Assembly (NCBI GenBank): GCA_029582155.1
Contig: CM055896.1
Span: forward strand, 23,713,184-23,777,183
Source: Panopea generosa
Lineage: Eukaryota; Mollusca; Bivalvia; Adapedonta; Hiatellidae
Length of the DNA stretch: 64,000 nucleotides
Direction: 5' to 3'
A program made the translations under genes and the position numbers. Positions 1-64,000 of this stretch are shown here, in pieces (the stretch's first letter is position 1; the number at the start of each line of letters is the position of its first letter). A model generated the notes under the pieces. The model searched no databases and was not told the DNA's origin. It saw only the letters and a program-made list of their open reading frames with translations.

Positions 1-143
1 GCCACCATTCCAATATTTGTTGATCACTAGTAATGATGTTGCCTATCTATTCTTCGTCAAATGGATTAAATATGAATATAACTATATATCAGTTACAGTC
101 CTTGTTCTTACTTACCCCGTGTTTCACTTTACGCGGTGTACCC

Positions 144-770
144 TGCCTCATTGTAACCCAAACGTTTTTAAAATGAAACTGTACTACAACAATCGGATAG
201 AAGGCGTCATGCGGACAAAAGTCGACGTTTTTCTGATTTTTCTGCGGACAAAAGGCGTCATGCGGACAAAAGGCGTCATTTTTTAAAACTTTCTGCGAAC
301 AAAAGGCGTCATGCGAACAAAAGGCGTCATTTTTCTAAATTTCTACGGAAAAAAATCATCATGCGGACAAAAGGCGTCATTTTTCTATTTTTTCTGCGGA
401 CAAAAGGCATCATGCGGACAAAAGGCGTCATTTTTCTTTTTTTTCTGCGGACAAAAGGCGTCATGCGGACAAAAGGCGTCATTTTTTTCCAAATTTTCTG
501 CGGATAAAAGTTATCATGCCGACAAAAGGCGTCATTTTTCTATTTTTTCTCATTATAACCCAAACGTTTTTAAAATGAAGTTGTACTACAACAATCGGAA
601 AGAAGGCGTCATGCAGACAAAAGTCGACGTTTTTTTCTGATTTTTCTGCGGACAAAAGGCGTCATGCGGACAAAAGGCGTCATTTTTCTAAATTTCTGCG
701 GATTAAATGCATCATGTGGACAGAAGTCGACGTTTTTCTATTTTTTCTGCGGTCAAAAAAGGCAAAAATG
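144..770. repeat. Tandem repeat with a nested 400-bp duplication
   Basis: Short units of the form GCGGACAAAAGGCGTCAT recur about every 20 to 60 bases. The block beginning CATTGTAACCCAAACG near 149 recurs near 551 (CATTATAACCCAAACG), so a roughly 402-bp segment containing the short units is itself duplicated. Two short open frames here (17-286, 311-640) only translate the repeat and are not called as genes. Confidence 0.8.
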
Positions 771-2834
771 ACATTCCCAAAACAGATGTCTAAGTTTCAA
801 CATTCATAGCACAAAATCACATAAACTTATATGACATATGTTGCAAGTTTCAAGGCTTTAATAATATATTTAGCAAGGTTATTAATAATTGTTATATGTG
901 TCGCATTCAACAGTTCTATAAACGTGTACATATGTGTTCTTTTATAATAATAATTTCAATATGTATTTTTCTGATATGTGAAATATGTCGGGAAATCAAT
1001 ACGAATTGAAATAATCTTCGATTGCTTTGTAACACAATTCACAAATGGTTAATTTTCTGGCAATGTGTGTTTGTCTTCCCTGTTCTATGAGCAACAAGAC
1101 AGTCTAATTTTCGACATGGCATATCTAAATATTTTATTAATTATTTGACTAAGATATTTCGAATATCAAAAGTATCTTTTAACTCTTTAAAAGGACTTCA
1201 TAATCAGATATCGGTAATGTATCTACATAAAGGGATTTGGCTACCCATTGACTATCCCCTCTATTTTGACCACTCATTGAGGGGACTTGACCACTGGGCC
1301 ATATTTAGCCAAGGGGATTTTGACCATGATGTGGATTTTGAGCGTCCCCTTTTTTGCCATAATTTACATAAGCTTCAACAAGCTTGTTTGCACTTTGTAT
1401 GTCTGTTTTTTTCTATATTATGATGCCTAAAAGAAACACACCACTGTATATTAAATAATATGATTTTAGAGTTATTTTTTTGTATTATTTATTATTATAG
1501 TCATTAATATTAAAATCAGTACATAAGCATAATTATATTGGGATGCCAATCACTCTGCGGAAAATGTCAATATCATGCGCGTCTACCACTGTCCTCAATT
1601 GGCGATGCATGAAGCTGTTATAATATCTTGCAACGAGTACTAACTGTTATAACTATAGGGTGTGATTTATTCCGACGTCACAAAGTTGATATGACATATG
1701 ATATTTTGTCTGATGTTATGTCCGAAAATGATTGTAGAGTCTGTAGAGTCCGATCCGTATACGGAAATACGTTACTTTACGAAACACATTTTTTCTCTCG
1801 GCTGCCTCGATAAGCGTCCTTGTCAATGTTAACACGTTTGCTGAGGCATCTGCACCGTTCTTGTCGATATTATGCATGCTGTTCTCAGGTATCTATGTGT
1901 AGACTTTTGAAGGAAACTTTCAAGCTGTACTTTAACCGCTTCCTTTGTCCACCCAATGATATCATGCCTGTTGTGAGCTCCCTACAGAGGAGCTGCTTTG
2001 AAAGACATTCATCAGACAAACGGGAGGAATAGCGGACCAAGCGTACTTGGCATTAATGTAGTAAGATATGGAAGGACGGGAAATTGACCCTTTCCAGAAC
2101 CTCTTTGTCTGGAACCTTTGTTTCTGGGACCTCTGTGTCTGGAACCATTGTATGTGAAGGAGTTTGCGTGTTGTGAGGAAGTGGTTTATTCTCCGTGCGT
2201 GTCTGCTATAAATTGTTTATGTTTCACAGGCGTATACGTCTCACACACCAATTAATTTTGTACTGTTCTACATATAGAGACATGCACTTCTGGAACACTG
2301 GATACATTACCAATGGTTTTGAAAGTGCCTTATTCCCATAGATAGTCCTCTGTTGGTCCAAATATGCAGAAAAAAACATGGGGTTGACCAGGTTGCTTTT
2401 TCACAATTTCGATGGTTTGATGGCACCCCTTCATTTTTGACAATTCTGCCCATTTGTTGCAGTGTATCACTACGCATCTTTAAACTGTTATAGCATCATC
2501 AAACAGTTCCCAGGGTCACCCAAACTTTGCAGAAATCATGAAAATGTTCCAATGTTCCCATATGCACAAAGAAATATGACATTTTATGCATTTTTAAAAA
2601 AAAAATTACCCAACCGCTTTACACAGCTCTAATTTCTTGGGCGTAATAATCTTGCTACCGTCATGCAAGGGAGGTAATTGTTCAGTGAGACCTATAGCTG
2701 GGTTGTTAGTACAACAACTCTGTAAGCTTGAGTTTTGTGGTAGTTGAGATAACTCTACTCTCCGATGCTGTGAACTGAACTGGTTTTTGCTATCATGCAG
2801 TTAACTTCATAATCAATGTGTTCATATCTGGATA
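771..2834. other. AT-rich DNA without a recognisable gene
   Basis: Only short open frames (up to about 90 codons) with no family resemblance are present, and no RNA gene was recognised. I see nothing functional here. Confidence 0.5.
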
Positions 2835-3935
2835 GTAAACTACTATAACACAGATAGTATATGTAGTATAATACAGATAGTATATGTAGTATAACACAGA
2901 TAGTATATGCAGTATAACACAAACAGTATATGCAGTATAACACAGATAGTATATGTAGTATAACACAGATAGTATATGTAATATAACACATATAGTATAT
3001 GTAGTTTAACGCAGATAGTAAATGTAGTATAACACAGATAGCATATGAAGTATAACACAGATAGTATATGAAGTATAACACAGATAGTATATGTAGTATA
3101 ACACAAATAGTATTATGTAGTATAACACAGAAAGTATATGAAGTATAACGCATATAGTAAATGTAGTATTACGCAGATAGTATGTGTAGTATAACACAGA
3201 TAGTATATGACGTATAACGCAGATATTATATGTAGTATAACACAGAAAGTATATGTAGTATAACGCATATAGTATATGAAGTATAACACAGATAGTATAT
3301 GTAGTATAACACAGATAGTATATGTAGTATAACACAGATAGTATTATGTAGTATAACACAGAAAGTATATGAAGTATAACGCATATATTAAATGTAGTAT
3401 TACGCAGATAGTATGTGTAGTATAACGCAGATAGTATATGAAGTATAACACAGATAGTATATGTAGTATAACACAGAAAGTATATGTAGTATAACGCAGA
3501 TAGTATATGAAGTATAACACAGATAGTATATGTAGTATAACACAGAAAGTATATGTAGTATAACACATATAGTATATGTAGTATAACACAGATAGTTCAT
3601 GTAGTATAACACAGATAGTAGATGCAGTATAACACAGATAGTATATGCAGCATAACACAGATGGTATATGCAGTATAACACAGATATTATATGCAGAATA
3701 ACACATAAAGTATATGTAGTATAACACAGATAGTATATGCAGTATAACACAGATAGTATATATAGTGTAACACAGATAGTATTATGTAGTATAACACATA
3801 TAGTATATGTAGTATAACACAGATAGTTTATGTAGTATAACACAGATAGTATGTGTAGTATAACACAGACAGTATGTTTAATTTAACACTGACAATATGT
3901 GTAGAATAACACAGATAGTATGTGTAATATAACAC
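2835..3935. repeat. 23-bp minisatellite array, copy 1
   Basis: About 48 copies of a 23-bp unit close to GTATATGTAGTATAACACAG+ATA run without interruption. All long minus-strand frames here (repeating CYTTYTICVILHILSVLY-like peptides) are translations of the unit. The same family recurs at 7925-9150 in the same orientation. Confidence 0.9.
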
Positions 3936-6900
3936 ATCGATGGCTTGGCACAAGACTGGATTAAGTCACTTTTTGAAAACTGATTATATTCTTTAATATT
4001 TGGATAAGAAGGATATAACAAAGTATATTTATACTTAATCATACATGCATTTATGCTATGTAATTTAATTTACATTTTTATCACTGGAAATAGTGTATTT
4101 GAGAAGTAGACTCATTTTGCACTAAATATCTTGGCGTAAGACAAGTCAAACTCAACTAAGACCTATTTTGCATTAAATATTTCAGTGCAAGACAAGACCA
4201 AGTTGAGTTGGGCTTGTCTTGCACTGATACATTAAGAGTCATTATGGACCAACTAGAGTATTTTAAGTCTTGAACTAAATTGTTTTTATGTGAAATAGGT
4301 TCAACTTAGTACAGAACTCTGACTTTTTAAGATTTTTGAAGATAAGAATTATATACTTTCAAAGTGTTTTTTTAACACTTCAAATCAAAATTGACATTAT
4401 GACTGTACAGTCAGTTTTGGTAACTAGAAATGATTTCATTGGCTTCTGCCATTAAAATAATAATTAGGTTAATAAATAATAAGATATAATTATAATCATG
4501 CAAACAAGAAGATTTTTTTCAAATTAAATATTCTGAACTAGATGCTAGCCTATCTCAAATAGGAAATAAAATGTTATTGAGTATTACAATATAGATTAAT
4601 TATTTTTTCGATTGAAATAATATTTTTAAAGATAAATCGCCTGCTTTTAATCATTTTTTTCTTTAACAATGCTATTTTTATAACTTTACCCAGTACAGCT
4701 TAAAATCACCCAGGCTATATCCATTTATCTAACAATAAAGTACTGGCTATACCTATAAACTACACCTATATCACACTGGGTATAATAAGTCTATTGATAT
4801 ACCTCTACCCACCCCCAACTCAGACTTGTGGCTCAGAATGAGGTAAAATTGATGGTAGACTGAAATATTTGACTAGTGACAACCCCTGTGTTCCTGGGTA
4901 AGGTTAAACTCACTGTCAATCTCTGCAGAGGAGTAGGGATCCTCTGAATTGGTGTCATGTTCATTTTATCATTTCTTGTAATGTTCATTATTGTGGTTAA
5001 ATTACCAGCCCCTGTGTGGTTCTTGTGAGCTATATGAGTGATGACAAGGAAAGGATCACTGTTGCTTGTGCATGTCGTAAGAAGCGACAATTTGAGTAAT
5101 ACAACAGAATTTGCTGAAACTCTGCAGTTCTGCAGGTATGAAGGTTCTAATTTTATTCTGCATATTCATTTGTTGATGTGACATTTTCCATCTATGTGTT
5201 AATTTGTTGTTTTTGTACATGTAGATTAAACATGGTATCATCTTTCCTATTGGCATCGAATAACCTACAATGTGTTGGTACACCGTAAAACCTTATTCAT
5301 TCATTCATTTTGACTAGTGACTTATATTTAGAGACCGACAGCTTTGGAGGCCTTTTACCATTATACAACAATAATAAACAAAGGTTTATGTCAAAATTAT
5401 AACAACACAAAATTATTTCTTTTTTGTCTTTTCTTAACTGAAGGTCATTTTAAAGGAATTTATAAATGTAAAAGGCAATTTCATTTGTCCTTGACATGAT
5501 ATGCCTTCTGGCCATGGAAGAATCTGTTGAAGGCCTAAACAGGCTCATTGTCTTAAATTTCCCGCCCTTTACCAAATTATTTGTTTTGATGTGAATTTTT
5601 TGCTTTTAATGTATTTTCCACTGTCCATTTGCATCACAACTTTTTAGAAGCTAAAGCAGGAGCATAAATCACACCTGTCCTTTTAAGCTTGCGAAAGGCA
5701 ATGTTAAATTGGTAGTCGAAGATATCGACACACTTGAACCTGGCTCTAGATACCATTTGTTTGAAACTTAAATATTGGCAGTATTGTGAATTCTATTAGA
5801 AACTCATTTATAAAACTATGTTCCTTAACTTGAGCTACCTGATCTGGAGAAATACTATTAAGCCTATTAGTGTACTTTCCTGCTTTAGTCAGGTGTGTCT
5901 ACACCAGATATTTTGTTTCAAGTAAATCCACACTTTTTTAAAGCAATGTCTACCATTGCATGATCTTTATCTGGTAAATCCAAGAGAAATGTTTTGCATT
6001 ACAGGAACAAATTGACCTTCAACTTCGAAATGCCATTTTCTGGAATTGATGAAAAAAAATTTTTCCCCCATCTGATATGATTTGTTGTCATGCTGACTGA
6101 TCGGGTTGTGCTATCTGCTATATTGCTATAGATTCTTCTCGAGTTCTTTTTTCATTCACAATGTTACTTCTTAAATTTTCTATTAATTTTGTTTTCTTCA
6201 TTGTGGATAACATATTGACACTATTTCCAGATCATCTTTACTTAGATCCATTTCTCCACTTATCAACACTTCAATATCGAAATTTATTGTTTTTGTGGCT
6301 TAAACTTGTATGCTCAGAATTAGTTACTTCAGTTTCCATGGTAAAATCGTTTGCTTAGAAGTTTAATATATGTAAGTGTTTGGAATAGATTAAGACTATA
6401 GCATGCTTTTCATGAGGCATAATGGAACATCATCATCAGTTCAGATTATGTCAATATGTCAACAGATATATTTGGTTTATTTATTAAACTCCTCGTTATT
6501 ACTCTTTCAATGCCAGAACCATTTAATTCTAGTTCTGATTAAAAAGTTTCTGGTTTAGAAAAAATATAAGCATTGACCAATGCAATTGTATGGCACTTTA
6601 CCTCAGGAATAGACACTGTACTTGTAGAGATGAATAATCATCTTTATCAGAAGTTTCTTACAAATAATTATTGAACTATCACAATCTGATAAACCTGGTT
6701 CGTAAATTTGTGTCAATTAAGGTGACAAATTTTCATTAAAGTTGTTGTTAATAACATGAGTATTTGCCCTCGAGTATTTCAGAGAAATCATCAAAGTCAC
6801 TATAGACTCATCATTGTTTATAGCATTTTTCGAAAGTGTAATTTGTGTGACTTCAAATACTAATGTTTCATGGTTTGGTAAAACAGTAAAGGCTCAATGT

Positions 6901-7921
6901 CTAACAATTAACAGAAAAAGAGCCTTCAAGTTTATGTAATTGAACCTATAAATTCATTTCCAATAGTAAATTCGCATAAAGATTCAAACACATGGTATCC
7001 AAAGCCAGGTTTTTATGTGTGCCTAAAACATATTACTTATATTTGTCAATACTAATGCACAATATCTGGGAAGGATCTAGTATATTTAGGGGGAAGGGTG
7101 TAACTTAAATTTAAAGAGACTAAAAAGTTTGCCATATTCAAATATGTACAAAACACATCATATATAATGCAACTACTAAACCATATTATTGGAGGGGGAG
7201 GGGGATATAAGACAGACAGTTTTCTCCACCACCATCTTCTGTAAACATGTTACAGTGTTATTATATAAAATTATCCTTTTGTAATCTATCAATCAAGACT
7301 TATATTATGTTTGATACCATAGTCACACAGTTTAATACTTAAAATTGAAAATCTTTGATAAACAAACAATTTTAGTATTATTTTAAGTTTATTTTTATCT
7401 TTTCTTTCAGCTCTTACTCTTACTTTACTATCTTTTTTTCTTTCGAATTTATTTGTTTGACAACTACGACACTCAATATGTTCTTTGTTGTAAGGGGAGG
7501 GCTAAATTAAATGTTGGAATAACTTGTGCCCCAACCCCATTTCTAAATTATCAATAGAGTTAAAATATATTAAACCACTGCAATTATAAACTCTTTTCAA
7601 AACAACACAAGTCTATCTGATGCTTTAAATATTGGTATAGTAGAATATTTCACTGCAAGACCAGACCAACTCTACTTGGACCTGTTTTAAGTAATATAAT
7701 TTAAACGCAAGATAAGACCAACTCTACTTGCTGTTTTGCGTCTATGAAAACTTGTTTAATTAGATAGACATTTTTGTTTCTTAGCAACAATATTAAAATA
7801 AGTAAGAATAAAAGTCTATTATTTTAACAAGATTTGTATTTCTAAGTGCTTTATTCAAATATGTAAAAAAGTGATTTTGTGAAAAATAGTGAGTTTGAAC
7901 AGTCTTGCGCCAAGCCATCGA
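3936..7921. other. AT-rich segment between two 23-bp arrays, with decayed coding traces
   Basis: The segment is bracketed by inverted copies of a 24-base motif (3935-3958, ATCGATGGCTTGGCACAAGA; reverse complement at 7900-7925). On the minus strand between about 6345 and 5600, short stretches in shifting frames read like broken coding sequence, for example about 40 codons around 5745-5625 including ARFKCVDIFDYQFNIAFR. They are interrupted by stops and I do not recognise the family. The segment could be a mobile element carrying minisatellite ends, but no transposase is visible. Confidence 0.35.
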
Positions 7922-7924
7922 CAT

Positions 7925-9150
7925 GTAGTACGTTTAATATAACTCAAATAGTATGTGTAGTATAACACAGATAGTATGTGTAATACAACACATATAGTAT
8001 GTTCAATATAACACAGAAAGTATGTGTAGTATAACACAGAGAGTATATGAAGTATAACACAGATAGTATATGTAGTATACCACAAGTTATATGTGTTGTA
8101 TTAACACAGATAGTATGTGTTGTATAACACAGATAGTATTTGTAATATAACACAGATAGTATGTGTAATATAACACAGATAGTATGTTTGATATAACACA
8201 GATAGTATATGTAGTATAACACAGATAGAATGTGTAATACAACACCGATAGTATGTGTAATACAACACAGATAAAATGTGTAGTATAACACATTTAATAT
8301 GTATAATACAACGCAGATAATATACCAAGTATAACACTGACAATATGTGTAGTATAACACAGATAGTATGTGTGACAAAACGCAGATAGTATGTGTACTA
8401 TAACACAGATAGTATGTTTAATATAACACAGATAGTATATGTAGTATAACACAGATATAATGTGTAAACCAACACAGTATTATGTGTTGTATTAACACAG
8501 ATAGTATGTGTTGTATAACACAGATAGTATTTGTAATATAACACAGATAGTAAGTGTAATACAACACAGATGGTATGTGTAATGCAACACAGATAGTATG
8601 TGAGGTATATCACAGATAGTGTGTGTAGTATACATTGTACCACAGATATATAATGTGTAATATAACACATATATTATGTTTAATATAACACATATAAAAT
8701 TTGAAGTAATACACATATAGTATGTGAAGTATAACACAGATGGTATGTGTAGTATAACATATAATGTATGTGTGGTATAACACTGATAATATTGTAGTAT
8801 AACACAGATAATATGTGTAGTATAACAATGGCGATATGTGTAGTATAAGACAGATATTACGTGTAGTATAACACTGAATAACACTGATAGTATGTTTGAT
8901 ATAAAACAGATAATATGTGTAATATAACACTGATAACATGTGTATATAACACAGAAATTACGTGTAGTATAACACAGACAGTATGTGCAGTATACATTGT
9001 ACCGCAGATATTATATGATGTATAACACATATAGTATGTGTAGCATAACGCCTATAGTATGTGTTGTATGACATTTATAATATGTGTAGTATAACACTGA
9101 TACGATGTGCAGTATAACGCAGATAGTATGTGTGGTATATATGTGTCGAC
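7925..9150. repeat. 23-bp minisatellite array, copy 2
   Basis: This array has the same unit as 2835-3935 but is more diverged, with GTATGTGTAGTATAACACAG as the commonest form and insertions such as TACATTGTACC near 8631 and 8992. It has the same orientation as copy 1. Minus-strand frames in it are repeat translations. Confidence 0.88.
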
Positions 9151-9289
9151 GCAATTTGCAGAAACAAATTAGAGAACTGATTGCATTTAAGAGAAACATC
9201 ATAACAAATAAGTTACACTTATAAAGTGGCTTTCTATTGCATAATATATTTCGTCAAAACATTCAGCAAATATTACTAACATATTATAT

Positions 9290-9850
9290 CAAAAAGGCAG
9301 GTCACAATTTACCAATATTTCATGAATAAAGATTATATTCCAACGTCTAAAACAAAATGGGAGAATTATTTAAATATTCGAATTAATCTGAGAGATAGTA
9401 AGTATTACGATCTTCCTTTCAACGTCACTAAAGACACAAATTTACAATGGTTCCAATTTAGAACTAATCACAGAATTCTTGGAACACATTGCTTAAAAAA
9501 TGAAGGTTAAAGAATCAGATGTATGCTCATTTTGTCAAAGAGAAACCGAAACTATTTAACATATATTTATTGATTGCATAGTAACACAACAATTCTTTAA
9601 AAAATTTGAAAATTATCTGAATGAAAAGTGTAATACAATAAATACTGACTGGTCTTCAATCATTATATTTGGCAGTAGAAAAAAATCGAAACTGTTTTGA
9701 ATAGGCTGCTGTATACTGCTAAACATTTCATATACTGCCAAAAATTGAAAAATATTATTCCTAATTCTAAACCATTCAAACACTATATTAAAATGTTGTA
9801 TGAAACAGAACGATGTATTGCCAAAAATGGAAAAAAATGATTTGTTATGG
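9290..9850 (+). pseudogene. Non-LTR retrotransposon (LINE) 3' end, reverse-transcriptase C-terminal zinc-binding region
   Basis: The frame 9322-9510 (62 codons, ending in TNHRILGTHCLKNEG) is followed, after a shift at a run of A residues near 9495, by a second stretch with a Cys-X2-Cys motif (CSFCQRETETI) and then a downstream HIFIDC. This layout is typical of the zinc-binding domain at the C-terminus of LINE reverse transcriptases (zf-RVT type). At least two stops (a TAA just after ETETI, and a TGA near 9699) and one frameshift break the frame, and the upstream catalytic part is absent. It is a dead, 5'-truncated copy; the LINE clade cannot be assigned. Confidence 0.7.
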
Positions 9851-10553
9851 AACTTTTACATTTTTCTTATATCTTAGAAATGAAGAATAATAAGTGTATA
9901 CAAGGTTTCACAGATTAATGAATGATAAAAGATGCCCTTCCAATTTTGTGGAGATAGTCCTTGAATGAAAATCTCTTGTTGCTGTTATTTTGTGGGGGGG
10001 AAATACTTTTATAATTCTTTTTATAATCATCCAACGTCTGTTTTATTTCTCATTAAACGAAACGGAAAATGTTTATATACTTTACAATTTCGTAACATGT
10101 TATAGTACGCATTTGTGAAACCAGATTTTGCAATAATAAAAGATACTCTTTTTCACGAATGGAATCATTATAATTATAAGGGACCGTTGAGCTTCTGTTT
10201 TGGGGATGCGTTTTTTTTTTAAATTGGGGACATTTGTTTGGTTTCAGGATCGAACGTTGATACCTATATCTCATCAACTGTCATTATTTTTTATAAATAT
10301 TCCATATCATATTTACCATGGTTCTTTAGAAATCGTGTAGCCGCCTTAATTTGTCTAAGGGACAAGTCATTACAAAAAAGTATTCTACCTTCAAAATAAA
10401 CAATTAAAAAAATTAAGGTTCCCTACATACAATTGAAAATACAAGATATACAGTTAATGTACTTGGACATTTTCCACCAAACTTATAAGTTATAACACTA
10501 CATTTTTTATATCCAAGTTAAAGAATCTGTTCAAATGCCTCACCAATACGGTA

Positions 10554-10727
10554 ATGCAACTCCATGCTCAAATTCTAGAAGCATTCCTATTGGACCCCGC
10601 ATCATGGTGGCGCCCAACAATAGCACTTCCCGATGAAATGTCCGGTTTAGTTGCTAAATCTCCAACACTTATGCGTCAAGCCACATCTAGAATCGTTTTG
10701 GACCTAGATATGATTCTAGCGTTTTGA
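10554..10727 (+). CDS. Unrecognised 57-codon ORF, possible exon
   Basis: An uninterrupted frame runs from about 10500 to a TGA at 10725-10727, with a first ATG at 10554. It is richer in G+C than its surroundings and contains LEAFLLDPASWWRPTIALPD, which does not look like random AT-rich translation. The frame is open upstream of the ATG to a pyrimidine-rich stretch ending in AAG near 10517, so it could be a terminal exon or a fragment of an old mobile element. I do not recognise a family, and nothing else around it supports a gene. Confidence 0.22.
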   Translation: MQLHAQILEAFLLDPASWWRPTIALPDEMSGLVAKSPTLMRQATSRIVLDLDMILAF

Positions 10728-11051
10728 CGCTGAATCTGTTGTACCATGTATCAATATTGCAGGGTTCTTTTCAAAGCTTTTTTTTCACAATAATTATGTT
10801 TTCATAATGTAAGACACAGATTTTTGTTTATTTATTTTTCGGCAAAACACAAACTTGTATCGCGTACCACTGTTCTAAAGACATTGTGAAGTGAAAACAG
10901 CTTGATAATATACGCTGCGCACAGTGAATACATATTGACGTCACAAATAACGTTATAATGTTCTGCTGACATCACTTTATGAAAGCAGTGTGGGTGGATG
11001 GGATGTAATTGCTACGAAAATATGGGGTGCCGTTTTACTATTTAAGCTCAA

Positions 11052-11210
11052 TAAGTGATATCACTCATTCGAATAGGTGATATCACTTATTCGAATGAGT
11101 GATATAACTTATACCAATGAGTGATATCACCAATTCGAATGAGTGATATCACCTATTCGAAACGAATCAATGATATCACTTATTCGAATAGGTGATATCA
11201 CTTATTCGAT
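11052..11210. repeat. Palindromic GATATC/TTCGAA array, block 1
   Basis: Repeated units of ATTCGAATAGGTGATATCAC and its reverse complement alternate, so almost every unit is self-complementary and the block could fold into several hairpins. A related block lies at 11523-11655. Confidence 0.8.
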
Positions 11211-11522
11211 TTATCAAGCAAGAAAAAAACAGACTGATCCATGCTTAAATGATTCAGCAGTGAATACATGATGAAAATGATTCAGCAGATATATATATAT
11301 ATATGTGATCCAGCAGTGAATATATGACCCTCAGCCGCCAAAATAAATGATCTTATAAAATGATTAAAGAATAAATCAATATATGTTCTACATTCACAAT
11401 AATATTTATTTTATTGTTTTACACAATATATTTAATATTTCCATTTTATTCTCGTTATAGATCTACATCTATATTTCATTGAATATATTAGCATCCTTGT
11501 GAGAAATCATTGTCTATATTCA

Positions 11523-11655
11523 TTTCGAATAAGTGATATAACCTATTCGAATAAGTGACACCACTCATTCGTTTCGAATGGATGATATCACTTATTCGAA
11601 TAGGTGATATCATTTATTTGTCACCTATTCGAATGAATGATATCACTTATTGAAG
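11523..11655. repeat. Palindromic GATATC/TTCGAA array, block 2
   Basis: This is the same family of alternating self-complementary units as 11052-11210, about 310 bp downstream. The two blocks bracket an AT-rich spacer containing a short (AT)n tract. Confidence 0.8.
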
Positions 11656-11711
11656 TTAAATAGTAAAAATCCATCAGAGCATAAAAAAAATGAATATGTA
11701 AAGTAGTAGCT

Positions 11712-11865
11712 ATTTTCGAAAACTTGACAAACATATATATGTACGGTTTGTTGAGGGATGGACCACCCCGACCCTCAAAAACCTTTTACGTGGTGATTAA
11801 ATGGATCACTTTTTATTGATTGAAAGTAAAAAAAAAAGAAAAAAAGGCCAGGTCGCCGCTATTGT
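11712..11865 (+). repeat. Interspersed repeat, copy A
   Basis: The stretch containing CGGTTTGTTGA, CCACCCCGACCCTCA and GTGATTAAATGGATC, followed by an A-rich tract, is repeated in inverted orientation at 56585-56745. A dispersed short element with an A-rich tail is likely; the class is unresolved. Confidence 0.6.
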
Positions 11866-12114
11866 AAAAATACAAACATCAGAAATACTAAAATATAAAT
11901 AATTTTTACGAATAAACAAATTGCCATGCGGTGATGTTCTAGAATACTACCATTTCTTCTTTTCCAACTGCATCTGTAGTTAATGGCATTTATTTCCGAC
12001 AAATTTGTTCGTAAGAATTCTTCAAGTTATGTATTGTGTCTTGAGGATTAATGACATACTTAAGTTGCTTATACAGCATTATTACTACATGTATACTGAT
12101 ATTGGAACACTAGA

Positions 12115-12475
12115 CAGACAATACCTACGCATTTGCTACACACATGAGCTTGGCATAGTTGATATTTCACACCTTTGTTCATTATTTTACCCCGTACTGC
12201 ATCCATTTCATTAATGTCCGCATTGTTATCTGACATAATCAGTTATATCGTCCAAGTAGCTTATATGTCATAAATATTGTATTTTCTTGTCGTGGAAGAT
12301 AATACTACTGTATTCCAATCATTCTCTGTTTAGTATTGTCATCAATAGTTTAAGCTGATTACGGTGATAGAAAGATAGAAAGATACTGATATGACAAATA
12401 ATGCATACATATTTTATAGTATCGGTGCAGGTTTAATTAAGTAAATAGACATATATGACATATACTAGTACAGAC
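12115..12475. repeat. Dispersed repeat, copy A
   Basis: About 360 bp matches 23165-23525 in the same orientation, with shared blocks such as TCCATTTCATTAATGTCCGC, CTCTGTTTAGTATTGTCATC and AAATAATGCATACAT. The copies differ by scattered substitutions and small indels. The copy contains no coding potential. Confidence 0.7.
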
Positions 12476-12885
12476 TGATGGGTGTTCATGACTTTTCTAT
12501 CTTAACGAATAACTCTTATTATTAGTTAAAGAAGATGGATGTGTACATCCCTAGTTGATTTAACATAATACTGAATATTTATTTGAACAACATGTAACTA
12601 ACACAAAAACTAGCGATATTATTCCGTACTGTGGAGAATCATATCACGTGATAGCAGACATTTGATAACGGAAAGTTCAATTTGGTTATTCCTATGTAAG
12701 ACTTGTAGCCCTAATTCACTAAAACTAATGAAACATCTGTGATGTGAATATAGTTATTCGGTCTTGATTTGTTTCAATGATTTTTATTGAAATTAAAAAA
12801 ATACATTTGTTTCTCCTCACGATTTAATCATGAGGAAGCAATATATAGCAAATGTACAACATTGAAGTACCACAATAAATCAAAA

Positions 12886-15800
12886 TGTACCACCTTCTAG
12901 TACCGCCATACATGCAAATGTACTACTTTGTAGTACCTCCATACATGCAAATGTACCATCTTGTAGTACCGCCATACATGCAAATGTACCACCTTGCAGT
13001 ACCGACATACATGCAAATGTACCACCTTGTAGTACCGGCATACATACAAATGTACCACCTGGTAGTACCGCCATACATGCAAATGTACCACCTTGTAGTA
13101 CCGCCATACATGCAAATGTACCACATTGTAGTACCGCCATACATGCAAATGTACCACCTTGTAGTACCGCCATACATGCAAGTGTACTACCTTGCAGCAC
13201 AACCATACATACAAATGTACCTCCTTGTAGTACCGCAATACATGAAAATGTACCACATTGTAGTACCGCCATACATGCCAATGTACAACCTTGTAGTACC
13301 GCCATACCTGCCAATGTACCATATTGTAGTACCGCAAAACATGCAAGTGTACCACCTTGTAGTACCGCCATACATACAAATGTACTACCTTGCAGTACCG
13401 CCATACAAACAAATGTACCACTTTGCAGCACCTCCATACATACAAATGTACCACCTTTTAGCACCGCCATACATACAAATGTACCACCTTGTAGCACCGC
13501 CATACATACAAATGTACCTTCTTGTAGCACCGCCATACATAAAAATGTACCACCTTGTAGCACCATCATACATACAAACGTACCACCTTGTACCACCGCT
13601 ATACATACAAATGTACCAACTTGTAGTAACGCCATACATACAAATGTACCACCTTGCTGTACCGCAATACATACAAATGTACCACCTTGCATCATCGCCA
13701 TACATACAAATGTACCACATTGTGCCACCGCCATACATACAAATGTAACACCTTACAGTACCGCCATACATACAAATGTACCACCTTGCAGTACCGCAAT
13801 ACATACAAATGTACCACCTTGCAATACCGCCATACATACAAATGTACCGCCTTGCAGTACCGCCATGCATACAAATGTACAATCTTGCAGCACCGCCATA
13901 CATACAAATGAACCACCTTGCAGTACCGCCATACATACAAATGTATCACCTTGCAGTACCGCCATACCTACAAATATACCACCATGTAGCACCACCATAC
14001 ATACAAATGTACCACCTTGCAGCACCGCCATACATACAAATGTACCAATTTGCAGTACCGCCAATCATACAAATGTACTACCTTGAAGCACCGCCATGCA
14101 TGCAAATGTATCACCTTGCAGTACCGCCATACATACAAATGTACCACCTTGCAGTACCACCATACATACAAATGTACCACCTTGCAGTACCGCAATACAT
14201 ACAAATGTACCACCTTGCAGTACCGCTATACATACAAATGTACCGCCTTGCAGTACCGCCATGCATACAAATGTACAATCTTGCAGCACCGCCATACATA
14301 CAAATGTACCACCTTGTAGCACCATCATACATACAAACGTACCACCGTGTACCACCATCATACATACAAATGTACCAACTTGTAGTAACGCCATACATAC
14401 AAATGTACCACCTTGCTGTACCGCCATACATACAAATGTACCACCTTGCATCATCGCCATACATACAAATGTACCACATTGTACCACTGCCATACATACA
14501 AATGTACCACCTTGCAGTAACGCAAAACATACAAATGTACCACCTTGCAGTACCGCCATACATACAAATGTACCGCCTTGCAGTACTGCCATGCATACAA
14601 ATTTACAATCTTGCAGCACCGCCATACATACAAATGAACCACCTTGCAGTACCGCCATACATACAAATGTACCACCTTGTAGTACCGCCATACCTACAAA
14701 TATACCACCATAAGCACCACCATACATACAAATGTACCACCTTGCAGCACCGCCATACATACAAATGTACCAATTTGCAGTACCGCCATTCAAACAAATG
14801 TACTACCTTGCAGTACCACCATACATACAAATGTACCACCTTGCAGTACCGCAATACATATAAATGTACCACCTTGCAGTACGGCCATACATACAAATGT
14901 ACAGCCTTGAAGTACCGCCATGCATACAAATGTACAATCTTGCAGCACCGCCATACATACAAATGAACCACCTTGCAGTACCGCCATACCTACAAATATT
15001 CCACCATGTAGCACCACTATACATACAAATGTACCACCTTGCAGCACCGTCATACATACAAATGTACCAATTTGCAGTACCGCCATTCATACAAATGTAC
15101 TTCCTTGAAGCACCGCCATGCATGCAAATGTATCACCTTGCAGTACCGCCATACATACAAATGTACCACTTTGCAGTACCGCCATACATACAAATGTACC
15201 ACTTTGCAGCACCGCCATACATACAAATGTACCACCTTGCAGTACCACCATACATAAAAATGTACCAACTTGCAGTACCGCCATACATACAAATGTACCA
15301 TAGTAGCACCACCATGCATACAAATGGAGCACCTTGAAGCACCGCCATACATACAAATATACCACCTTGTAGCACCACCATACATACATTGTACAAATGT
15401 ACCACCTTGCAGCACCGCCATACATACAAATGTACTACCTTGTAGTACCGCCATACATATAAATGTACCACCTTGCAGTACCGCAATACATACAAATGTA
15501 CTACCTTGTAGCACCGCCATACATACAAATGTAATACCTTGCAGTTCCGCCATACATACAAAGCTACCATATTGCAGCACCGCCATACATACAAGTGTAC
15601 CACCTTGCAATACCGTCAAACATATAAATGTACCACCTTGCAGAACCATCTTACATACAAATGTACCACCTTGCAGTACTGCCATATAAACAAATGTACC
15701 ACCTTGCAGCACCGCATACATACAAATGTACCACCTTGCAGCACCGCCATACATACAAATGTACCACCTTGCAGCACCGCATACATACAAATGTACCACC

Positions 15801-18085
15801 TTGCAGTACCCCCATACATACAAATGTACCACCTTGCAGCACCGCCATACATACAAATGTACCACCTTGCAGTACCGCCATGCATACAAATATACCACCT
15901 TGTAGCACCGCCATACATACAAATGTACCACCTTGCAGCACCGCCATACATACAAATGTACCACCTTGCAGCACCGCCACACATGCAAATGTACCACCTT
16001 GCAGTGCCGCTATACATACAAGTGTACTTCTTTGTAGTACCGCCATACATACAAATGTACCACCTTGCAGCACCGCCATACATACAAATGTACCACCTTG
16101 TAGCACCGCCACACATGCAAATGTACCACCTTGCAGTGCCGCTATACATACAAGTGTACTTCTTTGTAGTACCGCCATACATACAAATGTACCTACTTGC
16201 AGCACCGCCATACATACAAATGTATCACCTTGCAGCACCGCCATACATACAAATGTACCACCTTGCAGCACCGCCATACATACAAATGTACCACCTTGCA
16301 GCACCGCCGTACATACAAATGTACCACCTTGCAGCACCGCCGTACATACAAATGTACCACCTTGCAGCACCGCCATACATACACATGTACCACCTTGCAG
16401 CACCGCCATACATACAAATGTACCACCTTGCAGCACCGCCATACATACAAATGTACCACCTTGCAGTACCGCCATACATACAAATGTACCACCTTGCAGT
16501 ACCGCCATACATACAAATGTACCACCTTGCAGTACCGCCATACATACAAATGTACCACCTTGTAGTACCGCCATACATACAAATGTACCACCTTGCCGCA
16601 CCGCCATACATACAAATGTACCACCTTGCCGTACCGCCATACATACAAATGTACCACCTTGCAGCACCGCCATACATACAAATGTACCACCTTGCAGCAC
16701 CGCCATACATACAAATGTACCACCTTGCAGCACCGCCATACATACAAATGTACCACCTTGCAGTACCGCCATACATACAAATGTACCACCTTGTAGTACC
16801 GCCATACATACAAATGTACCACATTGCAGCACCGCCATACATACAAATGTACCACCTTGCAGCACCGCCATACATACAAATGTACCACCTTGCAGCTCCG
16901 CCATACATACAAATGTACCACCTTGCAGTACCGCCATACATACAAATGTACCACCTTGCAGTACCGCCATACATGCAAATGTACCACCTTGCAGTACCGC
17001 CATACATGCATATGTACCACCTTGCAGTACCACCATACATACAAATGTACCACCTTGTAGTACCGCCATACATACAAATGTACCACCTTGTAGTACCGCC
17101 ATACATACAAATGTACCACCTTGTACCACCGCCATACATACAAATGTATCATCTTGCAGTACCGCCATACATACAAATGTACCACCTTGTACCACCGCCA
17201 TACATACAAATGTATCATCTTGCAGTACCGCCATACATACAAATGTACCACCTTGTACCACCGCTATACATACAAATGTATCATCTTGCAGTACCGCCAT
17301 ACATACAAATGTATCACCTTGTAGAACCGCCATACATACAAATGTATCACCTTGCAGTACTGCCATACATGCAAATGTATCACCTTGTAGCACCACCATA
17401 CATACAAATGTATCACCTTGCAGTTCTGCCATACATACAAGTGTACCACCTTGTAGCACCACCATACATACAAATGTACCACCTTGTACTACCGCCATAC
17501 ATACAAATGTATCATCTTGCAGTACCGCCATACATACAAATGTACCACCTTGTACCACCGCCATACATACAAATGTACCGCCTTGCAGTACCGCCATACA
17601 TACAAGTGTACCATCTTGCAGTGCCGCTATTAATGCAAATGTACCACCTTGTACCACCGCCATACATACAAATGTATCATCTTGCAGTACCGCCATACAT
17701 ACAAATGTACCACCTTGTACCACCGCCATACATACAAATGTACCACCTTGCAGTACCGCCATACATACAAGTGTACCATCTTGCAGTGCCGCTATTAATG
17801 CAAATGTACCACCTTGTACCACCGCCATACATACAAATGTATCACCTTGCAGTACCGCCATACATACAAATGTACCACCTTGTAGCACCGCCATACATAC
17901 AAGTGTACCACCTTGCAGTACCGCTTTAAATGCAAATCTACCGCCTTGTTACATTACCATACATACAAATGTATCACCTTGCAGTACCGCTGTACATGCA
18001 AATGTATCACCTTGTAGCACCGCCATATATGCAAATGTACAACCTTGCTGTACCGCCATACATGCAAATGTATCACTTGTAGCAC
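12886..18085. repeat. 33-bp satellite, about 157 copies
   Basis: The unit is close to AAATGTACCACCTTGCAGTA followed by CCGCCATACATAC, 33 bp, repeated for 5.2 kb. The 12886-13370 part prefers CATGC and TAGTACC variants, while later parts prefer CATAC and CAGCACC or CAGTACC. Because 33 is a multiple of three and the unit lacks stops in most frames, open frames of up to about 850 codons appear on both strands at once (for example 15628-18198 plus and 15651-17894 minus). No promoter, splice pattern or non-repeat start region marks any of them as a gene. Confidence 0.95.
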
Positions 18086-18870
18086 CGCACCTTACCTGGT
18101 ACATGTATAACGACTTACCGCACCTCATCTCGTACATGTATAACGATCACCCGCACCTTACCTGGTACATGTATAACGACTCACTTCACCTTACCTGATC
18201 CATGTATAACGACTCCCCGCACTTTACCTGATCCATGTATAACAACTCACCGCACCTTACCAGGTACATGTATAACGACTCGCTGAACTTTACCTGATCC
18301 ATGTATAACGATCCACCGCACCTTACCTGGTACATGTATAACGACTCGCTGCACTTTACTTGATCCATGTATAACGACTCCCCGCACTTTACCTGATCCA
18401 TGTATAACAACTCACCGCACCTTACCAGGTACATGTATAACGACTCGCTGAACTTTACCTGATCCATGTATAACGATCCACCGCACCTTACCTGGTACAT
18501 GTATAACGACTCGCTGCACTTTACCTGATCCATGTATAACGACTCCCCGCACTTTACCTGATCCATGTATAACAACTCACCGCACCTTACCAGGTACATG
18601 TATAACGACTCGCTGAACTTTACCTGATCCATGTATAACGATCCACCGCACCTTACCTGGTACATGTATAACGACTCGCTGCACTTTACCTGATCCATGT
18701 ATAATGACTCGCTTCACTTTACCTGGAACATGTATAATGACTCACTTCACCTTACCTGACCCATGTTTAATGACTCACTTCACCTGACAGGTCACCTCAC
18801 TTTACTTGATCCATGTATAACGACTTATCGCACCTTGCCTGGTACATGTATAATGACTCACTTCACCTCA
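18086..18870. repeat. Second 33-bp satellite with a 165-bp higher-order repeat
   Basis: The units have the form CACCTTACCTGGTACATGTA + TAACGACTC. The variant starting GCTGAAC recurs at 18282, 18447 and 18612, exactly 165 bp apart, so blocks of five monomers were amplified together. The array begins directly where the other 33-bp family ends. Confidence 0.88.
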
Positions 18871-21549
18871 CCAGAAACATACGTTTATGTATGTCTGATT
18901 CTCTTACCAGCAGGATTACATTATAAGTATCGGAATTTTTGAAAAAAACATTGATGCAATTATTTTACTCCGGCGAAATTTCAAAATATAAGTTATCAGT
19001 ACCAACAATAGTTACAAATAACTTGTCTCTGATAAAGTGCTGAAACAAACTCTACACTATAAATTGTTCGATCCCCGTTGTTATCTCTACTAATAATAAT
19101 AGTATTTCCCATGCGTTTCCATTACGGTGACTTTTGTTCTCATGAGGATGAACTTACATAATTAATTGTCTGCTAACCACCAAGTTGTAGTTCATATGCC
19201 TTTCCAGATAGATATGAGTAGGACTGAGAAAACGAAAAGTACACTAACTTCATTGTAAACATAAAACTAGAATATACAGTTTGTCTAAATTGTTTCTTTT
19301 TAATTTAATATTGTAATAATTGACTTAATGTTTGTGTGTTCTGTTATATAATTTTACATATAATTTATAATATTTCATTGTTTGTATTAATTTCATGAAC
19401 GGAAAACCTATTTTCATTTGAGATTAATACACATCTGTATCCCCAATCTAATATTAATATCGCTCATATCTTTATGATCTTAAAGAATCTGACATAAACA
19501 TCAAGTACATGTATATAAGTTATATAGATTATTAATGACTCTGTATTTGTGTTTATTTTAAGACAGAAGGGTTTAATTAACGGAAACAAGGGCACCAAGT
19601 ACATGAACAGAGGTTTCATTTCCCACCATCCGTTACTTCATTTGTCATGATGTCTATCTTATAGTATTATGGAATAGCAAACGTGTATTAAAAACTCATT
19701 TTTATGAAGCCAAATAAATAAAATGTGTGTTAATTGATAAATTAATATAAAAATATTTGGTACTTAATAAACATTGTTTTCATAATGTTTTTATGTTTGA
19801 CTTTGTTAATAAATATAATTACAGTTACTGATATATAAACATAGTAAAACAGTAGGTCCAATAGAGTTTTATAAATCATCAAATCACAGTGAGGGGTTTC
19901 ACCAAGGTCATGCTAATCTTTTAACGTATTGAACACTTTCAAAATGCAATTTTGTAATAAGCCACATTTTATATACCCATGTATGTATCCGGTTATAGTC
20001 GAACCATTATAACGCCAATTATAGCAGTCCATCTGTTATGCGATTATCATCATAACCATCGTAAATCACATCTTTCCCAAAATACACATATGTTTTTCAG
20101 AACAAATATTGTGAGTGAACACATTTGATTCCGACCGACAGACTGACCAACCGACACACTCACTTGCTCACTACTGGCCATTACCCCGTGTTGTCACCCC
20201 TTCTGAATGTATTGTACTGATTGCCTTAATCTGTAAACTATATATTTTTATCTTAATAACGTGTATCGTTGGGTTTATAATTGTGTGGATAGTAGCACCT
20301 ACATCGATTACTTGAATATTTATCACTGCCATATTTCTAATTAAATATGGCAAAGATGAATGTGTGAACTTTGTCTCAAAAGTAATCTTTGAATGCCAAA
20401 TAAAACTTTTCAAAATGTCATTTCTCAAATAAATGGTCGACATTTTTAAAGTGTCATAATTATATTTGTATTAAATGTTACACTTTTCTGTATCGGCAAA
20501 TGCTTCTTTAAGGGGGAATATACGTTTTAAATTATTTTTGAAATCAGTAGAACATTTGGTATACGTCTTCTCGTTATTGTAATAATACGATAATTAAAGA
20601 ACAATATAAATTACGTTATACGTTATACGTTACCCGCTTTATACTATATCAAGTATTGACAAATATGTCTTTCTCGTCTTTGGCATAGATGAATGAAGTG
20701 ATTTGACACTTCGTGTGTTAAGTTATTTTTGACATTCTTTGAGTTAACTTTGACACTTAATCGAGCTTATTTAATGTGCTTATAAAATAGAAATGACAAA
20801 GTATGTGCTCATGTACATGAAATAAGTAAAAACATCTAAATCTGTCATACCTATGTTTGTTAGTAAACTATCATTTTAGAAGACAACAGACCAACTGTGG
20901 AGCTGCGGAATAATTTGCAGACTAATGGACATAAATTATAGATTGAAAGCTACAAACATTCGCTTATAAAAACGGTTTGGTTGTTGGACATATATTTTTT
21001 TTTATTCTGATTCATGGTTGTGTCGATATTTAGACACAATTGAAACAATATTGAGATTGAACTGCACAGTATTGACATGTTAAAGGAATCATAGCGGTTA
21101 TATTTGTTTCACATGTGTTATGTATGGCGTATCAAACAGCAGAAACATTTGGAAAATTAGTTAATATTTTGCACAAATATTGTATCAGGCAATTATTAAT
21201 AGACGATTTCTACTATACAATAAAATTTGACAATTCTACTCAATTGAAATCTTAATGTATTTAGGATTAACAACAAACATGAGCTGTGCACTCTTAATTT
21301 TGCAATGCAATTTTAAAATATAAAGCTACATTGTATAATAGTGTAAGATATGTTTTAAAATTTAAAAGAGATTTAAAGTTTGCATAATGGGCAGCTTTGT
21401 TCGACTGAGAAATACCAGAGTATATGTACAGCACAGTTAATAACACGTTGTTTGAATAGTACAAAAATAACACATTTCCGTTTTCAACATAATCTGAAAT
21501 CCAAGCAAAACCAAAACCGTATCTAAAAAATAAAGGCTACGTCATATTA
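18871..21549. other. AT-rich DNA without a recognisable gene
   Basis: Only short open frames (largest about 90 codons, 20171-20443 minus) of no recognisable family are found. No RNA gene or mobile-element end is visible. Confidence 0.5.
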
Positions 21550-22906
21550 GAGTTTTGCAGCTTACTTCGATGACGATGCGGACAGCGGACTACGAACTAA
21601 ATTCGGAGGGGGGGGGGGGGGGGGGGGGGGGTCTCAAAACAACTATGTCATAATTGTATACAGATGTGCGTGATCATTTATGAATTCGTGTAGTTGATGA
21701 CATAATTGTTCGGGTTAATGATAGAAAATATATTATAAAATATAAGGAAAACATAGTTTTCAATATTTAAGCATTTAATACGCATTTTACATATAGTCAT
21801 CATCTAATTCCTAGTTCTCTCAAAATTTTAGGAACTATTTATTGGTTAATTTGCTGTATGCAAGCTGATTGTCCCGAACCATTGACTGGCCCAGCAACTT
21901 CAGGTCCCTGTTGTTGGTCTGGCGCTTAAAATACATAAACACAGCGTTTTAAAATATGCTTTATGCAAACTGAATTAAATCACATTATGTTCCTTTTTAA
22001 TTGGAATGCAGTTACTAAAAAATTAAAGTGTTATTGATTAAAACTGAACTTATTGTGAATGTATAATTTATTTATAATATACTGTCCTGTTTTTATATGT
22101 TACTTTATAAAAAAACATGCATTTCAAGTTTCCATTACATAAGCTTTATAATTTATAACACACTAAAGCAATATAGTTAAAGTTGAACTAAACAGTTGAT
22201 CAATATCAATATGGCTCATATACAATTTAAAGACAATTTTGTTATATTTATGTAACTTACGTTGTATATGCCCTAGTTGTACATTAACGGGGCGGAGCGC
22301 TGTTGGGTTGGAGCCTGTCGGGGCGGAGGCTGTTGTGGTGGAGCCTGTTGGTTGGTCGGGACCTAAACATGTTGATGTGGCGGAGTTTGTTGGAGACGGT
22401 GCTGTTGTTGGCAAGGAATATGATGTGGAACCTGATCAACCGAATCATCGGTGGTATCAACCACCATGGCACCACGCCTATCTTGTACAGGTGGACCCGT
22501 TTTTAAATGAGCATGTCTCAGCTGTCTTTATCTTTGGTATCTCACTTGGCCGGTGTGTATGTAACAGAGACCGATGTAAAGTATACATAGCGTTACTAGC
22601 ATGGGTACGTGCAACTTGTGTATACCGAGCCTCGAAGCCATGCATATCAACGCCGAGCATGTACTGACTAACCAATTGGTTATTTTGTCGTGTGTTCACG
22701 TGTGTATACACATATATGGAGTATGATTACGCTTCGGACACAGTACTGTGTCAGTATCTCGATATGTACAAACATAATTGTAATTATTATTTTAATAAAG
22801 TCCCACTTCAAACTGTAATTATCCACTTAAGTAATTTTTGAGAAACCACCCGAATTTAGTCCATAGTCCGCTGTCCGCATCGGCATCGAAGTAAGCTGCA
22901 AAACTC
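21550..22906. mobile_element. 1.36-kb DNA-transposon-like element with 57-bp TIRs and TTA duplications
   Basis: The segment 21550-21606 (starting GAGTTTTGCAGCTTACTTCG) is repeated in inverted orientation at 22850-22906 with only a few mismatches. TTA immediately precedes the left end (21547-21549) and immediately follows the right end (22907-22909). Three-base TTA/TAA target duplications are typical of PIF/Harbinger elements, so a non-autonomous or degenerate member is the best guess. No DDE transposase is visible inside. A 24-base G run (21608-21631) lies just inside the left end. Confidence 0.65.
21838..22414 (-). pseudogene. Possible two-exon P/Q/T-rich gene inside the TIR element
   Basis: On the minus strand a proline/threonine/serine-rich frame (about 22414 to 22262, including PTTAPSPTNSATST and LRPVNVQLGHIQ) ends at a consensus splice donor GTAAGT (22261-22256). 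About 330 bp downstream an acceptor-like TTTTAAG precedes a second open stretch rich in Q, P and G that ends in a stop near 21838, and the two join in frame. Stops lie just upstream of the first exon and no ATG is available, so it is probably truncated. Harbinger elements often carry a second gene besides the transposase, but I cannot assign this one. Confidence 0.3.
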
Positions 22907-23640
22907 TTATACCAACATCATATTGGTCTTGTTTTACTCAAATGATAAAACACAGACTTCTATTTACGAATAAGAAAACAGTTGATCGGCTACTTTCTGC
23001 AATGCCACTCGTACAGTTAATGACGTATCCTTTTGGTATTTAGTTCCGATATTACAAAATTAATTATATTAAACATTTTTTATGTTTTGTTTCTTGGTGA
23101 TTAATATTTAACTGCAGCAGCTTATAAATTATAGCCATGATATTGATATTGAAACGATCTACAGATAACATCTACGTATTTGCTACACACATGATTAAGG
23201 TATTTTTATTATTCTACACCGCTACTCAAAGTCATTCATTATTTTACCACGTACTGTATCCATTTCATTAATGTCCGCATTGTTATCTGATATAATCAGT
23301 CAGTGATATCGTCCGAGTTGCTAATATGTCATAAATATTTGATGTCCTCGTCGTGAAAGATGATACTCCTGTAATCAATTTATTCTCTGTTTAGTATTGT
23401 CATCAACACTTTAAGCTGATTACCGTGATAGAAAGATACTGATATGATAAATAATGCATACATTTTTTATTTGCTGGTTTAATTAAGGAAGTAGATGGAC
23501 ATGAAATAGTATAGTATAAACTCATGAATACACATAACTGTGCACTTATAACGAGTGAAAATTTTCCTTAGCTTAATTGAACATACTTTCACAATATCAC
23601 ACCCCATGTTAATTCAACCTAATAAAGAATTTCCTTTCAA
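22907..23640. repeat. Dispersed repeat, copy B, with AT-rich flanks
   Basis: Positions 23165-23525 match copy A at 12115-12475 in the same orientation. The remainder is AT-rich with no gene seen. Confidence 0.6.
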
Positions 23641-23654
23641 TAACTTATAACTTA

Positions 23655-23890
23655 CACACAATCAAACGATATTCTCCCGTTATTATAGGTGATATCTCCC
23701 GTATAATGGGTGAAATCTCCCGTATTATAGGTGATATCTCCATTATTATAGGTGACATCTCCCGTAATATGGGTGATATCTCCATTATTATAGGTGATAT
23801 CTCTCGTAATACGGGTGATATCTCCATTATTATAGATGATATTATGGGTGAAATCTCCCGTATTATGGGTGAAATCTCCCGTATTGTAAT
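23655..23890. repeat. About 21-bp minisatellite
   Basis: The units resemble GATATCTCCCGTATTATAGG and run directly into the 77-bp satellite. The short open frames on both strands (repeating EISPIIR-like or GDISIII-like peptides) are translations of the unit. Confidence 0.85.
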
Positions 23891-25963
23891 ATAATGTACT
23901 GTTTGGAAGGGAATCATCAGTTACTGTATTACATATCTTTGTACCATCTCGCAAGGACAGTTGTCATATAATGTACTGTTTGGAAACGAATGGACAGTTA
24001 CTGTAATACTTATCTTTGTACCAACTCGCAAGGACAATTGTCATATAATGTTCCGTTTGAAAATGAACGGCCAGTTACTGTAATACGTATTTTTGTATCG
24101 CTTCGCAACGACAATTGACATATAATGTACTGTTTGGAAGTGAAAAACCAGTTACTGTAATACGTATCTTTGAACCACCTCACTAGGACAACTGTTATAT
24201 AATGTATTGTTTGGAAGTAAATCGCCAGTAATTGTAATAGGTATCTTTGTACAACTTCGCAAGGACAATTGTCATATAATGTACTGTTTTGAGGTGAATC
24301 GCCAGTTACTGTAATATGTATGTTTGTACCACCTAAGTAGGACAATTGTCATATAATGTACTGTTTGGAAGTGAAATGCCAGTTACTGTTATACGTATCT
24401 TTGTACCACCTCGCAAGAGCAATTGTCATATAATGTACTGTTTGGAAGTGAAATGCCAGTTACTGTAATACGTATCTTTGAACCACCTCACTAGGACAAT
24501 TGTTATATAATGTACTGTTTAGAAGTGAAATGCCAGTTACTGTAATACGTATGTTTGTACCACCTCGCAAGAGCAATTGTCATATAATGTACTGTTTGGA
24601 AGTGAAATGCCAGTTACTGTAATACGTATCTTTGTACCACCTCGCAAGGACAATTGTCATATAATGTACTGTTTGGCAGTGAATCACCAGTTACTGTAAT
24701 ACATATCTTTGTACCACCACGCAAGGACAATTGTCATATAATGTACTGTTTGGAAGCGAATCACCAGTTACTGTAATACGTATCTTTGTACCACCTCGCA
24801 AGGACAATTGTCATATAATGTACTGTTTGGAAGTGAAATGCCAGTTACTGTAATACGTATCTTTGTACCACCTCGCAAGAGCAATTTTCATATAATGTAC
24901 TGTTTGGAAGCGTAACACCAGTTGCTGTAATACGTATATATGAACCACCTCAAAATGACAATTGTCATATAATGTACTGTTTGGAAGCGAATCGCCAGTT
25001 ACTGTAAAACGTATGTTTGTACCACCTCACAAGGACAATTGTCATATAATGTACTGTAATACGTAAAAGGTACCACCTCACCAGGATAATTATCATAAAA
25101 TGTACTGTTTGGAGGTGAATGGCCAGTTACTGCAATACGTCTCTTTGTAACACCTCACTAGGACAATTATCATATAATGTACTCTTTGAAAGTAAATCAC
25201 AAGTTTCTCTTATACGTATCTTTGTACCACCTCACAAGGACAATTGTCATATAATGTACTGTTTGGAAGTGAATCACCAGTTACTGTAATACCTATGTTT
25301 GTACCACCTCACAATGACAATTGTCATATATGTACTGTTTGGAAGCGAATCGCCAGTTACTGTAAAACGTATGTTGGTACCACCTCACAAGGACAATTGT
25401 CATATAATGTACTGTTTGGAAGAGAATCACCAGTTACTGTAATACGCATGTTTGTACCACCTCACAAGGACAATTGTCATATAATGTACTGTTTGAAAGT
25501 GAAACGCCTGTTACTGTAATACGTTTCTTTGTACCAACTCACAAGGGCAATTGTCATAAAATGTGCTGTAATACGTAAAAGGTGCCGCCTCACTAGGACA
25601 ATTATCATATAATGTACTGTTTGGAGGTGAATCGCCAGTTACTATAATACGTATCTTTGTACCACCTCACAAGGACGATTATCATATAATGTACTGTTTG
25701 AAAGTGAAACGCCTGTTACTGTAATACGTTTCTTTGTACCAACTCACAAGGACAATTGTCATATAATGTACTGTTTCGAAGTGAATCGCCATTAACTGTA
25801 ATACGTATTTTTGTACCACCTCACAAGGACAATTGTCATATATAATGTACTCTTTGGAAGTGAATGGCCAGTAACTAAAATACGTATACTTTTGCCACCT
25901 AACAAGGACAATTGTCATTTAATGTACTGTTTGAAAGTGAATCGCCTGTTACTGTAGTACGTG
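23891..25963. repeat. 77-bp satellite, left arm
   Basis: The monomer is about 77 bp and contains GACAATTGTCATATAATGTA, CTGTTTGGAAGTGAATCGCC and AGTTACTGTAATACGTATCT, then TTGTACCACCTCACAAG. About 26 copies are present. The last monomer is cut at ACTGTAGTACGTG by the Polinton insertion and the array resumes at 43515 at the corresponding monomer position. Confidence 0.92.
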
Positions 25964-27164
25964 AGTAGTATACGGGTCGGTACAACGCCACGGACTGCGC
26001 ATGCGCGGCGGCCATCTTGTTTTTATTGACTGCGCATGCGCGGCGGCCATCTTGTTTCTGCGCATAGACGGCCATTTTGGATGTGCGTGCGGCGGTCATT
26101 TTGAAAGCGTATCGAAGGGCGGCCATCTTGGATGACTACTAATGGTAACACGTTTGCGCATGTGCGGCGGCCATTTTAGATAACGTCGTATGTGCGGCCA
26201 TAGTTTTAATATAGAAGCCGACTGACGTCTAAGTTTAAAACGATAGTCATGCGATTGATAAGAACGTCTCAAAAGTATACAGAGCTGACTTGTATACTCG
26301 ATCTAGGGCGTGGTCGCGGACATTAAGGGGGGTCAGGTCCTAAGTCATAGACGGAGACGTTTTAGTGACAACCGTTTCTTAAAAAACTAAACGTGAACAA
26401 CATCTATCTATATAGCAACAACTTATACTGTATTAAATTAAAAATAAATAATAAATAAGTAAAACTCAAATAGACTAAACTTTACAAACCTCCTTAAGTT
26501 TAATTAACTATGTTCCTTCTTTCTATTGAAAAAGTATTTATCAATTGTATATCCATTTTAATAACTCATTTTACCTTGTTGACAATACAACGTTCAGCTC
26601 ACAAATGAACATACACTCACTACGCATGTATCGTCTCAATCAATCATACACATTAACACAACCAAACATAACTATTGTAATAAATTAAATAAATAATAAT
26701 AAGCTATTAAAAATCAAATAGACTTTACAAACCTCCTTTAGTTTAATTTGCTATGTTCCCTCTTTCTATGGCAAAGTATTTATCAATTTTTATATCCATT
26801 TCAATAACTCATTTTACCTTGTTGACTATCCAACGTTCAGCTCACAAATGAACATACACTCACTACGTATGTATTGTCTCAACCAATCATAAGACACCTC
26901 GTTAACATAACCAGTCAGTACCAACGCAGTGTCAAATAAGTACGTAGACAATGATGTATTCAAGTGCCAAACTTAATCACCGGACGTCTTAACAATAGAT
27001 CAATGGATCCTTTGTGTAAACGTTCTATTAAAATTCACCTAATATTCAGTTCAAGAGTGAACATGTCTGAGTACATAATAGCTAGTGGAACTATTTCGAA
27101 CACTAGATCAATGGCCCCTTTGCTGTACATAGTAATGATTGGTCTGGTCTGGACAGGTATGTAC
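25964..27164 (+). repeat. Left terminal inverted repeat of the Polinton
   Basis: The stretch matches the reverse complement of 42315-43514. It holds a terminal GC-rich motif array, then an AT-rich 243-bp internal duplication (TTTACAAACCTCC at 26481 and 26724). About 98 bases near 26892-26990 are unique to the left copy. Homology to the right side resumes beyond 27164, reaching the first start codon (27293), where it pairs with 40220-40356. Confidence 0.93.
25992..26210. promoter_or_regulatory. Terminal array of NRF1-like and YY1-like motifs (left)
   Basis: CTGCGCATGCGCGGCGGCCA followed by TCTTG occurs twice in 50 bases and degenerate versions continue, giving about seven copies of GGCCAT(C/T)TTG- or GGTCATTTTG-like cores. 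TGCGCATGCGC is the NRF1 palindrome, and the complement AAGATGGCCGCC is close to the YY1 motif. The mirror copy is at 43270-43490. Binding is inferred from motif similarity only. Confidence 0.5.
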
Positions 27165-27292
27165 TGAACGTGACGTGATGATCTATAAATTGTCACAATA
27201 CAGCGTTGACTAATCAGAATGTAGTAAGAGAGTATAAATAGCTATAACATATGTAATATTGTCATTCTGTCTACAGAACACAAGCAGTCAAT
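27165..27292 (+). promoter_or_regulatory. Left inward promoter, TATA box 27233-27240
   Basis: TATAAATA lies 53 bases before the ATG at 27293, in a stretch that also contains a CRE-like GTGACGTGATG and TAATCAG. The whole stretch is repeated, inverted, in front of the polymerase gene at 40220-40350, where the TATA box is degenerate (ATATAGAAA). Homology extends up to both start codons, so the two units were driven by the same sequence. Confidence 0.6.
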
Positions 27293-27784
27293 ATGGTCAA
27301 CGTGAGAGTATCGTATCAACTTGGACCTTTTATAGCTGTAAAGGTGAAGGATTATGGACACGGAAATGTGAACATTGTATTTTTGCAGTCAGTGTACGTG
27401 GATAAAAATAAATATTGTAAAGACGATAAACCTATGATGAAAGAATTTGTTCTATCTCTACAACAATAGCAACAACTGATATTGCAGATTAACGATATTC
27501 AGAAAGCAGTTGATGATCATAAAGACGGGAAAGAAGGATTTCAAGTAGTTGATTTGAGAGAATTCTGGCTACCGGAGGGAAAAGCTGTGGTCCAACCGAC
27601 GAGAAGAAGAATAGCTCTTAAGTTTGACGAATTCGATATATTAGTGAAACTCAAAACGGAGATTGAGTACGTGATACCCGAAATGGATGGAGAACGTCCG
27701 TGTTGGATGAGTGAAGATCACATGAACCAGGAGGGAGCTCTAACTTGTAGAGAATGTAATCCGAACGACTTTCATAACTGGTGA
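27293..27784 (+). pseudogene. PC4-like (transcriptional coactivator p15) protein, one nonsense codon
   Basis: The frame has 164 codons from ATG 27293, with one TAG at 27467-27469 inside a run of CAA codons, consistent with a single C-to-T change. From about residue 86 the protein reads VVDLREFWLPEGKAV, then PTRRRIALKFDEF and a leucine/lysine helix, which is the pattern of the PC4 single-stranded-DNA-binding fold (acidic-Arg strand, PT-basic-basic-Ile-x-Leu, amphipathic helix). The C-terminus adds CWMSEDH and CRECN, a possible metal site. PC4 proteins bind ssDNA and assist RNA polymerase II initiation in eukaryotes and some large viruses. It is the first gene of the plus-strand unit, just behind the shared promoter. 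The remainder downstream of the stop still encodes the whole PC4-like domain. Confidence 0.65.
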
Positions 27785-27869
27785 CGTGTTTAAACATGTA
27801 TAGACTATTATTAGAAATGACAGCATGTATATGTATCAACCAATCAGATGAAAGTCACATGACTTACTG

Positions 27870-27878
27870 TATATAAAG
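27870..27878 (+). promoter_or_regulatory. TATA box of the BIR gene
   Basis: TATATAAAG lies 35 bases before the ATG at 27913, preceded by CCAATCAGATG at 27839-27849, so the BIR gene has its own promoter-like stretch separate from the upstream PC4-like gene. Confidence 0.5.
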
Positions 27879-27912
27879 AAATAAACGTTTATGACTTTAT
27901 CATTCTACAATC

Positions 27913-28272
27913 ATGAACGTAATAGACGCCATACGCTGTGAATTCGAAGATAGACTTCAAACGTTTGAACACTGGTCTAAGCAAATCATTCCAGACAAGT
28001 TTAAACTTGCCAAGGCGGGATTCTGCTACATGGGAGAAATGGACAAAGTGATTTGTTTTACCTGCGGGATTACTTTGAGACAATGGGAACGTTCGGATGA
28101 TCCGTTGGTGGAACACGTGAAATGGTCTAAAAATTGCGTCTACTTGAAAATTATGGGATATGAAGGTAATCTGAATGTCATAGATAAGGGGACCAACAAA
28201 GGAAGAGTTCACTTCCCAACAACGACTACAACAGGCAGTACTTCACCAGAGTTTGGATTCAATTACTTTTAA
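27913..28272 (+). CDS. BIR-domain (IAP-repeat) protein, 119 aa
   Basis: Residues 8-80 form one baculoviral IAP repeat: C48-X2-C51-X16-H68-X6-C75 gives exactly the zinc-ligand spacing of the family, with the expected aromatic/Gly context (AGFCYMG, VICFTCG, DDPLVEHVKWSKNC). There is no RING domain; a threonine-rich 35-residue tail follows. BIR proteins bind caspases or IAP-binding peptides, or in some cases act in cell division. In a virus-like element a role in blocking host cell death is the usual inference, but a single BIR without RING could also be regulatory. The frame is intact, unlike many neighbours, and has its own TATA box. Lateral acquisition from an invertebrate host is plausible, because IAP genes are numerous in molluscs. 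Confidence 0.88.
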   Translation: MNVIDAIRCEFEDRLQTFEHWSKQIIPDKFKLAKAGFCYMGEMDKVICFTCGITLRQWERSDDPLVEHVKWSKNCVYLKIMGYEGNLNVIDKGTNKGRVHFPTTTTTGSTSPEFGFNYF

Positions 28273-28275
28273 AGC

Positions 28276-28419
28276 ATGTGTGTTAGTATCGTTGCAGTAA
28301 TGATTGGATTTATAGATACTTCAGCGTACCAATATAGATGTTATACATTACGCCAAGAGGCCAGAGAAGCTGCCGACAGACTCGTTGAATGTTTTAAAGA
28401 ATATGACTCACAGATATAA
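28276..28419 (+). CDS. Small ORF, 47 aa, unrecognised
   Basis: ATG 28276 opens three bases after the BIR stop, and the frame ends with TAA at 28417. It has a hydrophobic start (CVSIVAVMIGFID) and a charged helical end (LRQEAREAADRLVECFKEYD). The size, position and helical character suggest a genuine small protein, but I do not recognise it. It overlaps the next small ORF by 17 bases. Confidence 0.35.
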   Translation: MCVSIVAVMIGFIDTSAYQYRCYTLRQEAREAADRLVECFKEYDSQI

Positions 28420-28555
28420 ATACGTGTGTCCGATCTGTCATCATCGTGACGTCATTAACATTTTTAGGCCTCTTAAAGTTACACATGGATCGAGTAAAAA
28501 GCAACTCTATATACGGATACACGAAGTCGTTATTTCGAAACTTTATCTGACATGA
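28403..28555 (+). CDS. Small ORF, 50 aa, with CPIC motif
   Basis: ATG 28403 to TGA 28555 in a different frame from the preceding small ORF, overlapping its end. The start reads YVCPICHHRDVINIF, a Cys-X2-Cys-His-His cluster like half of a zinc ribbon or RING; no second cysteine pair follows, so it may be truncated. Function unknown. Confidence 0.35.
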   Translation: MTHRYKYVCPICHHRDVINIFRPLKVTHGSSKKQLYIRIHEVVISKLYLT

Positions 28556-28613
28556 GTATGTTCAGACATGTTTTAGACTATTAAAAAAGAATTGCGTTCA
28601 TGACCATGAAGTC

Positions 28614-28620
28614 ATATAAA
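28614..28620 (+). promoter_or_regulatory. TATA-like box before the TBP-like gene
   Basis: ATATAAA lies 22 bases before the ATG at 28643. The short distance would give a very short leader, so it may instead serve as part of an intergenic signal. Confidence 0.35.
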
Positions 28621-28642
28621 CAAAACACTTTGAACGAACAAC

Positions 28643-29152
28643 ATGATCACCAACGTGGTGTGCATTACGGATTTACACTGTGATATCAATTTGAAGGATT
28701 TAACAGCGAAATGTACAAACATTGTATACGATCCATTTAAATTCCCTGGAGTCACATGGAAACATAACAGAGTCGGTTTTATGTGTATGGTGTTTGCCAA
28801 TGGAAAATTGATGGTCAATGGAAAAGTAAAAACGATACAAGAAGCCAAACAACGAGTGAGACGGTATGCAAGATTATTACAGAAAATGGATTGGAACATA
28901 ACTTTAACACGCATCGTTATATCTACCACCAGTGCTCACTACAAATTAGACGGTCCATTGGATGTGAACATACTAGCTAAACAATATGGTGGAACTTATG
29001 AAGCAGAACGGTTTCCGGCAGCCATGTTTGTGAAGGATACCATTCACTTTACGTGTTTTCATACTGGTGCAGTATTGATGTCGAGTATCAAGACAGAAAG
29101 ACAATTTTATGATACTGTTATACCTACGTTATTAGAAATGTATATATTGTGA
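28643..29152 (+). CDS. TATA-binding protein (TBP) homologue, 169 aa
   Basis: The whole protein is a two-lobed TBP core with almost no N-terminal extension. Lobe 1 (about residues 4-83) has NVVCITDLHCDINL, FPGV, FANGKLMVNG and the basic helix EAKQRVRRYARLLQK; lobe 2 (84-169) has ITLTRIVIS, ERFPAAMFV, CFHTGAVLM and YDTVIPTLLEMYIL. The four positions where TBP inserts phenylalanines into the minor groove are all Phe (F34, F51, F124, F139). TBP nucleates RNA polymerase II and III initiation at TATA boxes; large nucleocytoplasmic DNA viruses also encode TBP-like proteins. Here it is the last gene of the plus-strand unit of a Polinton whose promoters have TATA boxes. The frame is intact. Lobe 2 is more diverged, with an unusual TGAVLM in place of the SGK-type turn. 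It is clearly not a degraded host exon, because it has no introns and sits inside the element. Confidence 0.9.
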   Translation: MITNVVCITDLHCDINLKDLTAKCTNIVYDPFKFPGVTWKHNRVGFMCMVFANGKLMVNGKVKTIQEAKQRVRRYARLLQKMDWNITLTRIVISTTSAHYKLDGPLDVNILAKQYGGTYEAERFPAAMFVKDTIHFTCFHTGAVLMSSIKTERQFYDTVIPTLLEMYIL

Positions 29153-29194
29153 TTGTGAGGGGACTGCCCTAACCCCATTGTATTGAGAGGAGTT

Positions 29195-29200
29195 AATAAA
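29195..29200 (+). terminator. Poly(A) signal of the plus-strand unit
   Basis: AATAAA 43 bases after the TBP-like stop codon. It faces the minus-strand AATAAA at 29278-29283, about 80 bases away. Confidence 0.6.
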
Positions 29201-29277
29201 AACATTAACAAACAAATATATCGTGTTTATATTGGTAATCAAAATAAACGACAAGTCCATATTCTATTTTACAATAT

Positions 29278-29283
29278 TTTATT
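29278..29283 (-). terminator. Poly(A) signal of the minus-strand unit
   Basis: AATAAA on the minus strand, 11 bases beyond the protease stop (29295). The two convergent units therefore end within about 100 bases of each other. Confidence 0.6.
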
Positions 29284-29294
29284 TACATCATTAT

Positions 29295-29741
29295 TTACAT
29301 ATGTTGAACAAAACGTGTCACACTACGTTCATTTTCATTGGGTTTATTAAACATGTTTATAATTTGTTTCATACTGAAACCATGACATCTGTGATAAGCG
29401 TAGAATAAACAAAATTGACCACACGTCATTGTTCCGACATCTTGTACTTTAATCGTATTGTACTTATAACGACGTTCATTTTAAAGTAATACACGTTTGA
29501 AACGTTTATCATAATGTTCTTGTGGGTGTCCATTAGAATCCCAAAATTCTACAGATCCCCGACTAAAGTAGAACGCAGTCCAATGCTGTCCCGGTTTCGA
29601 ACTTCAATCCGTGTTCACGATATAAATACGAGGTCGATATCGTATGTTCATGGGTAGTTGATCGGCAGCGCATACGCCTCCATATTGTTGTCGGATGGCA
29701 CTGTCTTTTTTCATTAAACGTTCAATTTCTAGTGTACGCAT
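29295..29741 (-). pseudogene. PRO: Adenain-like cysteine protease (capsid maturation), two nonsense codons
   Basis: The frame has 149 codons and starts at an ATG that overlaps the capsid gene's stop by one base (TAATG). It begins with YGGVCAADQLP and YIVNTD, then the His region GQHWTAFYF, the acidic region FWDSNGHP and the nucleophile region TCGQFCLFYAYHRC, which is the His-Asp/Glu-Cys order of adenovirus-type proteases that process virion proteins. Family lengths of about 140-200 aa fit. A TGA at codon 46 (29604-29606) and a TAA at codon 87 (29481-29483) interrupt it without any frameshift; all catalytic positions remain. It is the last gene of the minus-strand unit. Confidence 0.85.
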
Positions 29742-30985
29742 TACTCCAAAGTGACGTTCCTATTACTGTCAATTTTCATCAATGATGGAAACTGGGCATA
29801 CACGATGGCTGTGCACGGTTCCGGCAATGGTTCGGTAAACTTCAGTTCCAGTCTCGTATGTCCTCTCTGTATGTCTCGGTTTCTATGATCTCCGTCTATG
29901 TTGAAAACGTACAAACAATACCCGTCTTTGAATGCATGTCTGCTAATCACTCCAACTAGCTGACTAGTGACTGGATAAAGACGGTCGTAGGCGTCAACGA
30001 AGTTGTTACCCTTATAATTGGGTTGGAAAGGATCGGTAGGTACTGATTGTCCATCCACAAAAAAGCCAGAGTAGTTACAATTGTAGTGTTGAAAGTTAAA
30101 CGGATTCTTGGTATAATCCCCATGATGCGCCGATGACGACACGACTCCTACAATTAATTGTTTAGGGATATCTCCTTGAAATAAATCGTCTACTGTGAAC
30201 GAATATTGCCCCTGTGACATAGAGTAGGATTTGATCAATGTCTTCGTGTAAGGATAAAGAGCCTGTGTGTCTTTCAACACTCCCGTTTGAGATAGTAGAA
30301 CTGCTGGGTTCAATTTTATCATGGCTACTTTTAGGTACACATCTGTGATCTTAACTTTATAGTCCGATGCCGGTGACATCAAACGAAAACTGTCGGCATT
30401 TTGCCATAACTTAAGATGGACGGGTACGCCGTTAAGACGCGCTCTCTCTTGTTGGCATAGATCGAGAGGTAAATGACCGATAAGATCGATTTCCTTGCTT
30501 TCTAGGGTGAACCCTGGTCTTGAATTTAATCCACTATTGGTTCCAGCGGGAGAAGGATTATCAAAGTCAGAGTCATCTTTGAAAAACAGTTGACTTTGTA
30601 GTTCATGTTCAGTTATAGTAGTGTTGAGTAACGTATCCAGGTACCCTTTGTAAGCATAATTGTTTCTGATTTCGCTCACTGGATGTTGCTGAATCTTGAA
30701 GTCCACTTGTGAGAAAAGAGTGTGCAAGGGAGCATTAGTCAACCCCACGAATTCATCTTTTGCAATGTCTGAACCATCATTCTTAATGATTTTCAGTTTG
30801 ACATAGAGTAAAGTTTGACGTAGATCCAAGTACGACGTAGATGACCCGTCAATGTTAAACTCAATCACAGATCCTTCTGTCCACTGATTAGAAGGTCTAT
30901 ACTGTGTCCGTGACATTTTCTGGGATGCCGTCTCTACGCGTTTAGGTTGAAATAAATACAAGTCTTCGTATTGTACCTCTTCCAT
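29741..30985 (-). CDS. MCP: Major capsid protein (Polinton double-jelly-roll type), 414 aa
   Basis: The intact frame of 414 codons has the features of metazoan Polinton/adintovirus capsid proteins: an N-terminus with VIEFNIDGSSTSYLDLRQTL, a central LIGHLPLDLCQQERARLNGV region, VKITDVYLKVAMIKLNPAV, and a C-terminus LELKFTEPLPEPCTAIVYAQ. The family builds hexon-like pseudohexameric trimers of an icosahedral shell. It lies directly upstream of the protease with a one-base overlap and downstream of the basic protein with a 52-base overlap. It is the longest undamaged core gene of the element. Family assignment rests on recognised sequence pattern and gene order, not on a search. Confidence 0.85.
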   Translation of the reverse strand: MEEVQYEDLYLFQPKRVETASQKMSRTQYRPSNQWTEGSVIEFNIDGSSTSYLDLRQTLLYVKLKIIKNDGSDIAKDEFVGLTNAPLHTLFSQVDFKIQQHPVSEIRNNYAYKGYLDTLLNTTITEHELQSQLFFKDDSDFDNPSPAGTNSGLNSRPGFTLESKEIDLIGHLPLDLCQQERARLNGVPVHLKLWQNADSFRLMSPASDYKVKITDVYLKVAMIKLNPAVLLSQTGVLKDTQALYPYTKTLIKSYSMSQGQYSFTVDDLFQGDIPKQLIVGVVSSSAHHGDYTKNPFNFQHYNCNYSGFFVDGQSVPTDPFQPNYKGNNFVDAYDRLYPVTSQLVGVISRHAFKDGYCLYVFNIDGDHRNRDIQRGHTRLELKFTEPLPEPCTAIVYAQFPSLMKIDSNRNVTLE

Positions 30986-31329
30986 CTTGAGGATAGGTAA
31001 TCTTGTTTCTTAGTATTCTTTGTTTGTACAGACGGCTTTCGTTTCTTTTGAACAGTTTTTGCCTTGGCAGACTTCCCCTTATGTGTTTTTGGTCTGCCGT
31101 TTAAAGTTTTCCTGGTAGGTTTAAGGGTGGTTGACACACCCTTATTAACTTTTTGCTCTTTCAGTTCGGATTTGGCGAGATTCATGGCTTGTTGTACTGG
31201 AGACACCACGGTGATTTCGGGTTTGATGGTGCCACCAATCTGATCCACTACGTAGTAGCCTCTAGGATCTTTACGTAATTTACCTTCTGCCATCCTTCGG
31301 AAATGCTTTGTCCATTTCTCTACGTCCAT
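30934..31329 (-). CDS. Basic Polinton protein (possible virion core/DNA-packing protein), about 131 aa
   Basis: The better start is the ATG at 31329 (MDVEKWTKHFRRMAEGKL), overlapping the preceding gene's end by 10 bases; an upstream start at 31356 adds nine residues. The N-terminal half has an aromatic/charged helix and RGYYVVDQIG; the second half is strongly basic (KPTRKTLNGRPKTHKGKSAK and onward). Such proteins sit next to the capsid gene in many Polintons and adintoviruses and resemble adenoviral core proteins in composition. DNA binding is inferred from composition. The C-terminal 17 codons overlap the start of the capsid gene. Confidence 0.55.
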   Translation of the reverse strand: MDVEKWTKHFRRMAEGKLRKDPRGYYVVDQIGGTIKPEITVVSPVQQAMNLAKSELKEQKVNKGVSTTLKPTRKTLNGRPKTHKGKSAKAKTVQKKRKPSVQTKNTKKQDYLSSRWKRYNTKTCIYFNLNA

Positions 31330-31730
31330 ATTTTCTTTCTCAAATGCAAAGTGCAATACAATACGGTCGTATCTGTTTCCAGTAGTTGTAAGTGTCTCCC
31401 CCTTATAAAGATTCTAATATGTGACAGTGTATCCGTTCTCACTCGGATGTAGTAAGGGTCTGTGAACGTGAATAATGCTTTATTCTTTTTTTCTCTACGT
31501 ACGCTTCTTAGTACCGGAGCTAATGTTTCAGCCACATACGATTCTTGACAAATATCCGAACAGACGTAAAACAAATCCTCTCCTATACGTATTTCAATTT
31601 CCTTTAAAGCCACTTCCCAATCACTATTTAAATTATAAGTCTTTGGTAACTCTACTGTAAAATCGGTCGATGTATTGAGCGGGTGTTGATTCTTGGAATT
31701 ACGACTATCAAAAAAGAAGTAATGACCCAT
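31320..31730 (-). CDS. Putative minor capsid (penton-like) protein, 136 aa
   Basis: The start was chosen at the second ATG (MGHYFFFDSRNSKNQHPLNT); an earlier one adds five residues. The body has alternating strands (STDFTVELPKTYNL, DWEVALKEIEI, FYVCSDICQESYVAE, LAPVLRSVR, YYIRVRTDTLSHIRIFIRG, TVLYCTLHLRKK), compatible with a small jelly-roll. Proteins of this pattern accompany the major capsid gene in invertebrate Polintons, and a penton role is the usual inference. The intact frame follows a TATAAGGGTGTA motif 25 bases upstream and overlaps the next gene by 10 bases. It could alternatively be a different virion surface protein. Confidence 0.45.
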   Translation of the reverse strand: MGHYFFFDSRNSKNQHPLNTSTDFTVELPKTYNLNSDWEVALKEIEIRIGEDLFYVCSDICQESYVAETLAPVLRSVRREKKNKALFTFTDPYYIRVRTDTLSHIRIFIRGRHLQLLETDTTVLYCTLHLRKKIWT

Positions 31731-31755
31731 GACTACTATATACAAAGTACGTTAT

Positions 31756-31767
31756 TACACCCTTATA
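31756..31767 (-). promoter_or_regulatory. TATAAGGGTGTA motif at a gene junction (site 1)
   Basis: On the minus strand TATAAGGGTGTA overlaps the stop codon of the upstream PC4-like/membrane gene and lies 25 bases before the next ATG (31730). The same 12-mer occurs at the ATPase/small-protein junction (about 34151-34162). It may be a late promoter TATA element. Confidence 0.4.
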
Positions 31768-32209
31768 AGTTTTTAAGGGTTTTCCAGTAGGTCCTCGCCT
31801 CTGCAATTCCTTCGTCAATGAGTGGTACCTTTTGCTTTAAACTCCTCTACTGGTTCAAGTCCAGCTGTATACCGATCGGTGTGGCACTTCCATTTATAAA
31901 TATTCTAATGTCCATAAACACTTGATCGTCCATATTACACACTGTAGCATAGGTATTGCCACGTAGAGAATATTGCTTAACGTAAACACAAGCGGACTGG
32001 TTCAGATTAGGTTTCATGTCGACAGGCTTGACTTCAGTAGGACAGTGGGATACACCAATCATGACGATTCCCGGTAATGCGCATGTACTCAGAATGAATA
32101 TAACGCCGATCCATTTAATAATGGTCAAATGACATTTAATATTTCTTGGCAGTTCTTCTCCAAACGGTTCTAACATGTGACTCCCCACACTAAGAATATT
32201 GTTTGACAT
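31763..32209 (-). pseudogene. Membrane-anchored PC4-like protein, one nonsense codon
   Basis: The frame has 149 codons, with TAG at codon 121 (31847-31849) where the conserved tryptophan of a PC4-like domain is expected. Residues 31-53 (IKWIGVIFILSTCALPGIVM region) form one transmembrane segment. The distal part reads DDQVFMDIRIFINGSATPIG and IQLDLNQ, then after the stop a lysine/leucine helix, which repeats the pattern of the PC4 ssDNA-binding fold seen in the first plus-strand gene. A transmembrane segment ahead of such a fold is odd; it may be a virion membrane or entry-independent structural protein that borrowed the fold. It overlaps the integrase end by 20 bases. Confidence 0.5.
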
Positions 32210-33314
32210 CTTTTTCAGGAATCCAGCTATCGTATTTCTTGGGCCAATGTAACCAACGCACCAACACTTCTTTCTGTTTGTTTCTCGTCCTTTTTTGTAG
32301 TATCTGTTCTATATAGTACGCTGTAGTGTCGTTTACATTGACTGCTTGCAGGACAGATCCATAAAATGTTCCTTCTATCTCTTCCCCGGACCAATCTTCC
32401 AGAGTATATACGTGAATATCTTCTCTCTTATATCTCGTTTTGACTTTAAACAGTTCACCCGTCCACTTTTGTGAATATTCTCTGTCGAATATTCCTCTCA
32501 CATGTGATATACGTACAACTTGTCCTATTTTGTACTTATACCTAGTCTTCGGTTTACTCTTTGTTTGCTTAGGGTTCGACTTCCCCTTATGTGTTCTCAA
32601 CAGGTACTGTTCCAAACGATTTTCACCTTCTGTTTCTTTATTGACAGAGCTTGGAGATCTGCCTAAACTCCGATGCACTGTGTTATTGAACTATACACCG
32701 TATCATTCAATACATTAATATAACGTTTTGTTCTTTTCTTCATGAGATAGCGAAATAGTTTATGCTTTAAAGTTTTAATGATTCTTTCGACGTAATTCGC
32801 TTTTGGATCATTTTGTGTCACAAAATGATGAATTCCAACGGTTTTCAGATAGGCGGAAACTTATCTGTGACGGAATTCCTTCCCTTTATTGGTCCTAATG
32901 ATATTAGGCCGTCTACCTTGATTCAGTATGTGATTTAATGCTTTCACAACTTCTTTAAGCTTCTTTCGTTTTTAAAGGTTGACACCACACATATCTAGGA
33001 AATATGTCAATCGCAACCAGTAAATATTTATAACCGTCGTTGTCTTTGATTAATTGCGACATATCAGCCAAATCTATATCCCATTGTGAATCTAATCCAG
33101 CCACGGTCACTCTATTTCTGGGAAATTTGCGACGTGCGCCACGAGTCAAAGAATATGACTCTTGATCCTGTAACCATTTTCTAATTCTGTATCTTCCAAT
33201 TTTAAATTTTCCTTCAGATTTCACCGCACGATACAGTTTGTCTGGTCCCGCGTAACTACCCGGATGGTTGACATCATAATAAATGGAGGTTAAATATTTC
33301 TTCCAATCAGACAT
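32190..33314 (-). pseudogene. INT: Polinton integrase (DDE type, with chromodomain), frameshifted
   Basis: Retroviral-type integrase that inserts the element and makes 6-bp duplications. From the N-terminus: zinc-binding-like region with KLYRAVKSEGKFKIGRYRI, catalytic core with DSQWDIDLADM (first Asp) and AIDIFPRYVWCQPLK, the second catalytic motif, the glutamate motif ANYVERIIKTLKHKL, then an SH3-like part (YKIGQVVRISHVRGIFDREY) and a C-terminal chromodomain (YYIEQILQKR, EVLVRWLHWPKKYDSW). Breaks: a frameshift near 32955-32962, a TAA at 32861-32863 and a frameshift near 32680-32700. At the second catalytic position the codon (32888-32890) encodes Asn where the family has Asp. The gene overlaps its neighbours at both ends (8 and 20 bases). 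Confidence 0.88.
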
Positions 33315-33807
33315 GAATCCACTTTTTCAGTTTATTCTTAGGTATTCCAGGAGGTCTTATTTTCTTATTTGGAAGTTGTGTTGTCTCAGTCGATAGAACT
33401 CTTGTGAGTGTAGTAGGTAAATATGTCTCTTGTAAACCATTATAAAATTCGACTGTTCCTTTCAGTTGATGGCCCTTATGTTTGTACTGGCTATCTTTCA
33501 GTAAATCTGTTATATGTGATCCTGCTACGATTGACCCTTTGTAAATAAGTTCACCAACATCATTCCAATTTAATGTGTTTTCGGGGTCCCTCATGATATG
33601 AGCCAATATAGCTCCAGTTTTGTATTTGTATTGTAGAGGCATAGAATCTAATATATGTTCTGATTGAAGTTGTCCCCCTCCGTATTGTTCCATTTCTTCT
33701 GTAATAAATGACTCACGTTGTTGCTGTTGTGGTTGATCTGGTTGATGATGATTTTGTTTTATTAAACGTTCATATTTATCATACGGTAAAAGTATAGATT
33801 TCTTCAT
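33307..33807 (-). CDS. Conserved-type Polinton protein, 166 aa
   Basis: The frame is intact, starts with MKKSILLPYDKYERLIKQ, then has a glutamine-rich linker, a helical segment LDSMPLQYKYKTGAILAHIM and WNDVGELIYKGSIVAGSHIT with DLLKD. This layout recurs in the gene upstream of integrase in invertebrate Polintons as I recall, but its role is not known to me; a small virion or morphogenesis protein is possible. It overlaps the upstream gene by 4 bases (ATGA) and the integrase start by 8, so it is part of a tightly packed unit. Confidence 0.5.
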   Translation of the reverse strand: MKKSILLPYDKYERLIKQNHHQPDQPQQQQRESFITEEMEQYGGGQLQSEHILDSMPLQYKYKTGAILAHIMRDPENTLNWNDVGELIYKGSIVAGSHITDLLKDSQYKHKGHQLKGTVEFYNGLQETYLPTTLTRVLSTETTQLPNKKIRPPGIPKNKLKKWIHV

Positions 33808-34130
33808 TTTATATAACTTCTTAATGCCGGTTCCACGGATTTCAGAATTAAAGCAATAACACTGCTTTGCCTACACAACAACTCTTTTTTCTTCTTTAGA
33901 CTGATGGACGAATCGCCAATTTGCCTGATGACTTTTCGGTGCTTCTTCAATTGAGTCTTCTTGGAGGGGGTGAGAGGTAAAATACTTCGCAACAGGTTCA
34001 CAATGATCTGAATTAATGCCATCAATTGATCGTTCGTGATGGTATCCAATAATTGTCTTCTTTAAAGTTTTGATGTAGTTGACATTAACAATTGGAAATA
34101 GCTCCAGTGTTTCTTAACCAAGTTGGACAT
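33804..34130 (-). pseudogene. Small Polinton protein with lysine-rich helix, one nonsense codon
   Basis: ATG 34130 opens a 109-codon frame (MSNLVKKHWSYFQLLMSTTS) with a TAA at codon 23 (34062-34064); the remainder reads LLDTITNDQLMALIQIIVNL, LTPSKKTQLKKHRKVIRQIG and SLKKKKELLCRQ, ending with a hydrophobic stretch. Short proteins with this order (helix, LT..K..L.KH...R, basic segment, hydrophobic end) are common in Polintons and adintoviruses and have been likened to adenoviral core peptides; that likeness is from memory and uncertain here. It follows a TATAAGGGTGTA motif by 20 bases and overlaps the next gene by ATGA. Confidence 0.5.
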
Positions 34131-34150
34131 CTTGCTTTAACTTGTATCGA

Positions 34151-34162
34151 TACACCCTTATA
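34151..34162 (-). promoter_or_regulatory. TATAAGGGTGTA motif at a gene junction (site 2)
   Basis: The minus-strand TATAAGGGTGTA overlaps the ATPase stop codon and lies 20 bases before the ATG at 34130, the same arrangement as site 1 at 31756-31767. Confidence 0.4.
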
Positions 34163-35017
34163 CACTTTTGTAAACAATGGGATTTTCTCCAGGAAATATT
34201 CGGCTTCTCAGTCGATATTTATCTTCAGCTTGTGGTGATAAATCAATTACTAAGTAATGATACGGTTCTTTGACTGCATCTTCATAGGCTTGTATAAGGA
34301 TGTTACCCTTATGAGGAAACATTTGTGCATTCAAGTGTCGAATCTGACTAGTCCCTCTTATATTCTTGAACAACACCAAATACCAACTGTTCAATGCAAT
34401 GGTTCTTGCTGATCTACCTTGACCGTATAAATTCTGTACAATAAAGATCACACTTAAACGACGATGGTGACACCCTTGAGTAAAGTAAACAGCAACTCCA
34501 TCTCTTTGTTTTCTATCACGTGTTGTTGTAGGTCATCCAGGACAACGAGACCATGTGAACTTTCTGCAAACTCTTCAAGTTCAGCTTGCATATGTAATCC
34601 TTCATGTAATGTGAGATTCGGTATCGTTTGTTCCATCTCATCAAAAAATGTTTGATATATACTGTAACAGTACATAATATTCTTTGGTGGATCTCGTACA
34701 TACATTCCACTACTGTTCTGTAAAAGTCTGTACACACATCTAGATTTTTCACTTCCCGTTGGCCCAGAGACCATGATGCTTGAGCATGGCTCAAAAGGTA
34801 GTAGACTTTGCGTTTCCCACCATTGTTCTTCTTTATTTTCTTTAGGCCCCCATCTTAGGTCACTGTGTGGTGTCATCGTATCTAATGATGGTTCTTTTTT
34901 CGTTGTTGATGTGAGATTATGAACTTGTTTCATATGATTTGGTAGACGTAGTAAACCTTTAGTCAAACATATAGGACAGTCTTTTCTTACACGTCCCATG
35001 TTTGTGTTAAACTTCAT
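34158..35017 (-). pseudogene. ATP: FtsK/HerA-type genome-packaging ATPase, one frameshift
   Basis: This motor pumps DNA into capsids. An N-terminal C2H2 finger (C14, C17, H28, H33 in CPICLTKGLLRLPNHMKQVH) precedes the P-loop at residues 85-92, GPTGSEKS, where a Glu replaces the usual Gly before the catalytic Lys. The Walker B motif is LVVLDDL (157-163). Near 34471-34490 a one-base shift breaks the frame; the second part continues with VIFIVQNLYGQGRSARTI, ALNSWYLVLFKNIRG and NAQMFP, typical of the C-terminal half. The family usually has about 250-290 residues, matching the joined span. An in-frame ATG at 34999 (MGRVRKDC) may be the true start. Confidence 0.85.
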
Positions 35018-35059
35018 ATGTTTTTCTCCTTATGGCTAACCTAACAATGACATTGCTTC

Positions 35060-35552
35060 ATGACGAGTGGCACTGAGAGTGGCACTCATTGCCCTGAGAG
35101 TGACCCTGAGTGGCCCTGAGAGTGGCTCTGAGAGTGGCCCTCGTGGCCCTGAGAGTGGCACTGACTGGCCCTGAGAGTGGCCCTGAGTGGTCCCTAAGAG
35201 TGGCCCTTGTGACCCTGAGAGTGGCCCTGAGTGGCCCTGAGTGATCCTGAGTGGCCCTCGTGGCCCTGAGTGGCCCTGAGAGTGGCCCTTGTGACCCTGA
35301 GAGTGGCCCTCGTGGCCCTGAGTGGCCCTGAGTGTGGCCCTTGTGACCCTGGGTGGCTCTGAGAGTGGCCCTTGCGACCCTGAGAGTGGTCCTGAGTGGT
35401 CCTGAGAGACCCTGAGAGTGACCCGTGTGGCCCTGAGAACGGCCGGTATGCCCCTGAGAGTGGCCCGTATGGCCTGAGAGTGGCCCTGAGAATGGCCCGC
35501 ATGGCCCCGAGAACGGCCCTCGTGGCCCTGAGAATGGCCCGCGTGGCTCAAA
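35060..35552. repeat. GC-rich minisatellite between ATPase and polymerase
   Basis: Units of GTGGCCCTGAGA and the shorter GTGGCCCTGA repeat for about 500 bp in otherwise AT-rich element DNA. It begins close to the upstream boundary of the ATPase gene and abuts the polymerase stop codon (35553-35555). Long frames across it (glycine/histidine/serine repeats) are repeat translation. Confidence 0.85.
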
Positions 35553-38500
35553 TCAATATCCGTAAGGTACTGTATCAAAATTGTCCAACCGTCTTCGTTT
35601 TGTGTATACCATTTTATAAGTCTTTTGTTCTTCTCTGTTGTACAGTTTTCTCTTCCGTTTGTCTCTACATATCTTATTAGGATTCGTAACTGTAATTGTG
35701 TTTTGATCCGATTGTGTCACGATAGATTTCACTGTTTAAAAATTAATGAGTTTACTGTTTGTAAAATTTAAAGTAAACCCCCTCACTTTACACGTTTCAT
35801 TTCCAGTGTTTGTTGTGTACGTTTAGTTTTTAGGACCCCCAGACACAAACTGTACAATATGTTCTCCCCCTCCAAGTTCATCTGTCAGTTCTCCCAAGTA
35901 ATCACCGAGTGGAGGATCATATTTTCCTGTTCGACTCACATAGATCACACTGTCTGTATCGTAGTAGAGGACACGTCTATCGAGGGGTTCCAACACACTA
36001 TAAAGTTTTATTCGGGCCCAACAGGTGGTAAATGTAGCCAAATAAATGTTAGTCTTGCTGTCTTTGGGTAGACAGTCCTTTTTGTACGCCCACTCCAACT
36101 GAATGGTATCATCCGCCACAATATGAAAGTTTTGAACTTGTTTCATGGGATCTGTGAACACTTGAAAGAACTGGTCGACTTCCACTTCGTTGAAGAAATT
36201 GGTCTGATGCATGTTTAAGCGTTGTCCAAATTTTCCCCAGAAACTATTGAGGCACAATTTCGCCAGTGCTCTCAGTCCTGGATTCTTTTCTATGGTCGCT
36301 ATGTCTAATGAAACCCCTTCTTTTTCAAAATATTGTTCAATATAAGTTTTCATGTCATCTTCAGTCTTGATCCATTCTGGTGGTCCGCTCGCTTCTTGTT
36401 TGAACTTGAAAAAGGTGTTGATGTAGTTCGTAAACAACCCTCCTTCTCGTGTTTCTGCATCATACTTAGTTGTTTCTTTCCAGTGATACACTTCGTATAT
36501 TTTAATAAGTTTGTACCCCAATCGTACTGCTGTTTGAATTTCTGGGGTACACCACGTTCCTGTCATTGCTCTATCTTCATCGGAACATGTACATTCTGTT
36601 TGATTCTCGTTGTCTGCGCAGGTTCTACATAGTGGGAATTTCAGTTTTCCATTCGATCGATAGGGGAGGACCGGATGATACAGTCCTTTTGGTGGTAGAA
36701 TCTTCACTTTTGCCACTCCAAAATATTGGTTGATGTCTTGAAAGTCTGAAGTGATGATCTCGGGGTGACCCACGGGGTATTAGCAGTATTTGTTGACCCA
36801 AGGGTATAATGATGTAAAATCCACATATTTGATTTCTTCATTTTATTTGACTTTGTAATAGAGTTGACTTGCGTTGGTCCTACCACCGAAAAAACTGTCA
36901 CGAGGGTCTAAACGATCAGTGATGTCCAAGTGATTGATGAATTGTCTCATGTCTTGATTCTGCTCACATTGTTGATGAAATTCATGTTCCAAAACGCATA
37001 TTTAACGTATTTAATGCCAAGATTTTTGATGTAGGATTTTTTCTTCAGAGTTAACGCGTAAAGTTCTTTCATAGATTGTTTCGTTAATGGGTGTGTCATT
37101 TCTTCTTGGTCCCCCGGGAAGCAATTGGGGCACCCGTGAAACAAGCAACCGTGATACTCGTAAGCAGTATTGGTCTCTAAACAATAACCGTCTAACTTGT
37201 ACCGTGTGCCTGTTAAACATTTTTCACCGCCATTCAGGGCATGTTGTATGCGTACGCCCTCTACCTCAGCCATCCATTTTAGCCATTCAATTGATGCTTT
37301 ACTGTACTGGTTGTTATAACCTCCTGGTGATATTTTAGCAATTGGTGTTGAAACGAATTCCTTGTCTTTAATAATCACGTCTTCTAGTTCACCTTCTCCA
37401 ATCCATCCGCCATCTTTTTTCACGTGAATCTTTCCATCAACGAATTTAGCAGGTGTCCATTTTTTATTTTTGTTCAGTTTTACTCTCCATGTTTCTTCTA
37501 AAAATTTCGTCCTGTAGACATTCATACAAACTGACGCGAGGGTGACTGAATCGAAGGGATCAACAGCACCCACCCATTTCTTTTCCATTTTTCCTTTATC
37601 ATTGATAGCTTCTTTCTTTTCACCATTGGCTGCCATCAAAAGGTGTTGAAACTGAAGACAATATTGTCGTAAAATGTCCACATCACTTCTACAATAATCT
37701 TCCATTTCTCGACGTAAGTCAAATATTTCACCTTTCTTTGTCTGATGCCAGGAAAGAAACTCTTCTCTCTCTTTTGAGCTCATAAAGTCAGTGCCATAAT
37801 ATTTGGGGTCAGGATATGGTCCGATATATTTCTGGTTTTCATTTGTGTTAAAGTAGTGTGGGAACCACCCTTTCTTCAATTCTTTCAGATCAAACGCTTT
37901 CGGTAATGCTGAAAATTTCATGGGTAAAAAGTTTAAACTGTCAATAACTTTGATATGTAGGTCTTTCTCAACAGTCATGTACATGATTTTCGATCCATTT
38001 TAAATAATTGTGTCAGGTCTCAAAGAATTGTCAATCAGGTATTCCAACAAAAAGTAACCATCATAACCCTTCATGTTGTGAGCAATAGCTTTGAAATACT
38101 GATGTTGGTCGGAAAACAGCCACTCTCCAAACTTTGTCGTCGTGCCATCGCCTTGAAAAATGGTTTCTCGAAATCCACATTTCCCCTGACCTTCACCGTC
38201 AATATCTTCGCACTCTTCACACCGTGTTCCACATGCTTTACACACAGAGTCCGGTTCCAATGTCTTGTCTATACATTTTGGGCAGACAGTATGAGCCACC
38301 ACTAAATTGGGTCGATGTGTGGCTTTCCCGCACCAAGACGTTTTACAATGTTGACATTTTGTACACGGTTTACACGATTTGCCATCTTTACCGTCTCTAA
38401 AATTTGATTTCTTAGTTGGTGTGTACCCCTCTTGACATTCCATTTTCTCATCTTGACTACATTCGAAATCGAAAAAAATGAATTTGGGTATGAAGTCTTC

Positions 38501-39862
38501 TTTGGTGGGTATTGCTCTCAGGTAACATTGATGATCATCCATGACAAATTGTTCGCAAGAATTACAGTAATATTCTCCACATTGGTGCTCTTCCTTTTTT
38601 CTCTTCTCTATGTTTAGCACTTTGTAACACGTAGTACATTTCCACCATTTTTCACACTGACAGGGTCCTGCTACCTGCCCTTTCCTTTGACCATTGAGGG
38701 TTTGGGTTGAACTTTGTGCCTTTGGTAACACTCCGTAGATCGACAGGTCATATTACAGCTATCACATTCGAGAGTAGTATCTTTTTTTGGACATTGTTGA
38801 CTCTTGCAGACAATACAGGAGATGTCACACTGGTGATTTTCGCGGTTGTTGTAATGTTTTAAACATTTAACACAAAAATATATGGCACTGAAGAAGCCCG
38901 TAATCGAAGATATCGCGTGAAAATGGTCGTCATCCACCAAGTAAATGTAGATGCATGGCCGTTCATCTGTACTCTGACTGGTGATGAATTTGTTGCCCAA
39001 TCTAGCATTGACGACCATCACACGTACGCCCATTACTTCTTCAAACGCCTCTAAATCATTGAGACTGGCCGGACGATCTAAGGGCACACCTGCCAATTGA
39101 CTTATAGCTACAGCCAATTGTCGTTGTTCATCTCGTTTCTTATTCATCAAATGTTTATAATAACTTTCTGGTATCTTTTTGTGTTCCAAAATCAACTCTA
39201 AATTACTTTTCTTTCCTCTATTCTTGGTAATCTCTTTCCATTATTCGAGGGTACATCGATTTAACTTAGCCCACGCCACTCCTATCGCTCTCGCCATACA
39301 TAACTGGTCCTCGTTTTTCTATGGTAACGACAGAGGTCTTGCGCTGAAGCGAGTTATTTTTTCCTCTCAATTTCGTAATTCTGCGTCTAGGTCCTCCACT
39401 ACCTTTGGGTAAATCGATAGAGCCAATTGTGATCTCTATACTCTCATTGACAGCGAGAGTTTGATGACTATTGAGTACCTTCTCGATAGATCTCATTACG
39501 GTATCGGCATTGAGTTGATCCCACGGTTGTAGAGGAACGACGATCGGGTCATATAACCCCTCATGTTGAATCACAACTCTTCCCAAATCGTTTCCCACCA
39601 AATCACCTCGAGCTTGTTCTAATATATCATCAAACATATCATGTAATTCTTGCTGAACATCTTTTAGATGCTGCCCCCTATGTTCTTCTTCAATTTTCAC
39701 TTGGTACGATTTGTCCACGGCAGCGTTTTTAGCGTAAGTACGCTCCGATTTCTTTCGAATGGTATATTCTAATTTTCTCGAAGGTGCTGAGTCGTACCGA
39801 TGGGAAGGACCCGGTAGCGGCCCTTCACCATACCCTGACTGTATAACTGGTTACAAGGGATT
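35553..39862 (-). pseudogene. PolB: Protein-primed DNA polymerase B, main body, multiply interrupted
   Basis: Replicative polymerase of the element. Visible in order: an N-terminal region with RVVIQHEGLYDPIVVPLQPW and GSGGPRRRITKLRGKN; a cysteine-rich region (CVKCLKHY, CIVCKSQQC, CDSCNMTC); exonuclease motifs FFDFEC, AHNMKGYDGYFLLEYL and YCRSDVDILRQYC; palm motif A DFTSLYP, motif B KLCLNSFWGKFGQR and motif C YYDTDSV; and a C-terminus ending VPYGY. All catalytic motifs are retained. Breaks include stops at 39851-39853, 39241-39243, 38000-38002, 36843-36845, 36780-36782, 35823-35825 and 35736-35738, plus frameshifts near 39290, 38720 and 36980. The span, about 1440 codons, fits large metazoan Polinton polymerases. 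Confidence 0.92.
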
Positions 39863-40219
39863 TCATTCACCGTTTTCTACACAGGCTACCGTTAATTCGT
39901 TCATTTCTTCGTCAAACAATAACGCTTGTATAGATCCGTCTACCTCTTCCTGCTCTCTTACATACTCTATGGCCACATCTAAATCATCTTCATTAATGTT
40001 CTGCATAGTGTCGAGCGGTCCTCCCAAATTTTGTAGACTTGTGTTTAATTCTTCATTGACAAATACATCTCCGTACTGGGGGTTTCTCAGTTGAAACAAA
40101 CGAAACCGCACTGCAGGGAAATCCTGTATTCCCAACGTCACAACAAAATTCATCAGTTCGTCTGCGTCGGTAAAAGAATTCATCATCATCATCTCAAATA
40201 TAGGAGAAATATTTTCCAT
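39863..40219 (-). CDS. 118-aa ORF, probable N-terminus of PolB or separate leader gene
   Basis: It opens at ATG 40219 directly behind the shared inward promoter and ends with TGA at 39863. The frame after that stop is the same frame as the polymerase, and only a second stop (39851-39853) separates them, so it most likely was the polymerase's N-terminal extension. It contains PIFEMMMMNSFTDADELMNF and FRLFQLRNPQYGDVFVNEEL and is acidic near its end (NINEDDLDVAIEYVREQEEV). Alternatively it is an independent small gene. No domain is recognised. Confidence 0.45.
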   Translation of the reverse strand: MENISPIFEMMMMNSFTDADELMNFVVTLGIQDFPAVRFRLFQLRNPQYGDVFVNEELNTSLQNLGGPLDTMQNINEDDLDVAIEYVREQEEVDGSIQALLFDEEMNELTVACVENGE

Positions 40220-40356
40220 GTTTTTGGTTTGAGTTCTGTAAACAGAATGACAAAATCACAGATGTTATAGCTTTCTATATTCTCTTACTACATTCTGATT
40301 AGTCAACACTGTATTGTGACAATTTATAGATCATCACGTCACGTCAAGTTCATGCT
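40220..40356 (-). promoter_or_regulatory. Right inward promoter (inverted copy of the left one)
   Basis: Nearly the same sequence as 27165-27292, inverted, up to the ATG at 40219. Shared parts include GACGTGATGATCTATAAATT and TAATCAGAATGTAGTAAGAG. The TATA box present on the left is degenerate here (ATATAGAAAG). Confidence 0.6.
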
Positions 40357-40904
40357 GATTGGTTATTTATTTATAGAATATAGCGTCATGTCCAGACACT
40401 CACAATGTCTTTTATTCAATAACATTACGAAAGAGAATTGAATCAAAACTTTCATTTTATATCATTGTTCAAATAAAAACGTTCTTTAATACAAGTATCG
40501 ACGTGTTACACCTACCAGTCCATTTCATTTTGGATTGGATTCTGAATCGTGAGAAAATACTGATGTTTCTAGACTCCAAGTTTGTTGAAATCGACATATA
40601 GTTAATGAAGTTATGACCTTTTTACGCATGAGTGATTCCACTTCCGGTCCGATTATATCAACTGATAGAGCCTAAAAAGTTATTTTGCACGATACCCAAC
40701 AAGGCTATATTATCTCATAAATTGACCCAATTATGATCGTTTGAAATTTTGGCGCAATAAAGCGTTGAATTGTGTGACGTCACACAACTTTTAAATCGTG
40801 ATATCTCGAAAACGGTAAGAGAAAGACCAATACGTATAACATTTTCCTTCTGCGTGTGTTGAGAGCTTTCAAACGTAACCAAAACAAATATTCTACGATG
40901 AAGA

Positions 40905-41600
40905 TTAATTTTATGACGTCACTTCCGGTTTATTTAAACGAACGTATCTCAGCTCAGGTTCGTCCTAGACTCATAAAAGTTACACCGTTGAATTCGTCTT
41001 TTTAATACCTTTCCAACGATACATTACTCGATACGTTACGGACACGCATTAAAATTGTTTATCGTTTATGACGTCACTTCCGGTTTATTCAAACATCTAT
41101 ATCTCAGCTCAGGTTCGTCCTAGACTCATAAAAGCTACACCGTTGAATTTGTATTTTCAATACCTTTCCAACGATACATTATTCGATACATTACGGACAC
41201 GCATTAAAAATTCGATCGTTTATGACGTCACTTTCGGTTTATTCAAACGTTTATATCTCAGCTCAGGTTCGTCCTAGACTCATAAAAGCTACACCGTTGA
41301 ATTTGTCTTTTCAATACCTTTCCAACGATACATTATTCGATACATTACGGACACGCATTAAAAATTCGATCGTTTATGACGTCACTTTCGGTTTATTCAA
41401 ACGTTTATATCTCAGCTCAGGTTCGTTCTAGACTCATAAAAGCTACACCGTTGAATTTGTCTTTTCAATACCTTTCCAACGATACATTATTCGATACATT
41501 ACGGACATGCATTAAAAATTCGATCGTTTATGACGTCACTTCCGGTTTATTCAAACGTTTATATCTCAGCTCGGGGTCGCCCTAGACTCATAAAAGTTAC
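40905..41600. repeat. 154-bp tandem repeat with CRE and ETS-like motifs
   Basis: About 4.5 units share TATGACGTCACTTCCGGTTT, ATATCTCAGCTCAGGTTCGT and ACCTTTCCAACGATACATTA. TGACGTCA occurs at 40914, 41069, 41223, 41377 and 41531 (spacing 154-155) and outside the core at 40775 and 41806. The short 69-codon frames that repeat here are products of the repeat unit and are not genes. Confidence 0.9.
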
Positions 41601-42000
41601 ATATTTTGAAACTGCGCGTCATTTTCTTTCATATGGTACCATACTCGATTCGCTATTACAGTTTTCATTTTTTAATTCTGACATAAATCGAAAAATATTT
41701 TAACTGGACCCATAATTTTAATATATTTGAAATCTGCTTTTCAATATCTTTCCAACGATACCTCGTTCGATACGCTACGATAACGTATAAAAAAAGTTGA
41801 TTTTATGACGTCATTTCCGGTTGGAACCATATTTTTCGTAATGTACTCGGTCGTACCTTTTCAAAAATATATAACTTGCCCTACTTCGAAACAATTATTT
41901 TCAACTTCTGGTTTTAGTATCGAACCCCTAAATTTTCCGTAAAATTCGTGTTACACAGTTAAGGTAACATTTACGATACTAAAAAGAACATATTTCATCT

Positions 42001-42042
42001 TTAATAATAATAATAATAATAATAGTAATAGTAATAATAAAG
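42001..42042. repeat. (TAA)n microsatellite
   Basis: Imperfect TAATAATAATAG run inside the 40357-42314 insert, followed by AAAGACTTTATTT. Confidence 0.85.
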
Positions 42043-42314
42043 ACTTTATTTAAAGAAGAAACACAACTGGAACTCCAATATTCCCTGTGGTGCTCTAAAA
42101 TTAAATATTTACCTCTTGCTATTATAATTCAATACATCCGATTTCCCCATATAATTTGTGTTATACAGTTAAGGCAACATCTACGATACTAAAAAAAACA
42201 AAACATTTTATTTTGAAATAATTTACCTCTTGCTATAAAACTCCAATACTCACACCCTGGACAGTTATACCAATACCTAACTTTGCTCGAGTTATATAGC
42301 CCAACGGTTATAGC

Positions 42315-43514
42315 ACATACCTGTCCAGACCATACCAATCATGACTATGTGCAACAAAGGGCCCATTGATCTATTGTTCGAAATAGTTCCACTAGCTATT
42401 ATGTACTCAGACATGTTGGCTTTTGCGCTGAATAGTGCGTGATTTTCAATAGAACGTTTACACAAAGGATCCATTGATCTATTGTTCAAAATAGTTCCAC
42501 TAGCTAGTATGTACTCAGACATGTTGGCTCTTGCACTGAATAGTGGGTGAATTTCAATAGAACGTTTACACAAAGGATCCATTGGTCTTATGATTGGTTG
42601 AGACAATACATACGTAGGTGAGTGTATGTTCATTTGTGAGCTGAACGTTGGATAGTCAACAAGGTAAAATGAGTCATTGAAATGGATTTAAAAATTGATA
42701 AATACTTTGCCATAGAAAGAGGGAACATAGCAAATTAAACTAAACGAGGTTTGTTAAGTCTATTTGATTTTTAATAGCTTATTATTATTTATTTAATTTA
42801 TTACAATAGTTATGTTTGGTTGTGTTAATGTGTATGATTGATTGAGACGATACATGCGTAGTGAGGTATGTTCATTTGTGAACTGAACGTTGGATAGTCA
42901 ACAAGGTAAAATGAGTTATTAAAATGGATATACAATTGATAAATACTTTTTCATAGAAAGAAGGAACATAGTTAATTAAACTTAAGGAGGTTTGTAAACT
43001 TTAGTCTTTTTGATTTTTACTTTTTTATTATTTATTTTTAATTTAATACAGTATAAGTTGTTGCTATATAGATAGATGTAGTTCATGTTTAGTTTTATAA
43101 GAAACGGTTGTCACTAAAACGTCTCCGTCTATGGCTTAGGACCTGACCCCCTTAATGTCCGCGACCACGCCTTAGATCGAGTTTACAAGTCAGCTCTGTA
43201 TACTTTTGAGACGTTCTTATCAATCGCATGACTATCGTTTTAAACTTAGACGTCAGTCGGCTTCTATATTAAAACTATGGCCGCACAAACGACGTTATCT
43301 AAAATGGCCGCCGCATATGCACAAACGTGTTACCATTAGTAGTCATCCAAGATGGCCGTCTTCCGATACGCTTTCAAAATGACCGCCGCGCGCACATCCA
43401 AAATGGCCGTTTATGCGCAGAAACAAGATGGCCGCCGCACATGCGCAGTCAATAAAAACAAGATGGCCGCCGCGCATGCGCAGTCCGTGGCGTTGAAACG
43501 ACCCCTATACTGCT
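42315..43514 (-). repeat. Right terminal inverted repeat of the Polinton
   Basis: Reverse complement of 25964-27164 with scattered substitutions. Differences: a 108-bp unit (starting TTGTTC at 42374 and 42482) is duplicated only on this side, and the 98-base left-specific stretch is missing. The duplicated unit keeps a reading frame open (42292-42633 minus, with repeated CKRSIE and MSEYI(I/L)ASGTI), but the frame is probably incidental. The outermost 240 bases mirror the NRF1/YY1-like array. Confidence 0.93.
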
Positions 43515-46500
43515 TAAGTGTCTTTGTACCAACTCACAAGGACAATTGTCATATAATGTACTGTAATACGTAAAAGGTACCACCTCACCAGGACTTTTAT
43601 CATAAAATGTACTGTTTGGAGGTGAATGGCCAGTTACTGCAATACGTCTCTTTGTAACACCTCACTAGGACAATTATCATATAATATACTCTTTGAAAGT
43701 AAATCACCAGTTTCTCTTATACTTATCTTTGTACCACCTCACAAGGACAATTGTCATATAATGTACTGTTTGGAAGTGAATCACCAGTTACTGTAATACC
43801 TATGTTTGTACCACCTCACAATGACAATTGTCATATATGTACTCTTTGGAAGCGAATCGCCAGTTACTGTAAAACGTATGTTGGTACCACCTCACAAGGA
43901 CAATTGTCATATAATGTACTGTTTGGAAGAGAATCACCAGTTACTGTTATACGTATCTTTGTACCACATCACAAGGACAATTGTCATATAATGTACTGTT
44001 TGGAAGTGAATGGTCAGTTACTGTAATACGTATATTTTTACCACCACACAAGGATAATTGCCATATAATGTACTGTTTAGAAGTGAATGGCCAATTCCTG
44101 TAATACGTATATTTTTACCACCACACAAAGACAATTGTAATATAATGTACTGTTTGAAAGTGAATCGCCTGTTACTGTAATACGTTTCTTTGTACCAACT
44201 CACAAGGACAATTGTCATATAATGTACTGTAATACGTAAAAGGTACTGCCTCACTAGGACAATTATCATATAATGTACTGTTTGGAGGTGAATCGCAAGT
44301 TACTATAATACCTATCTTTGTACCACCTCACAAGGACAATTATCATAATTTATAATATACTGTTTTGAAATGAATGATCAGTTACTGTTATACGGATCTT
44401 TGTACCACCTCACAAGGACAATTATCATATAATGTACTGTTTCGAAGTGAATCGCCATTAACTGTAATACGTATTTTTGTACAACCTCACAAGGACAAAT
44501 GTCATATATAATGTACTGTTTGGAAGTGAATGGCCAGTAACTGAAATACGTATACTTTTGCCACCTAACAAGGACAATTGTCATTTAATGTACTGTTTGA
44601 AAGTGAATCGCCTGTTACTATAATACGTGTCGTTGTACCAACTCACAAGGACAATTGTCATATAATGTACTGTAATACGTAAAAGGTACCACTCACCAGG
44701 ATAATTATCATAAAATGTACTGTTTGGAGGTGAATGGCCAGTTACTGCAATACGTGTCTTTGTAACACCTCACTAGGACAATTGTCATATTATGTACTCT
44801 TTGAAAGTAAATCACCAGTTTCTCTTATACGTATCTTTGTACCACATCACAAGGACAATTGTCATATAATGTACTGTTTGGAAGTGAATGGTCAGTTACT
44901 GTAATACGTATATTTTGACCACAACACAAGGATAATTGCCATATAATGTACTGTTTGGAAGTGAATGGCCAATTACTGTAATACGTATATTTTTACCACC
45001 ACACTAGGACAATTGTCATATAATGTACTGTTTGAAAGTGAATCCCCAGGTACTGTAATACGTTTCTTTGTACCAACTCACAAGATCAATTGTCATATAA
45101 TGTACTGTTTGAAAGTGAATCGCCAGGTACTGTAATACGTTTCTTTGTACCACCACACAAGGACAATTGTCATATAATGTACTGTTTGAAAATGAATCGC
45201 CAGGTACTGTAATACGTTTCTTTGTACCACCACACAAGGACAATTGTCATATAATGTACTGTTTGAAAGTGAATCGCCAGGTACTGTAATACGTTTCTTT
45301 GTGACAATTGTCATATAATGTACTGTTTGAAAGTGAATCCCCAGGTACTGTAATACGTTTCTTTGTACCAACTCACAAGATCAATTGTCATATAATGTAC
45401 TGTTTGAAAGTGAATCGCCAGGTACTGTAATACGTTTCTTTGTACCAACTCACAAGATCAATTGTCATATAATGTACTGTTTGAAAGTGAATCGCCAGGT
45501 ACTGTAATACGTTTCTTTGTGACAATTGTCATATAATGTACTGTTTGAAAGTGAATCGCCAGGTACTGTAATACGTTTCTTTGTGACAATTGTCATATAA
45601 TGTACTGTTTGAAAGTGAATCCCCAGGTACTGTAATACGTTTCTTTGTACCAACTCACAAGATCAATTGTCATATAATGTACTGTTTGAAAGTGAATCGC
45701 CAGGTACTGTAATACGTTTCTTTGTGACAATTGTCATATAATGTACTGTTTGAAAGTGAATCCCCAGGTACTGTAATACGTTTCTTTGTACCAACTCACA
45801 AGATCAATTGTCATATAATGTACTGTTTGAAAGTGAATCGCCAGGTACTGTAATACGTTTCTTTGTGACAATTGTCATATAATGTACTGTTTGAAAGTGA
45901 ATCCCCAGGTACTGTAATACGTTTCTTTGTACCAACTCACAAGATCAATTGTCATATAATGTACTGTTTGAAAGTGAATCGCCAGGTACTGTAATACGTT
46001 TCTTTGTGACAATTGTCATATAATGTACTGTTTGAAAGTGAATCCCCAGGTACTGTAATACGTTTCTTTGTACCAATTCACAAGATCAATTGTCATATAA
46101 TGTACTGTTTGAAAGTGAATCGCCAGGTACTGTAATACCTTTCTTTGTGACAATTGTCATATAATGTACTGTTTGAAAGTGAATCCCCAGGTACTGTAAT
46201 ACGTTTCTTTGTACCAACTCACAAGATCAATTGTCATATAATGTACTGTTTGAAAGTGAATCGCCAGGTACTGTAATACGTTTCTTTGTGACAATTGTCA
46301 TATAATGTACTGTTTGAAAGTGAATCCCCAGGTACTGTAATACGTTTCTTTGTACCAACTCACAAGATCAATTGTCATATAATGTACTGTTTGAAAGTGA
46401 ATCGCCAGGTACTGTAATACGTTTCTTTGTGACAATTGTCATATAATGTACTGTTTGAAAGTGAATCCCCAGGTACTGTAATACGTTTCTTTGTACCAAC

Positions 46501-47405
46501 TCACAAGATCAATTGTCATATAATGTACTGTTTGAAAGTGAATCGCCAGGTACTGTAATACGTTTCTTTGTACCAACTCACAAGATCAATTGTCATATAA
46601 TGTACTGTTTGAAAGTGAATCGCCAGGTACTGTAATACGTTTCTTTGTGACAATTGTCATATAATGTACTGTTTGAAAGTGAATCGCCAGGTACTGTAAT
46701 ACGTTTCTTTGTGACAATTGTCATATAATGTACTGTTTGAAAGTGAATCCCCAGGTACTGTAATACGTTTCTTTGTACCAACTCACAAGATCAATTGTCA
46801 GATAATGTACTGTTTGAAAGTGAATCGCCAGGTACTGTAATACGTTTCTTTGTACCAACTCACAAGATCAATTGTCATATAATGTACTGTTTGAAAGTGA
46901 ATCGCCAGGTACTGTAATACGTTTCTTTGTACCACCACACAAGGACAATTGTCATATAATGTACTGTTCGAAAATAAATCGCCAGGTACTGTAATACGTT
47001 TCTTTGTACCACCACACAAGGACAATTGTCATATAATGTACTGTTTGAAAGTGAATCGCCAGGTACTGTAATACGTTTCTTTGTGACAATTGTCATATAA
47101 TGTACTGTTTGAAAGTGAATCGCTAGGTACTGTAATACGTTTCTTTGTGACAATTGTCATATAATGTACTGTTTGAAAGTGAATCGCCAGGTACTGTAAT
47201 ACGTTTCTTTGTGACAATTGTCATATAATGTACTGTTTGGAAGTGAATCGCCAGGTACTGTAATACGTTTATATGTACCACCACACAAGGACAATTGTCA
47301 TATAATGTACTGTTTGGAGGTGAATCGCCAGGTACTGTAATACGTTTATATGTACCACCACACAAGGACAATTGTCATATAATGTACTGTTTTGAAATGA
47401 ATCGG
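43515..47405. repeat. 77-bp satellite, right arm, with 141-bp higher-order repeat
   Basis: Continuation of the satellite interrupted by the Polinton. Between about 45290 and 47220 two monomer types, 77 bp and a 64-bp form lacking ACCAACTCACAAG, are mixed, and from 45724 to at least 46430 they alternate strictly (the junction CTTTGTGACAATTG recurs at 45724, 45865, 46006, 46147 and 46288, each 141 bp apart). Copies here are far more uniform than in the left arm. Confidence 0.92.
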
Positions 47406-47569
47406 GTTTAAATACATTTTCAACACATCAGAAGTTATATATAATTTTGCAATATTCAATTCTGTTGATGAAGGAATGAATCTGAATACTATCACCTTCC
47501 TTTGGCAAGTAACTGACACACTTTCTGATATAAAGTATTTTGACCGAGTATGGTTGGGAACTAAACAGT
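47406..47569. other. Short unique spacer between satellites
   Basis: AT-rich sequence without a gene. Confidence 0.4.
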
Positions 47570-49395
47570 CAGAGACAGGTAGTTATAAGATAATAACGCC
47601 TTGGGCAAATCTGACAGTCAGAGACAGGTAGTTATAAGATAACAGCGCCCTGGACCAATCTGACAGTCAGAGGCAGGTAGTTATAAGATAACAGCGCCCT
47701 GTACCAATCTGACAGTCAGAGACAGGTGGTTATAAGATAACAGCGCCTTGGACCAATCTGACAGTCAGAGACAAGTGGTTATAAGATAACAGCGCCTTGG
47801 ACCAATCCGACAGTCAGAGACAGGTGGTTATAAGATAACAGCGCCTTGGACCAATCCGAAAGTCAGAAACAGATGGTTATAAGATAACAGCGCCTTGGAC
47901 CTTGGACCAATCCGACAGTCAGAGACAGCTGGTTATAAGATAACAATCTGACGGTCAGAGACAGGTGGTCATAAGATAACAGCGCCTTGTACAAATTTGA
48001 CAGTCAGGGACAGTTAGTTATAAGATAACAGCACCTTGTACCAATATGACAGTCAGAGACAGGTACTTATAAGATAACAGCGCCTTGTACCAATCTGACA
48101 GTCAGAGGCAGGTAGTTATAAGATAACAGCGCCTTGTACCAATCTGACAGTCAGAGGCAGGTAGTTATAAGATAACTGCGCCTTGAACCAAACTGACAGT
48201 CAAAGGCAGGCAATTATAAGATAACAGCGCCTTGTACCAATCTGACAGTCAGAGACAGGTAGTTATAAGATACATGTAACAGCACCCTGGACCAATCTGA
48301 CAGTCAGAGGCAGGTAGTTATAAGATACATGTAACAGCGCCCTGGACCAATCTGACAGTCAGAGACAGGTAGTCATAAGATACATGTAACAGCACCTTTG
48401 ACCAATCTGACAGTCAGAGGCAGGTATTTATCAGAAAACAGCGCCCTGGACCAATCTGACAGTCAGAGGCAGGTAGTTATAAGATAACAGCGCCTTGTAC
48501 CAATCTGACAGTCAGAGACAGGTAGTTATAAGATACATGTAACAGTACCCAGGACCAATCTAACAGTCAGAGGCAGGTAGTTATAAGATACATGTAACAG
48601 CGCCCTGGACCAATCTGACAGTCAGAGACAGGTAGTCATAAGATACATGTAACAGCGCCTTGGACCAATCTGACAGTCAGAGGCAGGTAGTTTTAAGATA
48701 ACAGCGCCTTGGACCAATCTTACAGTCAGAGGCAGGTAGTTATAAGATAACAGCGCCCTGGACAAATCTGACAGTCAGAGGCAGGTAGGTATAAGATAAC
48801 AGCGCCTTGTACCAATCTGACAATCAGAGGCAGTTAGTTATAAGATAACAGCGCCTTTTACCAATCTGACAGTCAGAGGCAGGTAGTTATATGATAACAG
48901 CGCCTTGTACCAATCTGACAGTCAGAGACAGGTAGTTATAAGATTCATGTAACAGCACCCTGGACCAATCTTACAGCCAGAGGCAGGTAGTTATAAGATA
49001 CATGTAACAGCGCCCTGGACCAATCTGACAGTCAGAGACAGGTAGTCATAAGATACATGTAACAGCGCCCTGGACCAATCTGACAGTCAGAGGCAGGTTG
49101 CTATAAGATAACAGCGCCCTGGACCAATCTGACAGTCAGAGGCAGGTAGTTATAAGATAACAGCGCCTTGTACCAATCTTACAGTCAGAGGCAGGTAGTT
49201 AAAAGATACATGTAACAGCGCCCTGGACCAATCAGACAGTCAGAGACAGGTAGTCATAAGATACATGTAACAGCGCCCTGGACCAATCTGACAGTCAGAG
49301 GTAGGTAGTTATAAGATAACAGCGCCCTGGACCAATCTGACAGTCAGAGGTAAGTAGTTATAAGATAACAGCGCCCTGGACCAATCTGCCACTGA
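47570..49395. repeat. 49-bp tandem repeat (with a 55-bp variant)
   Basis: The unit is GACAGTCAGAGGCAGGTAGT + TATAAGATAACAGCGCCTTG + TACCAATCT. A subset carries GATACATGTAACAG instead of GATAACAG, and these longer units recur in groups. About 36 copies. Confidence 0.92.
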
Positions 49396-49475
49396 GGACG
49401 TCTTGTCTGGAAGTAAAATATAATCGATTTAATACCGAGTTACTTTCCAACCTGACCAAATATCTAAATCATGTA

Positions 49476-49565
49476 TTGTTTGTTTGTTTGTTTGTTTGTT
49501 TGTTTGTTTGTTTGTTTGTTTGTTGTTTGTTTGTTTGTTGTTTGTTTGTTTGTTTGTTTGTTTGA
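49476..49565. repeat. (GTTT)n microsatellite
   Basis: Nearly pure tetranucleotide run with two GTTGTTT interruptions. Confidence 0.95.
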
Positions 49566-50560
49566 ATATTAAAGCATCATGCTCATGTCATCGAGGGCTA
49601 CATAATATAAAACATCACTGCAAGTAACGTGATATGTTGCAAGTAACGTGATATGTTGCAAGTAACGTGATATGTTGATATCATGCGATGATTGACGAAA
49701 ACTGATATACAATAGATTTATATCGGTTTGTTTTTCTGAATGATGTGATGAATACATTTTTACGTTTGTACCGATTTGTTATCAAATGTATTATTTGCGT
49801 TGGTACTGAATCACATTATTTTTAACAAAGCCAGGTATAAAATAGTTTGATTATATATAAGCACCCATGTAAGATTAAATATTACGATGAAGTCAAATAT
49901 GTAAGAAGTTAAATGTATTATTATGATAATATTACAAGCTATATGCTGTATATTTCACTGATATGCTTCAAAATGCCCCACCTTATAATCATATTGATTA
50001 TTTTTGTTTATATTTATTATTATAATAGTTTATGCATCCTGTGATTATACTTCAGTATATCATATAATTATAAAATAAATTACTGTATGCTTGCTTAATA
50101 TTATCATTGCATTTCTCTTGAAATGTTTAATTGCATTAAAATACTTTTTAAAAACAAAATAGATGTATGAGTATATATTTTATATTAGTTTTGTGTTTAT
50201 AATTTCGTTGTAATCCATATTTTAAGTTAATTGCGAATATCTGTATCTGTGCAATTGCCTCTTTATGATAGTGTACTACATACACCTTAAAACAGGTAAA
50301 AACCATATTGTTCTAAATAACGCAGTACTTTTCCGAGAAACTCTTTAGCACTATAAACAACATTGTTTTAAAAAATAAGAATGATATGAAATGTTCTCAC
50401 TATGTCCAAGCGGCACCATGTACCATGCACCGGTTAGATGAAATAATCCGCACATGATAATTATAGTTTCTTCATTTTAATATTGTTCAAAAACTCAATG
50501 CGTATACAATTTATTAACAACAACCCAGTCATTGAATCTAGTTGTATATAACCAACCCAT
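49566..50560. other. AT-rich DNA without a recognisable gene
   Basis: A 19-bp unit (GCAAGTAACGTGATATGTT) is repeated three times at about 49619-49675. Otherwise nothing is seen. Confidence 0.5.
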
Positions 50561-50562
50561 TA

Positions 50563-50563
50563 G

Positions 50564-50623
<60 letters not shown>

Positions 50624-50625
50624 TT

Positions 50626-50678
<53 letters not shown>

Positions 50679-50733
50679 TCTCTGTCTCTGTCTCTGTCTC
50701 TCTGTCTCTCTGTCTCTCTCTCTCTCTCTCTCT
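50563..50733. repeat. (CT)n microsatellite
   Basis: CT dinucleotides with occasional TTT and CTGT interruptions; serine/leucine or arginine/glutamate frames here are artefacts. Confidence 0.95.
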
Positions 50734-50828
50734 GACTACCCACATAACTTGTCTGCCTATCTATGACTCTCCTACGCTTCTTGCATTACCGCTGTCTTTA
50801 TATTTAGTGTAAGAGTTATTGACCTAAT

Positions 50829-51278
50829 CATGGCGTTGTCTATGGCGATATACCCTTTACCTGGTAGTATTACAACATCATGGCGTTGTCTATGGCGATA
50901 TATCCTTTACCTGGTAGTATTACAACATCATGGCGGTGTCTATGGCGATATATCCTTTACCTGGTAGTATTACAACATCATGGCGTTGTCTATGGCGATA
51001 TATCCTTTACCTGGTAGTATTACAACATCATGGCGGTGTCTATGGCGATATATCCTTTACCTGGTAGTATTACAACATCATGGCGTTGTCTATGGCGATA
51101 TATCCTTTACCTGGTAGTATTACAACATCATGGCGGTGTCTATGGCGATATATCCTTTACCTGGTAGTATATACAACATCATGGCGGTGTCTATGGCGAT
51201 ATATCCTTTACCTGGTAGTATTACAACATCGTGGCGGTGTCTATGGCGATATATCCTTTACCTGGTAGTATTACAACT
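50829..51278. repeat. 50-bp tandem repeat, nine copies
   Basis: The unit CATCATGGCG(T/G)TGTCTATGG + CGATATATCCTTTACCTGGT + AGTATTACAA repeats nine times with very few differences; the T/G site alternates between copies in the first part. Confidence 0.93.
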
Positions 51279-52129
51279 ATGATGACTTGATGAAAGTACC
51301 GTTTGTAATTGATAAATAACGATTAACATTATTAAAACAAAATTAATCATTATAAAAAGTTAATAGACACAAATTAACCGCCTCTGTATCGTGATCATTC
51401 GGGAAATATTCACAAACGTGGGAGAACTGATATTTATTCCAAAGCTTTTGGCTCTTATTGATATTTTTTAGTGTTAATTATCCCATTATAGCCATGGAGC
51501 ACATATATGACTTTTACATTGTATTTCATTTTAAGATGTAACAAAGGAATATAATATTACTATACAGTGTTTAAAGGTTTTGAAAGTATAAATCTTTCTC
51601 GTATTTAAGTAATTTAATTTAGTTTCATACAGTTATAACATTCAATGTATTTTATATTTTAGTTATGATTTTAAACCGTCGAACCTTTATTTATGTATAT
51701 TTTACACTACGTGTTCATTATGAAGAACCATATGTGTACAATATGAACTTAAAAAATATATCTGCGTTTTATATTTTAGGGTCATTTCCGAGTGATAACT
51801 TTACCACGTTCTTTTATTAATTTCATAAATGCGCGGACAGAGACTTACATAGAGTTATTACTTTACCACGTTTTATATCACGTTAAAGTACTCAATGCCA
51901 CTTGCATATACGAGTACACAGCAATATCTGGCACGAGTCATGGAAATCAGAACTGTAGGTTAACACATGACATTATATCAAATAGTTTTAACACCAGCGA
52001 GAGTACGTGTAAAATGTAAATACTTTTATACTGCGAGATAAAATGGGTACACCCAATCAATTTTTTGTCACTCTTGACACCTCCACTTCCGTGCCCGCTC
52101 ATTGGAGACTTAAACCAAATAACCATTCC
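51279..52129. other. AT-rich DNA without a recognisable gene
   Basis: Contains one 75-codon open frame (51792-52019 plus) of no recognised family. Nothing else is supported. Confidence 0.45.
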
Positions 52130-55085
52130 ATTTTAGTGCCGTATTGACTATACTACATGTCCTTTATTGCCGCATTGACAATACTACATGTCCTTTATTG
52201 CCGTATTGACTTCTATACTACATATCCTTTATTGCAATATTAACTATACTACATGTTCTTTATTGCCGTATTGACTATATTACATATCTTGTATTGCCGC
52301 ATTGACTATACTTCATATCCTTTATTGTCGCATTGACTATACTACATATCCTTTATTGTCGCATTGACTATACTTCATATCCTTTATTGTCGCATTGACT
52401 ATACTACTGTTACATATCCTTCATTGCAATATTGACTATACTACATATCCTTTATTGCCGTATTGACTATACTACTGTTACATATCCTTTATTGCAATAT
52501 TGACTATACTACATATCCTTTATTGCCGTATTGACTATACTACTGTTACATATCCTTTATTGCCGCATTGACTATACTACATATCCTTTATTGCCGCATT
52601 GACTATACTTCATATCCTTAATTGCCGCATTGACTGTACTACATATTCTTTATTGTCGTATTGACTATACTACATATCCTTTATTGCAATATTGACTATA
52701 CTTCATATCCTTTATTGCCGTATTGACTATACTACTGTTACATATCCTTTATTGCCGCATTGACTATACTACATATCCTTTATTGTCGCATTGACTATAC
52801 TACATATCCTTTATTGCCGTATTGACTATACTACATATCCTTTATTGCAATATTGACTATACTACATATCCTTTATTGCCGTATTGACTATACTACTGTT
52901 ACATATCCTTTATTGCAATATTAACTATACTTCATATCCTTTTTTGCTGTTTTGACTACACTACATATCCTTTATTGCCGTATTGACTATACTACATATC
53001 CTTTATTGCCGTATTGCCAATACTACATATCTTTTATTGCAATATTGACTATACAACATATCCTTTATTGCCGTATTGACTATACTACTGTTACATATCC
53101 TTTATTGCAATATTAACTATACTTCATATTTTTATTGCTGTATTGACTACACTACATATCCTTTATTACAATATTGACTATACTTCATATCCTTTATTGC
53201 TGTTGTGACTATACTACATATCCTTTATTGCAATATTACCTATACTTCATATCCTTAATTGCCGTATTGACTATTCTACTGTTACATATCCTTTATTGCA
53301 ATATTAACTTTACTTCATATGTTATTGCTGTATTGACTACACTTCATATCCTTTATTGCAATATTGACTATACTTCATATCCTTTATTGCTGTTTTGACT
53401 ATAATACATATCCTTTATTGCAATATTAACTATACTTCACATTCTTATTGCTGTATTGACTTCACTACATATCCTTCATTGCCTTATTAACTATACTACA
53501 TATCCTTTATTGCTGTATTGACTATACTTTATATCCTTTATTGCCGTATGAACTATACTACATATCCTTTATTGCCGTATTGACTATACTACATATCCTT
53601 TATTGCCGTATTGACTATACTACATATCGTTTATTGCAATATTAACTATACTACATATCCTTTATTGCCGTATTGACTTCTACACTACATATCCTTTATT
53701 GCAATATTGACTATACTACATATCCTTTATTGCCGTATTGACTATACTACATATCCTTTATTGCCGTATTGACTATACTACATATCCTTTACTGCAATAT
53801 TGACTACACTTCATATTCTTTATTGCCGTATTGACTATACTACTGTTACATATACTTTATTGCAATATTAACTATATTACATATCCTTTATTGCTGTATT
53901 GACTACACTCCATATCCTTTATTGCCGTATCGACTATACTACATATCCTTTATTGCTGTATTGACTATACTACATATCCTTTATTGCTACATTGACTTTA
54001 CTACATATCCTTTATTGCCGTATTGACTATACTACTGTTACATATCCTTTATTGCAATATTAACTATACTTCATATACTTTATTGCTGTATTGACTACAT
54101 TACATATCCTTTATTGTTGTATTGACTATACTGCATTTCTTTTATTGCCGTATTAACTATACTACATATCCTTTATTGCCGTATTGACTATACTACATAT
54201 CCTTTATTGCCGTATTGATTATACTACATATCCTTTATTGCTGTATTGACTACACTCCATATCCTTTATTGCCGTATTGACTATACTACATATCCTTTAT
54301 TGCTGTATTGACTATACTACGTATCCTTTATTGCTGCATTGACTTTACTACATATCCTTTATTGCCGTATTGACTATACTACTGTTACATATCTTTTATT
54401 GCAATAATTACTATATTTCATATACTTTATTGCTGTATTGACTATACTACATATCCTTTATTGTTGTATTGACTTTATTGCATTTCTTTTATTGCCGTAT
54501 TAACTATACTACGTATCTTTTAATGCCGTATTGACTACACTACATATCCTTTGATGCCGTATTGACTATACTACATGTCCTTTATTGCAATATTAACTAT
54601 ACTACAAATTCTTTATTGTCGTATTTTCTATACTACGTATCCTTTATTGCAATATTAACTATACTACATATCCTTTATTGTCGCATTGACTATACTACAT
54701 ATCCTTTATTGTCGCAATGACTATACTACATATCCTTTATTGTCGTATTTTACTATACTACATATCCTTTATTGCAATATTAACTATACTACATATCCTT
54801 AATTGCCGTATTGACTATACTACATATCCTTTATTGCAATATTAACTATACTACATATTCTTTATTGCCGTATTATCTATACTACGTATCCTTTATTGCA
54901 ATATTAACTACACTTCATATTCTTTATTGTCGTATTTTACTATACTACATATCCTTTATTGCAATATTAACTATACTACTTATCCTTTATTGCAATATCA
55001 ACTATACTACATGTCCTTTATTGCTGCATTGACTATACTACTTATCCTTTATTGCCGTATTGACTCTACTACACATCCTTTATTA
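52130..55085. repeat. 31-bp tandem repeat, about 95 copies
   Basis: The unit is CTATACTACATATCCTTTAT + TGCCGTATTGA. Variants with GCAATATTA(A/G), a CTGTTA insertion (CTACTGTTACATATCC) and GTCGCATTGA are interspersed over 3 kb. Confidence 0.93.
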
Positions 55086-55499
55086 TAAGTTAGTTTTCTT
55101 GCTGTGTAGAAATAGTATTCTGAAGGAGTGTATGTACCATTTGCTAGTTGCATGATACTTCATCCATTATAATCGTATGCATATAATTGTAAATCCAGTC
55201 TGAATACGTACCAACATGTCCTGTCTTTCAACCATCCAGCAATGTTTACCAACAAGCCAACTATTGTATCTGTATGCTTAAGTCAGTTAATGGAACGTCC
55301 AAAGTCACACTAGCGTTGTCTGCTGACGACTATTGTATTTAAATTGAAAACTACAGTTGAAACGGGAACCACAATCTTCATTATTTATCGCAAATCTCGG
55401 TAACATATACTAAAGGGTAGTATCACGAATGTAAATATAATACAATGCTGGGGGTAATTTGACACTTAAAGACGTCCTGGTAGAACAAGTAAAAGCGAA
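55086..55499. other. Spacer without a recognisable gene
   Basis: No open frame or RNA gene of note. Confidence 0.4.
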
Positions 55500-55625
55500 T
55501 AACATGCCTTGTTAAAGACATCTACACATACATTGTAGCCTTGGCGAGGACTGAACCCGCAACCCTGCGATATTGGTTCCGATGATGCACTACTGGATTA
55601 CGCACTCTAATCCATCATTGCGATT
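55500..55625 (-). repeat. tRNA-derived SINE-like fragment
   Basis: On the minus strand GGGTTGCGGGTTCAGTCCTC matches an RNA polymerase III B box (GGTTCAGTCC at 55548-55557), about 45 bases downstream of GGATTAGAGTGCGTAATCC, an A-box-like region. It cannot fold as a complete modern tRNA by inspection, so a SINE head is more likely than a functional tRNA. Confidence 0.45.
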
Positions 55626-55982
55626 GTGAATATTGCACTTATGCAGATATAAAATGCATGTTGTCGCCCGGTGTATTGTTCTCGATTATTTAACGATATA
55701 TATTGTATTACTGGTAACTCAAATTACTTAACCAAAATTAATTAAGCCTGATCTAGAAAAACATCGTTCCATGTCATTTCAAACGTGGGTTTCCGTTTTT
55801 TTATTACAAATTTGATACCCTTGTCACACAAATGCAGACTGCAATTTCATTTAGAGATTGACTTGACTGGGTAAACAACATAAAGCTAACAGGAAACGTT
55901 CTGTTGACAGTGGCAACAAAACACAACACAAGGGGGATCACGCTCAGTCTAGTGGTGTAATTATTGTCTCACAACTCTTATT

Positions 55983-56002
55983 CCCCCCCCCCCCCCCCCC
56001 CC
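55983..56002. repeat. Poly(C) tract
   Basis: Twenty C residues followed by eight A residues. Confidence 0.95.
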
Positions 56003-56584
56003 AAAAAAAACTGTTTCAAATAAATGATGCAGAAACATTTTTGACATTATGACAAATGGTCAGCAGTTAGTCCTAATGATGAACGCTAATTAGCCATTGA
56101 TTGGCGATAACTACCACTGAACTTTATTAAAATTACTCTTAAAAATGAAAGTCCACTAACCACAGAGAGTCTCAGATATTGCTTTAAACCTGCTTCGGAC
56201 AACACCGTCGTCTATCTTTAAACTATACAAAACTAATGATGATTGCAAATTGTAACTGAAGCAATATTTAAATACGCACTAAGGTCAGTGGCTAAATGTC
56301 AGTAATATTAGCCATTTAATTATTCACAAAGTGAAGCTTATATCGCAATATTACAGTGACTGTCCATGTGTTTACGTGAATGTTGGTTTGTTCAAGATTC
56401 TTGTTGACAGCTATTATTTACTTTGCTGCACCTGGTAATCCAGGGGCGAATGTGCCATATTAAGCATAGTATCGGGTAGACAGCAAATAAACATAATGAA
56501 CGCACATTAAATAGACAAGACATGGACACGTGTATCGACTTTATTTATGGTTTAATATGGTTTTGTCCTACAAAAGGTCGCGGT

Positions 56585-56745
56585 TCCATAATTCCCCGGC
56601 CACAAGTCGTTTTTTTTTTGTTTTTGTTTTTTTTAATTTCAATCACTGAAAAGCGATCCATTTAATCACGCCGTTATAGGTCTGTGAGGGTCGGGGTGGG
56701 CAATGCATCAACAAACCGTGCAAATATATGTATCAGTCAAGTTGT
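56585..56745 (-). repeat. Interspersed repeat, copy B
   Basis: Reverse complement of copy A (11712-11865): GTGAGGGTCGGGGTGG, GATCCATTTAATCAC and a T-rich tract appear in the mirrored order. Confidence 0.6.
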
Positions 56746-57884
56746 AACATACATTCATATATATATACACTGAAAGGGAAAAAAAGCATACATTTTGTTT
56801 TTTAAAATTATTTCATTATTGGCTAAGTTCATTCATGTGATGGAAAATGAACTGATTTTTTCTTATTGTTTTGCTTTGAAATGAATTAAATGTTTGTTTT
56901 TTTATTCAACAATATGATGAAATATAAATATACAAAATTTATACGCAATACATTTATTGTTCCTTGACCTGTCGACGTTTATAGGTATGTACACTTTCTT
57001 TTTCCTTTCACCACATATATATTAATCTTAAAGGGACACACCAGTTAATTGATGGTGTTTATTGAAATCCAGCAGAAGACATTAAAAAAATCAAAGATAC
57101 CTTGGTTCATTTTATATTTTTCTAGTAAAATTTAACTATATTTGAGAATCAGAAAACACAAAAGAATCACCTATTTCTTAAATTTTATAAAACATGTGTT
57201 TTCAGTTTTTGGATTGGTTGAATACAAATCTTAATGCGTTTACTCGACCATACGTATCCTTGGTCATTTTGCTAAATCCTTACACCACAAGCTAATACAT
57301 CCAGTTATTAACCCTTTATTGACAAATATATACCATAATGAAGAGGAGTTTTTAGAAATTTAGATTTTGATTTTGTCAAAAGAGAAAAACGCAGGTAATT
57401 GGCATCTTCAACATGGTACACATGTCAAATACGCGGTCAAATTCAATAACACAAAACTCTTTTGCTGAATTCACTTGCTTCCAGCTTACATTATCCGGAT
57501 ATTGATAACCCTGGGGATTAAATGACCATGAATCTAAAATAACTTGTCGCTGATAAAATACCGCTATTGTATTGGCTCATGTTTGAACAAGCTCGTATAA
57601 CAGTTTTTGAATATTGTTTTTGGTGTTTTATGTCAGCTTTGTGTTGTTTAATAATAAATCATTTATTTCATTTCTCTTAATGTTTGAAATAGTTCTTGCA
57701 CATATTTAAATATGTTATCACATTTCTTTCATTGTCGTAGTAACCTTTTAACATAAACTCTTTCGATTCTAATATTTAGTATAGTACTGTAAATTAAGAG
57801 TGATTTCTGAATTTGTCACATGACAAGGTGTTTTCTCGCGTGCAGTAACGTCACATTGGCTAAAATTGTCGTAATGTAACTTTT

Positions 57885-57886
<2 letters not shown>
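56746..57886. other. AT-rich DNA without a recognisable gene
   Basis: No open frame of note and no mobile-element end seen. Confidence 0.45.

Positions 57887-57926
<40 letters not shown>
57887..57926. repeat. (GA)n microsatellite
   Basis: Uninterrupted GA repeat. Confidence 0.95.
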
Positions 57927-57930
<4 letters not shown>

Positions 57931-58288
57931 GGGGATTGATAGAGCACTGCATAAACAACAGGAATTTTCATTTCAACTAACATGTGCTGAAGAGTTTTAC
58001 TCTTTATTTGAAAATAACACATATTGATTGAACAGTATCGTGTTTTGAAAGCTGATAACAAATTTACCTTATGAATGAACTATTATACAATACACATTCT
58101 TGCTATTTTATTTTATTTTTTTTTATTTAATTATTATCAATTCTATTGGATGTAATTGAACGTGTTATATGTATATGCAAATAATCTCAGACAACTCATG
58201 CTATAACTACTAATTACAAACAACATAACATAAAAATATTATGTTTTCCTACAGAAAATATCATCATAACAAATGTTTACATCCGAAT

Positions 58289-58834
58289 TTAGCGATTGGT
58301 GGTAATATCAGGCGGATTATACTCCTTAAGCACTTTGTCAAAGAGTTATTTCCGTTTCTTAGTTGCGTACTTCGAGGACTCTTCACTCTCGAAATCGTCT
58401 TCTTCTTTCAGTTGTCTGGCTGTCCGTTTGATAGCGGTATGAATGGTATCTTTTCTTATCGAATTGAACCATAAAACCATGAATAAATATTTATCGATAA
58501 GAAGCTTTCTGTATTTCGGCAATAGTTCGTTGAATGCCTTTTTTTTTGCTTGCTTTTCATTCAGTTCATCGTCGTTCACAAAAGCTGATGCTATTTTGAC
58601 GAATTCGGGCTGAAGCGATTTAAATGCATAATCAACTATGTCGTACCAAGGGTCTATTGTTTCTTCCTTTTCATCCGAGTCTGATTCTATATCTGAATCG
58701 TCGGTATTAGATTCGTCGGTAAGTTCTTTCTCCAGCTCTTCCTCGGAACTAACGTCTCCGTGTATAATTTTTCTTGTGCCGAAGCATATTATCTTTACGT
58801 TTATACTCCTTTTACAAAGATCACAGGCGAACAT
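58289..58834 (-). CDS. Unrecognised acidic protein with CDLC motif, possibly truncated by a late stop
   Basis: The first ATG is at 58834 (MFACDLCKRSINVKI), giving 162 residues to a TAA at 58346-58348. There is a short N-terminal Cys-X2-Cys motif, then a very acidic linker (SSEEELEKELTDESNTDDSD and onward), then a helical domain starting DPWYDIVDYAFKSLQPEF with FNELLPKYRKLLIDKYLFMV and a basic C-terminus. The frame continues after the stop for 18 codons to 58289 with a similar helical character (LFDKVLKEYNPP), so the stop may be a recent mutation or error. Related acidic-linker proteins seem widespread in invertebrate genomes and may be mobile-element derived; I cannot name the family. A TATA-containing palindrome lies about 50 bases upstream. 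Confidence 0.5.
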
Positions 58835-58879
58835 CTTCGGCGACAGCAAACTACTGAATGATTTGTTCACTTTTAATTA

Positions 58880-58905
58880 ATACTTTATATATATATAAAG
58901 TATTG
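58880..58905. promoter_or_regulatory. Palindromic TATA-rich sequence upstream of the acidic-protein gene
   Basis: AATACTTTATATATATATAA + AGTATT is a perfect inverted repeat and holds TATATAAAG on both strands, 45 to 70 bases before the ATG of the minus-strand gene. Promoter use is inferred. Confidence 0.35.
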
Positions 58906-60575
58906 GCATGACCAGGGAGGAGTTAACTCATTTAAATAAGGAGTTAAACCAAATCCTCGGTGATCTGAATTGAGTTAAATATAATACACATACATAAATT
59001 TAAGCCCTTGTACGATTTTCATTGGTTGAACAGTTGAACAGTTGTGTTTAAAGTGTGTTAGTAGCATGACTATTTTGTATTCGAATTATTATTTGATGTC
59101 GTCATAAACAAACAAAAAATGCTACATAACTATACATGTATGCATGTTTTATTTCAAAATGGTTATATAATGATGTTTCTTGCTAAACTTTCATATATTA
59201 AGATGATCTATAATGTCCGACAGGTACATGTATGCACACCGTCTTTGAAATGAGATATTGATGTTAGACGGTGTACTGTGTAATAGTATTAACTTGTTTC
59301 AGTATTCACTTCTAGTTTATAAAAATGAAATAAAACTTAAATTGAACCTTTACAAAAGGTTTTATTTTAATATTAATATAATCTATCAATGTATTGAAAT
59401 AAAGATAAAAAATTACAATAGTAATAAATCATTACCAATGACGCTTTCCGTCATATTTTAATAATATAAGACAGTATATAACTTGACATTTCTCCCAGTA
59501 TGTACTTACGACACGTTAATACATGTATTTCCTCGATTGTTTTCAAGTAAAGAAAAAAAATCCCAAAAATGAAAATTAACACTGTAAAATCTAGTAATGT
59601 GTTTAATTTGTAACATTACTAATTTAATCAAAAGCATAGTCTGGTCGATTTTTATTTCCTTTCTCGCTTCGTCTCTCTTCCAATCTAATCATGAGCTTTT
59701 TTCCCGATCATTTGTTTCGTGCTTTTAAATATTAATGAAAGCCGAACAATAACAGAATGTTGCATTGGGAAAAGAAAATAACATCCTTTTGTAATATTCT
59801 CTCAGACTCGCATAGCTTATGGTCTATGTGGACTGTTTTCAGCGTGAATGTATACAGTGTGATCCGTTCATGTCTACAGAGCAGCGTTGTATCGCTCCGC
59901 AGGAATTCGATAGGATAGACACAATTTATTAAAAGCAATCCTAAGTGAGTTCGAAGCAACGGTCGTAGCATTGGGAATCCTGGATAAAAGAGATGTTGTG
60001 TTAGAGGGGGTGCTATAGTACGATATACTTGCACTGCTGCATGTGAGGACAATTTACCGATGCTATCAAGGCATATCGTTAATAGAGTGTGACAGTATAT
60101 CATGTTATTTGGATTCTTTTTCTCTTTCGGATAATGTTTAACTTCAGAAATGTTTATTCTAGGATAATATTAACTCGTGATATTTGAGACTGTGTTAAAT
60201 GTTCGCAATTGCTGTATAATGTGTGTATTTAATTTTTGTTTGATCAACTAATTGTTATTTTTGATTAGTAATGTGAACACGTATATGATTAAACGTGCCA
60301 ATATTTTCACGAATGCCGTATTGACTCGGCAAACGTAATATCATACGTTCTTTAAAATGACAATAGCTGACAAATAATTGCAATCAAACTTTTCAAAAAT
60401 AATTTGACATGTATTGATAAAATATACGACGATTAACGACGCATGGCAATTTGCTAATTAGTTTGTCACTTGCATGCATATCTACTGGATGTTAATAATA
60501 TAGCCACCGGCTTTGTCATATTGAACCTCTATTCATATCTTAGATTACGGGAAATGTGAGGAATTCCTTTCAACA
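58906..60575. other. AT-rich DNA with one unassigned ORF
   Basis: A 123-codon minus-strand frame (59732-60103) has moderate G+C and no repeat structure, but I recognise no domain. The plus strand of the same stretch reads a short cysteine-containing frame (FQRECIQCDPFMSTEQRC), so the coding strand, if any, is unclear. Confidence 0.25.
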
Positions 60576-60651
60576 ATGGATAATTCTGCTTCTAAAGTAT
60601 TGTTTACGACGTTGTATGGAGTTTTTATCATCTTATTAAATTTGCAAAGAG
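60576..60651 (+). CDS. Probable first coding exon: signal peptide with splice donor
   Basis: ATG 60576 begins MDNSASKVLFTTLYGVFIIL followed by LNLQR, a short polar start and a 15-residue hydrophobic core typical of a secretory signal peptide. The frame runs into G|GTAAGT at 60651/60652, a near-perfect 5' splice site in phase 1. ACA at -3 is a neutral start context. Phase-1 junctions after a signal peptide are common in secreted animal proteins. The next exon must lie beyond the satellite that starts at 61540, so the mature protein is not in the window. Confidence 0.5.
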
Positions 60652-61539
60652 GTAAGTCTATTTTATTTTAAAATATCGTTATTGAAATCTTTATAAATAT
60701 TTACAAGTCTGATATTGTATCAAACATGTCATAAAGTGTATCTTAAAATCTGCTATCACATTTAATTATTATATTAAACTATATGATTAAAAACATATGC
60801 ATTCCAGTGCTATATTTTCATTTGACTAATACTGATTGACTTTATTGGTTTAAAGTAAGTTCTTATCTAAATAATAACTTAGCATATCGCAACATATATA
60901 AGTGGGATTAGTTCCTACCAAGTAGAAATTGTTTAATATAGTAATACATTTTTACCGACCTATTATTTAGGACGATATACCTCCCATGCTTGTGTATGTG
61001 CTTTGCACTGTACTGTGTATGTGTAAAAATAGCGATAATACTCTTTATCTATATACATGTGTATCTGAAATATGAAATTACATAATTTGGCCATATTATG
61101 ACCATAAATTTTATTTCATTTTCGAAATATAACTAGTTCGCCTTAGCTTAGTTTACACGTTTACAAAAAAACACTACAAAATAAACAAAATCACACAACA
61201 AAACGCGCACACAGTGATAACAGTTGAAATATTGTATTATGAAATCACAAGCCTTCAAATTGTTATGTTTTAAAATACGTTCCATAACCCATAATACATT
61301 TATAAATATAATTCAAATAAACTTACGAATTGCTACCAAGTCTAAGACTTGTCATTATTCTATAAGAATCTTATCATAATTTTATTGCGTAATATATAAT
61401 CGTATTAAGATCTACTATATCAATGAACAACATTAGCTTATACGATATAGAAAAATGCACAGGTTTAGAGAAGTAACAGTTGATAATATAACTAATTTAT
61501 CATACTCTTATTGCCATCGTAATAAAAACTGTCTACATT
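60652..61539. other. AT-rich DNA, probable intron start
   Basis: Begins with the splice donor of the preceding exon. No acceptor with an open frame is recognised. Confidence 0.35.
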
Positions 61540-64000
61540 ATTTAAACTCATGGATAATTTATAGGTGCAATAGATCGGTCTACTTTTATTATAAACTCAT
61601 GGATGATTTATATGTTTGAAAGATCGGTCTACATTTATCAAACTCATGGATGGTTCGTATGTGTAATAGAGCGGTTTTCATTATTTAAACTCATGGATAA
61701 TTTATAGGTGTAATAGATCGGTCTACAATTATTAAACTCATGGATGGTTTATAAGTGTAATAGATCGGTCTACATTTATTAAACTCATGGATGGTTTATA
61801 GGTTTAATAGATCGGTCTACATTTATTAAACTCATGGATGGTTTATATATGATATAGATCGATCTACATTTATTAAACTCATGGATGGTTGATAGGTGTA
61901 ATATATCGGTCTACATTTCTCAAACTTATGGATTGTTCATAGGTGAAATAGATCGGTCTACATTTATTAAACTCATGGATGGTTCATAGGTGTAATAGAT
62001 CGGTCTACAATTATTCAACTCATGGATGGTTTATAAGTGTAATAGATCGGTCTACTTTTATTATAAACTCTTGGATGATTTATATGTTTGATAGATTGGT
62101 CTACATTTATCTAACTCATGGATGGTTCATATGTGTAATAGATCTGTATACATTTATCAAACTCATGGATGTAATAGATTCATAGGTGTAATAGATCGGT
62201 CTACATTTTTTAACTCATGGATGGTTTATAGGTGTAATAGATTGGTCTACGTTTATCAAACTTATGGATTGTTCATAGGTGTAATAGATTGGTAAACCTT
62301 TATTAAACTTATGGATGGTTCATAGGTGTAATAGATCGGTCTACATTTTTTAACTCATGGATGGTTTATAGGTGTAATAGATTGGTCTACGTTTATCAAA
62401 CTTATGGATTGTTCATAGGTGTAATAGATTGGTAAACCTTTATTAAACTTATGAATGGTTCATAGGTGTAATAGATTGGTAAACCTTTATTAAACTCATT
62501 GATGGTTCATAGGTGTAATAGATTGGTAAACCTTTATTAAACTTATGGATGGTTTATAGGTGTTATAGATCGGTCTACATTTTTTAACTCATGGATGGTT
62601 TATAGGTGTAAAAGATCGATCTTCATCTATTAAGCTCATAGATGGTTTATAGGTGTTATAAATCGGTTTACATTTATTAAACTCATGGATGGTTTATAGG
62701 AGCAATAGATCGGTCTACATTTATTAAACCCATGGATGGTTTATAAGTGTAATAGATCGGTCTACATTTATTAAACCCATGGATGGTTTATAGGTGTAAT
62801 AGATCGATCTTCATCTATTAAGCTCATAGATGGTTTATAGGTGTTATAAATCGGTTTACATTTATTAAACTCACGGATGGTTCATAGGTGTAATATACTG
62901 GTATACATTTATTAAACTCATCGATGGTTTATAGGTGTAATAGATTGGTCTACATTTATCAAACTCATGGATGGTTTATATGGGTAATATATCGGTTGAT
63001 ATTTATTAAACTCATGGATGGTTTATAGGTTCAATAGACCGGTCTACGTTTATTAAACCCATGGATGGTTTATAAGTTTAATAGACCTGTATACATTAAT
63101 TAAACTCACGGATGCTTTATAGGTGTAATAGACCGATATTCATTTATTAAACTCATCGATGGTTTATAGGTGTAATAGACCGGTCTACATTTGTTAAACT
63201 CACGGATGGTTAATAGGTGAAATAGATTGGTATACATTTATTAAATTCGAGGATGGTTTATAGGTGTAATAGATTGGTCTACGTTTATCAAACTCATGGA
63301 TTGTTCATAGGTGTAATAGATCGGTCTACATTTATTAAACTCAAGGATGGTTAATAGGTGTAATAGATTGGTATATATTTATTAAACTTGTGGATGGTTT
63401 ATAAGTGTAATAGATCGGTCTACATTTATTAAACTCATTGGTGGTTTATAAGTGTAATATATCGGTCTACATTTATTAAACTCATGAATGGTTTATAGGT
63501 GTTATAGATCGGTCTACATTTATTAAACACATCGATGGTTTATAGGTGTAATAGATCGGTCTACATTTATTAAACTCTTGCATGGTTTATAGATGTAATA
63601 GATCGGTCTACAATTATTAAACTCTTGGGTTGTTTATAATAGTAATAGATCGGTCTACATTTATTAAACTCATGGATGGTTTATAGGTGTAATAGATGGG
63701 TCTACATTTTTTAAACTCATGGACGGTTTATCATTGTAATAGATCGTATTACATTGATTAAACTCATGGATAATTTATAGGTGCAATAGATCGGTCTACA
63801 TTTATTAAACTCAAGGTTGGTTTATAGGTGTTATAGATTGGTCTACATTTATTAAACTTGTGGATGGTTTATAAGTGTAATAGATCGGTCTACATTTATT
63901 AAACTCATTGGTGGTTTATAAGTGTAATATATCGGTCTACATTTATTAAACTCATGGATGGTTTATAGGTGCAATAGATCGGTCTACATTTATTAAACTC
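61540..64000. repeat. 47-bp tandem repeat running off the window
   Basis: The unit is TTATAGGTGTAATAGATCGG + TCTACATTTATTAAACTCAT + GGATGGT. More than 50 moderately diverged copies continue to the last base. If the upstream signal-peptide exon is real, this satellite lies in its first intron. Confidence 0.92.

Follow-up and report, generated by a model that had tools for sequence, protein, structure and literature searches.

A TATA-binding protein gene in a Polinton element of Panopea generosa and its family of divergent relatives

Organization of the Polinton element

The window analysed here is a 64,000-nucleotide stretch of contig CM055896.1 from the bivalve Panopea generosa (GenBank assembly GCA_029582155.1, forward strand, positions 23,713,184 to 23,777,183), and positions below refer to it unless another sequence is named. 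It contains a Polinton (Maverick/adintovirus-like) element of 17,551 bp (25964..43514), delimited by inverted repeats and a target-site join and inserted within a 77-bp satellite array. Outside the element, a large part of the window consists of satellite arrays (12841-18088, 23883-25962, 43559-47404, 47565-49388, 52132-55084 and 61531-64000; units of 33, 77, 49, 31 and 47 bp). When the flanks were joined with one 6-bp copy, the satellite unit was matched without gaps at 101 of 120 positions, versus only 65-73 matches when the joined flanks were shifted by 1 to 6 bp. The two copies of the target-site duplication (TACGTG, 25958..25963, on the left; TAAGTG, 43515..43520, on the right) were identical at five of six positions. 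The left terminal inverted repeat (TIR; 25964..26863, + strand, with weaker repeat pieces onward to 27296) shared four repeat pairs, 95-98% complementary, with the right one (42618..43514, - strand). Polintons are small dsDNA viruses that use a family-B DNA polymerase (PolB) of their own for replication and insert themselves into host DNA. They are defined by this polymerase, an integrase with a chromodomain, a double-jelly-roll major capsid protein, TIRs and a 6-bp duplication; the element shares this set with known Polintons, adintoviruses and virophages, the long TIRs and the 6-bp target duplication being those just described.

Several repeated motifs were observed in the element. Three palindromic GCGCATGCGC sites lay in the TIRs (25993-26181, 43297-43485) and none elsewhere in the window, and the TIRs also held 10 of the 13 window occurrences of AARATGGC; we take these motifs to be NRF1-like and YY1-like, respectively. 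An enhancer-like array (40910..41822) was composed of six TGACGTCA[CT]TT[CT]CGG sites, mostly on 154-bp tandem repeats and absent from the rest of the window, each presumably a CRE plus an ETS-like site. An inverted duplicate (27159-27296 versus 40216-40353, 87%) spanned the promoter regions of each strand's first gene, i.e. the PC4-like gene and a 118-aa ORF at 39863-40219.

On the + strand, a candidate PC4-like coactivator or single-stranded DNA-binding protein (27293..27784) was interrupted by an in-frame stop, its second piece matching Pfam PC4 at E 0.025, under the cut-off. It was followed by an intact 119-aa gene with a BIR domain of the inhibitor-of-apoptosis type (27913..28272; Pfam BIR E 7.4e-22), likely an anti-apoptosis gene of the element, and by the adjoining TATA-binding protein (TBP) gene (28643..29152), which is intact, intronless and 169 aa long. 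The PC4-like candidate, the BIR gene and the TBP gene may form a host-interaction block.

The remaining genes were on the - strand. Two related loci, designated L001 and L002, were found by scanning genome contigs with the capsid family. A protease remnant (29295..29480) displayed the motif TCGQFCLFYAYHRC, which we take to be adenain-like; it had no Pfam match, and its position corresponds to that of a protease-like ORF following the capsid gene in both L001 and L002. Peptidase_C5 was weakly matched in L001 (E 0.069). The double-jelly-roll major capsid protein expected of a Polinton was encoded by an intact gene of 414 aa (29741..30985). Its relatives with a named source come, among others, from Pinctada imbricata and from contigs deposited as Solemya velum gill symbiont, which would fit a bivalve-like host. 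Upstream came a candidate small basic virion protein (pX, 30934..31413), an ORF with similar ORFs recognised by eye in L001 and L002, and a candidate small capsid protein (31320..31751) proposed from its position and from a motif presumed to be penton-like, with no significant Pfam match. The retroviral-type integrase with its C-terminal chromodomain (32190..33326) was broken, its pieces matching Chromo at E 1.3e-7 and, weakly, rve at E 0.067. The packaging-ATPase candidate (34158..35029) was likewise broken (AAA_22 E 5.9e-4, under the cut-off). Between it and PolB lay an ORF made of GC-rich 10-12 bp repeats (35036-35716, - strand), with more than one frame open. PolB itself (35823..39240) was split into several broken pieces, of which the two N-terminal ones were placed by position; DNA_pol_B_2 (PF03175) matches at 35823-36773 (E 2.5e-17) and 36947-37984 (E 5.1e-12) assigned it to the viral/organellar type. 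None of the 29 translated ORFs examined from the element (most of at least 100 aa, with some overlap among them) contained a TFIIB domain. This copy of the Polinton is probably no longer active.

Identity of the TBP gene

The first-pass annotation, made from the letters of the window, had proposed that the element carries a 169-codon, two-lobed TBP core, a claim that was to be abandoned if no significant TBP profile match appeared. The match was strong (Pfam TBP, PF00352, 75.4 bits against a cut-off of 22.9), and a profile match to yeast TBP covered residues 2-166, hence both lobes. The predicted structure displayed the saddle fold of TBP, and the four intercalating phenylalanines named at the outset (F34, F51, F124 and F139) were indeed retained. 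A chance open frame was ruled out by this homology and fold. The persistence of an intact TBP frame within a decayed element may be luck, which is possible because the frame is short.

Among viral structures, the best match of the TBP model was BFVD A0A5P9U4S6 (189 aa, TM 0.79, 22% identity); this protein could be an unrecognised relative. BFVD matches also included Heterosigma akashiwo virus and Abalone asfa-like virus, and two herpesvirus proteins were found among the weak ones. The herpesvirus U58 match is presumably a UL87 homologue.

Family members and linkage to Polinton genes

A protein search retrieved 26 TBP relatives with 36-75% identity, 10 of them exactly 169 aa long. The profile search extended this to 145 matches; among the best 120 of these 145, 118 preceded two cellular-type TBPs, one of which was from Echinostoma caproni. 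Pfam TBP was matched by all 28 of the 28 aligned family members.

L002 (8,883 bp) provided a second family member with its DNA context. Its TBP gene (1159-1695, Pfam E 1.5e-27), 37% identical to that of the window, was followed after 52 bp by an open integrase gene (1748-2875) and then by the capsid gene (3485-4771) and the protease-like ORF (4768-5211), while an interrupted PolB occupied the opposite strand. Both loci had integrase rve matches (E 4.2e-10 in L002, 7.9e-12 in L001). No TBP was found in the 13.5 kb examined of L001, where integrase, capsid and protease-like genes were present; the L001 sequence starts inside the integrase gene, and in L002 the TBP gene precedes it. Both stretches of Polinton DNA are filed as bacterial (L002 as a Bacteroidia MAG contig, L001 as the end of a scaffold of Solemya velum gill symbiont), which likely reflects eukaryotic contamination of public bacterial assemblies.

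Two further associations rest on equal contig sizes and not on DNA read: TBP P0011 and capsid P0099 each come from one contig of 14,476 bp, and TBP P0017 and capsid P0051 each from one of 2,666,751 bp. These were the only exact size matches among 118 TBP and 118 capsid contigs (the latter representing 118 of 120 rows listed), and jittered sizes gave a mean of 0.007 chance matches for contigs above 10 kb. Of the 119 family members, Polinton linkage covers four: the window and L002 by DNA read, P0011 and P0017 by size match. The same TBP gene, which the first-pass annotation had suggested looking for in other Polintons, is thus found in L002 by its DNA and in two further contigs by equal size.

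Scans of IMG/VR with P0001, A1, A2, A4, A7, a PolB piece and the capsid protein returned no confirmed relative. A scan with cellular-type TBPs recovered two giant-virus-like TBPs, and TBPs as such are therefore detectable there. In phage records, the sole TBP match was to a tailed haloarchaeal virus, Haloarcula virus HJTV-2 (L003), which is present in two records; the match covered 49% of the query with 27.6% identity, and the TBP lies at 31047-31661 of the record.

Conserved and altered residues

Residues were mapped in yeast TBP numbering onto 99 family rows, i.e. the 98 of 119 proteins with at least 155 aa (the 21 shorter ones being dropped) plus L002. The roles given to single residues are those of yeast TBP. 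The intercalating positions were Phe or Tyr in most rows (F99 in 94, F116 in 98, F190 in 80 and F207 in 93 of 99). Glu or Asp remained at the TFIIB-contact positions (E186 in 92, E188 in 96), and R137 of the basic N-lobe helix was retained in 97. In the window protein, R123 stands in place of a Leu beside the TFIIB-contact glutamates. The minor-groove face of the C-lobe was consistently altered, with N159 replaced by Thr (96/99), V161 by Ser (94/99), V203 by His (75/99) and L205 by Thr or Asn (86/99). What we take to be the paired central asparagines were accordingly not conserved as a pair, N69 being retained in 91 of 99 rows and N159 lost as above. Since the TBP profile and fold were both found, the N159 change was considered a within-family variant.

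The Polinton protein thus resembles cellular TBPs in fold, two-lobed organization, intercalating aromatics, TFIIB-contact acidic residues and basic N-lobe helix, and differs from them by its low identity (about 27% to yeast TBP), its lack of an N-terminal extension and the C-lobe DNA face with its Thr159, Ser161, His203 and Thr/Asn205. The family protein is likely a promoter-recognition factor. Substitutions at positions 194, 203 and 205 redirect TBP from TATAAA to TGTAAA. One review describes triple mutants of the second TBP repeat with altered specificity, positions not being given there (PMC10005294).

Promoter sequences

Each of the three TBP-side genes, all on the + strand, was preceded by a TATA box: TATAAACAA (28615..28623), a mere consensus match, 28 nt upstream of the TBP ATG; TATATAAAG at -43 of the BIR gene; and TATAAATAG about 60 nt upstream of the PC4-like candidate. 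The first is awkward for a normal start site, its distance to the ATG being so short. On the capsid side (- strand), TATAAGGGT (31767) was found 37 nt before the ATG of the penton-like candidate and TATAAGGGG (31407) 78 nt before that of the pX candidate. The initial proposal that the TBP matches the TATA boxes of the element's genes was supported only in part, the DNA face of the protein being altered and some capsid-side promoters being different.

The capsid-side variant was summarized as TATAAGRG and counted in three stretches (window 29741-35030, L001 1-4400, L002 1101-5211). The capsid strand carried it 14 times, versus 0.5-0.8 expected from Markov models, and the opposite strand not once; none of the 1,680 anagrams of the word was commoner. 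At six of 19 gene starts TATAAGRG began between -28 and -60 (background 3.35%, P 2.6e-5), the motif having been discovered and tested on the same sequences; the other 13 capsid-side starts were devoid of it in this interval. Three different genes, belonging to two elements, had the exact 11-mer TATAAGAGGAA upstream (at -36, -41 and -47), and the 8-mer TATAAGAG was found upstream of six of 23 starts, two of whose coordinates were off an ATG (one by one base, one guessed), a count reached by no 8-mer in 500 shuffles. When all words were considered, the shuffle test gave 0.006 for the 7-mer and 0.068 for the 6-mer TATAAG, which fails. The longer TATAAGRGG was seen twice in L001 (0.17 expected) and twice in L002 (0.10 expected). 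According to a review (PMC10005294), TATATGTA has >7, <7 and ~40% of the activity of TATATATA in tobacco, Drosophila and HeLa, respectively, and host TBP performs poorly with G at TATA position 6.

Comparison with other viral TBPs

TBP is usually regarded as a factor borrowed from the cell by viruses without their own RNA polymerase, herpesviruses being the best-known exception. Virus-encoded TBPs have been described in giant viruses, mirusviruses and herpesviruses (PMC11410667, PMC10132985, PMC7498053, PMC12085832). None was found in Polintons, adintoviruses or virophages among the top-ranked results of the literature searches or in the Polinton papers searched for it; the first-pass annotation likewise did not know TBP as an established gene of Polintons or adintoviruses. 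A 2023 paper names TATA-binding proteins in elements of an alga that putatively derive from mirusviruses.

The herpesvirus vTBPs (KSHV ORF24, EBV BcRF1, HCMV UL87) are viral TBP-like proteins working with host RNA polymerase II (Pol II). In beta- and gammaherpesviruses, the vTBP replaces TBP at late promoters, characterized by TATT plus RVNYS, early ones having TATA; this early TATA/late variant-TATA split offers a close working parallel (PMC7498053). The vTBP itself binds the Pol II CTD, bears extra domains and is one of six viral factors. In contrast, the Polinton protein is a bare 169-aa core with its TFIIB acidic residues kept, encoded in a 17.5-kb element; it displays neither the CTD-binding N-terminal domain nor the six-factor setting of the herpesvirus late pre-initiation complex.

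TBPs of nucleocytoplasmic large DNA viruses share with the present one the fact of being virus-encoded. Asfarvirus B263R belongs to the early genes, and a role at late promoters has been proposed for it (PMC7163114); CpV-BQ1 has been proposed to redirect the host polymerase by its own TBP and TFIIB (PMC12085832); and viral TBPs are reported to vary at TFIIB-contact positions (C.L3.2 being ~40% conserved), nearly all TBP viruses also carrying TFIIB (PMC7221094). The Polinton TBP differs from this type in that it retains both acidic positions and that the 29 ORF translations of its element include no TFIIB. Mirusviruses, with TBP in 59% of genomes (PMC10132985), are likewise a large-DNA-virus group with a TBP and are set apart, by description, through their herpes-like capsid and genomes of up to hundreds of kb.

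Origin and proposed role

The tree comprised 110 rows: the 99 family rows, five cellular eukaryotic TBPs, two giant-virus-like ones (L004 and L005, so called by gene content and size, on IMG/VR contigs of 79.7 and 35.5 kb) and four archaeal ones including one from a haloarchaeal virus. The family, in which linkage to Polinton genes is limited to the window, L002, P0011 and P0017, formed one clade (support 100/99) on a stem of 1.17 changes per column. It was separate from the cellular and the two giant-virus-like TBPs, which clustered together (88/89). In the same alignment, identity to yeast TBP was 27% for the window protein and 78% for the flatworm TBP P0240. A recent host retrocopy absent from sibling Polintons, the outcome that would have undone the first reading, was ruled out by this 27% identity, the existence of at least 118 relatives, the separate clade and the copy in L002. 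That a host TBP or TBP-related gene was captured as a hitch-hiker by this one copy is hardly tenable: TBP is a cellular gene and the mobile-element copy is intronless, but a captured host gene accords poorly with 27% identity where a flatworm TBP reaches 78%, with at least 118 relatives of which the 98 long enough fall with L002 into a single clade, and with the presence of the same gene in other Polintons. A recent move into Polintons from nucleocytoplasmic large DNA viruses also appears distinctly improbable. Many giant viruses encode TBPs (BFVD matches; PMC7221094, PMC11410667), yet the two giant-virus-like rows, the only such rows in the tree, grouped with cellular TBPs, and the best viral structural match was only 22% identical. 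An ancient capture of TBP from the host or another virus at the base of the clade is possible.

We consider it probable that the TBP frame represents a true gene, inherited within a Polinton clade, and that it encodes a divergent but complete TBP that steers host factors to viral promoters. The protein would be made early, from an ordinary TATA promoter, and would bind and bend the element's promoter DNA in the nucleus. There it would recruit host TFIIB and thereby host Pol II, so that viral promoters would be favoured over host ones through these recruited factors. Recruitment of host TFIIB and Pol II is the simplest mechanism because the acidic positions have been preserved and no TFIIB-like protein is among the 29 ORF translations. 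Against this reading stand the lack of a TBP in the 13.5 kb of L001, the TATA box so close to the TBP ATG, and R123 of the window protein. The viral TBP may in addition recognise a shifted sequence and serve as an early-to-late switch, a proposal made because the DNA face of the C-lobe is changed in nearly all members and TATAAGRG replaces TATA(A/T)A at some capsid-side genes.

How far this last proposal goes depends on the reading of TATAAGRG. In its full form, a re-cut viral TBP would read a private TATAAGRG at capsid promoters and use host TFIIB, amounting to an early-to-late switch independent of the herpesvirus TATT. We hold this only tentatively and think it rather unlikely, the more so as most of the TATAAGRG sites lie inside ORFs: 10 of 14 are within a listed ORF (one of them only via an ORF listed from an upstream GTG), two are at an ORF end and two outside. 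The motif could instead be a coding by-product (Tyr-Lys-Arg/Gly codons, or Leu-stop at gene ends), the viral TBP using ordinary TATA boxes, which in our opinion has only slightly less than an even chance of being right. These locations speak for a by-product, as do the capsid and integrase starts of the window, which are without TATAAGRG, and the whole window, in which TATAAGRGG was not enriched (2 seen, 0.96 expected). Against it stand the exact TATAAGAGGAA before three genes in two elements, the positional enrichment and the top rank among 1,680 anagrams; moreover, a promoter can sit in the preceding ORF because Polinton genes are packed. A different use of the protein would be directed against the host, by occupying TATA boxes or titrating TFIIB/TFIIA, resulting in host shut-down with no viral promoter choice. 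Small nuclear viruses gain from host shut-off, the changed C-lobe DNA face could mean that productive binding was lost, and the adjoining BIR gene suggests a host-manipulation module. Yet the aromatics, N69 and the TFIIB acidic residues are jointly conserved, as expected of a working promoter factor, and a TATA-like word recurs at some capsid genes; we regard this anti-host use as unlikely.

Significance

The family represents a new lineage of viral TBP, in an element class for which the literature searched showed no TBP, and unusually combines conserved cofactor contacts with a changed DNA face. Because TBP relatives sit beside capsid genes in other elements, small nuclear viruses may steer the host transcription machinery to their own promoters. 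How TBP specificity is rewritten while TFIIB still binds is an old question, which becomes testable with more than 100 natural sequences. If the proposed reading is true, Polinton TBP cores would constitute a natural set of altered-specificity TBPs and would give a handle on how Polintons time their genes, with a promoter switch operated in a 17-kb element through one protein of 169 residues.
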